The notes beneath the pieces were generated by a model that saw only the letters and a program-made list of their open reading frames with translations, had not been told where the DNA came from and searched no databases. Shown piece by piece: positions 1 through 44,440 of a DNA stretch of 44,440 nt. Both the position numbers and the translations under genes were made by a program. How positions within the stretch are numbered: the stretch's first letter is position 1; every line of letters starts with the position of its first letter. The stretch is from Halococcus salifodinae DSM 8989 (GTDB lineage Archaea; Halobacteriota; Halobacteria; Halobacteriales; Halococcaceae). The stretch lies in NCBI RefSeq assembly GCF_000336935.1, contig NZ_AOME01000026.1, positions 42,409-86,848 of the forward strand. Reading direction: 5' to 3'.

Positions 1-82
1 TGAACGACGCCTCGAACTCCCGTTCGAAGCGACCCGTCGCCGCTCGAATCGCGTTCCGCACCTCGTGGACGGTCACACTCAT
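1..82 (-). CDS. Partial hypothetical protein (N-terminal 27 residues)
   Basis: An ATG on the minus strand at position 82 opens a frame that runs off the left edge. It begins MSVTVHEVRNAIRAATGRF and stays open. A purine-rich stretch (AGGAGAGTGGAG) lies just upstream of the ATG and could be a ribosome binding site. The visible part is too short to recognise a family. Its reality rests on the start context and on amino-acid composition typical of haloarchaea. Confidence 0.5.
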   Translation of the reverse strand, partial: MSVTVHEVRNAIRAATGRFEREFEASF

Positions 83-269
83 GAGTCTCCACTCTCCTGT
101 CGCCACCCTCAAGCTTCCTACTCGGTCGCACCGAGCGTTTCAGAAGATGTGGATCGGATGTGATCGCTGACTATTGCTAGACTCATCCTCTGCATGCAGC
201 ACGCCATTCTCATCAGTTCCTGAGGATTCCAACAGAGCCTCACGTTCCACTTTCGGCGTGCTTCGACAG

Positions 270-279
270 GCTATAAGTA
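270..279 (+). promoter_or_regulatory. TATA-box promoter of the DUF1931 gene
   Basis: The stretch GCTATAAGTA lies about 25-30 bases before the ATG at 302. That is the archaeal TATA spacing if the transcript begins only a few bases ahead of the start codon. Confidence 0.5.
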
Positions 280-301
280 CCAACCAGCCAGAGAAGCGAG
301 C

Positions 302-469
302 ATGGCAGACCTAACGGTGAAAGCGGCCGTGAAGGAGCACCTCGACCAGATGAACGTCTCGTCGGACTTCTACGGCGCGCTCGACGACGAGGTATCGGAC
401 CTGCTCGCCGACGCCGCCCAGCGTGCCGACGAGAACGACCGCAAGACTGTCCAGGCACGCGACCTCTGA
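302..469 (+). CDS. DUF1931-like small histone-fold protein (55 aa)
   Basis: This short frame encodes 55 residues starting MADLTVKAAVKEHLDQ and ending KTVQARDL. It matches what I remember of the haloarchaeal DUF1931 family: a conserved (M)ADLxVKAAVKE start, an acidic centre and a terminal RKTVQxRDL, a small protein with a histone-like fold. Family members are thought to be DNA-associated, but their role is not well defined. The start is fixed by a TATA box about 25-30 bases upstream. The gene ends 55 bases before the XPB helicase start on the same strand and may share its transcript. The family assignment is from recognition and was not computed. Confidence 0.75.
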   Translation: MADLTVKAAVKEHLDQMNVSSDFYGALDDEVSDLLADAAQRADENDRKTVQARDL

Positions 470-524
470 TGCGGGCACTCCCCTGGCGTGGTCGTGTTCG
501 CTGGGGAGCGGAGTAATCCACAAG

Positions 525-1985
525 ATGCGGGTCGAGTTCGACGGAGGTACGCTCCTACTGCGGGAGGCCAGTGAGAACGTTCCGTACGCGGAGTGGGACG
601 ACCGGATTGACGACTATCGCGCGCCTGCGTATCGGTACCGTCCCCTGCTCGAATGGGCCGACGCATGGGGTGGTGATGATTCCAGCTCCGCTACAGAGGA
701 ATCAGCCCACCAAGAGACCATCCAGTCGGCGACTGTTGGGATCGAGGACACGGCTCGGGCCTATCCCGCCCTCGCGCTCGATCCGGCGCTCCAGATCGAA
801 CCACGCGAGTACCAGCAGGCGGCGCTCGATGCGTGGCGAACCCATGATCGTCGCGGCAGCGTCGTGCTCCCGACCGGGAGCGGCAAGACGTTCCTGGGTA
901 TTCAAGCCATCGCAGATGCCGGTGTCGCCACGCTCGTGGTCGCGCCGACGATCGACCTGATGAACCAGTGGCATGCGACGCTCACCAACGCTTTCGGCGA
1001 CCAACTCCCCCGTCAGAGCGGAGATGGGCCCGAACAGGTGGTCGGTGTCCTCGGTGGCGGCACCCATGAGATCAGACCGATCACGGTCACGACCTACGAC
1101 AGCGCGTATCGCTACATCGACAAGTACGGCGACCAATTCGGCCTCTTGATCGCGGACGAAATTCACCACCTGCCGGCCCCGACCTACAGGCAGATCCCCG
1201 AGATGACCATCGCACCATACCGTCTCGGGCTCACCGCTACTTACGAGCGCGCCGACGATGCTCACGAACTCCTCGAAGACACCGATCTCGTGGGGCCCGT
1301 CGTCTACGAAGAGGACGTCGACGAGCTTGCCGGCGAGTATCTCAGCGAGTACGAAACCATCCACATGCAGGTCGAGTTGACCGACGACGAGCGCCCCCAA
1401 TACGACGAGGAGTACGGCATCTACCGCGAGTACGTCGACACGCACGACTTCGACCTCTGGAAAGCCAAGGGGTATCAGGAATTCCTCGCGCACACCTCCT
1501 ACGATTCCGATGGTCGGCGGGCGCTGATCGCCAAGCAACGCGCTGAGGAGCTCGCACGCACGGCAGCGAAGAAACTCGATACGCTCGACACCCTGCTCAA
1601 ACGCCATCACGACGACCGCACGATCATCTTCACCGCGAACAACGACTTCGCCTACGAGATTTCCCAGGAGTTCATCGTCCCCTGCATCACCCATCAGACC
1701 AAGACCGACGAGCGCACGGAGATCCTCGAACGATTCCGAACGGGCGAGTACTCGATCTTAGCGACCTCGCAGGTACTGGACGAGGGCATCGACGTGCCCG
1801 CCGCCAACGTCGGGATCATCCTCTCAGGGAGCGCGTCAAAACGCCAGTACGCCCAACGCCTCGGGCGAATCCTGCGACCCACCGACGAGCGCCAGCCCGC
1901 GCGGCTCTACGAGATCATCGCCACGGACACGATGGAGAACTACGTCTCTCAGCGCCGCCGCGAAGGCGTCGAGGCAGAAGCGTGA
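525..1985 (+). CDS. rad25: XPB/Rad25-type DNA repair helicase
   Basis: The product is a 486-residue superfamily-2 helicase. Walker A is LPTGSGKT at residues 115-122, the DEAH-type box is DEIHH at 211-215, motif III is LTATYER, and motifs V/VI contain QRLGRILRP near the C terminus. A short N-terminal damage-recognition-like segment precedes the helicase core, as in archaeal XPB. I chose the ATG at 525 because the recognisable protein starts MRVEFDGGTLLL there; the upstream in-frame extension overlaps the preceding gene and has poor composition. Archaeal XPB opens DNA around damage together with the nuclease Bax1, and a Bax1 homologue follows 34 bases downstream. This strongly supports a nucleotide-excision-type repair role. 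Haloarchaea often carry several Rad25 copies, so this may be an accessory one. Confidence 0.9.
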   Translation: MRVEFDGGTLLLREASENVPYAEWDDRIDDYRAPAYRYRPLLEWADAWGGDDSSSATEESAHQETIQSATVGIEDTARAYPALALDPALQIEPREYQQAALDAWRTHDRRGSVVLPTGSGKTFLGIQAIADAGVATLVVAPTIDLMNQWHATLTNAFGDQLPRQSGDGPEQVVGVLGGGTHEIRPITVTTYDSAYRYIDKYGDQFGLLIADEIHHLPAPTYRQIPEMTIAPYRLGLTATYERADDAHELLEDTDLVGPVVYEEDVDELAGEYLSEYETIHMQVELTDDERPQYDEEYGIYREYVDTHDFDLWKAKGYQEFLAHTSYDSDGRRALIAKQRAEELARTAAKKLDTLDTLLKRHHDDRTIIFTANNDFAYEISQEFIVPCITHQTKTDERTEILERFRTGEYSILATSQVLDEGIDVPAANVGIILSGSASKRQYAQRLGRILRPTDERQPARLYEIIATDTMENYVSQRRREGVEAEA

Positions 1986-2019
1986 CCGCGACCGAGATCA
2001 ACACGGTGAGACAAGAACC

Positions 2020-3372
2020 ATGCTGACGGCCGATCTCGCGCGCTCACGAACATCTGACGGCAAAGTGATGCCGCTGTTCATCGATTCCGAGGACGCTCAG
2101 TATCGGGAGACGGCGAGCGAGTTGATCGAGCTATTCGAGACGCACGTGGGTGAGCCGAAGGCCGACCTCGATACGGCGATCGATCAGCTGACGGTAGCGG
2201 ATACCGACTACAAGATCATCCAGGGGCTGGCAAAGTTGCTTCGTGACGAGTGCGATTTCGAGACGGTGGCGGCAGCCGAGCCGCGCGAGATCCGCCAGCG
2301 ACTGTTCGCGCGCGCGAACGACTCGTATCCGATTGTCCGGCAGCCGACGCTCGGTGAGGACATCCAGAAGCTCGACGTCTACACGGCGGTCGCCGACGAG
2401 CTCGGGATCTCACTTGCGGAGTGTCATCAGGGGATGTATGCGGATCTGGATGCGAACAACCGCCTCGTGCGCTTCGGCGATCAGGTCGCCGAGTCGGTCG
2501 AACTGGACACTGATGGGACGACCAGCACGACCCAGTTGACCGGTCAGAGCGAGGAGGCGTACACAGGCAAGGCCCTCACCGTCGAGTGGCTGCTGCATCG
2601 GTACAACCTCGCGCTCGCGCAGGCAGTACTGTACGACGCGACCGAGTTGCGCATTCGGGTGTGGGACCACTTCGCGACGACATTTAGCTACGTGAAGCTG
2701 TTCGGGCTGATGCACCGGATCTATCCGATTGACGAGCACGGCGAACGAGTGTCGAGCACGGACCTCGCGGCTGGGTACGAAGCGATCTTGGACGGTCCGG
2801 CTTCGCTGTTCAGGCAGTCGCGCAAGTACGGCATCCGGATGGCGAACTTCCTGCCCGCGCTGCCCCACTGCGAGCGGTGGGACCTCACGGCGGAGATTCT
2901 CACCGACGAGTCAGCCAACGAAACACGGGAGTTCGCGCTGGATCAGACGGCAGGGCTCCAAACGCACTACACTGGTGGCAGTCGGTACGACAGCGACCTC
3001 GAACGCACGCTCGCCGACAAGTGGGAGAGGGCGAATACGGAGTGGGAACTGGTCCGTGAGGACGACGTGATCGATCTGGGGGCAGAGGTGCTGCTGCCGG
3101 ACTTCGCGCTCGAACATCCCGATGGGCGACGGGCAATCCTCGAGATAGTAGGCTTTTGGACGCCGGAGTATCTCGAAGAGAAGCTCGCTAAGGTTCGTCA
3201 GACCGATGTGGACAATCTACTCTTAGCGGTGTCCGAGGAGTTGGACTGTACGAGCGAAGACATTGATCTCGAAGCCGACCGAGTGCTCTGGTTCAAGACC
3301 GGCATCCACGTTTACGATGTGGTCGACCTCGCCGAGGCGTATGCAGTTCAGGCCCCTTCTGCTGGTCCCTGA
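2020..3372 (+). CDS. bax1: Bax1-like nuclease (DUF790), partner of XPB
   Basis: The 450-residue protein begins MLTADLARSRTSDGKVMPLF, the typical start of the DUF790 (Bax1) family. Bax1 binds archaeal XPB and cuts DNA at bubble or loop junctions. Near the C terminus a PD-(D/E)XK-type nuclease core is visible: LLPDFAL, then ILEIVGFWTPEYLEEKL, which carries the expected acidic residues and the family's hallmark GFWTPEY. The start at 2020 follows the XPB stop by 34 bases, so the two genes are very likely co-transcribed. No frameshift or missing core residue is evident. Its function follows from the family and from its pairing with XPB. Confidence 0.88.
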   Translation: MLTADLARSRTSDGKVMPLFIDSEDAQYRETASELIELFETHVGEPKADLDTAIDQLTVADTDYKIIQGLAKLLRDECDFETVAAAEPREIRQRLFARANDSYPIVRQPTLGEDIQKLDVYTAVADELGISLAECHQGMYADLDANNRLVRFGDQVAESVELDTDGTTSTTQLTGQSEEAYTGKALTVEWLLHRYNLALAQAVLYDATELRIRVWDHFATTFSYVKLFGLMHRIYPIDEHGERVSSTDLAAGYEAILDGPASLFRQSRKYGIRMANFLPALPHCERWDLTAEILTDESANETREFALDQTAGLQTHYTGGSRYDSDLERTLADKWERANTEWELVREDDVIDLGAEVLLPDFALEHPDGRRAILEIVGFWTPEYLEEKLAKVRQTDVDNLLLAVSEELDCTSEDIDLEADRVLWFKTGIHVYDVVDLAEAYAVQAPSAGP

Positions 3373-3445
3373 GTAGGGACAGTCCATTCGATTCGCTCGG
3401 AAATAGTGGTTGGCAAGCGTGATCTACGCTCCGGCGTCAGATCGG

Positions 3446-4141
3446 TCAGTACTGTTGCTCCCTGAGAAATTCGAGCAAAGCGTCGATGTTCTCTGGCGAG
3501 GCCGACGATTGGCCGAACATGCTCTTGAATCGGTGATCCAGCCCGCCGTCTTCGATGAACTCCTGAGCGTCCTTGAGCTGGGCTTGGAGTGCGTCTTCGT
3601 CTCCTCGATGAAGATGCGATGCCACGGTCGGAAAGTCAACGTGAGGGACGGCAGCGAGGACGTCAGCCAGATCGGTTTTGCGGGCGCTGTGGAGCTTGGC
3701 AGCGACCAAGACCTCACCGTCGGCGACAGAAGCGGCGGTTGATCGTGTTCCTCCGGAGATGGTCGTCTCGGAGCTGTGATCGCGAAGGTAGTCGAACGAC
3801 CACTCGGCCTCGGTCTGTCGGCATCCCAGACCGTTCACTAGTAGATCGACGCCGATTGGGTGTGGCAGCCCTTCGGTCCGCTCGAAAAGCTCGATTTCGC
3901 GGTCATACGTGGTTTCTTCTGGTGGCACTTCGAGTTCGTTCTTTCGTTCGAAATCGTGGTCTTCCAAGAACGCCACCACGGCATCGGTGTCTTCGGGTGC
4001 GATGACGAGGTCCAGATCGGTCGAAAAGCGCGTCTCGAACTGTGAGACGGCGTAGCCCCCGACGAGGACGAAGTCGATGGTGGAGCGCTCTAGATCGGCA
4101 AGCACGTCGATGAGGGCCTCGCTTCGTTCTTCTTGGCTCAT
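3446..4141 (-). CDS. Nucleotidyltransferase, candidate toxin of a type IV-like TA pair
   Basis: This 231-residue protein has a pol-beta-type nucleotidyltransferase core near the N terminus: VLVGGYAVSQFETRFSTDLD holds the GG-x-A turn and the DLD pair of metal-binding acidic residues. The rest is acidic and helical. Its ATG overlaps the stop of the upstream winged-helix gene by four bases (ATGA), so the two are translationally coupled. Similar pairs are annotated as AbiEii/MenT-like toxins with a DNA-binding antitoxin; such toxins nucleotidylate tRNA or other targets. The toxin role is inferred from fold and context. It could also be an antitoxin-like MNT protein or a housekeeping nucleotidyltransferase. 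It converges with bax1, leaving 73 bases between them. Confidence 0.72.
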   Translation of the reverse strand: MSQEERSEALIDVLADLERSTIDFVLVGGYAVSQFETRFSTDLDLVIAPEDTDAVVAFLEDHDFERKNELEVPPEETTYDREIELFERTEGLPHPIGVDLLVNGLGCRQTEAEWSFDYLRDHSSETTISGGTRSTAASVADGEVLVAAKLHSARKTDLADVLAAVPHVDFPTVASHLHRGDEDALQAQLKDAQEFIEDGGLDHRFKSMFGQSSASPENIDALLEFLREQQY

Positions 4142-4809
4142 GGCGAGGCTGGCGTCGTGCGGTAGTCAGCTTCGGTTTCGACGTCGTCGTACATGCGATC
4201 GAGGATGTCCAGTGCCGACTCGAAGGTCGCGTAGTGCTCTCGTGCGAACGCAACAGTTTCTGAGCGCGAGATGACCGGCCGTCCGTCGACAGTCTCCGCA
4301 TCAACCTGCGCACGCGGTTCGAGGACGATCTGCAGCGGCCCAGGAATCTCGTCGGCTGGCTGACGCTGTTGAGCAGTCGGGATCCCGAACCGTTCGAAGA
4401 AGCGCTCCCAGTCGACGAGATCGGTCTCATGGATGGCAATGAATAGCGGGTAATCCGTCTCGTCACGTGCGACCTGGTAGCCACCTCGAGTCCAGACGTA
4501 GACGGCGTCGATAGCGGTGTAGGCGAACTCCATGCCCGCGAACTGGGGGAGGACGTACGCTTCCGAGATGGTGGGCGGAGACACACCTGCTGCGGCCGCG
4601 AGAAAGGCGAGGCCTGCCTCTCGGACGGCGTCGTCGACGACAGACAATCCACCATCATATTGCACGTAGCCCGCCTCTTCGAGGCGATTTACAGCCCGGC
4701 GGATCGTCTCGCGGTTCTCATTGATCTTGCGAGCCACGCCCGAGATGGGGTCGCCCGGCTCGATAGCGAGGAGTGTCTTGAGCTCTGTTTCGCCGCATTG
4801 TTCGAACAT
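4138..4809 (-). CDS. Winged-helix regulator, candidate antitoxin
   Basis: The 223-residue product starts MFEQCGETELKTLLAI. It has an N-terminal winged-helix domain (about residues 10-70) with a recognition-helix region RETIRRAVNRLEEAGYV. The C-terminal half is mixed alpha/beta, in keeping with AbiEi-like antitoxins that bind DNA and the partner enzyme. I chose the ATG at 4809 because the upstream frame has unconvincing composition and because the imperfect palindrome and promoter-like sequence sit directly before it. It overlaps the downstream nucleotidyltransferase by four bases. The likely job is to repress its own operon and neutralise the partner. That function is inferred. Confidence 0.72.
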   Translation of the reverse strand: MFEQCGETELKTLLAIEPGDPISGVARKINENRETIRRAVNRLEEAGYVQYDGGLSVVDDAVREAGLAFLAAAAGVSPPTISEAYVLPQFAGMEFAYTAIDAVYVWTRGGYQVARDETDYPLFIAIHETDLVDWERFFERFGIPTAQQRQPADEIPGPLQIVLEPRAQVDAETVDGRPVISRSETVAFAREHYATFESALDILDRMYDDVETEADYRTTPASP

Positions 4810-4815
4810 CGTATA

Positions 4816-4835
4816 GTTACACAAAAGTATGCAAC
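4816..4835. promoter_or_regulatory. Imperfect palindrome before the TA-like operon
   Basis: The 20 bases GTTACACAAAAGTATGCAAC form an imperfect inverted repeat around an AAAA centre. They lie 7-26 bases upstream of the regulator ATG, in a short AT-rich island inside GC-rich DNA. The position suits autorepression. The match is imperfect, so this is only a candidate. Confidence 0.35.
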
Positions 4836-4995
4836 AGTAAAATGCTTGTCGTTGGGAGCTGGTTCGGAGCACGACGATCTGCAGTAGGAGGCTCGAATCC
4901 TGGCGAGTGCCATCTGTGACGTATGTTGCTCGAAGGGACGCCAACGCTCCCGCAAAAGCGAGTTCCGAGACTGCTGGTCGCAGTCGTGATCCGTG

Positions 4996-5994
4996 TCAGA
5001 GCGTGAGGTCAGTGATGTCCCAGTCCTGTGGAAGATCGTTCTCAAGGCCCTCTTCCCTGACGAGGTTCCGGATGCGGTGTTCTACGTCGTCCTCTAGTTC
5101 GAAGTCGAATCCGAGGTCGTCGTGCCAGTCCCAGTACCGTGGGCTGGTGGGCCAGAAGTGATCGCTGGCGGCTCCAGCGGGCCCATCCAAGAGGTAGCGT
5201 GCCTCGGTGATCGTCTCATCCAGTCGGTATGTAATCTCGTGTTGAACCGCGTCGTCGTGGATCATCCATTCGAGGAGGTCGACGGCCATGTGCTGATCGG
5301 CGTAGAACGCGTGTTCGAGCATGGGGCTTGTCGAGAAGATATGGTCGGATGCATGCTCGTGGATCCGCTCTGCGACAGCGATATCCGGGTGTCCGATGCC
5401 CCAACCGTATGGGTGGAGGCCTTCGATGATGTAATCCTGCTGCTCGCCAACCTGGGTGCGGATAGTTTCGAGGTATTCGAGCGCGTCGACGGGAATCGTC
5501 TCCACCCCCTCTGCGAGTCGCGTCCGAATGAAGTTCCGCCCGGTGACGTTCTGGAGAATCGTGGTCACATGCGGGAAACCCTCGGCCGTGTTCGGGTGAT
5601 ACGCGTTGAGGAGTTCTTCGAGAACCGTCCAGCCCTCGGCTTGGATCGCCGCGTCGAGTTCGCTGATGAGTTGTCGTCGATACCCGTTTCGAATGCCGGA
5701 GTATCTATCGGATGCACCCGATTCGCTGGCGGACTGCAATTCACTCTCGTAGGTCGCCATCGCCTCAGCGAGGCTGTCTGGTGTCGCGTCTGTCTCGTTC
5801 TCGAGGAATTTGTCAAGCGATGCGAGTTCGACGGTTTCCGGCCTGTAATCCGTTTCTCCGGATGGTGTGAGGTCCTCAGTATTCGATGAATCAACGGTGG
5901 TATCCTCGGATACCTCCGTCGACGAACAGTCGTGAAGGCGGAGGCGTGTGAGCGTATCGAACTCTTGGCCACAGTCATCGCATTCGTGGCTCAT
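4996..5994 (-). CDS. Hypothetical protein with N-terminal zinc-finger-like motif
   Basis: The 332-residue protein opens with MSHECDDCGQEFDTLTRLRLH followed by DC. This is a classical C2H2-like pattern (Cys5, Cys8, His21, with Cys23 in place of the last histidine). An acidic, Ser/Thr-rich linker of about 40 residues follows, then a helical, Trp-rich domain of about 240 residues that I do not recognise. Single zinc fingers of this kind are common in haloarchaeal proteins and may bind DNA or protein. It stands alone on the minus strand, with about 186 bases to the TA-like operon. No function is assigned. Composition and length support a real gene. Confidence 0.7.
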   Translation of the reverse strand: MSHECDDCGQEFDTLTRLRLHDCSSTEVSEDTTVDSSNTEDLTPSGETDYRPETVELASLDKFLENETDATPDSLAEAMATYESELQSASESGASDRYSGIRNGYRRQLISELDAAIQAEGWTVLEELLNAYHPNTAEGFPHVTTILQNVTGRNFIRTRLAEGVETIPVDALEYLETIRTQVGEQQDYIIEGLHPYGWGIGHPDIAVAERIHEHASDHIFSTSPMLEHAFYADQHMAVDLLEWMIHDDAVQHEITYRLDETITEARYLLDGPAGAASDHFWPTSPRYWDWHDDLGFDFELEDDVEHRIRNLVREEGLENDLPQDWDITDLTL

Positions 5995-6040
5995 GGCCAG
6001 TTCCTCCGGGCAATCAGCGGGTAAGAGTTTGTATTCCAGC

Positions 6041-6080
6041 GTGAACAGTTCGTGTCGTCCGGTTCACTTTCGATGTGAAC
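6041..6080. promoter_or_regulatory. GTGAAC/GTTCAC repeat cluster
   Basis: GTGAAC at 6041-6046 is followed by an inverted pair, GTTCAC at 6062-6067 and GTGAAC at 6075-6080 (7-base spacer). These lie 47-86 bases upstream of the zinc-finger gene start, in the 276-base space between divergent genes. They could be a regulator binding site. No coding sequence is convincing in this gap. Confidence 0.3.
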
Positions 6081-6270
6081 GGTTGGTCGTTCTCGGCTCG
6101 TTGGTGGGGCGCGAACAGGAATACTCCAAGCACCGCCCTCATCACGCCGATAACGTCGAGGCGGTGATCGGTAGCGAACAGCGGAGAAGAACAATTAACT
6201 GTCCTCACAGTAATGGTCTCGCTGTCACATTCAGCGAATGAATGAGACATGGAGGGGGGATGAACAGGGG

Positions 6271-6540
6271 ATGACCGCCACCGAATCGGACTCGCGACAG
6301 CAGCGCGTTCAGGACGCGCTCGCAGCCCTGTTGAGTGCGGATGAACACGACAACAGCTATCGATACTTCCGGGCAGCGGACGTCGTTGAGGTTGACTCGG
6401 AACTCTCGCCCGCAATGGTGGGTTCGTACCTCCCGCGAATCGAGGCAGAGTCGCCGCTGTCGAGCGGGCTCATCGTCGAACGGTACACCGAGCGACGATG
6501 CGGGGCGTCGTTGTGGATCGTCACAAGAGAGAACGCGTGA
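6271..6540 (+). CDS. Small DUF7123-like haloarchaeal protein
   Basis: This is an 89-residue protein starting MTATESDSRQQRVQDALAA. The centre (residues about 25-60) looks like a short winged-helix or helical domain, YFRAADVV...LSPAMVGSYLPRI. It resembles the small haloarchaeal DUF7123 proteins as I remember them. I place the start at 6271 because a GGAGGGGGG purine run lies at 6251-6259; an upstream ATG at 6260 closes after a few codons. The gene stands alone and converges with the PGF-CTERM gene. The family assignment is tentative and no role is claimed. Confidence 0.6.
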   Translation: MTATESDSRQQRVQDALAALLSADEHDNSYRYFRAADVVEVDSELSPAMVGSYLPRIEAESPLSSGLIVERYTERRCGASLWIVTRENA

Positions 6541-6622
6541 CCGGGGGCTCGTAGTGTTTCGGGTTCATTACGGCTGATAGTGCCCTCTTATCGACTGACA
6601 CGGGAAAAGAATCTGGGGTTAC

Positions 6623-7558
6623 CTATACACGCTGTGTGAGAATGAGGGTGCTCAGGATAGCAACGATTGCAATGAGAACGCCGAAGCCGGGTCCGCTTCC
6701 CCTGGTTCTTTCACTGGTCGCTGAGCCTGTGGAAACGCCAGTATCTGCCCGTGTCTGAACCGATGTCGATCCGTTCGATCCAACCGGTGCCGATCCGTTC
6801 GATCCATCCGCTCCTCCTGCAGCCACAGCCGTTCCACGGGGTGTCGGACCGAGACCCTGGGCTTCCCGTACGTCTTCGCCGATTGCGATGACTGCGTTAT
6901 CGATAATGGGTCCTTTCTGGATCACCCTGTCTCCACTCATCAGATATGGAACATAGTATGGTGTATCCGTGGATCGATTCGAGGTGAGAAAGTCAAATCG
7001 GTTGTTGTTGTTCGTGTCGCGGTGAAGTTCCGCACTTGCAACATCTTGGCTCTCGGTCAGTTGGGAGCGGTCAAACTCTTTTCCGGACACGTTGAACAAG
7101 TCAACGGTCACATTTCGATGGGTGCCGGGATCGAGGTACTCTGAGACACCAATGATACTCGCTACATCGACCGGTTGGGGAGTGAGCTGCTCTGGCGTTC
7201 GCGGACTGCCGACGGTAGTCGTGGGCGAGCGGCGTTCGATCATCGTCTCTGAAGTCGGAGGCGAGGGATTGGAGCTAGAACTGGAAGGTGTTGCGGTGTT
7301 CGATATCGCTTCATGAATAACGATGAACCCACCTTCGGGGAGTGTCGCTGACTTTACGATGACAGTCGTTCCATCGGACTGCTGATCACCGAATTGGATC
7401 GAGCTTCCGTTCTGTTGTATCGTTTGATTCGCTGCGGAGGTGTTCGTGGTCGCGTTGTTCTCCGCTGCGGTGCTGATCTGGGTGGCTGGGATTGCACCCA
7501 CGGTAAGTATAAGGAGAATTAGAAAGAACCACGCGCTGAGAGATGAGGTGGACGACAT
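6623..7558 (-). CDS. PGF-CTERM surface protein (DUF7282-like)
   Basis: The 311-residue protein has an N-terminal signal sequence (residues about 9-28, AWFFLILLILTVGAIPAT). A Thr/Ser/Asn-rich region follows, then a beta-rich domain beginning SATLPEGGFIVIHE, similar to haloarchaeal DUF7282 domains. A Gly/Ser/Thr-rich linker leads to the C-terminal tripartite sorting signal: PGF, a hydrophobic helix (VLIAIVAILSTLIL) and a terminal Arg. Archaeosortase A recognises this PGF-CTERM signal and anchors such proteins to lipid at the cell surface. I chose the ATG at 7558 because it is followed at once by the signal peptide; the longer in-frame extension looks like an unrelated remnant. Confidence 0.8.
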   Translation of the reverse strand: MSSTSSLSAWFFLILLILTVGAIPATQISTAAENNATTNTSAANQTIQQNGSSIQFGDQQSDGTTVIVKSATLPEGGFIVIHEAISNTATPSSSSSNPSPPTSETMIERRSPTTTVGSPRTPEQLTPQPVDVASIIGVSEYLDPGTHRNVTVDLFNVSGKEFDRSQLTESQDVASAELHRDTNNNNRFDFLTSNRSTDTPYYVPYLMSGDRVIQKGPIIDNAVIAIGEDVREAQGLGPTPRGTAVAAGGADGSNGSAPVGSNGSTSVQTRADTGVSTGSATSERTRGSGPGFGVLIAIVAILSTLILTQRV

Positions 7559-7756
7559 GTATCTTCTCGTCACTGCGAATATGATAAATGCTTTCTGGAG
7601 GTAGGTCACTGAATTCCGGTTCCGACGTGACCGCACGGGGTTGCGCGTCGCGATCTCGCCGAACTCCTCTCGACCGCGAATGTCACCGTTGAGCATCGCG
7701 TCTTCACTGGTGTCGAGATCGACGGCTGATCGAGGGGGAGCGGCTTCATACGTATC
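7559..7756 (-). other. Possible degraded coding remnant upstream of the PGF-CTERM gene
   Basis: On the minus strand, in frame with the surface-protein gene but before its signal peptide, a stop near 7757 is followed by about 45 codons of haloarchaeal-looking protein (DTYEAAPPRSAVDLDTSED, then MLNGDIRGREEFGEIATRN). It has no own start or stop that makes a sensible gene. It may be the remains of an older gene. I do not recognise the family. Confidence 0.22.
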
Positions 7757-7872
7757 CTACCTGCGCCGTGGCGGGGACAGCGTGTGTCGAAGCGCGTCGA
7801 GTAGACGAATGAAAATCAGCCATCTAGCTGCCGTCTGTGAACCAAATGCACGTTTAGCCTTACGAGCACTTT

Positions 7873-7886
7873 TTGCAGTAGTGCAA
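7873..7886. promoter_or_regulatory. Small perfect palindrome before the lipoprotein gene
   Basis: TTGCA-GTAG-TGCAA is a perfect inverted repeat located 14 bases before the lipoprotein ATG. That is where a regulator could block initiation. The rest of 7757-7899 holds no gene that I can see. Confidence 0.35.
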
Positions 7887-7899
7887 CAAACGAACACGC

Positions 7900-9297
7900 A
7901 TGAACCGTCGGCGGTTCCTCATCGCCCTCGCTGCTGGATCGGCCATCGCTGGCTGCCTCTCAGACGCTTCAACTGGGGGAAACGGGACGTCAGATAACAA
8001 TTCAGCGACGACAGCGGCGACCTCCGAACCCACCGACAGGGCGACCACACCAGTCGAGACGTCGACCAGAATCTCGGATCGCTCGGCAACCTCTCCATCG
8101 GAGACGAAAACCCATACACCGAATGGTCCCTCAAGTCAAACGACAGTTTCTGAACCGGAATCCACAACGCACGGGCTGCTCTCCGGACCGGACGAGCGTG
8201 AAACCCGGACACCGCCCGGATCGCCAGCACTTGACCCTAATGGTGTGTGGCCGACCTTTCGGTTCGATGCGGCGAACTCGGGATACAACCCCGAAGGAAC
8301 GGGGCTCAAGCAGGGAGAGCAGTATTGGCGACTCGCTCCCACCGGCGCGGCCACTCTCACCGACGAGACGCTCTTCGCCGTCACCAACGGCGAGGACTAT
8401 CGGACGCTCACACGGCGCGATCCGGCGACCGCCGAGGTTCGCTCCCGAACTCGACTCGTCGACTATGGGGTGAATCCACCACCGACCGTCGCCGGCGACC
8501 GTGTTTTCGTCACGACGTTCATTGAGGCGTTCTGCCTCGCCACGGACCGCAACACCGTCGTGTGGCGTGGCCCCGAAATGGACGGTATCCAGGCCCCACC
8601 GGCAGTGTCCGACGGGACCGTGTTCGTCAACAGCGGCGGATTCGAGGCAACCGCGCCGCAGTTGCGAGCGTTCGATGCTGCGACAGGTAACGAGCAGTGG
8701 CGGTACGACACGGGGAACAGGTCGTACACGACACCAGCCGTCGAAACCGGTCGCGTGTTCATCGCCAGCAGCGCGGGCCTCCATGCTGTCGATGCCACCA
8801 GCGGTGAACAGCTGTACTTCGTTGCGGATGTCGGAGGAGAACGAACGGTACCCGCGGTTGCAAACGGGAGCATCTATATCGTCACCCACGGGCGCAGCGA
8901 GGACGACCAACTGGTCGCCGTCGACGCGGCCGATGGCTCCGTGCAATGGCGCGAGAGCTTTCCGGACCTAGGTTATGGGTCGCCCGTTATCGCGGACGAC
9001 ATCGTCTACGCAGAAGGGGAAAACGGCGTGGTAGCTCTCGATGCGGCCAGCGGCCAGCGATCGAGAATGATCGGCGGAAGCGGCTCGCCCGTCGCCCGCG
9101 TCGGTGAGGTTCTCTACACAACCGATGGAGGCACGCTCGTCGCGCTGGATGTGTCCGGCGGCCAACTCTGGTCGCATACGACCGAAGAGGTACAGATTCA
9201 GGACACCATCGGTCAGGACATCCATCATGTCACGCCAGTCGCTGGAGCCGTCTATGTAAGCGCTCATGACGGGTTTCACGGCTTCGGGCCTGCTTGA
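7900..9297 (+). CDS. Secreted PQQ-propeller lipoprotein (Tat-exported)
   Basis: The 465-residue protein has a twin-arginine signal (NRRRFLIAL) and a lipobox IAGC at residues about 16-19, so it is probably exported folded and lipid-anchored. A Ser/Thr-rich, probably glycosylated stalk (residues about 25-110) leads into a PQQ-type beta-propeller. Repeat cores are visible as AFDAATGNEQW, AVDATSGEQLY, AVDAADGSVQW, ALDAASGQRSR and ALDVSGGQLW. Such propellers bind ligands or partner proteins, or scaffold outer-surface complexes. No catalytic residues are evident. It stands alone, with a palindrome just upstream of the start. The substrate is unknown. Confidence 0.88.
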   Translation: MNRRRFLIALAAGSAIAGCLSDASTGGNGTSDNNSATTAATSEPTDRATTPVETSTRISDRSATSPSETKTHTPNGPSSQTTVSEPESTTHGLLSGPDERETRTPPGSPALDPNGVWPTFRFDAANSGYNPEGTGLKQGEQYWRLAPTGAATLTDETLFAVTNGEDYRTLTRRDPATAEVRSRTRLVDYGVNPPPTVAGDRVFVTTFIEAFCLATDRNTVVWRGPEMDGIQAPPAVSDGTVFVNSGGFEATAPQLRAFDAATGNEQWRYDTGNRSYTTPAVETGRVFIASSAGLHAVDATSGEQLYFVADVGGERTVPAVANGSIYIVTHGRSEDDQLVAVDAADGSVQWRESFPDLGYGSPVIADDIVYAEGENGVVALDAASGQRSRMIGGSGSPVARVGEVLYTTDGGTLVALDVSGGQLWSHTTEEVQIQDTIGQDIHHVTPVAGAVYVSAHDGFHGFGPA

Positions 9298-9378
9298 CCA
9301 TTTGGTGTGGCAGCCACAGCCGATGATAGTGTGGACCGATTGTCGGATCGGAACCAGCCCTTTCTCAACCCCCCCCCC

Positions 9379-9450
9379 CTGTCAATAACCACATGGCTAC
9401 TGACAGACTGTCAGCAACCCCCGTTCTTTATATACAATCCACCCTGTCAG
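9379..9450 (+). promoter_or_regulatory. Recombinase promoter with CTGTCAG operator sites
   Basis: A TATA box (TTTATATACA, 9427-9436) lies about 30 bases before the recombinase ATG. Around it are repeated CTGTCA elements: one at 9379-9384, a perfect palindrome CTGACAGACTGTCAG at 9400-9414 and another CTGTCAG at 9444-9450. They bracket the TATA box both upstream and downstream, as expected for an autorepressor. An 11-base C run lies at the left end. Confidence 0.65.
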
Positions 9451-9465
9451 AAAGACGCCCTCAGA

Positions 9466-10203
9466 ATGGCCCGCTACGCCACCTACATTCGCGCCTCGAC
9501 CGACGATCAGGAAACCTCTCACCAGCGCGATGCGATCGACGAGTGGCTATCGCAGCATGAGGTTGATTCGTCGGAGATCGACCGGTACGTCGACCTCGCC
9601 CAGTCGGGAGCCGATCCCGGTCGCGAACAGTTCACCGAACTCGTCGACGCGATCCAATCCGAGAGCTACGAGTATGTGGTCGTATGGGAGATCTCCCGGC
9701 TTGCACGACTCGGTAGCATCTACCAGCGCTTCTTCGAGCACTGCGAGGACGCTGGAACCACGGTCGCGATCACCGACGGATGGGTCGAGGAGGTCCGCCC
9801 TGATGGGACGGGAAAGCTCATCGCCGACATCTCCGCAGCGGTCGCCGAGGAGGAACGACGCCGGCTCACCAAACGGATCGAATCGGGCGTCTCGCGCGCG
9901 CAACGCGAGGGCAAGTGGCTCGGCAGAGTCCCGAAGGGCTTTCGCCGCGACGACGACGGCTACCTCCAACTGATTCACGAGGCTGACCGAGACGCCGGCG
10001 AGATCAGCTACCTGGAGATGCGCAGCGCGATCGAGCGCGTCGACGACGGCGAATCCTACCGATCGGTCGCAGCCGATACGCCGAACATCGGTCGATCAAC
10101 CATCATGAGTATCGACAAGAACGAGGATCGCCGCGCGTGGTATCTCGACGCCGAGGCCGATGATGGTCGCGTTGACCAAGTGCTCACAAACACGACTGAT
10201 TGA
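9466..10203 (+). CDS. Serine recombinase/resolvase
   Basis: The 245-residue protein begins MARYATYIRASTDDQ, the resolvase/invertase catalytic start with nucleophile Ser11 in the R-x-S-T-D-x-Q context. Further catalytic-domain features are SRLARLGS near residue 75 and the helix LTKRIESGVSRAQREGKWLGR. The C terminus has a helix-turn-helix-like segment (GESYRSVAADTP...RSTIMSI). It matches short haloarchaeal serine recombinases that resolve plasmids or act with mobile elements. I chose the ATG at 9466 because TATA and operator elements occupy the upstream in-frame extension. It stands alone, convergent with the TumE/TumA-like pair. Its target site is not identified, but the CTGTCAG palindromes upstream could serve as both operator and recombination site. 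Confidence 0.85.
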   Translation: MARYATYIRASTDDQETSHQRDAIDEWLSQHEVDSSEIDRYVDLAQSGADPGREQFTELVDAIQSESYEYVVVWEISRLARLGSIYQRFFEHCEDAGTTVAITDGWVEEVRPDGTGKLIADISAAVAEEERRRLTKRIESGVSRAQREGKWLGRVPKGFRRDDDGYLQLIHEADRDAGEISYLEMRSAIERVDDGESYRSVAADTPNIGRSTIMSIDKNEDRRAWYLDAEADDGRVDQVLTNTTD

Positions 10204-10220
10204 AGACAGCGGACGTGGAA

Positions 10221-10673
10221 CTATGCGGCAGCAGGTTCGTCAGTGTGGTCCATCTCAGAATCGAGTGAAACGGCGAAGTCGAAGACGATCTCATCGTAGG
10301 CGACGATCGGCCGTTTAGCGTTCCCCTCTTCGACGAACTCGACGATACCGTGGGCAGCGAGCTTTCGGAGCTGGTCATGGACGTTTTTCTTGTCCCGGTC
10401 GACCAGCCGTGCTGCTTCCCGAATGCTCGCCGGTTCATGGACATTCAACGCGCGCAAGAGCGCGAGCGTCGAGTCGGTGAACACCGCTGCCGCGGTGTCC
10501 ACATCCGGGAACGAAAGCGTCGGATAGTCGGTGCTACTCTCGTCGCTTTGCTCCTCGGACTCAACGGTGACACGCAGCGTCCGCGCCCACTCGTCGGGCA
10601 CGGAATCGGGATACGACCCAGCGTGCTCCGCACTCTCCTGTTCACGTCCGTTCTCGGTGTCGTTCTCAGTCAT
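10221..10673 (-). CDS. HTH antitoxin of a TumE/TumA-like TA pair
   Basis: This 150-residue protein has an acidic N terminus (about 60 residues) and a central winged-helix region with the recognition segment SIREAARLVDRDKKNVHDQL followed by RKLAAHGIVEF. It is typical of the haloarchaeal HVO_A0114-type DNA-binding proteins that accompany TumE toxins. Its ATG at 10673 overlaps the toxin stop by four bases (ATGA). In this order the toxin gene comes first and the antitoxin second, and the antitoxin is the likely repressor acting on the palindromes at 11052-11100. Family placement is from recognition; no interaction was tested. Confidence 0.75.
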   Translation of the reverse strand: MTENDTENGREQESAEHAGSYPDSVPDEWARTLRVTVESEEQSDESSTDYPTLSFPDVDTAAAVFTDSTLALLRALNVHEPASIREAARLVDRDKKNVHDQLRKLAAHGIVEFVEEGNAKRPIVAYDEIVFDFAVSLDSEMDHTDEPAAA

Positions 10674-11044
10674 ATGTCGTAGTCCTCCGGTGATGAGCCG
10701 AACGGCTCGATTCCTGTTTCTCGAAAGAATCGGTCGCAAACCGCTGCGACTGTCCCTGGAAACTCGTACTCGGAGTCGAGATCGCCGCCGATGTGACGAT
10801 GATGGGTTCCGTCGCCGTGGTCGTTGTCGTAGCGCAGCATCGTGCCCTGTTCCGGGCCGATCGGCCACTCGGTGTCGTCGGGCGGATCGGCCGGATCAGC
10901 GACTCCGAAGTGGAGCGCGCAACACGCCCCAGGCGGGTATCGTCCGACAGCGGCAGGGTAGATGAACTTGTATCGGACGAGTACGTCCGCTCGCACCACC
11001 TTCCGTTTCTCATAGACCACCTCGGGGCTCTCATCATCGGCCAT
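10670..11044 (-). CDS. TumE-family (DUF6516-like) toxin
   Basis: The 124-residue protein begins MADDESPEVVYEKRKVVRAD and contains the TumE-like pattern of a small beta-sheet protein with a conserved RYDN-(N)DHGDGTHHRH segment near residue 75. The segment pairs an RYDN motif with a His-rich HHRH cluster. TumE proteins are predicted RNA-targeting toxins paired with HTH antitoxins. The start at 11044 is preceded at about 30 bases by a TATA-like AACTTAATAC (minus strand) lying between two copies of a 20-bp palindrome. The gene is translationally coupled to its antitoxin downstream. I am confident of the TA-type arrangement and somewhat less sure of the exact family. Confidence 0.75.
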   Translation of the reverse strand: MADDESPEVVYEKRKVVRADVLVRYKFIYPAAVGRYPPGACCALHFGVADPADPPDDTEWPIGPEQGTMLRYDNDHGDGTHHRHIGGDLDSEYEFPGTVAAVCDRFFRETGIEPFGSSPEDYDI

Positions 11045-11051
11045 CCTCTAT

Positions 11052-11100
11052 CGTTGGTGCGGACGCCAACGTATTAAGTTCGTGGGTGCGGACACCAACG
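11052..11100 (-). promoter_or_regulatory. Twin palindromic operators flanking the TA promoter
   Basis: Two 20-bp near-palindromes, CGTTGGTGCGGACGCCAACG (11052-11071) and CGTGGGTGCGGACACCAACG (11081-11100), agree at 18 of 20 positions and start 29 bases apart. Between them sits the minus-strand TATA-like element (11071-11080) at the right distance for a leaderless transcript from the toxin gene. This is a textbook layout for cooperative autorepression by an antitoxin. Confidence 0.75.
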
Positions 11101-11239
11101 AACCTAGTCGATAATTGAAATGGGTGGTGCGATCGAACGCGTCGACGAAAGGGCGTCGCACCGATCGATCGCAACGGACACATCGAATATTGGTGATTGA
11201 CGCGCCTCGCCGACGTCGCCATAATCCCAGAAGCCACCA

Positions 11240-11980
11240 TTAGGGCGTAGCGCCGACGAGGATGTATGGCTCGGCGCGGCCCTCCCGCCCCACTCGTTCG
11301 ACCCTTGTGACGGTGAAGCCCGCCTGAGTGATGCGGTCGGGCCAGTACTCCTCAGGGGTTGCGGTCGTGTCCCCGGGAACGATCGGGAGTTCGAGTACGC
11401 CGAGCGTGCCCTCGGGTGCACAGACGTGATGGGCCTCGCGGAGTGCCGGATCGACCTCCGCCGCTGGAAGGTCGTGGAGCACTCGACACGCAGTCACCAC
11501 GTCCTGCGAGCCAGTTGCCACGGGAAGCCGAGATGCGCCGCCGACGATGGGCGCAATGTCGACGCCCGCCGCGCGGCCGTTGCGCCGCGCGAGTGCCGCG
11601 CCGTTCCCGAGGATGATGCGATCGTCGAACACGTCGAGCCCCAGCAACGTACACGAGTCGGGCACGCTGGGAGCGAGACCGACGAGCGACCGTCCGGTGC
11701 CACACCCGATGTCGAGCGCATGGTCGGCCCCCGCGAACGGTAGCGCGGATGCAAGCGCGGCGTATGGTTCCCGGTCGAGAGCCCACGGAGGTGGGGACAG
11801 CAGCCGACGCACTGCCGTCGCTCCATGGACTGCCCCACCGAACATCGCCGCCGTGGCGACCAGACGGATCCACCGCGATTCACTCGTTCGCTGGCATACC
11901 CCGGCGGGAAGGATCACAGCGAGTGCGGTCAGGATGGTTCGCAGCCGTCGCCGCCAGTGATACAGCCCGAAGTTGTACAT
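11240..11980 (-). CDS. Membrane-anchored class I SAM methyltransferase
   Basis: The 246-residue protein has one or two hydrophobic N-terminal segments (residues about 13-28 and 39-57), then a Rossmann-type methyltransferase domain with motif I ALDIGCGTGRS (residues 88-98). The acidic loop LLGLDVFDD and the later segments VTACRVLHDLP and GTLGVLELP fit motifs II-IV. The substrate is unknown. Similar haloarchaeal proteins are annotated only as class I SAM-dependent methyltransferases. It stands alone on the minus strand, 196 bases from the TA operon. The start at 11980 gives the N-terminal membrane anchor. Confidence 0.82.
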   Translation of the reverse strand: MYNFGLYHWRRRLRTILTALAVILPAGVCQRTSESRWIRLVATAAMFGGAVHGATAVRRLLSPPPWALDREPYAALASALPFAGADHALDIGCGTGRSLVGLAPSVPDSCTLLGLDVFDDRIILGNGAALARRNGRAAGVDIAPIVGGASRLPVATGSQDVVTACRVLHDLPAAEVDPALREAHHVCAPEGTLGVLELPIVPGDTTATPEEYWPDRITQAGFTVTRVERVGREGRAEPYILVGATP

Positions 11981-12168
11981 CGATTCTCCGTGCCGTGCGA
12001 ATGGCCGGGAGACCTCTTCAGTACCCTGGTATCGCTGGGCAGGGTTCTGCCATCTGGCCGCTGGTCATTCAAGTGGTTCTGGCGACAAGGTGAAGATACG
12101 AGAGACGCTCGCGCCCGGTTCTATTCACTGCTGATTGCTTCTGACTTGGAAGAATAGCCCGTGAGTCG

Positions 12169-12444
12169 CTATTCGAGGGTGGCGAGAACGCGGATATCGG
12201 TGTCGGCGTGGCGCTCACGCTGGGTCTGTGCGCCGTGATCGCGGAGGAACGCTTCGACGCGGTCGGCGAGCTCGGCTGCTTGCTCTCGATCGATATGAAC
12301 GACCAGGGTTGAGCGTTCCCGGTCGCTGTTGTCGATGACGAGCGAGAGTTCGTTGAAGCCGTTCGAGTGACGGTAGGCCTCGAACTCGTCGGCGACGGCG
12401 TCAGCGAGATCGTTGAGAGTTCGATCAGACGGGGAGCGATTCAC
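12169..12444 (-). CDS. Small conserved hypothetical protein
   Basis: This 91-residue acidic protein, MNRSPSDRTLNDLADAVADE..., has a beta-strand-rich centre (LSLVIDNSDRERSTLVVHID) and a helix (AAELADRVEAFLRDHG). The predicted shape is one small alpha/beta domain. I do not recognise a family. It is the last GC-rich gene before base composition changes at the left edge of the modification island. Confidence 0.6.
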   Translation of the reverse strand: MNRSPSDRTLNDLADAVADEFEAYRHSNGFNELSLVIDNSDRERSTLVVHIDREQAAELADRVEAFLRDHGAQTQRERHADTDIRVLATLE

Positions 12445-12730
12445 GATTCACTCGGATACTGGCCTCGGTGCGGTATTACAGCTGTCGGCTGACGCGCGGG
12501 TGAGGGTAGCTGGGTGGACGACGTTCTGGTCCCTCTGCTCAGCGTATCAAGTTCAAGGGTTCTGAACCGGGGCTCAGGAAGGAGTTCCTTCTGGATACTG
12601 TCAACCGTATACTTTGAATCTACTCCTCTGCTGCTTTGTCTGACGAGCAGTTGCGATAGTTAGAGGGAAAAACGGGGGTCGAAACCTCCAAAACCAACGG
12701 TTTTTGTCCGACCAATCTGTACACAAGCCT
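12445..12730. other. Non-coding left boundary of the island, with small inverted repeats
   Basis: I see no gene here. Several short inverted repeats occur: GTTCA...TGAAC (12551-12567), GAAGGA-GT-TCCTTC (12578-12591) and AAAACC-AAC-GGTTTT (12690-12704), the last ending 26 bases before the next ATG. From about 12600 onward the DNA becomes visibly richer in A and T than the sequence to the left. Confidence 0.45.
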
Positions 12731-13108
12731 ATGGTGGACGAATTCCCGGATAGCCTCAAAGATGATTCTGAATATGCCGCATGGGTATCACGCCTTGCGG
12801 AGAATGCTATCCGTTCAGCAAGTGGTCAGGCCGCTGATGCTGATCATACAGGCGATTTAGCAGATACTCCAGAGAGTCGCATAGAGTCAGAAACCGAACT
12901 GGAAATCGATGATAAAATTGAAACACTTAAGCTCAAGCGTACCCCCTATGATGTGCTTCGATTCTCCGAACAAACCCCTTCAAAGAGGATTTTAGAAACG
13001 ATCACAGAGGATACTCCAGTTCAGATGGCTGCCACCCAACTTGCACATAGTGCGCTCATGCAGGATGTTCTCGCGGAAGCAAGTAGGGAAATCACTCCCG
13101 AGACGTGA
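12731..13108 (+). CDS. Hypothetical acidic protein at island edge
   Basis: The 125-residue protein starts MVDEFPDSLKDDSEYAAWVS. An acidic, Ser-rich linker lies at residues 35-65, and the C-terminal half, LKLKRTPYDVLRF...ILETITEDTPVQMAATQLAHSALM, is helical. A TTG start 27 bases earlier is possible, but I prefer this ATG. I do not recognise a family. Its AT-richer codon use is like the neighbouring RHH and que genes and unlike the genes to the left, which suggests it entered with the island. No function is proposed. Confidence 0.55.
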   Translation: MVDEFPDSLKDDSEYAAWVSRLAENAIRSASGQAADADHTGDLADTPESRIESETELEIDDKIETLKLKRTPYDVLRFSEQTPSKRILETITEDTPVQMAATQLAHSALMQDVLAEASREITPET

Positions 13109-13397
13109 CTCTAGTATCCCCACAATACCGCCCTTGACTGCTCTTTTAAAATAAGTTGATTATCTGAATTATTAGTGCTGCCAGTATTTTGACTTAGTGT
13201 TGAAGCACAAAATCCGTCACGCCGGTTGTATGTCGCCGACTGGGGGGAAAGAACGGTGCAATCCGCCAGTTGTATTAGTATTTTGATGACTGAATTTCGC
13301 GGAAATCAAAAATGGTCATATGTTAAACAGTCATCTTGTGAGGTACAATACTCGTCATCACAAGAGGAACTAAGTTGGTGAGAGATAATACTGTAAT
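13109..13397. promoter_or_regulatory. AT-rich control region before the RHH gene, with an inverted repeat
   Basis: No gene is visible. An inverted repeat with 7-base arms, CTTGTGA (13335-13341) and TCACAAG (13358-13364), lies 34-63 bases before the RHH start. A TATA-like AGATAATAC is closer to the ATG. The segment AGTATTTTGA occurs twice, near 13190 and 13274. The palindrome is a candidate operator for the ribbon-helix-helix protein. Confidence 0.4.
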
Positions 13398-13574
13398 ATG
13401 CCCAAAATCAGCGTCGAGGTCCCTGAGGAGTTGATGAACGATATTGACGAACACATCGGTGACGATGGTAAATTTGTGAATCGTAGCGACGCAATCCGCG
13501 CCTCGATGCGAAAAACTCTCGATATACTGGATGAGATCGACGAACGACATGGTCGCCTCGAAAATGAAGAATAG
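13398..13574 (+). CDS. Ribbon-helix-helix transcriptional regulator (58 aa)
   Basis: This short gene encodes MPKISVEVPEELMNDIDEHI..., ending GRLENEE. The pattern is a classic RHH/CopG fold: a first strand KISVEVPEEL that would bind DNA as part of a dimer ribbon, then two helices, the second starting NRSDAIRASMRKTL. RHH proteins usually repress nearby promoters. It lies 101 bases upstream of queD on the same strand and just downstream of a CTTGTGA/TCACAAG palindrome. It may control itself and the preQ0 genes. The fold is clear; the target is inferred. Confidence 0.8.
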   Translation: MPKISVEVPEELMNDIDEHIGDDGKFVNRSDAIRASMRKTLDILDEIDERHGRLENEE

Positions 13575-13646
13575 GTTTATGTTTTCCATCCGCCAACAGA
13601 ATGCGTGATCAATTATCTCTGTAGCACTTCCAGCCTGAAGATTAGT

Positions 13647-13653
13647 TTTAAAT
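13647..13653 (+). promoter_or_regulatory. TATA-box of the queD-queE operon
   Basis: TTTTAAA (13647-13653) lies about 25 bases before the queD ATG at 13676. That spacing predicts a leaderless or nearly leaderless transcript, which is common in haloarchaea. No riboswitch-like structure fits in the remaining space. Confidence 0.5.
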
Positions 13654-13675
13654 CCTCTCCCAGTCATACCCCAGT

Positions 13676-14143
13676 ATGCCCCAGAGTGTAGCCAAGGAAG
13701 ATGGACTACGTGACGTAACACTCTCAGATGAATCACGGGTGCTTTCGATTGGACGAGACCGTCCGATCCGTATTAGCACTGGACATCGGATTCTCCATCA
13801 CGAGGGAAAGTGTAGCCGCCCTCATGGACACAACTACAAAATTGCTGTCACGGTTACTGGAACACTCCGAGAAGAGGGGTGGGTCGTCGACAAAGGTACT
13901 GTGACCGATATCGTTGAGGAGTGGGATCACCGATTTCTGCTCGAACGTGGTGACCCACTCATCGACGCGTTCGAACAAAGCGGCGATAGCGATGCCACTG
14001 TCGTTCTCGACCATCCACCCACGGCTGAGGTGATGGGTATTATTCTCGAAAACAGGTTACGAGACCGATTACCTGCATCGGTTAATGAAGTGGATGTTGA
14101 GGTGCGTGAGACAAGCGAACTGGGGACGCACCCCTCACGATAG
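13676..14143 (+). CDS. queD: QueD, 6-carboxy-tetrahydropterin synthase
   Basis: QueD converts dihydroneopterin triphosphate to 6-carboxytetrahydropterin, the second step of preQ0 synthesis. The 155-residue protein shows the family signature: zinc ligands His37 (in STGHRI), His50 and His52 (PHGHNY), catalytic Cys46 (GKCSRPHGH), WDHRFLL at 83-89, PTAEVMG at 115-121 and a C-terminal VRET near residue 143. The usual F-S-A-A-H is here I-S-T-G-H, but all catalytic residues remain. One base separates its stop from queE, so they form an operon. It may serve tRNA archaeosine as well, but here it heads a DNA-modification cluster. Confidence 0.93.
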   Translation: MPQSVAKEDGLRDVTLSDESRVLSIGRDRPIRISTGHRILHHEGKCSRPHGHNYKIAVTVTGTLREEGWVVDKGTVTDIVEEWDHRFLLERGDPLIDAFEQSGDSDATVVLDHPPTAEVMGIILENRLRDRLPASVNEVDVEVRETSELGTHPSR

Positions 14144-14144
14144 T

Positions 14145-14924
14145 ATGCCGGTCAGTTCAGAAGTCGATACGACCGAGAGACCACAGGATGGATCCGGAAC
14201 AGAGAGTCTCCCAATCAACGAACTCTTTTATTCGATGCAAGGAGAGGGTAAACTCGCGGGTATCCCGTCAGTTTTTGTTCGTACAAGTGGCTGTAATCTT
14301 CGCTGTTGGTTTTGCGATTCGTATCATACGTCTTGGGAACCCACACACGCATGGATGAGCACCGAAGAGATCATCGAAGAAGTCTCTACCCACACCAAAG
14401 CGGATCACGTCGTTATCACCGGTGGTGAACCGTTGATTCATGACGAAACGACAAATCTCATCGACACCCTCGCCAGCAGGGGTTACCATATAACAGTTGA
14501 AACGAACGGAACAATCTGCCCAGATGCGGCAATTGATCTCGCAAGCATCAGCCCGAAACTCTCTAGCAGTACACCCACAGCATCGAAAGATCCGAAAGGC
14601 GATGGCGAATGGAGTGAAGAGCACGAAGAGCGCCGGATCGATATGACGGCGCTGATGCACCTGGTTGAGAACTACCCGTTTCAACTCAAGTTCGTTGTTA
14701 CCTCTTCAGCGGACATTAAGGAGCTTAATGACATTATCGAGCGTATTCGTCAGCAGACAAGTGCTCGCGTGCGAAACAAGGACGTTTTGCTCATGCCGGA
14801 AGGACAGACTGAGGCCGAAATCGCACAGAAGCGTGCACAGGTTGCCGACCTCGCGATGGAACATGGGTATCGATACACTCCACGCCTGCACGTGAACCTC
14901 TGGAACGACGAAGCGGGAAGGTGA
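14145..14924 (+). CDS. queE: QueE, 7-carboxy-7-deazaguanine synthase (radical SAM)
   Basis: QueE rearranges 6-carboxytetrahydropterin to 7-carboxy-7-deazaguanine using a 4Fe-4S cluster and S-adenosylmethionine. The 259-residue protein has the canonical CX3CX2C motif at Cys50, Cys54 and Cys57 (GCNLRCWFC), the SAM-binding GGEP at 93-96 (VVITGGEPLI), and the N-terminal family signature INELFYSMQGEGKLAGIPSV that leads into it. I chose the ATG at 14145, one base after the queD stop, because the longer in-frame extension overlaps queD. The product feeds QueC. No key residue is missing. Confidence 0.93.
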   Translation: MPVSSEVDTTERPQDGSGTESLPINELFYSMQGEGKLAGIPSVFVRTSGCNLRCWFCDSYHTSWEPTHAWMSTEEIIEEVSTHTKADHVVITGGEPLIHDETTNLIDTLASRGYHITVETNGTICPDAAIDLASISPKLSSSTPTASKDPKGDGEWSEEHEERRIDMTALMHLVENYPFQLKFVVTSSADIKELNDIIERIRQQTSARVRNKDVLLMPEGQTEAEIAQKRAQVADLAMEHGYRYTPRLHVNLWNDEAGR

Positions 14925-14994
14925 GACAGAATGGTAAATAATCGGGTGAAAAATGCATGCCGGTCGTCTATTTCGACCAGTTCGCGCACGGTGA

Positions 14995-15705
14995 ATGAAT
15001 AACAGACACACTCCGACAATGCACGACAACAATTCCAGCGAATCGAAGGCATTCGTTCTCCTCTCAGGTGGTATCGACTCGGCCGTTTGTTTGAAGAAAG
15101 CGTCTGAAGAGCACGATAGCGTCGCAGCTATCCATATCGACTATGGCCAGCAAACCGAAGACATCGAACGTGCCAACGCAGAGAAGCAGGCAGATGGTCT
15201 CGATATACCTCTCTACACCTGCAATTATCGCGCTGTATTCAGCGAATTCGCCGAAGGAACAATCGAGGACAAAGAGTACGACCGCGAGCACACGACCGAC
15301 GATGACCACAGCGTCGGATACGTTCCACAACGAAACCTCCATTTCCTCACAACTGCTGCTGCGATCGCCGAACACAATTCCGAGACTGGTGAAGATATTG
15401 TTCTTTATCACGGTGCCCAACAAAACGATGGAGAGGACTACCCGGACTGTCGTCCAACGTTTCTTGAAGTCGCTGAGAATGCGATCAACAAGTCGACTGA
15501 CCAACACATGATTCGAATCAATACACCGATCATCAACCACTCGAAGCCGGAAGTGCTGCAACTTGGCGAGCGCTTGGAGGTCGACTGGAAAGTCACATTC
15601 AGTTGCTACAACGACGAGAATGGAGACCCCTGTGGAGAATGTCCTGCATGTATCGAGCGGGAGGAAGCGTTCGAAAAGGCTGGCATCTCCGATCCACTCA
15701 CATAA
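14995..15705 (+). CDS. queC: QueC, preQ0 synthase
   Basis: QueC turns 7-carboxy-7-deazaguanine into preQ0 (7-cyano-7-deazaguanine) with ATP and ammonia. The 236-residue protein has the PP-loop SGGIDS at residues 24-29 (AFVLLSGGIDSAVCL), the conserved YVPQRN segment in the middle, and a C-terminal zinc site made by Cys204, Cys213, Cys216 and Cys219 (SCYN...PCGECPAC). A second in-frame ATG at 15019 is a possible alternative start and would still keep the PP-loop. It follows queE by 70 bases on the same strand. Its product is the base that the downstream TGT-like enzymes are expected to use. Confidence 0.93.
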   Translation: MNNRHTPTMHDNNSSESKAFVLLSGGIDSAVCLKKASEEHDSVAAIHIDYGQQTEDIERANAEKQADGLDIPLYTCNYRAVFSEFAEGTIEDKEYDREHTTDDDHSVGYVPQRNLHFLTTAAAIAEHNSETGEDIVLYHGAQQNDGEDYPDCRPTFLEVAENAINKSTDQHMIRINTPIINHSKPEVLQLGERLEVDWKVTFSCYNDENGDPCGECPACIEREEAFEKAGISDPLT

Positions 15706-15712
15706 ATAGCGA

Positions 15713-16012
15713 TTATACAGATGCCGACTCTTTCGATTCTTCTGATACACATTTCACGGGACCGGTATTGAACTCCTCCCCGTCGGCTGAGATTTCGCAA
15801 TAGAATGCATCTCCAATGGGATAGATGGCCATTCTGTCTTCCTCAGCGTTTTCGATGTGGCCCACACCGCTGATTTCCCAGTTCGATTTTTCTGTTCCCC
15901 ACCATGTATAGTACTCATCCTCGCCGCTCACAGCAAAATCCAGCACGCCAGATCCACTTGACAAGATGTGCTCTACGTTTTCGAGGACGCGATCGGAGGT
16001 GATGACGGGCAT
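15713..16012 (-). CDS. Small hypothetical protein, opposite strand
   Basis: This 99-residue protein starts MPVITSDRVLENVEHIL and has a beta-rich centre with several aromatic residues (YYTWWGTEKSNWEISG) and an acidic tail. I do not recognise a family. It ends only 7 bases from the convergent queC stop and starts divergently from the DpdA-like gene, so it separates the preQ0 genes from the base-insertion genes. It could be a small regulator or an immunity-type protein; neither is supported by a motif. Confidence 0.55.
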   Translation of the reverse strand: MPVITSDRVLENVEHILSSGSGVLDFAVSGEDEYYTWWGTEKSNWEISGVGHIENAEEDRMAIYPIGDAFYCEISADGEEFNTGPVKCVSEESKESASV

Positions 16013-16101
16013 GATCTCGGATTGTACGCCACTACACTTAGGCGTAGCTGCTCATCGCCATCTGTCTCTAACGAATACCACCGCTGTAGATTGAGCACCT
16101 T

Positions 16102-16109
16102 CATATACC
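16102..16109 (+). promoter_or_regulatory. TATA-like promoter of the DpdA-like gene
   Basis: CATATACC lies about 35-42 bases before the GTG start at 16144, inside the divergent space between the 99-aa gene and the DpdA-like gene. A GGTGA element about 10 bases before the GTG could serve as a ribosome binding site. Confidence 0.4.
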
Positions 16110-16143
16110 AGACGTGGCAACCCGCTATCGGTGACTAACAACG

Positions 16144-18351
16144 GTGCGCTTCTATGTCCCTGAGTGGGACGACCACGTAGACGCGGCGTACGATTTCGTC
16201 CATGATGAGCACTCGGACCTTTCTCCTGCAGACCGTGACCTCGCATACATCTGGGATGTCTTCGATCGCGAGTCGATACCGATCGATGGTGTCCTCATTT
16301 CTCGCGAACAAGTTGAGGACTCGCCCACAAAGTTCGACCGTATCACTTCACACGGTGTTTACGATGATCCACGCCTCGATCTCCCGGAGTGGCTCCCCAC
16401 GATCAGTGACTGTGGGGCATGGGGTTACAAGCAACTCCCTTTTCCACCGTACGGGAATTGGGACATGCTGGAGTTCTACGAGACGCTTGAGGTTGATGTC
16501 GGGGTCACAATTGATCATCTCGTCCTAGGCTCCGGACATACCAGCCGACTCTATCTTGATGATCGTGCCCTCGGCGACGAGTTTACCACCAGTGATCTCC
16601 CGGAATGGTTGGCCGAGAGTGATACTGACGTGATGACCGACACTTGGCCGGACGAGTGGCCAGACTACGTTGCTGAGTACGACTCTACACTCCGAGATAC
16701 TGCTGATAGCGAAGTCGACAGCTTCCGCGCTGCTGATTTCGAGGGAGAGAAACAAGACGTTCTCACGCGACTCAAAGATGATCCTCGGGCAGTGTATCGA
16801 GATGACGATATGGCCTTCCGGTACGAGTTGACTCTCGACAACGCCGCCGAGATGCAGGATTTTTACCAAGATGGTGACTATTCCTTCCGACTAATGGTCG
16901 CCATCCAAGGGTGGGACCCTGACTCCTACGAGAGAGCCGTTGAGGACGTGCTTGACTTGGGGTACCAGTACATCGGTATCGGTGGAGTTGCCGGAAGCAG
17001 CGAAGATGCCGTCAAACGCACAGTCTCTGCGGTCGGGAACGCGGTCAAACATCACGAGCGAACGTATCGTACGCGAATCGATACCCACGTGTTCGGGTTC
17101 GCCAAGACCGGCGCGTTCGATACGATCGGCCGTGCTGGCATGGCGAGTTTCGACAGCGCCAGTATGCTCCGTGCGGCGTGGACCGGTGGCGATAACTATC
17201 ACCTCGACAGCACTCGACGGTTCGATGCGATTCGAGTACGATACCCGCCGTACAGTGCAGACCTCGAAACCAGTATCGAGTGGGCACTTCGCGCTCAGGA
17301 ACTACTTATTGCGCTCCGGGCGTTCGATAAGGACGAGTCGATCGTCGACGCCCTCCGTTCATGGCAGGATACTGCGCTCACAGCCCTTGCCAATCTCCCC
17401 ATGTATATCCGTGAGCACCGGCACGACGCCCAGTTCGACGAGACGACGCTTCGGCCTATCACGAGTTCCTTCCGTGATCACTACGAATACGGACGTGAAC
17501 TCAAAGCCAATTTCAGTGATGACTTCCGGACTCGACTCATCAAACTCCTCCGCGACGACGGCTCCGAGAATCCCCTTTCGTTCACTGCGTACAAGAATCT
17601 CATCAAGACGGCCACTGAGGTAATCGAGGGTCGCGCCCCGACGAAGATCGACACTATCGAGCGCCGCGAGACAAACACTGGGACGGTCGGAACGTTTGAC
17701 CAACTCTGGGTACTCCTCGAAACGTATGCCGAGTTCGTCGGAGACGGGAACAATCTTGATTCCTACGAGCGCGTCCTCCGGGCCGAACCCTGGAGGGAGT
17801 GTGACTGTACTATTTGTCGTGAACATGGCATTGAAGTCGCCATCTGGCGTGGGAACAATCGCAACCGCCGACGTGGGTTCCACAACACGCAACGCTTCTA
17901 CGATCAGTTCGAGCGTGCCTTGCCGAAGGTGCTGGTCATCACCCGTGGGAGCAGTGCGCTTTCACGGAGCGATACTGGCGAAGAATATCTCCGGGATGAA
18001 CACGAAACGCTCTGGACGCACGTTCATGACCTGCCCGTCGCAGAGATCGGCGTCGCCACCGCCGATGGGGTCCAAGAGTGGTGGGACGATCCACCGACGA
18101 CGATCTCACTCGATATGGATTGGATGGCGGACGAGCTTGCGACCGTCTGTGAGCGGTATCAGGACCTCTACGTCGATGGAAGCGATTGGACGCTTCCTGA
18201 GAAGGTTCGCTCGGCCCTCGAAGAGACAGACTGCACAGTCCACGTCCACGAGGAACCTAGCGAACTACGCAGCGCCGTGCTCAGTCGTCTGGGCTACCAA
18301 GAATCGTTCCTCCCGAAACATCTTCAGCAGTCGGGTCTTACTGAGTTTTGA
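16144..18351 (+). CDS. dpdA: DpdA-like DNA guanine transglycosylase (TGT superfamily)
   Basis: DpdA is a DNA-acting relative of tRNA-guanine transglycosylase that swaps guanine in DNA for preQ0. This 735-residue protein has the full TGT active-site outline in a diverged sequence. TISDCGAWGY (86-95) matches the first catalytic aspartate region (Asp89), AIQGW (253-257) the substrate-recognition loop, and YIGIGGVAGS (276-285) the GGLA loop. GMASFDSASMLR (332-343) holds the likely nucleophile Asp337. A zinc site is formed by Cys553, Cys555, Cys558 (CDCTIC) and His580 (FHN). About 150 further residues follow the zinc site. I chose the GTG start because the protein begins MRFYVPEWDD directly after a GGTGA element. 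The next gene starts 2 bases after its stop. Action on DNA rather than tRNA is inferred from similarity and context. Confidence 0.85.
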   Translation: MRFYVPEWDDHVDAAYDFVHDEHSDLSPADRDLAYIWDVFDRESIPIDGVLISREQVEDSPTKFDRITSHGVYDDPRLDLPEWLPTISDCGAWGYKQLPFPPYGNWDMLEFYETLEVDVGVTIDHLVLGSGHTSRLYLDDRALGDEFTTSDLPEWLAESDTDVMTDTWPDEWPDYVAEYDSTLRDTADSEVDSFRAADFEGEKQDVLTRLKDDPRAVYRDDDMAFRYELTLDNAAEMQDFYQDGDYSFRLMVAIQGWDPDSYERAVEDVLDLGYQYIGIGGVAGSSEDAVKRTVSAVGNAVKHHERTYRTRIDTHVFGFAKTGAFDTIGRAGMASFDSASMLRAAWTGGDNYHLDSTRRFDAIRVRYPPYSADLETSIEWALRAQELLIALRAFDKDESIVDALRSWQDTALTALANLPMYIREHRHDAQFDETTLRPITSSFRDHYEYGRELKANFSDDFRTRLIKLLRDDGSENPLSFTAYKNLIKTATEVIEGRAPTKIDTIERRETNTGTVGTFDQLWVLLETYAEFVGDGNNLDSYERVLRAEPWRECDCTICREHGIEVAIWRGNNRNRRRGFHNTQRFYDQFERALPKVLVITRGSSALSRSDTGEEYLRDEHETLWTHVHDLPVAEIGVATADGVQEWWDDPPTTISLDMDWMADELATVCERYQDLYVDGSDWTLPEKVRSALEETDCTVHVHEEPSELRSAVLSRLGYQESFLPKHLQQSGLTEF

Positions 18352-18353
18352 GG

Positions 18354-19061
18354 ATGCGTGTACTCGTCGTCGACCAGTGTTCGGGATCGAAGCAATCGCC
18401 CGAATGGTTCGACTCGTTTGACGCCGAGACCATCGACGATTTCTCCCTCCCCGAACTCCGTGAGCGGGAACGGACGCCGACCTATTCCGCTCACGACCTC
18501 TATACTGGCCGTCAACAGCAGTATATCGACGTAGCCGTTGATCGTCTTCGGGAGTCCGGAGACACCGTTGATCGCTATTATATCAGTGCAGGATTCGGTT
18601 TCGTTGGTGAGGCGACCGAACTCCCGCCCTACGAAGTGACGTTCCAAGACTACGATACTGAGAGCGTCCACGAGCGATCCTCGGAACTAGAGATCCAGAG
18701 CGACCTGCTCAATCGACTAGACGACGACCCCGCCTACGATCTCGTCTTCCTTGCACTCGGGAGTGACTACTACGAGGCACTCGACCTCTCCCGACTGCTT
18801 GATACATTCTCCGACTCGACGATGGTCGTGCTGTTCAATCGTGAAGCCGACGCCGAGCAACGGCCAAATGTCATTTCCATCCCCGCACGAACGGCCGAGG
18901 CGAAAGAACAGGGAAGTACCGTTATTGGACTAAAAGGACAGTATCTAAAGCAATTTGCCGCACACAGGGCGGAGGGTACAACGATCGATTCTTTCACGGA
19001 AGTCGTCGAGTACTGTACGACGGAACCAACACGCCAGTCCGGACTCGGTTCGTACGACTAG
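18354..19061 (+). CDS. CSGSK-motif protein (DUF6884/YaaA-like)
   Basis: The 235-residue protein starts MRVLVVDQCSGSKQSP. It has an early Cys-Ser-x-x-Lys motif, then a central HDLYTGRQQQYI and YYISAGFGFVG segment and a strand DLVFLALGSDYY. This pattern fits DUF6884/YaaA-like proteins, some of which act in nucleic-acid-linked systems. The start lies 2 bases after the dpdA stop (a TTG two codons earlier would overlap it), so the two are one operon. In bacterial Dpd clusters a separate protein, DpdC, converts the inserted preQ0 base to its amide. By position and fold type this gene could do that or a related step, but I cannot show homology to DpdC. Confidence 0.65.
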   Translation: MRVLVVDQCSGSKQSPEWFDSFDAETIDDFSLPELRERERTPTYSAHDLYTGRQQQYIDVAVDRLRESGDTVDRYYISAGFGFVGEATELPPYEVTFQDYDTESVHERSSELEIQSDLLNRLDDDPAYDLVFLALGSDYYEALDLSRLLDTFSDSTMVVLFNREADAEQRPNVISIPARTAEAKEQGSTVIGLKGQYLKQFAAHRAEGTTIDSFTEVVEYCTTEPTRQSGLGSYD

Positions 19062-19342
19062 TCGCCGCGGGAGTTTTGGAGAAACTCATCTACTTCTTCG
19101 AGATGGGTGAGAAACGTTTCCCCATCCTGAGTGAGCGAATACCGGACGTTGCGTGAACTCCGCTCTTCGCGCTCAACTAACCCGTACTCTTGGAGCGTTT
19201 CCAATCGCTCAGTCACTACATCGCTCGATGTCGGCACAGCATCCTCAATCGTACTGAAGTTCGATTCGTCGTGTTCGCTGAGATAGTCTAAGATCTCCAG
19301 CGACCGCTTCGGACAGACTACTTCGTCGACCGCGGAGTGCAT
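19058..19342 (-). CDS. Winged-helix regulator
   Basis: The 94-residue protein starts MHSAVDEVVCPKRSLEILDY and has a winged-helix fold: helix FSTIEDAVPTSSDVVTERL as the DNA-reading unit, then the wing YGLVEREERSSRNVRYSLT. It resembles small HxlR/PadR-like haloarchaeal regulators. A longer start at 19417 is possible, but it would run through the palindrome and promoter of the divergent gene. It overlaps the end of the CSGSK gene by 4 bases on the other strand. It probably binds the GCTTTGT/ACAAAGC palindrome at 19405-19422 and controls the second TGT operon. Confidence 0.72.
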   Translation of the reverse strand: MHSAVDEVVCPKRSLEILDYLSEHDESNFSTIEDAVPTSSDVVTERLETLQEYGLVEREERSSRNVRYSLTQDGETFLTHLEEVDEFLQNSRGD

Positions 19343-19404
19343 ACTCTTGGCGTTGCCCCCGCTCACTATACATCCTCCGTCCTCAGTACCTCCTCGCCGT
19401 GATT

Positions 19405-19422
19405 GCTTTGTCCACACAAAGC
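19405..19422. promoter_or_regulatory. Perfect palindrome at the promoter of the second TGT operon
   Basis: GCTTTGT-CCAC-ACAAAGC is an 18-base perfect inverted repeat touching the TATA-like GCTTTAACA (19421-19429). That box is about 30-38 bases before the ATG at 19460. The divergent neighbour encodes a winged-helix protein, so this is a strong operator candidate. Confidence 0.65.
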
Positions 19423-19459
19423 TTTAACACGGAGCCCGAGCTACCCGAGCGCGTCGCGC

Positions 19460-20494
19460 ATGCTGTACAGACAACGAACGCTCAACACGCCACACGGGTG
19501 CATTAAGACGCCCGTCCTGTTCCCGGTTCGGAACATCGGCAAACGATCCTCCGACAACACGCCAGCGTACGCCGATGCGATTCCGGACCTTCGGACAGCG
19601 ATGGTGAATGCACGAGCGATCAGACAACGTGATCCACAGTGGAATCGCCTCCTCAACGGGGCTACTCTCCGTGAAGAGATGGACATCCCAGAGGAAACCG
19701 TCATCTTCGCCGACAGTGGGGGGTTCGACTTCCAAGCGGGAGACGTCGACACTACCCCAGCACGGACGCTCGAAACACAGCGTCAGATCGGCGCGGACAT
19801 CCTCGGGACGGTAGATCGGCCCATCTCCCGAGAGAACCGAGACAGGGAAAACCAGCGGCGCATCTCCGATAGTGCGGAGTATGCCGTTGAAGCGAGTGAC
19901 GAACATGACGGTGAGGAATTACTGTTCGCCAGTATCCATGGTCTCGATCCGGAGACGGTACAGAACAACGTCCGGTACTTAGAGCGTAACGGCGATTTCG
20001 ACGGGTACGCGCTCGGGAGTCTCGTTCCGGTCAGAACAGATTACAAAAAGGTGACAAGTATAATACTTGCGGCCAGACGGGCGACCGACAAGCACCTGCA
20101 TGTGTACGGATTGGGGGGGTTAGTATACCAACCCCTACTGCTGTACCTGGGGGTCGATAGTTTCGACTCCTCGGCATTTATCCGGAGCGCTGGAAACCGG
20201 AATTATCTGGTTCCAGGGTTTGGTGGTCAGGAACTCAAACACGTCACCGAACTCTCGTACCTCCCGTGTTCGTGCCCAGTCTGTCGTGACACGCCGTTTA
20301 CGGAGTTGCGTGAGGATCGTAATGCCCTGACGAAGCACAATCTCTGGGCGCTCACGATGGAACTCCGACGCTTCCGCTACATGGTTGCTGCCAACGAGGA
20401 CGTGGAGGCGTACCTCGACCTACGGTTTCAGGGTAACGAGGTCACCAAACGGGCGTACCGACAGGCGAAACAGCAGGTCAGGAGACTCACGTGA
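19460..20494 (+). CDS. Second TGT-superfamily transglycosylase
   Basis: This 344-residue protein is close in length to a classical TGT catalytic domain and has no PUA domain. The active-site set is complete: FADSGGFDFQ with Asp85, GYALGSLVPVR (182-192) in place of GGLAVGE, GVDSFDSSAF with the probable nucleophile Asp236, and zinc ligands Cys270, Cys272, Cys275 (CSCPVC) and His293 (TKHN). It is clearly distinct from the 735-residue DpdA-like enzyme 1.1 kb upstream. I chose the ATG at 19460 from its spacing after the TATA box. It could be a second DNA transglycosylase, a subunit partner as in eukaryotic heterodimeric TGT, or an enzyme with another 7-deazaguanine substrate. The downstream gene overlaps its stop. 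Confidence 0.85.
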   Translation: MLYRQRTLNTPHGCIKTPVLFPVRNIGKRSSDNTPAYADAIPDLRTAMVNARAIRQRDPQWNRLLNGATLREEMDIPEETVIFADSGGFDFQAGDVDTTPARTLETQRQIGADILGTVDRPISRENRDRENQRRISDSAEYAVEASDEHDGEELLFASIHGLDPETVQNNVRYLERNGDFDGYALGSLVPVRTDYKKVTSIILAARRATDKHLHVYGLGGLVYQPLLLYLGVDSFDSSAFIRSAGNRNYLVPGFGGQELKHVTELSYLPCSCPVCRDTPFTELREDRNALTKHNLWALTMELRRFRYMVAANEDVEAYLDLRFQGNEVTKRAYRQAKQQVRRLT

Positions 20495-20496
20495 TA

Positions 20497-21399
20497 ATGA
20501 GCGACGAACGCCCAACCATACGACCTGTAACGCTGGCGCGACTCGTGGAAACGTCCCATATCTGCGAGGATGGCCCACGGACGCTAGAGGACATCAAATC
20601 GGCACTTGATGTGACCCACCGCCGCGCCCGTGAAACTACTCTCGAGACACTGCGGATCGGTCTGCTCGGATCGGAACAGCAAGAGGATGAGGACGAAACG
20701 TATGAGAGTACGCATATTGGCGATCGATTTCTTGAGGCGGTTCGTGCTGAGGAGTGGTCCAAGGTGAGTGACGTGCTCGCCACGCAAAGCCCACACTACA
20801 GTGCGTTTCTGGAAGCACTCGACAACGTTGCCCCTGCCTCGCTTGAAGCAGTGCTCGAAGAACTCGAATCGCTTGAAGAATTCACCAACCATTCGTACAA
20901 CCAAACGAGTGTCGAGGTCGTGGGCGACTGGGCTGAACGCCTCGGTACTGTTCAGCGGAATTCGTTTACGGGGGGCTACTACTCCGTCGAGCGGAACGTA
21001 GTACCGTCGAATTTCCCGTTCGCGCTGCTCGCGGTGTACGACGATCTCGAAGAGACGGCAGGCGTCGACCTCCGACAACGATACCTCTCGATCCCGTTGC
21101 TCCGAGAGCACTTCTGTGAACGTCATGGCTGCCCCCGAAGTGTCTTCGACGAGGCGCTGAGACGACTTGCTCAGCAGAACGTTGGCCATATCGAACTCTC
21201 GGGAGCGCCGATGGATACGGGGGCGAAAGAGGCCCAGCTCGGCATCAAGGAGATCGACCTCGGAAGTAAGGAGGGTCTCGTCACGACCGACCAATCCACC
21301 GAGCGCGTGATGGCCGGTATCGAACAGTTCGGCAAACAATACTACTACCTCGCGGTCTACGACCGCAACCTCACCTTTACTCAGGAGAAAGAGACATGA
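20497..21399 (+). CDS. Hypothetical protein with winged-helix-like N terminus
   Basis: The 300-residue protein starts MSDERPTIRPVTLARLVETS. Residues about 10-75 look like a winged helix (TLEDIKSALDVTHRRARETTLETL). The rest is helical and acidic with a conserved-looking SFTGGYYSVERNVVPSNFPF segment. A GTG at 20491 would give a four-base overlap with the preceding stop and is equally possible. The next gene, an ATPase, overlaps its stop by ATGA, so the three-gene unit TGT - this protein - ATPase is translationally coupled. I do not recognise a family. A DNA-binding adaptor for the ATPase is a guess. Confidence 0.65.
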   Translation: MSDERPTIRPVTLARLVETSHICEDGPRTLEDIKSALDVTHRRARETTLETLRIGLLGSEQQEDEDETYESTHIGDRFLEAVRAEEWSKVSDVLATQSPHYSAFLEALDNVAPASLEAVLEELESLEEFTNHSYNQTSVEVVGDWAERLGTVQRNSFTGGYYSVERNVVPSNFPFALLAVYDDLEETAGVDLRQRYLSIPLLREHFCERHGCPRSVFDEALRRLAQQNVGHIELSGAPMDTGAKEAQLGIKEIDLGSKEGLVTTDQSTERVMAGIEQFGKQYYYLAVYDRNLTFTQEKET

Positions 21400-22550
21400 C
21401 CAACGATACATTCAGCATTACGGACGAACAGCGCGACTACTCCCAATTCGGCTTAGAGGAGAATCCCTTCCCATACAGTCCAGTTCCGGATAACGACCCA
21501 GCACTCTACTGTGGGCAGGAGCACGCCACGAGAGCCATCAGCGACACCGTCTCGACGATGCTCTCGACCGGGAAGTCGAAGCATCTCGTTGTCACCGCAA
21601 AGTACGGAAATGGGAAGTCACACACGCTCAAGTACACACGCTCGCTCGTGCGCGACCGTGAGGATGTCGTCGTCGGCTACGTCGCCCAGCCGGGCGAAGG
21701 TTTCCGCGATATCTATCACGAGTTCGTCTACGATCTCGGGTTCGACCGCATTCAGACGCTCGCTTACGAGTACCTCGCTCAGGTGGCCCGCAACACCACC
21801 GATTGCAATCCAACGGACGCAAGCACGGTAGAGCAACTAATCGATGACGGTGAAGTATTACTATCGGAACTGGTTCCGGAGGCTGTCCAGCAACTCAACA
21901 ACGTGACGAAGTTCGCTGACTTCGCTCGTGCGATCGTACATATGGTGTACGAGGATACGAACCTCTACGCGTGGCAGTGGCTCACTGCCGAGGGCATTCG
22001 CTATGAGCAGCGCAAAGAAATGGAGATCCATAGTGCACTCGACGACGATACTACCAGTGTCCGAGCGTTCACGGCGCTGAAGAACCTCCTGCTTGATCTC
22101 GGTTATACAGGTGTTTTCGTTTTCGTTGATGAGTTCGAGAGCATTGCTCGACTCAGCGCGAAAGCCGAACAAGCGACGCTGAACAGCATCCGTCACTTGA
22201 TGGACCAGAACAGTCATGGTCTCTGTATGCTCTTTGGGTGTGCACCGGAGGTCTGGCAGGACGTAATGAGCGAGTACCACGCGTTCTCTGAGCGTATTGG
22301 GCAAGAAGTGGCCCTGCGACCACTAACCGACGACCATATCAACAAATTGGTGTCAACGTATATTGCTCCCGCACGGACAAATGGAACAGGGGGTGTTGAT
22401 CCATTCACCGAAGAGAGTCTCTCAATAATACACCAGCGATCACAGGGGAACATCCGACAGGTTCTCTCTGTGTGTAGCCGGGTACTCGATGCGGCAGTCG
22501 ACGAAGAGCGATCGAGGATCGACGCCGATTTCATACAGGAAGAAATATGA
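21396..22550 (+). CDS. P-loop ATPase (AAA/Cdc6-like) of the modification island
   Basis: The 384-residue protein has a nucleotide-binding core: AKYGNGKS at 68-75 acts as Walker A, with Ala where the first Gly usually stands, and FVFVDEFES carries Walker B with Asp245-Glu246. A sensor-like segment CMLFGCAPEVW and a C-terminal winged-helix-like tail (QRSQGNIRQVLSVCSRVLD) follow, as in ORC/Cdc6-type and related DNA-remodelling ATPases. The N-terminal segment YSQFGLEENPFPYSPV is typical of this class (F-G-L-x-x-x-P-F). It overlaps the upstream gene by ATGA. The likely role is a DNA-loading or motor ATPase working with the TGT-like enzyme or the effector proteins. Confidence 0.82.
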   Translation: MTNDTFSITDEQRDYSQFGLEENPFPYSPVPDNDPALYCGQEHATRAISDTVSTMLSTGKSKHLVVTAKYGNGKSHTLKYTRSLVRDREDVVVGYVAQPGEGFRDIYHEFVYDLGFDRIQTLAYEYLAQVARNTTDCNPTDASTVEQLIDDGEVLLSELVPEAVQQLNNVTKFADFARAIVHMVYEDTNLYAWQWLTAEGIRYEQRKEMEIHSALDDDTTSVRAFTALKNLLLDLGYTGVFVFVDEFESIARLSAKAEQATLNSIRHLMDQNSHGLCMLFGCAPEVWQDVMSEYHAFSERIGQEVALRPLTDDHINKLVSTYIAPARTNGTGGVDPFTEESLSIIHQRSQGNIRQVLSVCSRVLDAAVDEERSRIDADFIQEEI

Positions 22551-22619
22551 TGTGCGCTAAACGGCGAAGGTGATGAAGACTGCCATAATCCATTTCTAAC
22601 CCCAGCGAAAATCCCACCG

Positions 22620-23273
22620 TCAGATCTGCGGTCGGTGCCACGTTTTCAGGAATACCCGCCCGCTGTCGGTTATCGAGACATTCTTCAACCGACCGTTCTT
22701 GCTGGCCGAGACGAATCCCTCGGATTCAAGGCTACTGACATGGCGGGCTATCGTGCTCTTTGATTTGTCCAATCCGTCTGCTATTTCGGTGATGGAAAGT
22801 GGCGTATCCAGCATACCTAGATCTGCTAGCAACCCTGCCTCGGCGTCTGAAACGTTCCCTCGGAGGTTCAGCTGAGGGAGCCGTCGAACGCTGCTGTCGA
22901 TATCTCCTATCTGAAGGATGGTGTCCACATCATCTGTAGCGGTGAACGTCGCGATGGTCAGAGGGAGAAGTAATTCTCGTGCACCTCCACCAAGAATGAC
23001 AATTGTCTCGCCGTCAGACGCCTGTATGAGGTCGGCACAGTGTAGCGTCGTTTCTACGAAATCCGAGTAGGGTAAGGTTTCAGCTACTGGGTCGAGATCG
23101 GGAACGACCTGTGTAAGGATGTCCTCTACCTCCTCGAGCGCGCTATCTCCTTGATCTGATCCGGTAGCGGGTTGTAACAACAGGATGTGGTCGCCGGTGT
23201 CAAGACCTTCGCTTAAAACTGGCCGTACTACACGTCGACTGTCGAAACCAAGTGGCGCTAGATAGGTGCGCAT
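22620..23273 (-). CDS. csa3: CARF-domain winged-helix regulator (Csa3-like)
   Basis: This 217-residue protein begins MRTYLAPLGFDSRRVVRPVL, the signature start of Csa3 proteins. The first 130 residues form a CARF-type Rossmann domain with the GGGARELLLPL segment that usually contacts the ligand. Residues about 150-217 are a winged helix (LSITEIADGLDKSKSTIARHVSSL). Csa3 proteins in CRISPR loci bind cyclic oligonucleotides and regulate transcription. No CRISPR array or cas gene is in this window. It lies on the opposite strand between two island operons, so it may adjust them in response to a second messenger. GAAGGAG lies just before the start as a ribosome binding site. Confidence 0.82.
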   Translation of the reverse strand: MRTYLAPLGFDSRRVVRPVLSEGLDTGDHILLLQPATGSDQGDSALEEVEDILTQVVPDLDPVAETLPYSDFVETTLHCADLIQASDGETIVILGGGARELLLPLTIATFTATDDVDTILQIGDIDSSVRRLPQLNLRGNVSDAEAGLLADLGMLDTPLSITEIADGLDKSKSTIARHVSSLESEGFVSASKNGRLKNVSITDSGRVFLKTWHRPQI

Positions 23274-23712
23274 GTTTTTGCTACTCCTTCGGATGGTCGT
23301 TACTGTTCCGCTTCAACGCAACAGTGGGAGTGAAATCTGTATAGAATCAGATTCGGATTGGTGGCAAATGGATCAATTAGCCCAGATATACTGCTTTGTC
23401 GTTCCAGATCACCGCAACTGTCCCGTGTTTGTTGCACCGTCGGCAACTATTTGATTGTTCTCATGGTACTGCCAAGAGTTCGCACGCTATTCCAGGATGA
23501 TGTCGCTTCCTGGAACGAGGAGAGCCATCTGTGCGAACATAAAATAAAAAATTCCGACAGGTTCAAACCAACTGCCCCTGAAGGATATGTGATCGCATCC
23601 CGTTCGACGCGGCCTAAAACGGCTGTATCGTTCCGTAGCCACGGCTACGACTAATGGATGCGTGCAGTCGGCGTCCATCCCACATCGACGCCGAACCCAA
23701 GCACACCAGACG
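23274..23712. promoter_or_regulatory. Control region before the effector operon
   Basis: These 439 bases hold no convincing gene. They contain an AT-rich patch (AAAATAAAAAAT, near 23541-23552) and a hairpin or operator, CGTAGCC-AC-GGCTACG (23634-23649), about 64 bases before the next ATG. Promoters for both the CARF gene and the seven-gene effector operon must lie here. Confidence 0.45.
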
Positions 23713-24579
23713 ATGATGGACCCACCCAACACAGAGACGCCCGCGATAGCGGAATTCATCGGCACGCGAGACTCGTTTGTCGTGATGCGAGATCCGCAAC
23801 TCGCAAAGACTGGAACGCAAGCACGTGCGCAACTTCGGACGTTGCCGTTGCTGGCAGAGTTCGAACTTGGAACGGTTGCTCACCCCGGAATCTACGACAA
23901 CGGATTGCGCCTCGTCGAATACGACATGGTCGCAAACGAGTCGCTGCGAGAGAACGGTGTGGACAACGTTGAGTTCCCTCTCGTTCACTACATCAGCCAG
24001 GAGATGCTGACTGGTGAGCTACAGGACGAGGAGCATACCTTCGACGATCAAGACATCGTTCGCCAACTGCTACGGGACAGACCTTCAGGGGTCCCCTACC
24101 TGCTTGTCACCGATACGAGCACGCCAACGATGCCCAGATATACGAAGAAACCAGGGAAGTCGTTCATCGATGAGTTCGAATGTACGGTTGTCGATCATAA
24201 AGCGCTGCTGAAGCGCTACCTACAGTACAATCTCGATTCGGACCTTCCATTGTCCACGACTCAGAACCTGTACTTCCATCAGATCTCTGCCCATCACAAG
24301 GCGGCGGAGTTAAACGCGGGGTCCATCCCGGAACTATTCGACTACACACAAATTCCTGCTGATAGTCCAGTCTGGGGTCCCCTGTACTATCTCATCCGCG
24401 AGGATGTCGATAATGTCCTCGAGGATTACTCCGAGCGTATCAGGGAAGCGCTCCGGTCGTGGACCGAACGCGGGCCGACCCAGCAGGTCGCCAACCGAAT
24501 GATAGACATGCTCGAGTTGGTGGAATTCGAGGAAGAACGACTCGACGACTACCGCTATCGTCATCAGGAGAACGAATGA
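23713..24579 (+). CDS. Hypothetical protein, first gene of the effector operon
   Basis: The 288-residue protein starts MMDPPNTETPAIAEF (a second ATG follows at once). It is acidic, with a mixed alpha/beta N-terminal half and a helical C-terminal third (LIREDVDNVLEDYSERIREAL). Two segments stand out: PRYTKKPGKSFIDEFECTVV and LSTTQNLYFHQISAHHKAAE. I do not recognise a family and see no catalytic motif. It overlaps the next gene by ATGA. As the leading gene of an operon with ATPases, helicases and a nuclease, it is probably a structural or recognition subunit. Confidence 0.65.
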   Translation: MMDPPNTETPAIAEFIGTRDSFVVMRDPQLAKTGTQARAQLRTLPLLAEFELGTVAHPGIYDNGLRLVEYDMVANESLRENGVDNVEFPLVHYISQEMLTGELQDEEHTFDDQDIVRQLLRDRPSGVPYLLVTDTSTPTMPRYTKKPGKSFIDEFECTVVDHKALLKRYLQYNLDSDLPLSTTQNLYFHQISAHHKAAELNAGSIPELFDYTQIPADSPVWGPLYYLIREDVDNVLEDYSERIREALRSWTERGPTQQVANRMIDMLELVEFEEERLDDYRYRHQENE

Positions 24580-25502
24580 GCACAACGTACACATCGGCTA
24601 AGACGAAACCAGACAAGTTACTCACCGGGTTCATCTCGGTGCGAGCACCGGAATTAAAGCATATCCACAACGCCATTCAGAGCGCAACCAGCGTCAACGA
24701 ACTGGCGAGTAAGTTTGGGCGTCCAACTGACAACGGGATCGAATCCGATCACGTCGAGGATACAGTGCGGTTCCTGAACGCGGTCGATCTCGTTGAGAGT
24801 CCCTCAGGGGACATCAGGAGCACGGTCGAACGCATCAACGAGTCTCAGTTCGGTGGACTCCAGTTCGAAGCGCGATTGTTGTATCACTGCAACCAACAGG
24901 AGGGGCGACAGACGCACTTCGCTGATGTCTACCGTGCGCTGCTGACTGAGGAAAACAGGATTGTGAGTGGCAGTCAAGATGACTTGCGTACCATCCTGAA
25001 GCGCGAGACAGACTACACCTTCAGTTGGACCGACGAGAAGATCGATATGTGGGTGACGCTGTGTGAGCAACTGGGGCTGTTAACTGAGACGGAAGACGAA
25101 CTCGTCCTCAGCCCCTGTCGTGCTTTGGCATACGACGCTCTCGTACTCGCTCCGACGACCTCCAGCGAGGAACCCAGTTACGACGACGTGGAAGTAACGG
25201 ATGGAGAGTTCCGGCGAGCACTCGATTGGATAAACGACAACCTCTTCGCGGTGTATGAAGAGCGGGCAGGCACTCCGCGTGTCCACCCCACGATCGCCGA
25301 CGTGCTGCGGAATATGGAGGATGACGGTGTAATTTCTCTGTCGAATCCCGGTGACTCGCAGAACGCGGTCGAGATTCCACCGGAGGACCTCGACGACGAC
25401 GTTCGCGGAAACCGGCGTGACGCGACGCGCGTTTCGATCCACTCGCGCCCGGACGAAACGGCCTATCAGTACCCCCTCACCCAGTTCCTGACCCGACAAT
25501 GA
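24576..25502 (+). CDS. Hypothetical protein (possible DpdG-type subunit)
   Basis: This 308-residue protein starts MSTTYTSAKTKPDKLLTGFI. It is helical and acidic and looks like tandem winged-helix units (for example QTHFADVYRALLTEENRIV and VHPTIADVLRNMEDDGVISL). It overlaps both neighbours by ATGA. A protein of about 300 residues directly before a large ATPase is reminiscent of the DpdG-DpdH order I recall from bacterial Dpd clusters, but I cannot confirm homology. A role as partner or DNA-recognition subunit of the next gene's ATPase is an inference from coupling. Confidence 0.62.
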   Translation: MSTTYTSAKTKPDKLLTGFISVRAPELKHIHNAIQSATSVNELASKFGRPTDNGIESDHVEDTVRFLNAVDLVESPSGDIRSTVERINESQFGGLQFEARLLYHCNQQEGRQTHFADVYRALLTEENRIVSGSQDDLRTILKRETDYTFSWTDEKIDMWVTLCEQLGLLTETEDELVLSPCRALAYDALVLAPTTSSEEPSYDDVEVTDGEFRRALDWINDNLFAVYEERAGTPRVHPTIADVLRNMEDDGVISLSNPGDSQNAVEIPPEDLDDDVRGNRRDATRVSIHSRPDETAYQYPLTQFLTRQ

Positions 25503-28500
25503 ACAACAGCGTTCAACAACCCTCGACCGCCGGCGAGATGGACCGCTACTGGGATGACGACGAGATCGACCATTTCATCACCTCGGAAGCCCACACAGCC
25601 AAGAAGACCCCCGAGCAGTTCAAGGAAACTCACGTCGACATCGACCGGATCTACGCCGATACGCTCACTCCAGTGGGCGTCTCAGGGGACTTCGTCACGC
25701 AAAACGACATCCTTGAATCCATCACGGCGTCGAATCTTGAGGATCCAAACCGAATCTTCATCGTCCGTGGGGAACCCGGTTCTGGAAAGAGCCAACTCTG
25801 TGAGTGGACGAAGTACCAGATCAACGGCTACGGAGAGGACGACAACGGTGTCGAGGACTACGTGGCACTTCACGTGTCTCGAAGCCAGACTCGGATGGAC
25901 CAGATCATCGATGTTCTCACCGAACCCCTAGACGTCGATCCCGACGTGCAGAACATCGACGATCTCGACCCGAACGACGCTGCGAGTGCCATCGTCGAGT
26001 ATATGCGCGGTATCTGGTCAACTAATCACCTCACAGACCAAGACGTTCAAGAACTCACTAACAAACGAGACAACAAGAGCGACCTTCGTGAAATCTTCGC
26101 GAAGAACATTCAGAAGTACCAGGACGCTCTTGAGTCTCGTGACGAGAACCCTGACTTCAACCTCCTCACTCGCTCCGACTTCCGGGACCTTCGGCTCCAG
26201 ATGAGCTTCAGCGACAAACTCACCGAGAACAAAGATCTGCTCTATACGGTACTCAAGAACGAGGCCCACGAGTACCTCTCTCGAAACCTGGTTGGAGACT
26301 TCAAGGAACAACTCCAAGAATACTCTCAGTTGTACCAAGAGCAGGACATTCGGCCGGTGCTCATCTGTGAGGACCTCACGACGTTCAGTGTCCTAAAAGA
26401 ACAACTCCTCGACCACATCTTCGACCTCAGCAGCAGCCACTACGACATCGTCCTCGGGTGGACGATCGGTTGGGAACAGGACAACATCGACGACGCGATG
26501 ACTCGCTCGGACGCGGCTACGTACATGAAAGGCCGTTCCAAGGGATATCTAACGATGACCAACGAGAACGGCGAGGCTTACTTCCTCGACGACGACGCCT
26601 CTGTCGAACTCACGCGGTCATACCTCAACGCTATCAAACGTCACTCTGGAAGCCAAAGCACTCCGGATGGCGTCGAAGAGTCCTTCGACGGACTGTATCC
26701 GTTCAACGAACGGTTCGTCAACATCGCCTACCGCCAGCTAAACGACGAAGGTAGTAACCGAAAGACGCCCCGCCTGCTTTTGCTGCGGGTCGTGAAACAC
26801 TGCCTGAAGTCGACCTGGCCACCCTACAAGGCGATGAAGTCGAACTCGTTCGTGGACACGCCCACGTTCGAGGTCGACATGAAGTACGACCAGATATACC
26901 AAGACGTCAGTCGCTGGTACGGTGTTCCCGTCGAGGGCGGCATCGGTGTCAAGACCGATGTCTTCGATGCCTTCGGTATCGAACTCCCCAACAGTGGAGA
27001 AGCGCCCGCGAAAGATGACTACGTTGTCTTCGATAAGGGAAAAGGAAGTGCCGTTCTCGACAAGATCAAGAACCCGCCCGCGCCCGAACACGAGATCGAC
27101 GAGGAAGACGACGGTGACGAGCAAGAGGGCGAGGACAATGGCCCCGAAGACGACGAAGGCGGGGACGAAGAGGACGACGAGGTCGATGTCACCGACGAGT
27201 CCGAACTATCGGAAGAGGAGCGTGAGCGCCAGCACAAGTTCCAAGAGTTCCAAGACTGGGTGATCAGCGGCGAAGAATATCCGAGTTCGGACACGCTACA
27301 CGACGGGGCCATAGAGACGCTCGAACGCGGTCATGACCCGAGCCGTCTCGGGAATCCGAACGCGTCGACGCGCTCTGCGAGCGCGATCTACTACGCTCGC
27401 GGCGACAGCATCCCGGTGTCCATCCAGGGAGACCAGCAGCGTCAGGCGAACATCGACATCGAACTTGAGTGGGGGGCAGAACACGCAGACCTCTACACTC
27501 CGATGCTCGAATACGGTCTCTTCGAGACGTTCGATACCACCGACACGAACTTCGACCAGTTACGCGCGTGGGCAGACACCAATGTTGCGCAGTTCAAGCA
27601 AGATATGCGCGAGGAGGTCGAAGACTGCCTCCCCGAGGGACTCACCATCGAGAAGACGCTAGTTCTGGGGCAGATCTTTCTCATCAACGCCGCGAGGGGG
27701 ACGGAGATCGAAAAGGACAGCCTATCGACACAGCTCGTTTTCGAGGACTACGAACACGACCAATCGTACGGGAAGCCGATCGTCGATGAGTTCGAGCGCG
27801 ACAGCGCGTTCGGGGAAGCGTTCACGAACCTGGGCGCGTCTTCGAGCGATATCAGCGATCTCATTGAAGGGTTCTTCCTGCTCAAGTCGAATGTCGTCGA
27901 CTACGAGCGCTTAGCAGAAGCACGACGTGAGGTCGCGGGCAACTTCGAAGCCCACGTCGACGACGCGATGATGATCGATACAGGTGATCTGCCCGACGCA
28001 TACAAGATCGGCTCGACTCGCAATCAGGCCAACACCAATGTATCGACACTATTCAGCCGCATCTCGGACTACGCGACTGAAATACAGCGTCTCACAGCCG
28101 AGCAAGACGCATCCCATATCCGGGAGGCTTTAGAGCCGGTCGAGCGGTGGCACGACAGTAGTCACACGGTCGACGACCTCGTCGAGTGGTTCGAGACGCT
28201 TTACACCTGCGCTGGCACGATGGACGTCACCATCAAGTCGAGCTACGAAGACGCCCACGAGACGCTTACCGAATCGCCTGGCGAAGTAAAACTCACATCC
28301 TTCGGTGAGGACGTGGAGAAGTTCCAGAGCATGGACGACGCGACTGGAACGACGCTCGTCGCACGCCTGCACGACTTCGCTCGCAGCAGCCACGAGCAGG
28401 GGGCCTGGGACATATACGAAGCACTCGACTCGCTCATCGACGAACTTCAGGATCAAGAGCATTCGACTGGGATCGACCTCGAACACCGAATCCAGCAACT

Positions 28501-28564
28501 CAACGAGTACACCGAGTACGAACGGAAGCGGCAGGATGTCATCGGAGTCACGGAGGATTTGTGA
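25499..28564 (+). CDS. Large P-loop ATPase (possible DpdH/Pbe-type)
   Basis: The 1021-residue protein has a clear Walker A, GEPGSGKS at 91-98 (FIVRGEPGSGKSQLCEW), and a Walker B-like strand PVLICEDLTTF near residue 285. An extremely acidic linker (about residues 530-575, almost all Asp/Glu/Gly) divides it from a helical C-terminal half. The N-terminal part resembles large STAND- or BREX-like defence ATPases in layout. It overlaps the upstream gene by ATGA; the next gene starts 1 base after its stop. It is likely the energy-using core of the effector complex. Bacterial DpdH is described as an ATP-binding protein of similar size, but homology is untested. Confidence 0.75.
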   Translation: MNNSVQQPSTAGEMDRYWDDDEIDHFITSEAHTAKKTPEQFKETHVDIDRIYADTLTPVGVSGDFVTQNDILESITASNLEDPNRIFIVRGEPGSGKSQLCEWTKYQINGYGEDDNGVEDYVALHVSRSQTRMDQIIDVLTEPLDVDPDVQNIDDLDPNDAASAIVEYMRGIWSTNHLTDQDVQELTNKRDNKSDLREIFAKNIQKYQDALESRDENPDFNLLTRSDFRDLRLQMSFSDKLTENKDLLYTVLKNEAHEYLSRNLVGDFKEQLQEYSQLYQEQDIRPVLICEDLTTFSVLKEQLLDHIFDLSSSHYDIVLGWTIGWEQDNIDDAMTRSDAATYMKGRSKGYLTMTNENGEAYFLDDDASVELTRSYLNAIKRHSGSQSTPDGVEESFDGLYPFNERFVNIAYRQLNDEGSNRKTPRLLLLRVVKHCLKSTWPPYKAMKSNSFVDTPTFEVDMKYDQIYQDVSRWYGVPVEGGIGVKTDVFDAFGIELPNSGEAPAKDDYVVFDKGKGSAVLDKIKNPPAPEHEIDEEDDGDEQEGEDNGPEDDEGGDEEDDEVDVTDESELSEEERERQHKFQEFQDWVISGEEYPSSDTLHDGAIETLERGHDPSRLGNPNASTRSASAIYYARGDSIPVSIQGDQQRQANIDIELEWGAEHADLYTPMLEYGLFETFDTTDTNFDQLRAWADTNVAQFKQDMREEVEDCLPEGLTIEKTLVLGQIFLINAARGTEIEKDSLSTQLVFEDYEHDQSYGKPIVDEFERDSAFGEAFTNLGASSSDISDLIEGFFLLKSNVVDYERLAEARREVAGNFEAHVDDAMMIDTGDLPDAYKIGSTRNQANTNVSTLFSRISDYATEIQRLTAEQDASHIREALEPVERWHDSSHTVDDLVEWFETLYTCAGTMDVTIKSSYEDAHETLTESPGEVKLTSFGEDVEKFQSMDDATGTTLVARLHDFARSSHEQGAWDIYEALDSLIDELQDQEHSTGIDLEHRIQQLNEYTEYERKRQDVIGVTEDL

Positions 28565-28565
28565 A

Positions 28566-29396
28566 ATGTCCAGTACCCAATCGCTACCCACAGTCGTGGA
28601 GGCTCTCGAAGACAAGGTCAAGACGCACAAGCAAGCAGAAAACACCCAGTTCCACGTCTCAGTCGCGAAGCACAACATCAACGAGGTCAACAGCGAACTC
28701 GACGATCTCATCGAAAGTCTCGAAGATCTTCGATACTACAAGACGGTTTTCGAAGAGGCACTCGACGGTTCAGCGCCGACAATGACTAATAGTGCTGGAC
28801 AGACCGCCAAGAAGGCGGCCGAGGCGACACAGGGGGAACTGCTGGAGAACGCCCAGAGTGGTGAAATCACCGATGACGAGGGTGAACTCGGCTCCGACGA
28901 CGATAGGGGCAACCCGAAAGTTGAGTTGACTCCGGAGATAGAGAAGCAGATCGAGCAGATTCAGTCAGCGAAGCGTCAGGCCGATAACGTAATTGAGCAA
29001 ACTGGGCGTCAGATCGAGTCCAAGCAAGAGAAATGGAATACGAAGGTCAATGCCGCCGAGGAACTCCAGAAGATTCTCGGAGGACAGAACAGGGACTTCT
29101 CGCGTACACTCAACCATATGCACAATCTCCTGAATGAGGAGTTGATGGACTCGAGCGGGTCGGCATCGAACTTCGTCTCCCAGTGGAAGAACGCAGTGAA
29201 AAGCTGGGAGAAGCATCAGTCGCTTCAGAGTTTCGATGACTTCCAAAAGAAGCACGATCTCTCCGACTCGACCGTTGAGGACGTTAAGACACTCAGCCAG
29301 TCTCGGAAACTCACGTTGGCAGACGTCTCACTCGATAGCGTCGAGGAGATGAAGCGCGTCGACGAACTCGAGTCGGCAGTCGAACTGAATCTCTAA
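28566..29396 (+). CDS. Coiled-coil protein of the effector operon
   Basis: The 276-residue protein starts MSSTQSLPTVVEALEDKVKT. It is mostly helical, with heptad-rich stretches (about residues 15-70, and ELTPEIEKQIEQIQSAKRQA onward) separated by an acidic, low-complexity segment around residues 95-120. I see no enzyme motif. I chose the ATG at 28566, one base after the ATPase stop; the longer open frame overlaps that gene. The next gene begins 2 bases downstream. It probably bridges the ATPase and the helicases, in the way small coiled-coil subunits do in other defence complexes. Confidence 0.68.
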   Translation: MSSTQSLPTVVEALEDKVKTHKQAENTQFHVSVAKHNINEVNSELDDLIESLEDLRYYKTVFEEALDGSAPTMTNSAGQTAKKAAEATQGELLENAQSGEITDDEGELGSDDDRGNPKVELTPEIEKQIEQIQSAKRQADNVIEQTGRQIESKQEKWNTKVNAAEELQKILGGQNRDFSRTLNHMHNLLNEELMDSSGSASNFVSQWKNAVKSWEKHQSLQSFDDFQKKHDLSDSTVEDVKTLSQSRKLTLADVSLDSVEEMKRVDELESAVELNL

Positions 29397-29398
29397 CG

Positions 29399-32300
29399 AT
29401 GAAAGACCCTGCCGCCCGCGCGGAACAGATGCAGGAAGCCTACCACGACTACTTCGTTGGTCGTGGTGGACGAGCAGCGCGCACTGTCGCCAACCGGCTT
29501 GTCGAAGGTGAAGACGCTCTCACTGGAATGCGCGGTCCGTACCTCCAGGCACTCGATATCCCGAACTGGAGTGGTCGCTCGTGGGACGCCTTCGCTCGCT
29601 CGGAATACCTCGAACCGCATATCCGCCGTGCGTTCACAAAGATCGGCTTCGAGCGTCTCTACGACTTCCAAGAGCGTAGTATCGAAGCCATTCTCGATGG
29701 TGACGACACCGTCATTACGGCCGCAACGGGACGCGGGAAGACCGAAGCGTGGCTCATTCCGATCCTCAACCGCATTCTCAAGAACAAGCGCTACGGACAA
29801 AGTGACGACGACACGAGCGTCAAGGCCACTCTCATTTATCCGACGAAGGCGCTCGCACAGGACCAACTGAAGCGTCTCCTTCAGTACCTATACCTCATCA
29901 ACAAGCAGCTAACGTCCGAACAGCAGATCACGGTCGGCATCTACGACGGCGATACCCCACGAAATGTCGGCGAGTCGGGGGCTGAGGGATACCTCAACGC
30001 GACGTTCCGACACTTCGAGTGTCCGGGGTACAATGACGAACTTGCCAAGTGTCAAGACTGTGGTGGCGGCGTCCGTATCCGGAACACTGGTGCTCGGTTC
30101 AAACTCATTCCCGAAAAAGCGCACTGCGAGGACGACGATCCGAATGATGTTCCGCTCGATTTCCTGCGCCTGACTAAAAACGACATCCTTGAGGACGGTG
30201 TCGATATCCTGCTCACCAACCCAGACACGATAAATTACCGTCTCATCAACACCAACGCCGAGGACGAACACGAACGATTCATCTACGAGCCCGAATTTCT
30301 CGTCTTCGACGAGGTGCATACCTACGATGGGTTGTTCGGGAGTTACACGTCGATGCTAATGAAGCGGGTTCGGTCTCTTCGGGAAGAACGTGGCGTCGAC
30401 GACCTGCAACTCATCGCGAGCAGTGCGACTGTCGAGAACGACCTCGAACTGTTCCAGAAGGTCAGCGGTGCCGTCGACGTCAATCAAGTGAGCGAATCTC
30501 CTCGCGGCCTCGATGGTAACGTTCCAGAGAAGGTGCCAGAAGCGCTGACGTCGTACAGTCTGTCGGTCGACAGAATTCTGCGTGCGATGACCGCGCCGGA
30601 CGACGTGGTCCCCGGTCTCGACGCGTTCGACTACACGCTGGAGGACGCGTCGAGGTACGATCGTACCCGCAGGGAGACTCTGGTGAGCGACGCACTCTTT
30701 GACCACCTCACCGAAGTCGAGAACGACCCTGGCGCACAGGTCGTTCGCTACGTCCATCAGTTGCTGTACGACGAACCACTCACGCAGTCACAACTGCACG
30801 ACGAGTTGGCGACGGTCCTGGACCTTGACGCTGAGGAAGCATCGACACTGGTGTCGAACGTCCGGACCCTTGGTGAGCTCTCCGGCATGCTGGAGAACCG
30901 GAGTCATGTGTTCTCTTGGCCGATTGATGGCTTTTACACGTGCCCGTTGTGCGATGCGACGTACCGTTCGCCACAGGACGACTGCCGTGAGTGTGGGTTC
31001 GATTTCGTCACGCGCTCCACCTACTGTCGGCACTGTAGTGATGAGCATCTCGTCGCGTGGTACTGCCCGAGTTGTGATCAATTAGAACCGTACACGCCGA
31101 CTGAGCACGGAACGATCGACCAAGACGAGGAACACGTCTGCCGCCGATGTGAGGACGTGCGCGACGACATCGTTCAGATGGTACGTGCGACGTTCCAGCC
31201 ATTCCTCGAGTGCCGCAACTGCAGGCACCGAACCGAGCGAACGACGATCCGGGACTGTCCCGAGTGCGACTCCAAGACCGTCAGGACTGAAGAAGAATCG
31301 TTCACCTGCGTTAATCCGCAGTGTGAGGCGACCCAAGAGGCCGAACGTGTCTGTGAGAACTGTGACGGGACCGACTTCGCCCTCGCCACCATCGATGGAC
31401 GATTCGATTGCCCGGACTGTGGTGAGACCTACGAACACCCCAAACAGGCCCCTGACCAGTGTGTCGACTGTGGTTCCTCGCTCAGTTTGACGAGATTCCT
31501 CCCGTGGGTCTGTGACAACAGCGACTGTAGTCGGATTCACTTCGAGGAAAGCCCCAATCGATGCGACTGTGGATCGTCCACGTTCGTGAAGCGTGGGCTC
31601 TTTGAAATCCATCACGATCAGCACTGTCGGTCATGTGAGACTGCGTTCATCGGCGACGAAGGGTGCGAGTGCGATGATCCGGACGTCTACCCACGGACCG
31701 GCCACCATCAGGCCTATAAGACAATCGACATCCACGGTCGGATTCATACGATGAGTTCACAGCGGTCCGCTGTCCCGTGCCCGCACCCGTACGCACGGTA
31801 TGAGATCGACCGCCGGTTCGATGAACTGATGCGGGGACCGAGCAATCTTGCGGTGACGACCTCTCAGTATATGTTGCGCCGAGTCGCAGACGAGGAAGGC
31901 CAACAGGCGGCGAAACTCCTGTCGTTCGCCGATTCACACCGGGATATGAAGGAACTCAGTCGGGATTTCTCGGAACCTGAAGCCGAGACCCTCCTCGATC
32001 AACTGGTGATCGAGAGTATCTCGTCCCATAACGGTGGGAACCAGTGGAACACATTCGATCAAGTTCTCGAAGACACGGCAGACATCGTCGATGAGGTTAA
32101 CGATGCGCTGGAACCCCCGCAAGTCACGAGGAGTGTCGAGTTCGACCTACTGTCGCGTTTGAAAGACCAACCCCGGAAGCGCTGGGACGACGGGGACGCG
32201 CTTCGGGACCGACTTGCCCGTCGCGCTCTCAAGCACACTTACAGCCAGCGCTTGGGCGAGCGGGATGGGTCCCTTGCGGAGGAGGGCCTGATCGATGTTC

Positions 32301-34927
32301 GCTTCGCGCCCGGTCTTGACGACCTCGCAAACGACGAGCGCACAATCGTCCGCGAACTCGCTGACGAGGGCAACGACTATCGGGTGGCGAACTTCGACCA
32401 GCCGAGTCCCGACCAGTCCGCCGAAGCGGTCATCGAAGAACTGGTCGACCGCAACATCCTCGCCTACGGGAACACCGAGGAGTATGTCTCGTTCGATCCA
32501 TCAGCGCTCGCCATCACGGCCGCGGGCGACGGGGACGGTATCCGGTTCGATCCAGAGTTAGAGCGCTACTACACGACGCTCGACCACCAATTCGGTCTGG
32601 ACACGCAGGCTGCTGTCCGGTCGGAAACGTCACTCGCCGAGCGAGCATCGATCTCACACCCCCGATTCACCCAGCGTGCACACCGCGCTGAACACTCTCA
32701 GACACGGATCCTCATCTCTGAAGAATATCTTGGGGCAACGAACAAGCGTAAGCGCCGAGAGTTGGAGTATCTCTTCCGCGAAGAGAACTACCCCCACCAC
32801 CTCTCTTCGGGACCGACCATGGAACTCGGTGTCGACATCGGTGACTTAGACGCACTCTTACTGTACGGGACGCCACCGAACATGAACGCGTACCTCCAGC
32901 GAGTCGGACGTGCGGGGCGTCGCTCTCATTCCTCGATGGTCCACTCGGTCAGCCAGCGCAACCCCATCGATTACTACTACTACGATCACCCGGACGAACT
33001 CATCGATACCGACCCGACTCCCGTTCCGCTCAACGAGCACAACGAGGAGGTTCTACGCGTTTCGTTGTCGTGGGGGATCTTCGACTATGTGGCGGCCAAC
33101 TTCACTATCCCATGGGACGTTAGTCACCACGGTCGCGCTCGCTCGATCGATGATGGAGACACTTATCACCGACGAAGCATACTCGATGAGAGCGAACGCG
33201 AAGATGCCAGTAAGCTAACTCACGTGATGTCCCTTGGTGCCAATACATTGTCCCTCGGTGCTGACGACTCGAAGTTGGACGTGTTCGGTGAAGTCGTCGA
33301 CGACCACAAACGAGACATCGCTGACTACCTCGATACGTTCCTCGATTACCGGTATTGCGAGGACTGTGAGCGACGATACGCCGTTGGCGATGCCCGTGAG
33401 ACGTGTATCAAAAGCGATTGTGACGGAGAAATCCGGTACGCCAAAGACGAGTTCGGCCACCTCGTGGAGGACGCTCTCGAGAACTTCGACGAGCGTTACA
33501 TCACCGGATATCGCGAGTACAATCGAACGCTTGAGGACGAATTGTCCGACCTGAAACGACGCAATTCTCGGTTGCGTCGCGACCAGCAGCGAGCCGGATC
33601 AGACGAGCGTGCGCGCATCATGCGTCAACGCCGTGGCCTCAAGGACCGCATCGAGGTTCTGGGAGACTACCTCTCTGATTTAGGAGACACGAGTTATTTC
33701 GACTTCCTCAGAAAATCCCGCGGGAGTAAGTACGACTTCTCGATGCGGAGCGTCGCCACGACGGCCGGGTTGACCTTGGTCGACGAAGGCTACAACCGTC
33801 GGAACGTCGGCAACCAGGAAAGTGGACGGGCAATGCAGATGGCGCTCTCGGAACTCCATCCCGGTGCTGCCTATCTCGACAGCGGCGAGACGTACACCGT
33901 CTCCCGCGTCCGACTCGACGACAAAACCAGTTCAGACCTCCGTGACACGGTGAGCGAAGCCATCGATGGGGACCATCTGGCCGAGGATCTCATCTGTCCG
34001 GCGTGCAACACCTCATATGATCTTGCTGCCGACGAGTGCGACTGCGAGAGTGATGTGCCGCTCAAACGCCGACGGCTGGCGATGCTCGATTCAGTCGAGG
34101 CCTACCACGACAACCTCAAACTGACCGCGGAGGGCGACGAAGCACGCCACCTCCATGACGAACCGAACAAGCCGGTTCAGAATACGTATGCTGAGCGAGA
34201 GACGTCGATCATCGAGTTCGATTCGGAACGTGCGTTCGAACTCCAAGATGCCGACGGAGAACCCCTTGGAACGATCGAGTACGGAGACTACTCGGTTTTG
34301 ATACACACGGAAAGCTATAAGACCAAGTATAAGTCGGGTGAGGTTGATCCGAGAGCGACATTATTTGAGGTCTGTGGCGAAGAGAACTGTCCAGGGATCA
34401 TCTACCTCGACGATGACGACGGTCGTCGGTGCAGTGCCGACCCCGAACACTTCCCTGACGGCCGCGGTGCTGACTCCGAGTTCATCCGCCTCGGGTATCA
34501 GTACGACACACAAGGTATTCGTGTCGACCTTCAGGACCTCGACCTATCACATACGTTGGCTCATGGCCTCAGAGTCGCGCTACAGTACCTCGGCGGCGTC
34601 AACATCCGTGACCTCGCCGAATACGTCGGCGAAGAGCATGTGGATGTCTTCGAATCCCAGGAAGGCGGAGCCGACGTCGCGCGACTTCTCTTCGAACAGA
34701 CTGGTGAGGAGTTCCAAGCGTTCGGCCGGGCAGTCGGACTTATGCATGATCAGTTCGACTGTGACTGCGAAAGCGGGTGCCCGTCCTGTCTTTACCAGTA
34801 CGGTTGCGACGTCAGAAACGATCAGCGCTCGTTCGACCGGGAGCGTCTTGGGGATATCCTCTCCGGCGGCGACGTGACGATCCGATCGACCGCGAACCAT
34901 GTTATCGACGAACAGCTAACCGACTAA
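29399..34927 (+). CDS. Giant DUF1998-type DEAD/DEAH helicase A
   Basis: The 1842-residue protein is a superfamily-2 helicase. Motif Q-like YDFQERSIEAIL and Walker A ATGRGKT lie at 88-115, motif Ia YPTKALAQDQ at 147-156, DEVH at 304-307 and SAT at 342-344. A large cysteine-rich region (about 513-760) with a dozen or so CxxC pairs looks like a string of zinc ribbons. Motif V/VI (ELGVDIGDLDALLLYGTPP, then QRVGRAGR near 1170) follows, then a coiled coil near 1390-1420. The C terminus carries the DUF1998 signature CDCESGCPSCLYQYGCD near 1788. Such helicases occur in DISARM (DrmA/DrmB), Dpd and Pbe defence systems. It is clearly paralogous to the next gene. Confidence 0.88.
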   Translation: MKDPAARAEQMQEAYHDYFVGRGGRAARTVANRLVEGEDALTGMRGPYLQALDIPNWSGRSWDAFARSEYLEPHIRRAFTKIGFERLYDFQERSIEAILDGDDTVITAATGRGKTEAWLIPILNRILKNKRYGQSDDDTSVKATLIYPTKALAQDQLKRLLQYLYLINKQLTSEQQITVGIYDGDTPRNVGESGAEGYLNATFRHFECPGYNDELAKCQDCGGGVRIRNTGARFKLIPEKAHCEDDDPNDVPLDFLRLTKNDILEDGVDILLTNPDTINYRLINTNAEDEHERFIYEPEFLVFDEVHTYDGLFGSYTSMLMKRVRSLREERGVDDLQLIASSATVENDLELFQKVSGAVDVNQVSESPRGLDGNVPEKVPEALTSYSLSVDRILRAMTAPDDVVPGLDAFDYTLEDASRYDRTRRETLVSDALFDHLTEVENDPGAQVVRYVHQLLYDEPLTQSQLHDELATVLDLDAEEASTLVSNVRTLGELSGMLENRSHVFSWPIDGFYTCPLCDATYRSPQDDCRECGFDFVTRSTYCRHCSDEHLVAWYCPSCDQLEPYTPTEHGTIDQDEEHVCRRCEDVRDDIVQMVRATFQPFLECRNCRHRTERTTIRDCPECDSKTVRTEEESFTCVNPQCEATQEAERVCENCDGTDFALATIDGRFDCPDCGETYEHPKQAPDQCVDCGSSLSLTRFLPWVCDNSDCSRIHFEESPNRCDCGSSTFVKRGLFEIHHDQHCRSCETAFIGDEGCECDDPDVYPRTGHHQAYKTIDIHGRIHTMSSQRSAVPCPHPYARYEIDRRFDELMRGPSNLAVTTSQYMLRRVADEEGQQAAKLLSFADSHRDMKELSRDFSEPEAETLLDQLVIESISSHNGGNQWNTFDQVLEDTADIVDEVNDALEPPQVTRSVEFDLLSRLKDQPRKRWDDGDALRDRLARRALKHTYSQRLGERDGSLAEEGLIDVRFAPGLDDLANDERTIVRELADEGNDYRVANFDQPSPDQSAEAVIEELVDRNILAYGNTEEYVSFDPSALAITAAGDGDGIRFDPELERYYTTLDHQFGLDTQAAVRSETSLAERASISHPRFTQRAHRAEHSQTRILISEEYLGATNKRKRRELEYLFREENYPHHLSSGPTMELGVDIGDLDALLLYGTPPNMNAYLQRVGRAGRRSHSSMVHSVSQRNPIDYYYYDHPDELIDTDPTPVPLNEHNEEVLRVSLSWGIFDYVAANFTIPWDVSHHGRARSIDDGDTYHRRSILDESEREDASKLTHVMSLGANTLSLGADDSKLDVFGEVVDDHKRDIADYLDTFLDYRYCEDCERRYAVGDARETCIKSDCDGEIRYAKDEFGHLVEDALENFDERYITGYREYNRTLEDELSDLKRRNSRLRRDQQRAGSDERARIMRQRRGLKDRIEVLGDYLSDLGDTSYFDFLRKSRGSKYDFSMRSVATTAGLTLVDEGYNRRNVGNQESGRAMQMALSELHPGAAYLDSGETYTVSRVRLDDKTSSDLRDTVSEAIDGDHLAEDLICPACNTSYDLAADECDCESDVPLKRRRLAMLDSVEAYHDNLKLTAEGDEARHLHDEPNKPVQNTYAERETSIIEFDSERAFELQDADGEPLGTIEYGDYSVLIHTESYKTKYKSGEVDPRATLFEVCGEENCPGIIYLDDDDGRRCSADPEHFPDGRGADSEFIRLGYQYDTQGIRVDLQDLDLSHTLAHGLRVALQYLGGVNIRDLAEYVGEEHVDVFESQEGGADVARLLFEQTGEEFQAFGRAVGLMHDQFDCDCESGCPSCLYQYGCDVRNDQRSFDRERLGDILSGGDVTIRSTANHVIDEQLTD

Positions 34928-34953
34928 CCACCATCCCACACAACCTGCCATCG

Positions 34954-37900
34954 ATGGATTTCGACCCACTCAAACTAGCGAACTCGATGCGCGAATCGTA
35001 CGCCGAACACTACGCTGGCTCCCAGTCTCCGAGAGCCGTCAAGAACCTCGTCTCGCGGTACTACGACGGGTCAGGTGAGTCACTGGAGAGTGACCTCTCC
35101 AAGTTCATCCGGACAAAGGGACCCTATATCCAAGTCCTCGATCTCCCCCGGATGAGCGACACCGCCTGGGAGACGTTTGCCTCCAACCACGACCTCCACG
35201 ACGACGTCACTGAGACGCTCTCTGAGGCCGATTTCCGCTCACTGTACGAGTTTCAGGAGTCAGCGGTCGAATCGGTACTCACGGATCATCATACACTCCT
35301 GACCGCGAGTACGGGGAGAGGGAAAACCGAAGGATGGCTCATTCCCATCCTCCAATTCATCACTGAGGCGAAGGCGGGCCAACACGACGATCATCCGCCG
35401 AACAGCGTCAAGTGCGTCCTCACGTACCCGACGAAGGCGCTCGCACAGGACCAATTGAAGCGGTTGATCGACTACCTCTTCACACTCAACCGAGGGCGTT
35501 CGTCGGACGAGAAAGTGACTATTGGGATCTATGACGGAGACACCAAGCGTCGCGACCCTGACGAACTCGCATATCTCCAAACCACGTTCCAATACTTCGA
35601 CTGCCCGTGTGACGAATGTGACTCGTCACTGACGGTCAGCCAGCGCGACGACAACTCATTCGTCGTCGAACCGATGGCGGAGCACGAGGACGACCTTACC
35701 TTCGACTTCATCAAAGTCACTCGGGACGCTATCGTCGAGTCGCCAGCCGACATCCTCCTGACGAATCCTGACACGCTCAATTACCGGCTCTTCAACGTCA
35801 ACGGCAACGATGAACAGCAGCGCTTCGTCGCCGAACCGAAATACTTCGTTTTTGACGAGATCCACGAGTATTCCGAACTCTTTGGTTCGTTCACGTCGAC
35901 GCTCATGCGTCGGTATATCCAGGAGAGACAGGAACTCAACGGGTACGACAGCGAGGCCGACGACGACCTCACCATCGTCGGCGCGTCGGCGACTGTGGAG
36001 AACAAGCGGACGGTCTTCCAGCGTATAAATCCGTTCGTCGACCCTGATGTAGCGGTTATCGAGGAAGACGAGCGCGCACTCGACGCACCATTCCCTGTCG
36101 ACATACCCGACGAATTCGTCTCAGCAGAGTTGACCGAAGGGGAACTGCGCGGTGGAGGAACCGATGCTGCGAGACGAGCACTCGACGCTGCCGGTGTGGA
36201 GAGTGGCAGCGATGACCTCGACAATGCACTCTACGAACATCTAGTTGAGGACAAAGGAGGACCTTTAGAGTTCCTTCGTGGGATCTACGCGGCGCTTCGA
36301 GAGACCCCCCTCCGTCCAGTGGGCCTTCGCGACCGCCTGATCGACGAGACTGGACTCTCCGAGTCCCAGGCAGAGATGGTGGTAGCGAACTTTATGACTA
36401 TCGGCGAGATGTCGGGCATTCTCGAGCGACGCGCCCATCTTTTCAGCTGGCCGCTTGATGGGTACTACGCCTGTATCAACTGCGGGACGGTCTACGACAC
36501 CCCACAGTCGTCGTGCATTGAGTGTGGTCACCACTTCGTGTCGAAACTCTCGCTGTGTAGCGAGTGTGGTGAAGAGTCACTCGAGTCGTGGTTCTGCCCG
36601 AACTGTGAGCGCCTCGAACCCCATACCGTCACGTCCGAGGAGGGTCGTTTCGATTATTTCCAACGGAGAGAATGCCAGTGTGAGACCATCGATGGCGAAA
36701 CCCCCGAGATGGTCCGTGTCCACTGGAGACCGTACTACGAGTGTGTGGACTGTGGCAAGCGTCAGAAGATCAACCGACAACACGACTGTCCCGACTGTGC
36801 CGCTGCAATGGTTCTCGATGACTCGATGAAGACCCACATCTGCACCAATCCGGACTGTGACGAGGAACTCGCAGTCGAGAAAGCGCAGGAACCCGAGTGC
36901 CATTCCTGTCACTCGACCGGGTTAGAACCACTCGCGGACGAGGGTGTTCAGTATTGCACCGAGTGTGGTGAGGTCTACGAGGATCCGGAGGGGAAGGGAT
37001 GCACTACTGACGACTGTGAGGGCGAGCTCACGCCCAAACGGTTCCTCGGATGGACGTGCAGCGACCCAGAATGTGACGAGGTATATTTCGATAATCCGCC
37101 AGCCTCGTGTAGTTGTGGTAAACGAAAGCTCGTTCGGGCGGCTCTGTTCGACATCAACATGGTCGACGAATGCCAGTCCTGCGGATACGAGTTCCTCCCC
37201 AACGGTCCCCACGATTGCAACTGCGACGATCCCGAGATCAGTCGCCGGGCAAAGGGCTACAGCAACTTCCGGATGGTCGACGACAGCGGACGAGTTCGGA
37301 AAGCCAGTCAATTTCCCGGTGGACTGCCGTGTTACCACGAAGGCCGACGCGATACCTACGCGAAGAACCGACGGTACGACTCGATGCTCCGTGGTCCGGC
37401 CAACGCCGCGGTGACCACCGGGCGCTATCTGCTTCGTTCGCTGGTAGACCGCGACGATCCCAGCACTTTCGGAGAGTCGAAAATGCTCTCGTTCGCGGAC
37501 AGTCAGTCCGATATGAAAGAACTGGAGCGAAACTTCCGTGAACCTGAAGAGTCATTCTTCTTCAACCAGTTGTTCGTTGAGAGCGTCAGATCGGAGGCTG
37601 ATGGATCGGGGTGGGCAACACTCTCCGACATTGTGGAGCGTGGAGTGGACGCTGCCCACCAGTACGAGGAGGAATTAGTCGGTGAAGGCGGGAGCATCCC
37701 CCAGATGTACGAGTTCCTGACTGGCTACGACCAGTCGGTCGACGAGTACCTGACGGAAGAACTGCTGTCTCGTGTCCTAGAAGGCAAATACAGCCAGCGC
37801 TACCGTAGTAACCAGCTTAGCGGCGAAGGGGTGATCGACCTTCAGTTGGACGCTAACCTCGATGATCTCAGTAACGGAGAACGCGAGTTGCTCATAGAGA

Positions 37901-40404
37901 CTGTCGGGCAGAACCACCACTACGAACCGAATCTGGTAGGCGAAGTCGAGGACGGGCACGACCACCTCGATGCACTCGTCGACCGCGGTATTCTCCGCCG
38001 CATCGAAGAGGAAGGGAGTCGATACGTGATGGTCGACGAAGACTCGGTCGAGTGTGCCGCCGTTGAAAACGCAACCCCGACGAACTACAGTCCAAGCCGG
38101 GAAGCGTACGCGACCTCGCTTGAGGTAGCTCTCGGAATCGCGCCGGATGATGTCGTCGAGTTCGTGTCAACGATAGAGGACCGGTCGAAGTTCTCCCACC
38201 CTCACTACTCTCTGACCGCTCAGCAGATTTCGACAGCCGATCCGATGATGCTGCTTGCACGGGCGTACTACGGTGAGACAGATCGCGACGAGCGCCGGAA
38301 ATTGGAATATCAGTTTCGACAAGGCCGGTATCCGCACTTCCTCTCTTCTGGACCGGCGATGGAGTTGGGCGTCGACATCGGCGACCTCAATACGCTACTC
38401 CTCTACGGAACCCCACCGAACGCCAACTCGTACCTACAGCGAATCGGTCGTGCAGGACGGTCTTCAGGCAACTCCCTGATCCATTCAGTCAGCCAGCGTA
38501 ACCCCATTGACTACTACTACCACGAGCATCCAGAGGAACTCATCGCAGCCGACCCACAGCAGGTCCCGCTCAACGAAGTGAACCACGAAGTGCTCCACCA
38601 GTCGCTTTCCTGGGCCGTCCTCGACTGGGCCGCAACGACCCGATGGGTGCCGTGGCGTCGCGAACAAAGCGGTCTCGAAGATCTTGTCGTCTGTAAAGAC
38701 GAACCGGTCCCGCGTATGGAGCCTCAACCGAACGACGTGATGACGTTTACGGGGGTGCTTTCGTCTACGAACTTTCAAGTTCAGAGTTGGAACGATGATT
38801 CACCGCTCGAAGCACTTCGGTCCCTCATCAACGAGAACCGAAATGAAATCGAGCAATGGTTGGAGAATCTTCTGTCCTTTAGCGTCTGTTCGGCGTGCGG
38901 GAGAAAGCACGCTGCAGGTTACAGCGGGGAGTGCCAGCGTGACGACTGTGACGGCGTCACCGAACCAGTTCCGGACAAGCATGGTGACATCGTCGAGGGC
39001 ATCCTCGCCGGAACTGAGGAGGTGCAGAGTTTTGAAGAGACCATCGTTGACCTCTATCACGACCAGCAGGACGACATCTACAGCGACATCGACGACCTTG
39101 ACGACGAAGTAAGCGATCTAAGGCGAGAAGAGCGGAACACACGCGACCGAGACGAAATGCGACGTCTACGAGAACAGCGTGAGCAGGTTGAGCGCCAACT
39201 CGATCAACTGAACGACTATCTCGACCGACTCGAGGACATGGACTTCGGGAGCTACCTGAATCGGGAGAGTCCTGCTGCGTTCGGACTACGGTCGGTTGGG
39301 AGTTCAACCGATTATCAACTCGTTGGCGAAGACTTCGAGCATGTCAGCGATGGTTCGCGTGAGCGTCGCATCGCACTCTCTGAACTTCACCCCTGCGCCG
39401 CGTACCTCTATGACAGCGAGACATACGTCGTGACACAGGTATCGTGGGAGCCATTAGAGTCTGCGCGAATCAATAACGATCTCGAAGATGTAGCTATCTG
39501 TCCGACTTGTACTACCGAGTACGACAGCGATACCTCCAACTGTGAGTCGTGTGGGACGCGGTTGAAGCCGCTCGTCACCCGGGTCCCGGAGAGAGTGACC
39601 GCATACCAGCACGATCTCCCACTTAGTTCCACGCCGAGCACCGAACGACTTCAGCCGTCGACGGTTTACCAGAACGACCAGGAACCACAGAACACCTACG
39701 CTCCCGTCGAAACTGACGCCGGCGACTCGTTCAAGGCGACGTTCTCTCGTGACATCGTTGATGGGAACGGGACCGTTCACGGAACGTTCGAGTACGGCGA
39801 CGTCACGCTGCTCGCCTCGACGAACAAATATTGGGCGACCTACAAGAACGGTGGAGCGGATCCGTTACCAAACGTATTCGAGATGTGTGGTATCGATGGG
39901 TGTAACGGAGCGATTGCGGAAACCGGAGACTCGACGTACTGTACGAACAACGTCGAACATCCCGTCGAGGAGAGTGAGGCTGTCCGACCTGCAACGAAGT
40001 TCTCCACGAAGACGGCCCGTATCCGCTTCGACAGCGAAGAACTCGAACACGGCTTTGCTCATGGCCTCCGAGTCGCACTTCAGTACATCGGCGGCGTTAG
40101 CGTCAGGCAGGTTCCCGAATCCATCGAGGACGAGGGAACGCTGGTGTACGACTCCGACGAAGGTGGGAGCGGCATCACCGTCCTGCTGACTAAGGATGAC
40201 GGAGAGAAGTTCGAACACGCCGTTGATCTCATGCGTGAGGCGTTTTCACCGGAGGAGTCGAAATGCAACTGTGAGAACGGATGTCCGTTCTGTCTCTACC
40301 AGTACGGCTGTGCGGAGCAGAACGATCCCGAGTCATTCGCCAAGGACGAACTGCTCGATCTGCTGTCTCATGACCTCCATCTCAAACCACGAAACGATGA
40401 GTAA
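34954..40404 (+). CDS. Giant DUF1998-type DEAD/DEAH helicase B (paralogue)
   Basis: The 1816-residue protein has the same layout as helicase A: Walker A STGRGKT at 119-125, YPTKALAQDQ at 158-167, DEIH near 300, a zinc-ribbon array at about 503-762, ELGVDIGDLNTLLLYGTPP and QRIGRAGR near 1162, a coiled coil after 1390, and DUF1998 cysteines CNCENGCPFCLYQYGC near 1770. Long stretches match helicase A almost residue for residue around the motifs, so the pair arose by duplication. I chose the ATG at 34954, 26 bases after the helicase A stop, because MDFDPLKLANSMRESY aligns with the start of helicase A. The next gene overlaps its end by 8 bases. All motor motifs are intact, so both may be active. 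Confidence 0.88.
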   Translation: MDFDPLKLANSMRESYAEHYAGSQSPRAVKNLVSRYYDGSGESLESDLSKFIRTKGPYIQVLDLPRMSDTAWETFASNHDLHDDVTETLSEADFRSLYEFQESAVESVLTDHHTLLTASTGRGKTEGWLIPILQFITEAKAGQHDDHPPNSVKCVLTYPTKALAQDQLKRLIDYLFTLNRGRSSDEKVTIGIYDGDTKRRDPDELAYLQTTFQYFDCPCDECDSSLTVSQRDDNSFVVEPMAEHEDDLTFDFIKVTRDAIVESPADILLTNPDTLNYRLFNVNGNDEQQRFVAEPKYFVFDEIHEYSELFGSFTSTLMRRYIQERQELNGYDSEADDDLTIVGASATVENKRTVFQRINPFVDPDVAVIEEDERALDAPFPVDIPDEFVSAELTEGELRGGGTDAARRALDAAGVESGSDDLDNALYEHLVEDKGGPLEFLRGIYAALRETPLRPVGLRDRLIDETGLSESQAEMVVANFMTIGEMSGILERRAHLFSWPLDGYYACINCGTVYDTPQSSCIECGHHFVSKLSLCSECGEESLESWFCPNCERLEPHTVTSEEGRFDYFQRRECQCETIDGETPEMVRVHWRPYYECVDCGKRQKINRQHDCPDCAAAMVLDDSMKTHICTNPDCDEELAVEKAQEPECHSCHSTGLEPLADEGVQYCTECGEVYEDPEGKGCTTDDCEGELTPKRFLGWTCSDPECDEVYFDNPPASCSCGKRKLVRAALFDINMVDECQSCGYEFLPNGPHDCNCDDPEISRRAKGYSNFRMVDDSGRVRKASQFPGGLPCYHEGRRDTYAKNRRYDSMLRGPANAAVTTGRYLLRSLVDRDDPSTFGESKMLSFADSQSDMKELERNFREPEESFFFNQLFVESVRSEADGSGWATLSDIVERGVDAAHQYEEELVGEGGSIPQMYEFLTGYDQSVDEYLTEELLSRVLEGKYSQRYRSNQLSGEGVIDLQLDANLDDLSNGERELLIETVGQNHHYEPNLVGEVEDGHDHLDALVDRGILRRIEEEGSRYVMVDEDSVECAAVENATPTNYSPSREAYATSLEVALGIAPDDVVEFVSTIEDRSKFSHPHYSLTAQQISTADPMMLLARAYYGETDRDERRKLEYQFRQGRYPHFLSSGPAMELGVDIGDLNTLLLYGTPPNANSYLQRIGRAGRSSGNSLIHSVSQRNPIDYYYHEHPEELIAADPQQVPLNEVNHEVLHQSLSWAVLDWAATTRWVPWRREQSGLEDLVVCKDEPVPRMEPQPNDVMTFTGVLSSTNFQVQSWNDDSPLEALRSLINENRNEIEQWLENLLSFSVCSACGRKHAAGYSGECQRDDCDGVTEPVPDKHGDIVEGILAGTEEVQSFEETIVDLYHDQQDDIYSDIDDLDDEVSDLRREERNTRDRDEMRRLREQREQVERQLDQLNDYLDRLEDMDFGSYLNRESPAAFGLRSVGSSTDYQLVGEDFEHVSDGSRERRIALSELHPCAAYLYDSETYVVTQVSWEPLESARINNDLEDVAICPTCTTEYDSDTSNCESCGTRLKPLVTRVPERVTAYQHDLPLSSTPSTERLQPSTVYQNDQEPQNTYAPVETDAGDSFKATFSRDIVDGNGTVHGTFEYGDVTLLASTNKYWATYKNGGADPLPNVFEMCGIDGCNGAIAETGDSTYCTNNVEHPVEESEAVRPATKFSTKTARIRFDSEELEHGFAHGLRVALQYIGGVSVRQVPESIEDEGTLVYDSDEGGSGITVLLTKDDGEKFEHAVDLMREAFSPEESKCNCENGCPFCLYQYGCAEQNDPESFAKDELLDLLSHDLHLKPRNDE

Positions 40405-42370
40405 CCCACTCCACGCCGCGAACGATCTCCAAACCCAATCGCCTGAGTGCCTCTGGGCGCTTTCAGCGGAGAGTGTATACTCTGCTCTCGCCGCAAAAGC
40501 CGCCGGGGAGCCGATACAGGAACGGCTCGAACCGCACGTCCGAGCCGAAACCATCAGAACGAACGACGAACGGGATACCGATCCCGTCGTTTCGATACAC
40601 GAGTGGCTACTCGATGAACTCGGACTCATCGAAAATGATACTGTCTCACTACTTGGGATGGTGGTACTAGCCTCGGATGGACCACAACCATTCATCCGAG
40701 TCGTCACTATCGCTCGACTTCAGTCCGCCGAAATGGTGCTACGCTCGTGCAACGAGATCAACGATAACATCCCGCGACGCGAACTCGATAGTCTACTTGC
40801 CGACGAGTGGGATGAGGCCGTTCTTGCCCCGCTCTTGGCGTCTCTCGGGTTCATGACCATTTATCCCGATAGCGTCGACCTCAACCAGGAGCGGATCGCC
40901 ACCTCACTATCGGCACAGCAGACACTATCTACCGAAACGGCTGTCGCAGAAGCCCATCGGAAAGTTCTCTCTCATGTCGTAGCATCAGCAGACGAGGCCT
41001 GTCTGGAAGACCTGGTGCAGCGATTGACTCGGACGACTCCAATAGGGGAAGGAATAGAGGTGAGGGAGGTAGCGACTCTCGCCAGCACGCGGACAATCAT
41101 CGTCGATGACACCGAACTCGAAGACGTGATCCGTGATCAACGACAGGAGTATGAGGATGAATTCGACACGCTACGCTCACTTCTAGTGCCAGCGCCTGAG
41201 TCTACTGTGGAGCGAGTCGAGACGGACAATCCCGTTAGATTTGATTCCTTATCAGATATGACAGGCGAAAATGCCGATGAGTGGAGGGCTGCACTCAAAC
41301 TCGTCGCTACTGTCGCAACATATCCTGACCTCACGACGTTCGACATGCGCTTCGTCACAGAGCGACGGCCGAGCGTAACGTCCTATTCGTTCTACCAAGC
41401 GCTTTCGTCGGTTCCAGGCGTCGAATGTGAGGTTAGTGACGATCTCGTCGAATTTGAGACTGTACCAGAAACCGTTCACAGCGAACCTGTGCGCGATGAA
41501 TACATGAAATATCTCGTCAGGCACTGTTCGGCCATCCAGAGTCGGATCGATACCCTACTTCAGGCATCGGTGTCGCTTCCACCTGTGCCAGTCTCGACCG
41601 AGGCGATGGTAGCTCAGGACTACAAATCAATCGACAGCGGGGCCATCGCGCCGACTTACTTCACCTACACACTCGTCGACCCCGATGCTCTCGGTGAGAA
41701 GACGATGGACGCTTACACCGGAGATTCGCGAGGGTTGGGAAGGGAACAGGCGCGTCTCCGCCGCTGGCACGAGAGGCGGTCGTCGGGGCTGGAGTCGTAC
41801 ACTACGATGACTGACCGCTTGTTCAGCCTCGGCCTTGAGCGTGACATCGGGGACAAGGTTTTGCGCGTCATGACGCCGTTTGACGACGACACGTTCAACG
41901 AGTACGTGGCCCAGATTCGACGTCTTCTCAAGCATGGCTTCGAACTGCGCCTGCTCACTCGTCATACGAAGGAATCCTGGGAGTGGGATCGGCTTCAGCG
42001 CAACTTGCTGAGCGAGATCAAAGAGCATAGAGATCAAGTGACGGTTCGTACCTACTCGCGGTTCAAAGAATACCAGCGTGTGACGCCCGATATGGATTTC
42101 CGCGATCTCGGTGAGATCGGGATTCATGCCAAACTCCAGACTGTTGGTGCACCTGGGGAGGGAGCAGCACTACTCGGATCGGCTAACTTCATGGAGAACA
42201 GTTACGACTGGAACCCTGAATGTGGAGTTTACACCGAACGAACACAGTTCGTCGATGCGGCGATCGAGTTCTTCGACATTGTCTGGGATATATCGGCGGC
42301 AGATGAGATCTCAATCGAGCGGTTGCAGGAAATTCCTGACCGGCAACTAATCCCCACGTACTATAGTTAA
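40397..42370 (+). CDS. Phospholipase-D-type nuclease (DpdK/DrmC-like)
   Basis: The 657-residue protein ends in a PLD/HKD domain: IHAKLQTV with His577 and Lys579, followed by LLGSANFMENSYDWNPECGV (GSANF at 594-598). This is the catalytic pattern of PLD-family nucleases that cleave through a histidine intermediate. Only one complete HKD motif is visible, so it would act as a dimer. The N-terminal 380 residues are acidic, helical and unrecognised. It starts 8 bases inside helicase B, which ties it to the same complex. PLD proteins accompany DUF1998 helicases in DISARM (DrmC) and close the bacterial Dpd cluster (DpdK). It is the best candidate for cutting unmodified DNA. Confidence 0.85.
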   Translation: MSNPLHAANDLQTQSPECLWALSAESVYSALAAKAAGEPIQERLEPHVRAETIRTNDERDTDPVVSIHEWLLDELGLIENDTVSLLGMVVLASDGPQPFIRVVTIARLQSAEMVLRSCNEINDNIPRRELDSLLADEWDEAVLAPLLASLGFMTIYPDSVDLNQERIATSLSAQQTLSTETAVAEAHRKVLSHVVASADEACLEDLVQRLTRTTPIGEGIEVREVATLASTRTIIVDDTELEDVIRDQRQEYEDEFDTLRSLLVPAPESTVERVETDNPVRFDSLSDMTGENADEWRAALKLVATVATYPDLTTFDMRFVTERRPSVTSYSFYQALSSVPGVECEVSDDLVEFETVPETVHSEPVRDEYMKYLVRHCSAIQSRIDTLLQASVSLPPVPVSTEAMVAQDYKSIDSGAIAPTYFTYTLVDPDALGEKTMDAYTGDSRGLGREQARLRRWHERRSSGLESYTTMTDRLFSLGLERDIGDKVLRVMTPFDDDTFNEYVAQIRRLLKHGFELRLLTRHTKESWEWDRLQRNLLSEIKEHRDQVTVRTYSRFKEYQRVTPDMDFRDLGEIGIHAKLQTVGAPGEGAALLGSANFMENSYDWNPECGVYTERTQFVDAAIEFFDIVWDISAADEISIERLQEIPDRQLIPTYYS

Positions 42371-42393
42371 ATTTAAAGTGCGATTATCTGTAG

Positions 42394-42693
42394 CGCATTA
42401 TTGATGGAGAACCCACCTGGAGGGACGCGGTGCAGACGGTAACGGCGTCGGACGGGACCGGCGACCCAGGTAACCCGTACTTCGCGATCACTATCAACGG
42501 CGCACAGCAATTCACCACGGCGGAGGTCGAACACACGACAAACGGCACGTTCACGGTTCCAGTGGATGCTTCGCAACTTTCAGCGGGTCAAGGTCAACTG
42601 CGCATCCGGGTCCAGTTCGTCGACGAAAACATCGCGTTAGACGACGATATCGCCACCAAGACGGTGCGTGTCGAGTATCCACCGCCAATATGA
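42394..42693 (+). pseudogene. Truncated 3' fragment of a secreted/beta-domain protein
   Basis: A frame open from a stop near 42391 to 42693 reads ...DGEPTWRDAVQTVTASDG and ends RVEYPPPI. It has no ATG; a GTG at 42430 exists but cuts into an apparent domain. The sequence (beta-rich, Asp/Thr-rich, ending in an Ig-like strand TKTVRVEYPP) looks like the C terminus of a larger surface or extracellular protein whose 5' part is missing. The break lies only about 20 bases after the nuclease stop. It was probably truncated when the island inserted or rearranged. The parent family is not recognised. Confidence 0.5.
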
Positions 42694-42870
42694 CCTCTCT
42701 CACTATTCGAGCCGTCTTACCTCATCACGGATCGGTATGAAGACTTCGGCGATGGCACTGCTGCGTTAGTGGGGGGCGAGGGACGAACTGAGCGACGCTC
42801 GTTGGCGCTATCGTCCAGTTTTCGAACGGGGCAATCAGGAACGAGCACGAACTACCCTCGGACCTCGGGT

Positions 42871-43797
42871 TCAGCGTCCGATATCCTGTTCGAGCGTGCT
42901 GAGTTCTCGGGCGAGGCCGCGAAGTTCGTCGGTTACCGCGAGCGCGTCGAGCCAACGTTCGGGAAGCGCCGACGATCCGAAGCGTGCGCCGGCAACCGCT
43001 CCGGCGACAGCACCGATAGTGTCGGTGTCACCGCCCTCGTTGACGGCGTTCACGATAGCCGACTCAGCGGAGTCAGCCGTCAACGCATGATATAGCGCGG
43101 TCTGCAGCGTGTGGAGGACGAATCCGGAATTCTGCAACCCCGTTGAATCGATGTCGTCGGGGAGCGGTTCGAGAACTCCAAGAAGACTGTCGGGAGCGTC
43201 GGGATGCAACGCATCGAGAGCACTGGCGAGGGGTTGGTCGTCGCCATCGAGTAGTGCCGCAATGGTGAGGTTCAGGGCCGCACAGCCGTGTGTACATCGG
43301 CAATCGGCGTGCGTGATCCGTGATGAGTCACGGCTCACCCGCTGGAGGGTATCCCAGTCGTCGGCGAACGCGAGTGCGAGCGGCGCGCACCGCATCACAC
43401 TGCCGTTGCCAGCATTGGAACCCTCGGGCTTTGCCTCCCAGACGTCCTGCCCCGCGCTGTCCCACGACGCGCCGTCGTCGATACGCCCCAGCGCGTCGGC
43501 GGTCATGATCCCGATATCGAACGGGCCGCCGTTGTACCACGCTACGAACCGCTCGGCGATGTTCTCCGGGGCGAACTCGCCACGCTCGACGAGACTCCGC
43601 GCGATACAGAGCGCTTGCTCGGTGTCATCGGTGATGGTCCCCGCGGGTTTGCCATGAGTGCCGTTGCCGACCATCTCCCTGAGCGTGCCGTACTCGGTCT
43701 CGATAGCTCCCGGCGAGCGAAACTCCACGGGCCGACCGAGCGCGTCACCGCAGGCCAACCCCAGCAGGACGCCCTCGGCTCCATCATGTCCGACCAT
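42871..43797 (-). CDS. ADP-ribosylglycohydrolase family protein
   Basis: The 308-residue protein starts MVGHDGAEGVLLGLACGDAL, the family's typical GxxxGxxxGDAxG opening. It carries the metal-binding motifs TDDTE (56-60) and GGDTDTIG (255-262), which hold the paired acidic residues for the two magnesium ions. DraG/ARH-type enzymes remove ADP-ribose from proteins or small molecules. The active-site set is intact. It stands alone, divergent from the HAD-like gene with 79 bases between starts. The specific substrate is unknown. The 177 bases between it and the truncated fragment hold no gene that I can see. Confidence 0.9.
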   Translation of the reverse strand: MVGHDGAEGVLLGLACGDALGRPVEFRSPGAIETEYGTLREMVGNGTHGKPAGTITDDTEQALCIARSLVERGEFAPENIAERFVAWYNGGPFDIGIMTADALGRIDDGASWDSAGQDVWEAKPEGSNAGNGSVMRCAPLALAFADDWDTLQRVSRDSSRITHADCRCTHGCAALNLTIAALLDGDDQPLASALDALHPDAPDSLLGVLEPLPDDIDSTGLQNSGFVLHTLQTALYHALTADSAESAIVNAVNEGGDTDTIGAVAGAVAGARFGSSALPERWLDALAVTDELRGLARELSTLEQDIGR

Positions 43798-43876
43798 GCT
43801 CGGTCGAACGCTGGCCGAGTATTATACCCTCGGCCACTGTATCCTCCACAATGGCCCCGAACGCGAGGCAGAACCC

Positions 43877-44293
43877 ATGATAGTGTTCGCGTTCGACCGC
43901 GACTGGACGGTCGATGTGAATCCCCATCCCCAGCACGAGGCGGTTCCACTCACGTGGGTGCGTCACCTCGCTCACGAGACCGATCACGAGGTCTGGGCTA
44001 TCGGCAATCAGGACCTGAAAAAGGAAGCCGACATTCCCGGCATCGAAGCGCTCGCAGAGCGATACTACGAGGAGGGTATCGGCCGTCTCGGCGAGCAAAA
44101 CGAGTTCGGCCGCTACGAATACTGGCCCGAGCGTCCCGACCGCCTTCGAATACTCGCCGAGGAGTTCTCCGACGCAACGGAGTGCATCGTCGTCGACGAT
44201 ATCGATCTGAGTGTAGCTTCAACCGAGAATCTACAGGTATATCGTCTCTGGGCGCGTAACTACTGGAATGAGTGCGAAAAAATACCTTGTTGA
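43877..44293 (+). pseudogene. HAD-like phosphatase gene interrupted by an insertion sequence
   Basis: The protein starts MIVFAFDRDWTVDVNPHP, with the HAD-type DxDxT nucleophile motif as Asp7-Arg-Asp9-Trp-Thr11, and keeps the later acidic motif IVVDDIDLS. Intact haloarchaeal relatives, as I recall them, continue after DDIDLS with a segment such as GWEHYHAWDF. Here the sequence changes abruptly near 44212 to SVASTENLQVYRLWARNYW and stops at 44293. The foreign tail overlaps the start of an IS630-type transposase gene. The gene is therefore probably disrupted, or makes a protein lacking its C-terminal strand. I chose the ATG at 43877 because it precedes the catalytic motif directly. Confidence 0.65.
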
Positions 44294-44440
44294 ACTCTCT
44301 GAGGAAGACCGCAATACGCTTGAGTGGTTTATTTCCACCGGTGAACGGAGGTCTGAGGACAATACGCGAGCACGAATTCTCCTGAAGGTAGATGACGGGC
44401 TCACTGATCTCCGCATCAGTGAGCACGTCGGCTGTCACCC
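44214..44440 (+). mobile_element. IS630-type insertion sequence, left end (partial)
   Basis: Homology of the HAD-like gene breaks near 44212, next to a TA dinucleotide (44214-44215). IS630 elements insert at TA. A transposase reading frame begins 54 bases further on and runs off the window. The terminal inverted repeats cannot be checked because the right end is missing. Confidence 0.6.
44268..44440 (+). CDS. IS630-family transposase, N-terminal part
   Basis: The frame starts MSAKKYLVELSEEDRNTLEW and continues ISTGERRSEDNTRARILLKV, then a helix-turn-helix (DDGLTDLRISEHVG). This is the characteristic beginning of IS630-type transposases, in which an ARILLKAD-like helix precedes the DNA-binding HTH. 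The catalytic DDE part lies beyond the window. Its start overlaps the tail of the disrupted HAD-like gene in another frame. Confidence 0.8.
   Translation, partial: MSAKKYLVELSEEDRNTLEWFISTGERRSEDNTRARILLKVDDGLTDLRISEHVGCH

What the first reader, a model, noticed from the sequence alone, without database searches (positions are those of the whole stretch)
16144..20494. Two different TGT-family enzymes in one DNA-modification cluster
The 735-aa protein (Asp89, Asp337, Cys553/555/558, His580) and the 344-aa protein (Asp85, Asp236, Cys270/272/275, His293) both keep the full TGT catalytic and zinc pattern but differ greatly in size and sequence. I see no DpdB-like partner. The smaller enzyme may replace DpdB as partner (as in heterodimeric eukaryotic TGT), act in a different sequence context, or insert a different base. 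Each has its own promoter, so they may be used at different times.
Basis: partly seen in the sequence, partly recalled or inferred. Interest (0 to 1): 0.78.

Follow-up and report, generated by a model that had tools for sequence, protein, structure and literature searches.

The report
Two-transglycosylase DNA-marking defence system in archaea
A salt-loving archaeon carries a virus-defence gene cluster with two different guanine-swapping enzymes, and the pair is kept together in about fifty related archaea and some methanogens, so the smaller enzyme looks like a previously undescribed second DNA-marking tool rather than a spare tRNA enzyme.

Summary
The window encodes DpdA (735 aa) and a second TGT-family protein ("TGT2", 344 aa) with intact catalytic and zinc residues. 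No DpdB/DndB protein occurs in this genome. TGT2 is not a tRNA arcTGT: the genome has its own arcTGT and ArcS, TGT2 ends where arcTGT's C-terminal region begins, and the AU test rejects grouping it with haloarchaeal arcTGT (p=1.7e-56). In 392 Halobacteriales genomes TGT2 occurs in 51, DpdA in 52, both in 50. The pair recurs in methanogen-group archaea. TGT2 heads a tight three-gene unit with a winged-helix protein and a BrxD-like AAA+ ATPase (39 of 40 named loci). It has its own conserved TATA box and, in a subset of loci, a palindromic operator. The cluster fits BRIGADE, a Dpd-like haloarchaeal system described in 2025; the text I could read does not mention two TGTs. Best reading: TGT2 is a second DNA-directed transglycosylase, delivered to DNA by its own wHTH/ATPase module, working beside DpdA-DpdC. 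Partnership with DpdA remains open. Not shown: activity, DNA as substrate, or which base. New variant of a known kind.

The parts
13676..14143 (+). QueD (preQ0 synthesis)
   Evidence: PF01242 74 bits; TIGR03367 72 bits, below its cut-off
14085..14924 (+). [quoted passage not shown]
   Evidence: TIGR04349/TIGR03365 98-105 bits; phrog_2076 200 bits
14995..15705 (+). QueC (preQ0 synthase); the only strong QueC match in this genome
   Evidence: PF06508 176 bits
16100..16107 (+). TATA-like element of the dpdA promoter (ttcatata)
   Evidence: A+T peak at -45 to -38 in 42 distinct dpdA upstream regions
16144..18351 (+). DpdA, DNA-guanine transglycosylase
   Evidence: NF041059 261 bits; 7ui4 139.5 bits; catalytic and Zn residues invariant in 43 homologues
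18348..19061 (+). DpdC-like DUF6884 protein; fused to DpdA in many relatives
   Evidence: PADLOC DpdC E 6e-8, PF21818 E 1.7e-4 (below cut-off); fused open frames of about 970 aa in relatives
19058..19342 (-). small winged-helix regulator divergent from TGT2
   Evidence: translation; homologue divergently adjacent to TGT2 in 14 of 69 loci
19405..19422 (.). perfect palindrome gctttgt-ccac-acaaagc, putative operator of the TGT2 promoter
   Evidence: similar palindromes at the same place in 10 loci, with different arm sequences
19423..19429 (+). TATA-like box of the TGT2 promoter
   Evidence: A+T peak at about -37 to -31 in 30 distinct upstream regions
19460..20494 (+). TGT2, small TGT-family enzyme (344 aa), subject of the finding
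   Evidence: PF01702 101.6 bits; catalytic and Zn residues invariant in 46 homologues; model Z 38.5 to 1iq8
20497..21399 (+). P4, winged-helix protein next to TGT2
   Evidence: no Pfam hit above noise for this member; AlphaFold model pLDDT 88.5 with MarR-like wHTH at residues 12-85; neighbour in 39 of 40 named loci
21396..22550 (+). BrxD-like AAA+ ATPase, third gene of the TGT2 unit
   Evidence: PF10923 62 bits; 39 of 40 named loci
22620..23273 (-). Csa3-type CARF-wHTH regulator
   Evidence: TIGR01884 73.8 bits
23662..24579 (+). P9, conserved protein of unknown family
   Evidence: homologues in several clusters
24576..25502 (+). P10, conserved protein (start chosen by hand from the 347-aa ORF)
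   Evidence: homologues in several clusters
25499..28564 (+). DpdH-like ATPase
   Evidence: PADLOC DpdH E 2e-5
28566..29396 (+). P12 (start chosen by hand)
   Evidence: ORF and position
29399..34927 (+). YprA-family helicase 1
   Evidence: PADLOC DruE and DpdJ, E down to 3e-38
34954..40404 (+). YprA-family helicase 2 (start chosen by hand)
   Evidence: PADLOC DpdJ and DruE, E down to 3e-32; 36% identical to helicase 1
40397..42370 (+). PLD-like nuclease candidate (start chosen by hand)
   Evidence: weak PADLOC DrmC/ZacB hits to the C-terminal part

Best explanation
The cluster is a Dpd-like DNA-marking and restriction system of the BRIGADE type with two guanine transglycosylases. QueD/E/C make preQ0. 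DpdA swaps guanine for preQ0 in DNA, and the DpdC-like protein next to it (fused to it in many relatives) converts that base further, probably to the amide dADG. TGT2 is a second active transglycosylase acting on DNA. It works with the two proteins encoded behind it: P4, a winged-helix protein that positions it on DNA, and a BrxD-like AAA+ ATPase that remodels duplex DNA so that a guanine becomes accessible. That unit takes the place of the ATP-using DpdB of bacterial Dpd. Each enzyme marks its own sites or strand, and both marks are needed for the YprA/DpdH/PLD arm to spare self DNA. Shown: both genes, their intact active sites, near-perfect co-occurrence, the fixed TGT2-P4-BrxD unit, separate conserved promoter-like elements, separate phylogeny from arcTGT. 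Inferred from families: preQ0 supply, DpdC chemistry, restriction arm. Inferred only: DNA as substrate of TGT2, roles of P4 and BrxD, division of sites.
For: Co-occurrence: TGT2 in 51, DpdA in 52, both in 50 of 392 genomes, Fisher p=1.2e-59. The pair also lies 17-23 kb apart on one island in three non-haloarchaeal genomes, and closer together in two further distant loci. TGT2-P4-BrxD unit in 39 of 40 named loci. TGT2 distances correlate best with BrxD (0.80) and P4 (0.78), then DpdA (0.65). All catalytic and Zn residues invariant in 46 TGT2s. Genome keeps arcTGT and ArcS elsewhere. TGT2 separated from arcTGT at 100/100; AU p=1.7e-56 against a clade with haloarchaeal arcTGT. Model matches 1iq8 residues 17-357 of 577, so the C-terminal part is missing. 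No DndB match in 18 of 20 TGT2 genomes. P4 model contains a MarR-like wHTH. A bacterial tRNA TGT can modify DNA hairpins, so the chemistry is possible on DNA once the G is exposed (PMC10103133).
Against: No activity, binding or nucleoside data exist. Co-occurrence does not say what TGT2 does; it could be a structural or sensing subunit or a DpdA partner. Lack of a PUA region alone does not exclude RNA, because split-type arcTGTs exist (PMC11298593). One DpdA genome (G185) has no TGT2, so DpdA may work without it. One TGT2 genome (G082) has a DndB-like gene inside its cluster. P4 fold matches outside the wHTH are weak.
Confidence: 0.55

Rival explanations
1. TGT2 is a stoichiometric partner of DpdA, a heterodimer in which one subunit holds DNA and the other exchanges the base, like eukaryotic QTRT1/QTRT2.
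For: Near-perfect co-occurrence; known TGTs are dimers (own knowledge); distances of TGT2 and DpdA correlate at 0.65.
Against: Both keep full active sites, unlike QTRT2. The genes have separate promoter-like elements, lie on opposite strands or kilobases apart in several loci, and TGT2 tracks P4 and BrxD better than DpdA. No TGT2-DpdA fusion was seen, whereas DpdA-DpdC fusions are common.
Confidence: 0.2
2. TGT2-P4-BrxD belongs to the sensing/restriction arm: TGT2 binds guanines or modified bases to test DNA for the mark (or removes it from foreign DNA) and the ATPase loads the YprA helicases.
For: BrxD is linked to a helicase in type-2 BREX and has been proposed to load it (PMC12839542); the unit is promoter-separated from dpdA.
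Against: Invariant catalytic residues suggest chemistry, not only binding. The unit stays next to or near DpdA while the order of the restriction genes differs between loci.
Confidence: 0.15
3. TGT2 is a recruited tRNA/RNA transglycosylase, for example making archaeosine precursors or marking an RNA during infection.
For: Same fold as arcTGT (Z 38.5) and TIGR00432 as best family, though 147 bits against a 350-bit cut-off; split-type arcTGTs exist.
Against: Separate arcTGT and ArcS in the genome; separate clade; strict link to a DNA-modification and defence cluster.
Confidence: 0.07
4. TGT2 is a redundant copy carried along in a mobile island without a distinct role.
For: Several copies are on plasmids; decayed copies exist (G079).
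Against: All functional residues, the 341-346 aa length and the three-gene unit are conserved over deep divergence.
Confidence: 0.03

Closest known systems
BRIGADE systems of haloarchaea (Bell et al. 2025 preprint, PMC12458937)
   Same: Two YprA-type helicases, preQ0 biosynthesis genes, a PLD-like nuclease candidate, haloarchaeal host.
   Different: The readable text names neither a second TGT nor the TGT2-P4-BrxD unit; similar two-TGT islands with YprA-like helicases also occur in methanogen-group archaea. The two helicases here are 36% identical, not 'nearly identical' as stated for Type II.
Bacterial Dpd systems (DpdA-DpdK)
   Same: DpdA, DpdC-like, DpdH-like and DpdJ-like proteins.
   Different: No DpdB; an additional TGT with its own wHTH/AAA+ unit; other Dpd subunits not detected by the PADLOC scans.
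Archaeal arcTGT (TgtA), P. horikoshii 1iq8
   Same: Catalytic fold, Asp/Asp and Cys3-His pattern.
   Different: Separate clade; lacks everything after 1iq8 residue 357; sits in a defence cluster.
Eukaryotic QTRT1/QTRT2 heterodimer
   Same: Two TGT paralogues acting in one pathway, if they do interact.
   Different: Both members here keep a full active site; separate transcription units.
BREX-Related Capture (BRC) systems (PMC12839542)
   Same: A TGT combined with BREX-type ATPase and multi-HTH DNA-binding proteins.
   Different: BRC is built on HerA and PglZ and described without DpdB or DpdC; here DpdA, DpdC-like and YprA helicases are present.

Membership tests
arcTGT (tRNA-guanine-15 transglycosylase) | Groups inside the arcTGT clade | tested here: not met
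   19 arcTGTs form one clade at 100/100 without TGT2; AU p=1.7e-56 for TGT2 with haloarchaeal arcTGT
arcTGT (tRNA-guanine-15 transglycosylase) | Equivalog score (TIGR00432 cut-off 350 bits) | tested here: not met
   147 bits
arcTGT (tRNA-guanine-15 transglycosylase) | C-terminal tRNA-binding domains | tested here: not met
   Model covers 1iq8 17-357 of 577 only
TGT superfamily | TGT fold with catalytic Asp pair and Zn site | tested here: met
   PF01702 101.6 bits; residues invariant in 46; Z 38.5
DpdA (for the 735-aa protein) | NF041059 above cut-off and match to a solved DpdA | tested here: met
   261 bits against 200; 7ui4 E 1e-39
DpdA (for TGT2) | NF041059 above cut-off | tested here: not met
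   29.9 bits
Canonical bacterial Dpd | DpdB (DndB-like ATPase) | tested here: not met
   No PF14072 match in the genome
Canonical bacterial Dpd | DpdC (DUF6884/DUF328) | tested here: inconclusive
   PADLOC DpdC E 6e-8 but PF21818 below its cut-off
BRIGADE | 7-deazaguanine biosynthesis genes plus two YprA helicases | tested here: met
   QueD/E/C and two DruE/DpdJ-like helicases
BRIGADE | PLD or PD-(D/E)XK nuclease | tested here: inconclusive
   Weak PLD-type hits
BRIGADE | YprA homologues branch with the ARMADA/Druantia lineage | not tested
   No helicase tree built
QTRT1/QTRT2 heterodimer | One subunit has lost catalytic residues | tested here: not met
   Both keep them
QTRT1/QTRT2 heterodimer | Physical heterodimer | not testable with these tools

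The most novel reading that the evidence does not exclude
Archaea run a two-mark epigenetic immunity: two distantly related transglycosylase modules write two different 7-deazaguanine marks (different base, strand or sequence context) on the same genome, and the restriction machine spares only DNA carrying both.
Probability: 0.3. Interest if true: 0.82.

Novelty: new variant of a known kind. Interest (0 to 1): 0.63.

Why it matters
Bacterial Dpd and viral systems are described with one DNA transglycosylase. A conserved second one, tied to its own DNA-binding and ATPase proteins, would show how TGT enzymes reach guanines in duplex DNA without DpdB and would explain how DpdB-less archaeal systems work. 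Type strains carrying the pair, such as Haloferax gibbonsii ATCC 33959 and Haloarcula sinaiiensis ATCC 33800, make the question directly testable by deletion and nucleoside mass spectrometry.

Tried and rejected
arcTGT origin by recent duplication: rejected by the tree and AU test. First impression that methanogen-group genomes have TGT2 without DpdA: wrong; DpdA lies 17-23 kb away on the same island in three of four, and the fourth (G456) lacks both BrxD and DpdA. Single-sequence scans of genome and viral collections found nothing, probably because the patterns were too specific; the alignment scan found 38 true loci. No TGT2 was found in IMG/VR with the alignment either, and only distant phage TGTs in the phage records, so a viral origin has no support here. 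Helicobacter and other hits under 30% identity look like ordinary bacterial TGTs and were set aside without a test. The distance correlation has no control gene from outside the cluster, so it only ranks neighbours. The sigma-70 promoter scan is not meaningful for archaea. The core Dpd papers (Thiaville 2016, Yuan 2018, Gedara 2023) are not held, and supplementary files of the BRIGADE paper could not be opened, so a two-TGT note there cannot be excluded.
Full report
Observation. The window comes from a haloarchaeal genome (G000, contig C26; haloarchaeal by its relatives). The 344-aa start is the ATG conserved in relatives. DpdA passes the curated DpdA model and matches the solved DNA-guanine transglycosylase 7ui4. 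TGT2 passes PF01702 but not the arcTGT or DpdA equivalog cut-offs. The two share only 25% identity over about 100 residues.

Surroundings. QueD, QueE and QueC precede dpdA. A DpdC-like DUF6884 protein overlaps the end of dpdA, and in many relatives the two are one protein of about 970 aa. TGT2 follows, with P4 starting two bases after its stop and the BrxD-like gene overlapping P4 by four bases (sequence). Then come a Csa3-type CARF regulator, P9, P10, a DpdH-like ATPase, P12, two YprA-family helicases and a PLD-like protein. This matches the description of BRIGADE, a hybrid of Dpd and ARMADA found in halophilic archaea (PMC12458937). The readable text of that preprint does not mention TGT enzymes.

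TGT2 is not a tRNA enzyme by descent. The genome has its own arcTGT and ArcS on another contig. In a tree of 38 rows, 19 arcTGTs form one clade at 100/100, haloarchaeal and methanogen-group TGT2 form another at 99/97, and holding TGT2 with haloarchaeal arcTGT is rejected (AU p=1.7e-56). A wider tree with DpdA, phage and bacterial TGTs keeps the groups apart but has long branches. The AlphaFold model (pLDDT 90.4) aligns to 1iq8 residues 17-357 of 577 with Z 38.5, so the whole C-terminal region is missing. The haloarchaeal arcTGT stretches I compared are more acidic (pI 4.67) than TGT2 (pI 5.73), which is compatible with a nucleic-acid surface but weak evidence. Split-type arcTGT exists in Methanosarcina (PMC11298593), so lack of a PUA region alone does not prove a DNA substrate.

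Linkage. Among 392 Halobacteriales genomes, 51 have TGT2, 52 have DpdA and 50 have both (Fisher p=1.2e-59; two weak DpdA hits left out). Fisher's test ignores relatedness, so the p-value is only a guide. The one TGT2-only genome (G079) has a decayed unit with a 68-aa P4 remnant. Of the two DpdA-only genomes, G231 has its cluster at a contig edge. Distant TGT2s at 37-39% identity occur in four other genomes of the phylum, and DpdA lies on the same island in three of them. Named loci include Methanoregula sp. UBA471 and many haloarchaeal type strains. TGT2-P4-BrxD is complete in 39 of 40 named loci, while dpdA is on the opposite strand in 3 of 34 and kilobases away in others. Pairwise distances of TGT2 follow BrxD (0.80) and P4 (0.78) more than DpdA (0.65). 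So TGT2, P4 and BrxD behave as one unit that works beside DpdA-DpdC.

Regulation. Upstream regions of TGT2 share an A+T-rich box at about -37 to -31 in 30 distinct sequences. That spacing fits a leaderless haloarchaeal transcript (inference). In 10 loci, including the window, a palindrome sits directly before the box, with different arm sequences in different loci; a small divergent winged-helix gene lies next to TGT2 in 14 of 69 loci. dpdA has a different conserved upstream pattern, a TATA-like element at -45 to -38 and a GGTGA at about -14 to -10.

Mechanism. No DndB/DpdB protein is present in 18 of 20 TGT2 genomes tested; G082 has one over the cut-off inside its cluster and G585 a weak hit elsewhere. 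In bacterial Dpd, DpdB's ATPase is described as needed for insertion, though dispensable in some clusters (PMC12839542). In the archaeal systems an ORC/Cdc6-type ATPase and a winged-helix protein accompany TGT2. A bacterial tRNA TGT modifies DNA hairpins when the target G is exposed (PMC10103133), so the missing step on duplex DNA is access to the base. I infer that P4 and BrxD supply that access. The base pocket of haloarchaeal TGT2 differs from arcTGT: His in 42 of 42 where arcTGT has Gln (1iq8 Q169), Ser in 41 of 42 at G196; methanogen-group TGT2 keeps Gln and Gly. 7ui4, a solved DpdA, also has His at the first position, so the change is compatible with a DNA enzyme using preQ0 but leaves room for another base.

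Recurrence. Two TGTs in one cluster are not unique to this family. Plasmids of Nostoc NIES-3756 and Picosynechococcus PCC 73109 carry a DpdA with an extra N-terminal part (DpdC-like in the Nostoc protein) and a small TGT between two DEAD helicases; this small TGT has lost the zinc ligands. A Haladaptatus plasmid carries three TGTs, one beside an ATPase gene, and a Natrinema plasmid has the same small TGT-ATPase pair. These are leads, not tests.

Verdict. The system class is known (BRIGADE/Dpd-like), but I found no description of its second transglycosylase and associated unit in the text available to me. Function on DNA, the base and the division of labour are inference and need the experiments listed.

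Noticed in passing
window 14995-15705: The cluster QueC is the only strong QueC match in this genome (other hits at most 26 bits), whereas the eight other genomes searched have a separate copy at about 240-258 bits, so the island may also supply preQ0 for tRNA archaeosine.
   Followed up: partly
L106 15956-29235: Haladaptatus sp. YSMS36 plasmid with three TGT genes: two of 650-670 aa with a C-terminal DUF6884-like part, and one of 352 aa beside an ATP-binding protein, near DUF6884, PLD and DEAD helicase genes.
   Followed up: partly
L108 8746-17263 and L134 1074-9403: Cyanobacterial plasmids share dpdA and a small TGT lacking the zinc ligands, set between two DEAD helicases.
   Followed up: partly
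L105 11576-12049: Haloarcula sinaiiensis pHsi139 has an EVE-domain gene, a possible modified-base reader, between dpdA and TGT2.
   Followed up: no
L158 and L174: One Halospeciosus flavus plasmid has two clusters, one with dpdA split in two frames and the other with TGT2 split in two frames; sequencing error or complementary decay.
   Followed up: no
L075 7753-10700: G323 has a second DpdA-DpdC locus without TGT2 nearby, beside a full cluster elsewhere.
   Followed up: no
L138 11485-12465: Haloplanus sp. HW8-1 plasmid carries a divergent TGT-like protein in a BREX-like cluster with QueC/E/D, resembling the published BRC systems.
   Followed up: no
window 22620-23273: A Csa3-type CARF regulator sits inside the defence cluster and is present in several relatives, hinting at cyclic-nucleotide control.
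   Followed up: no
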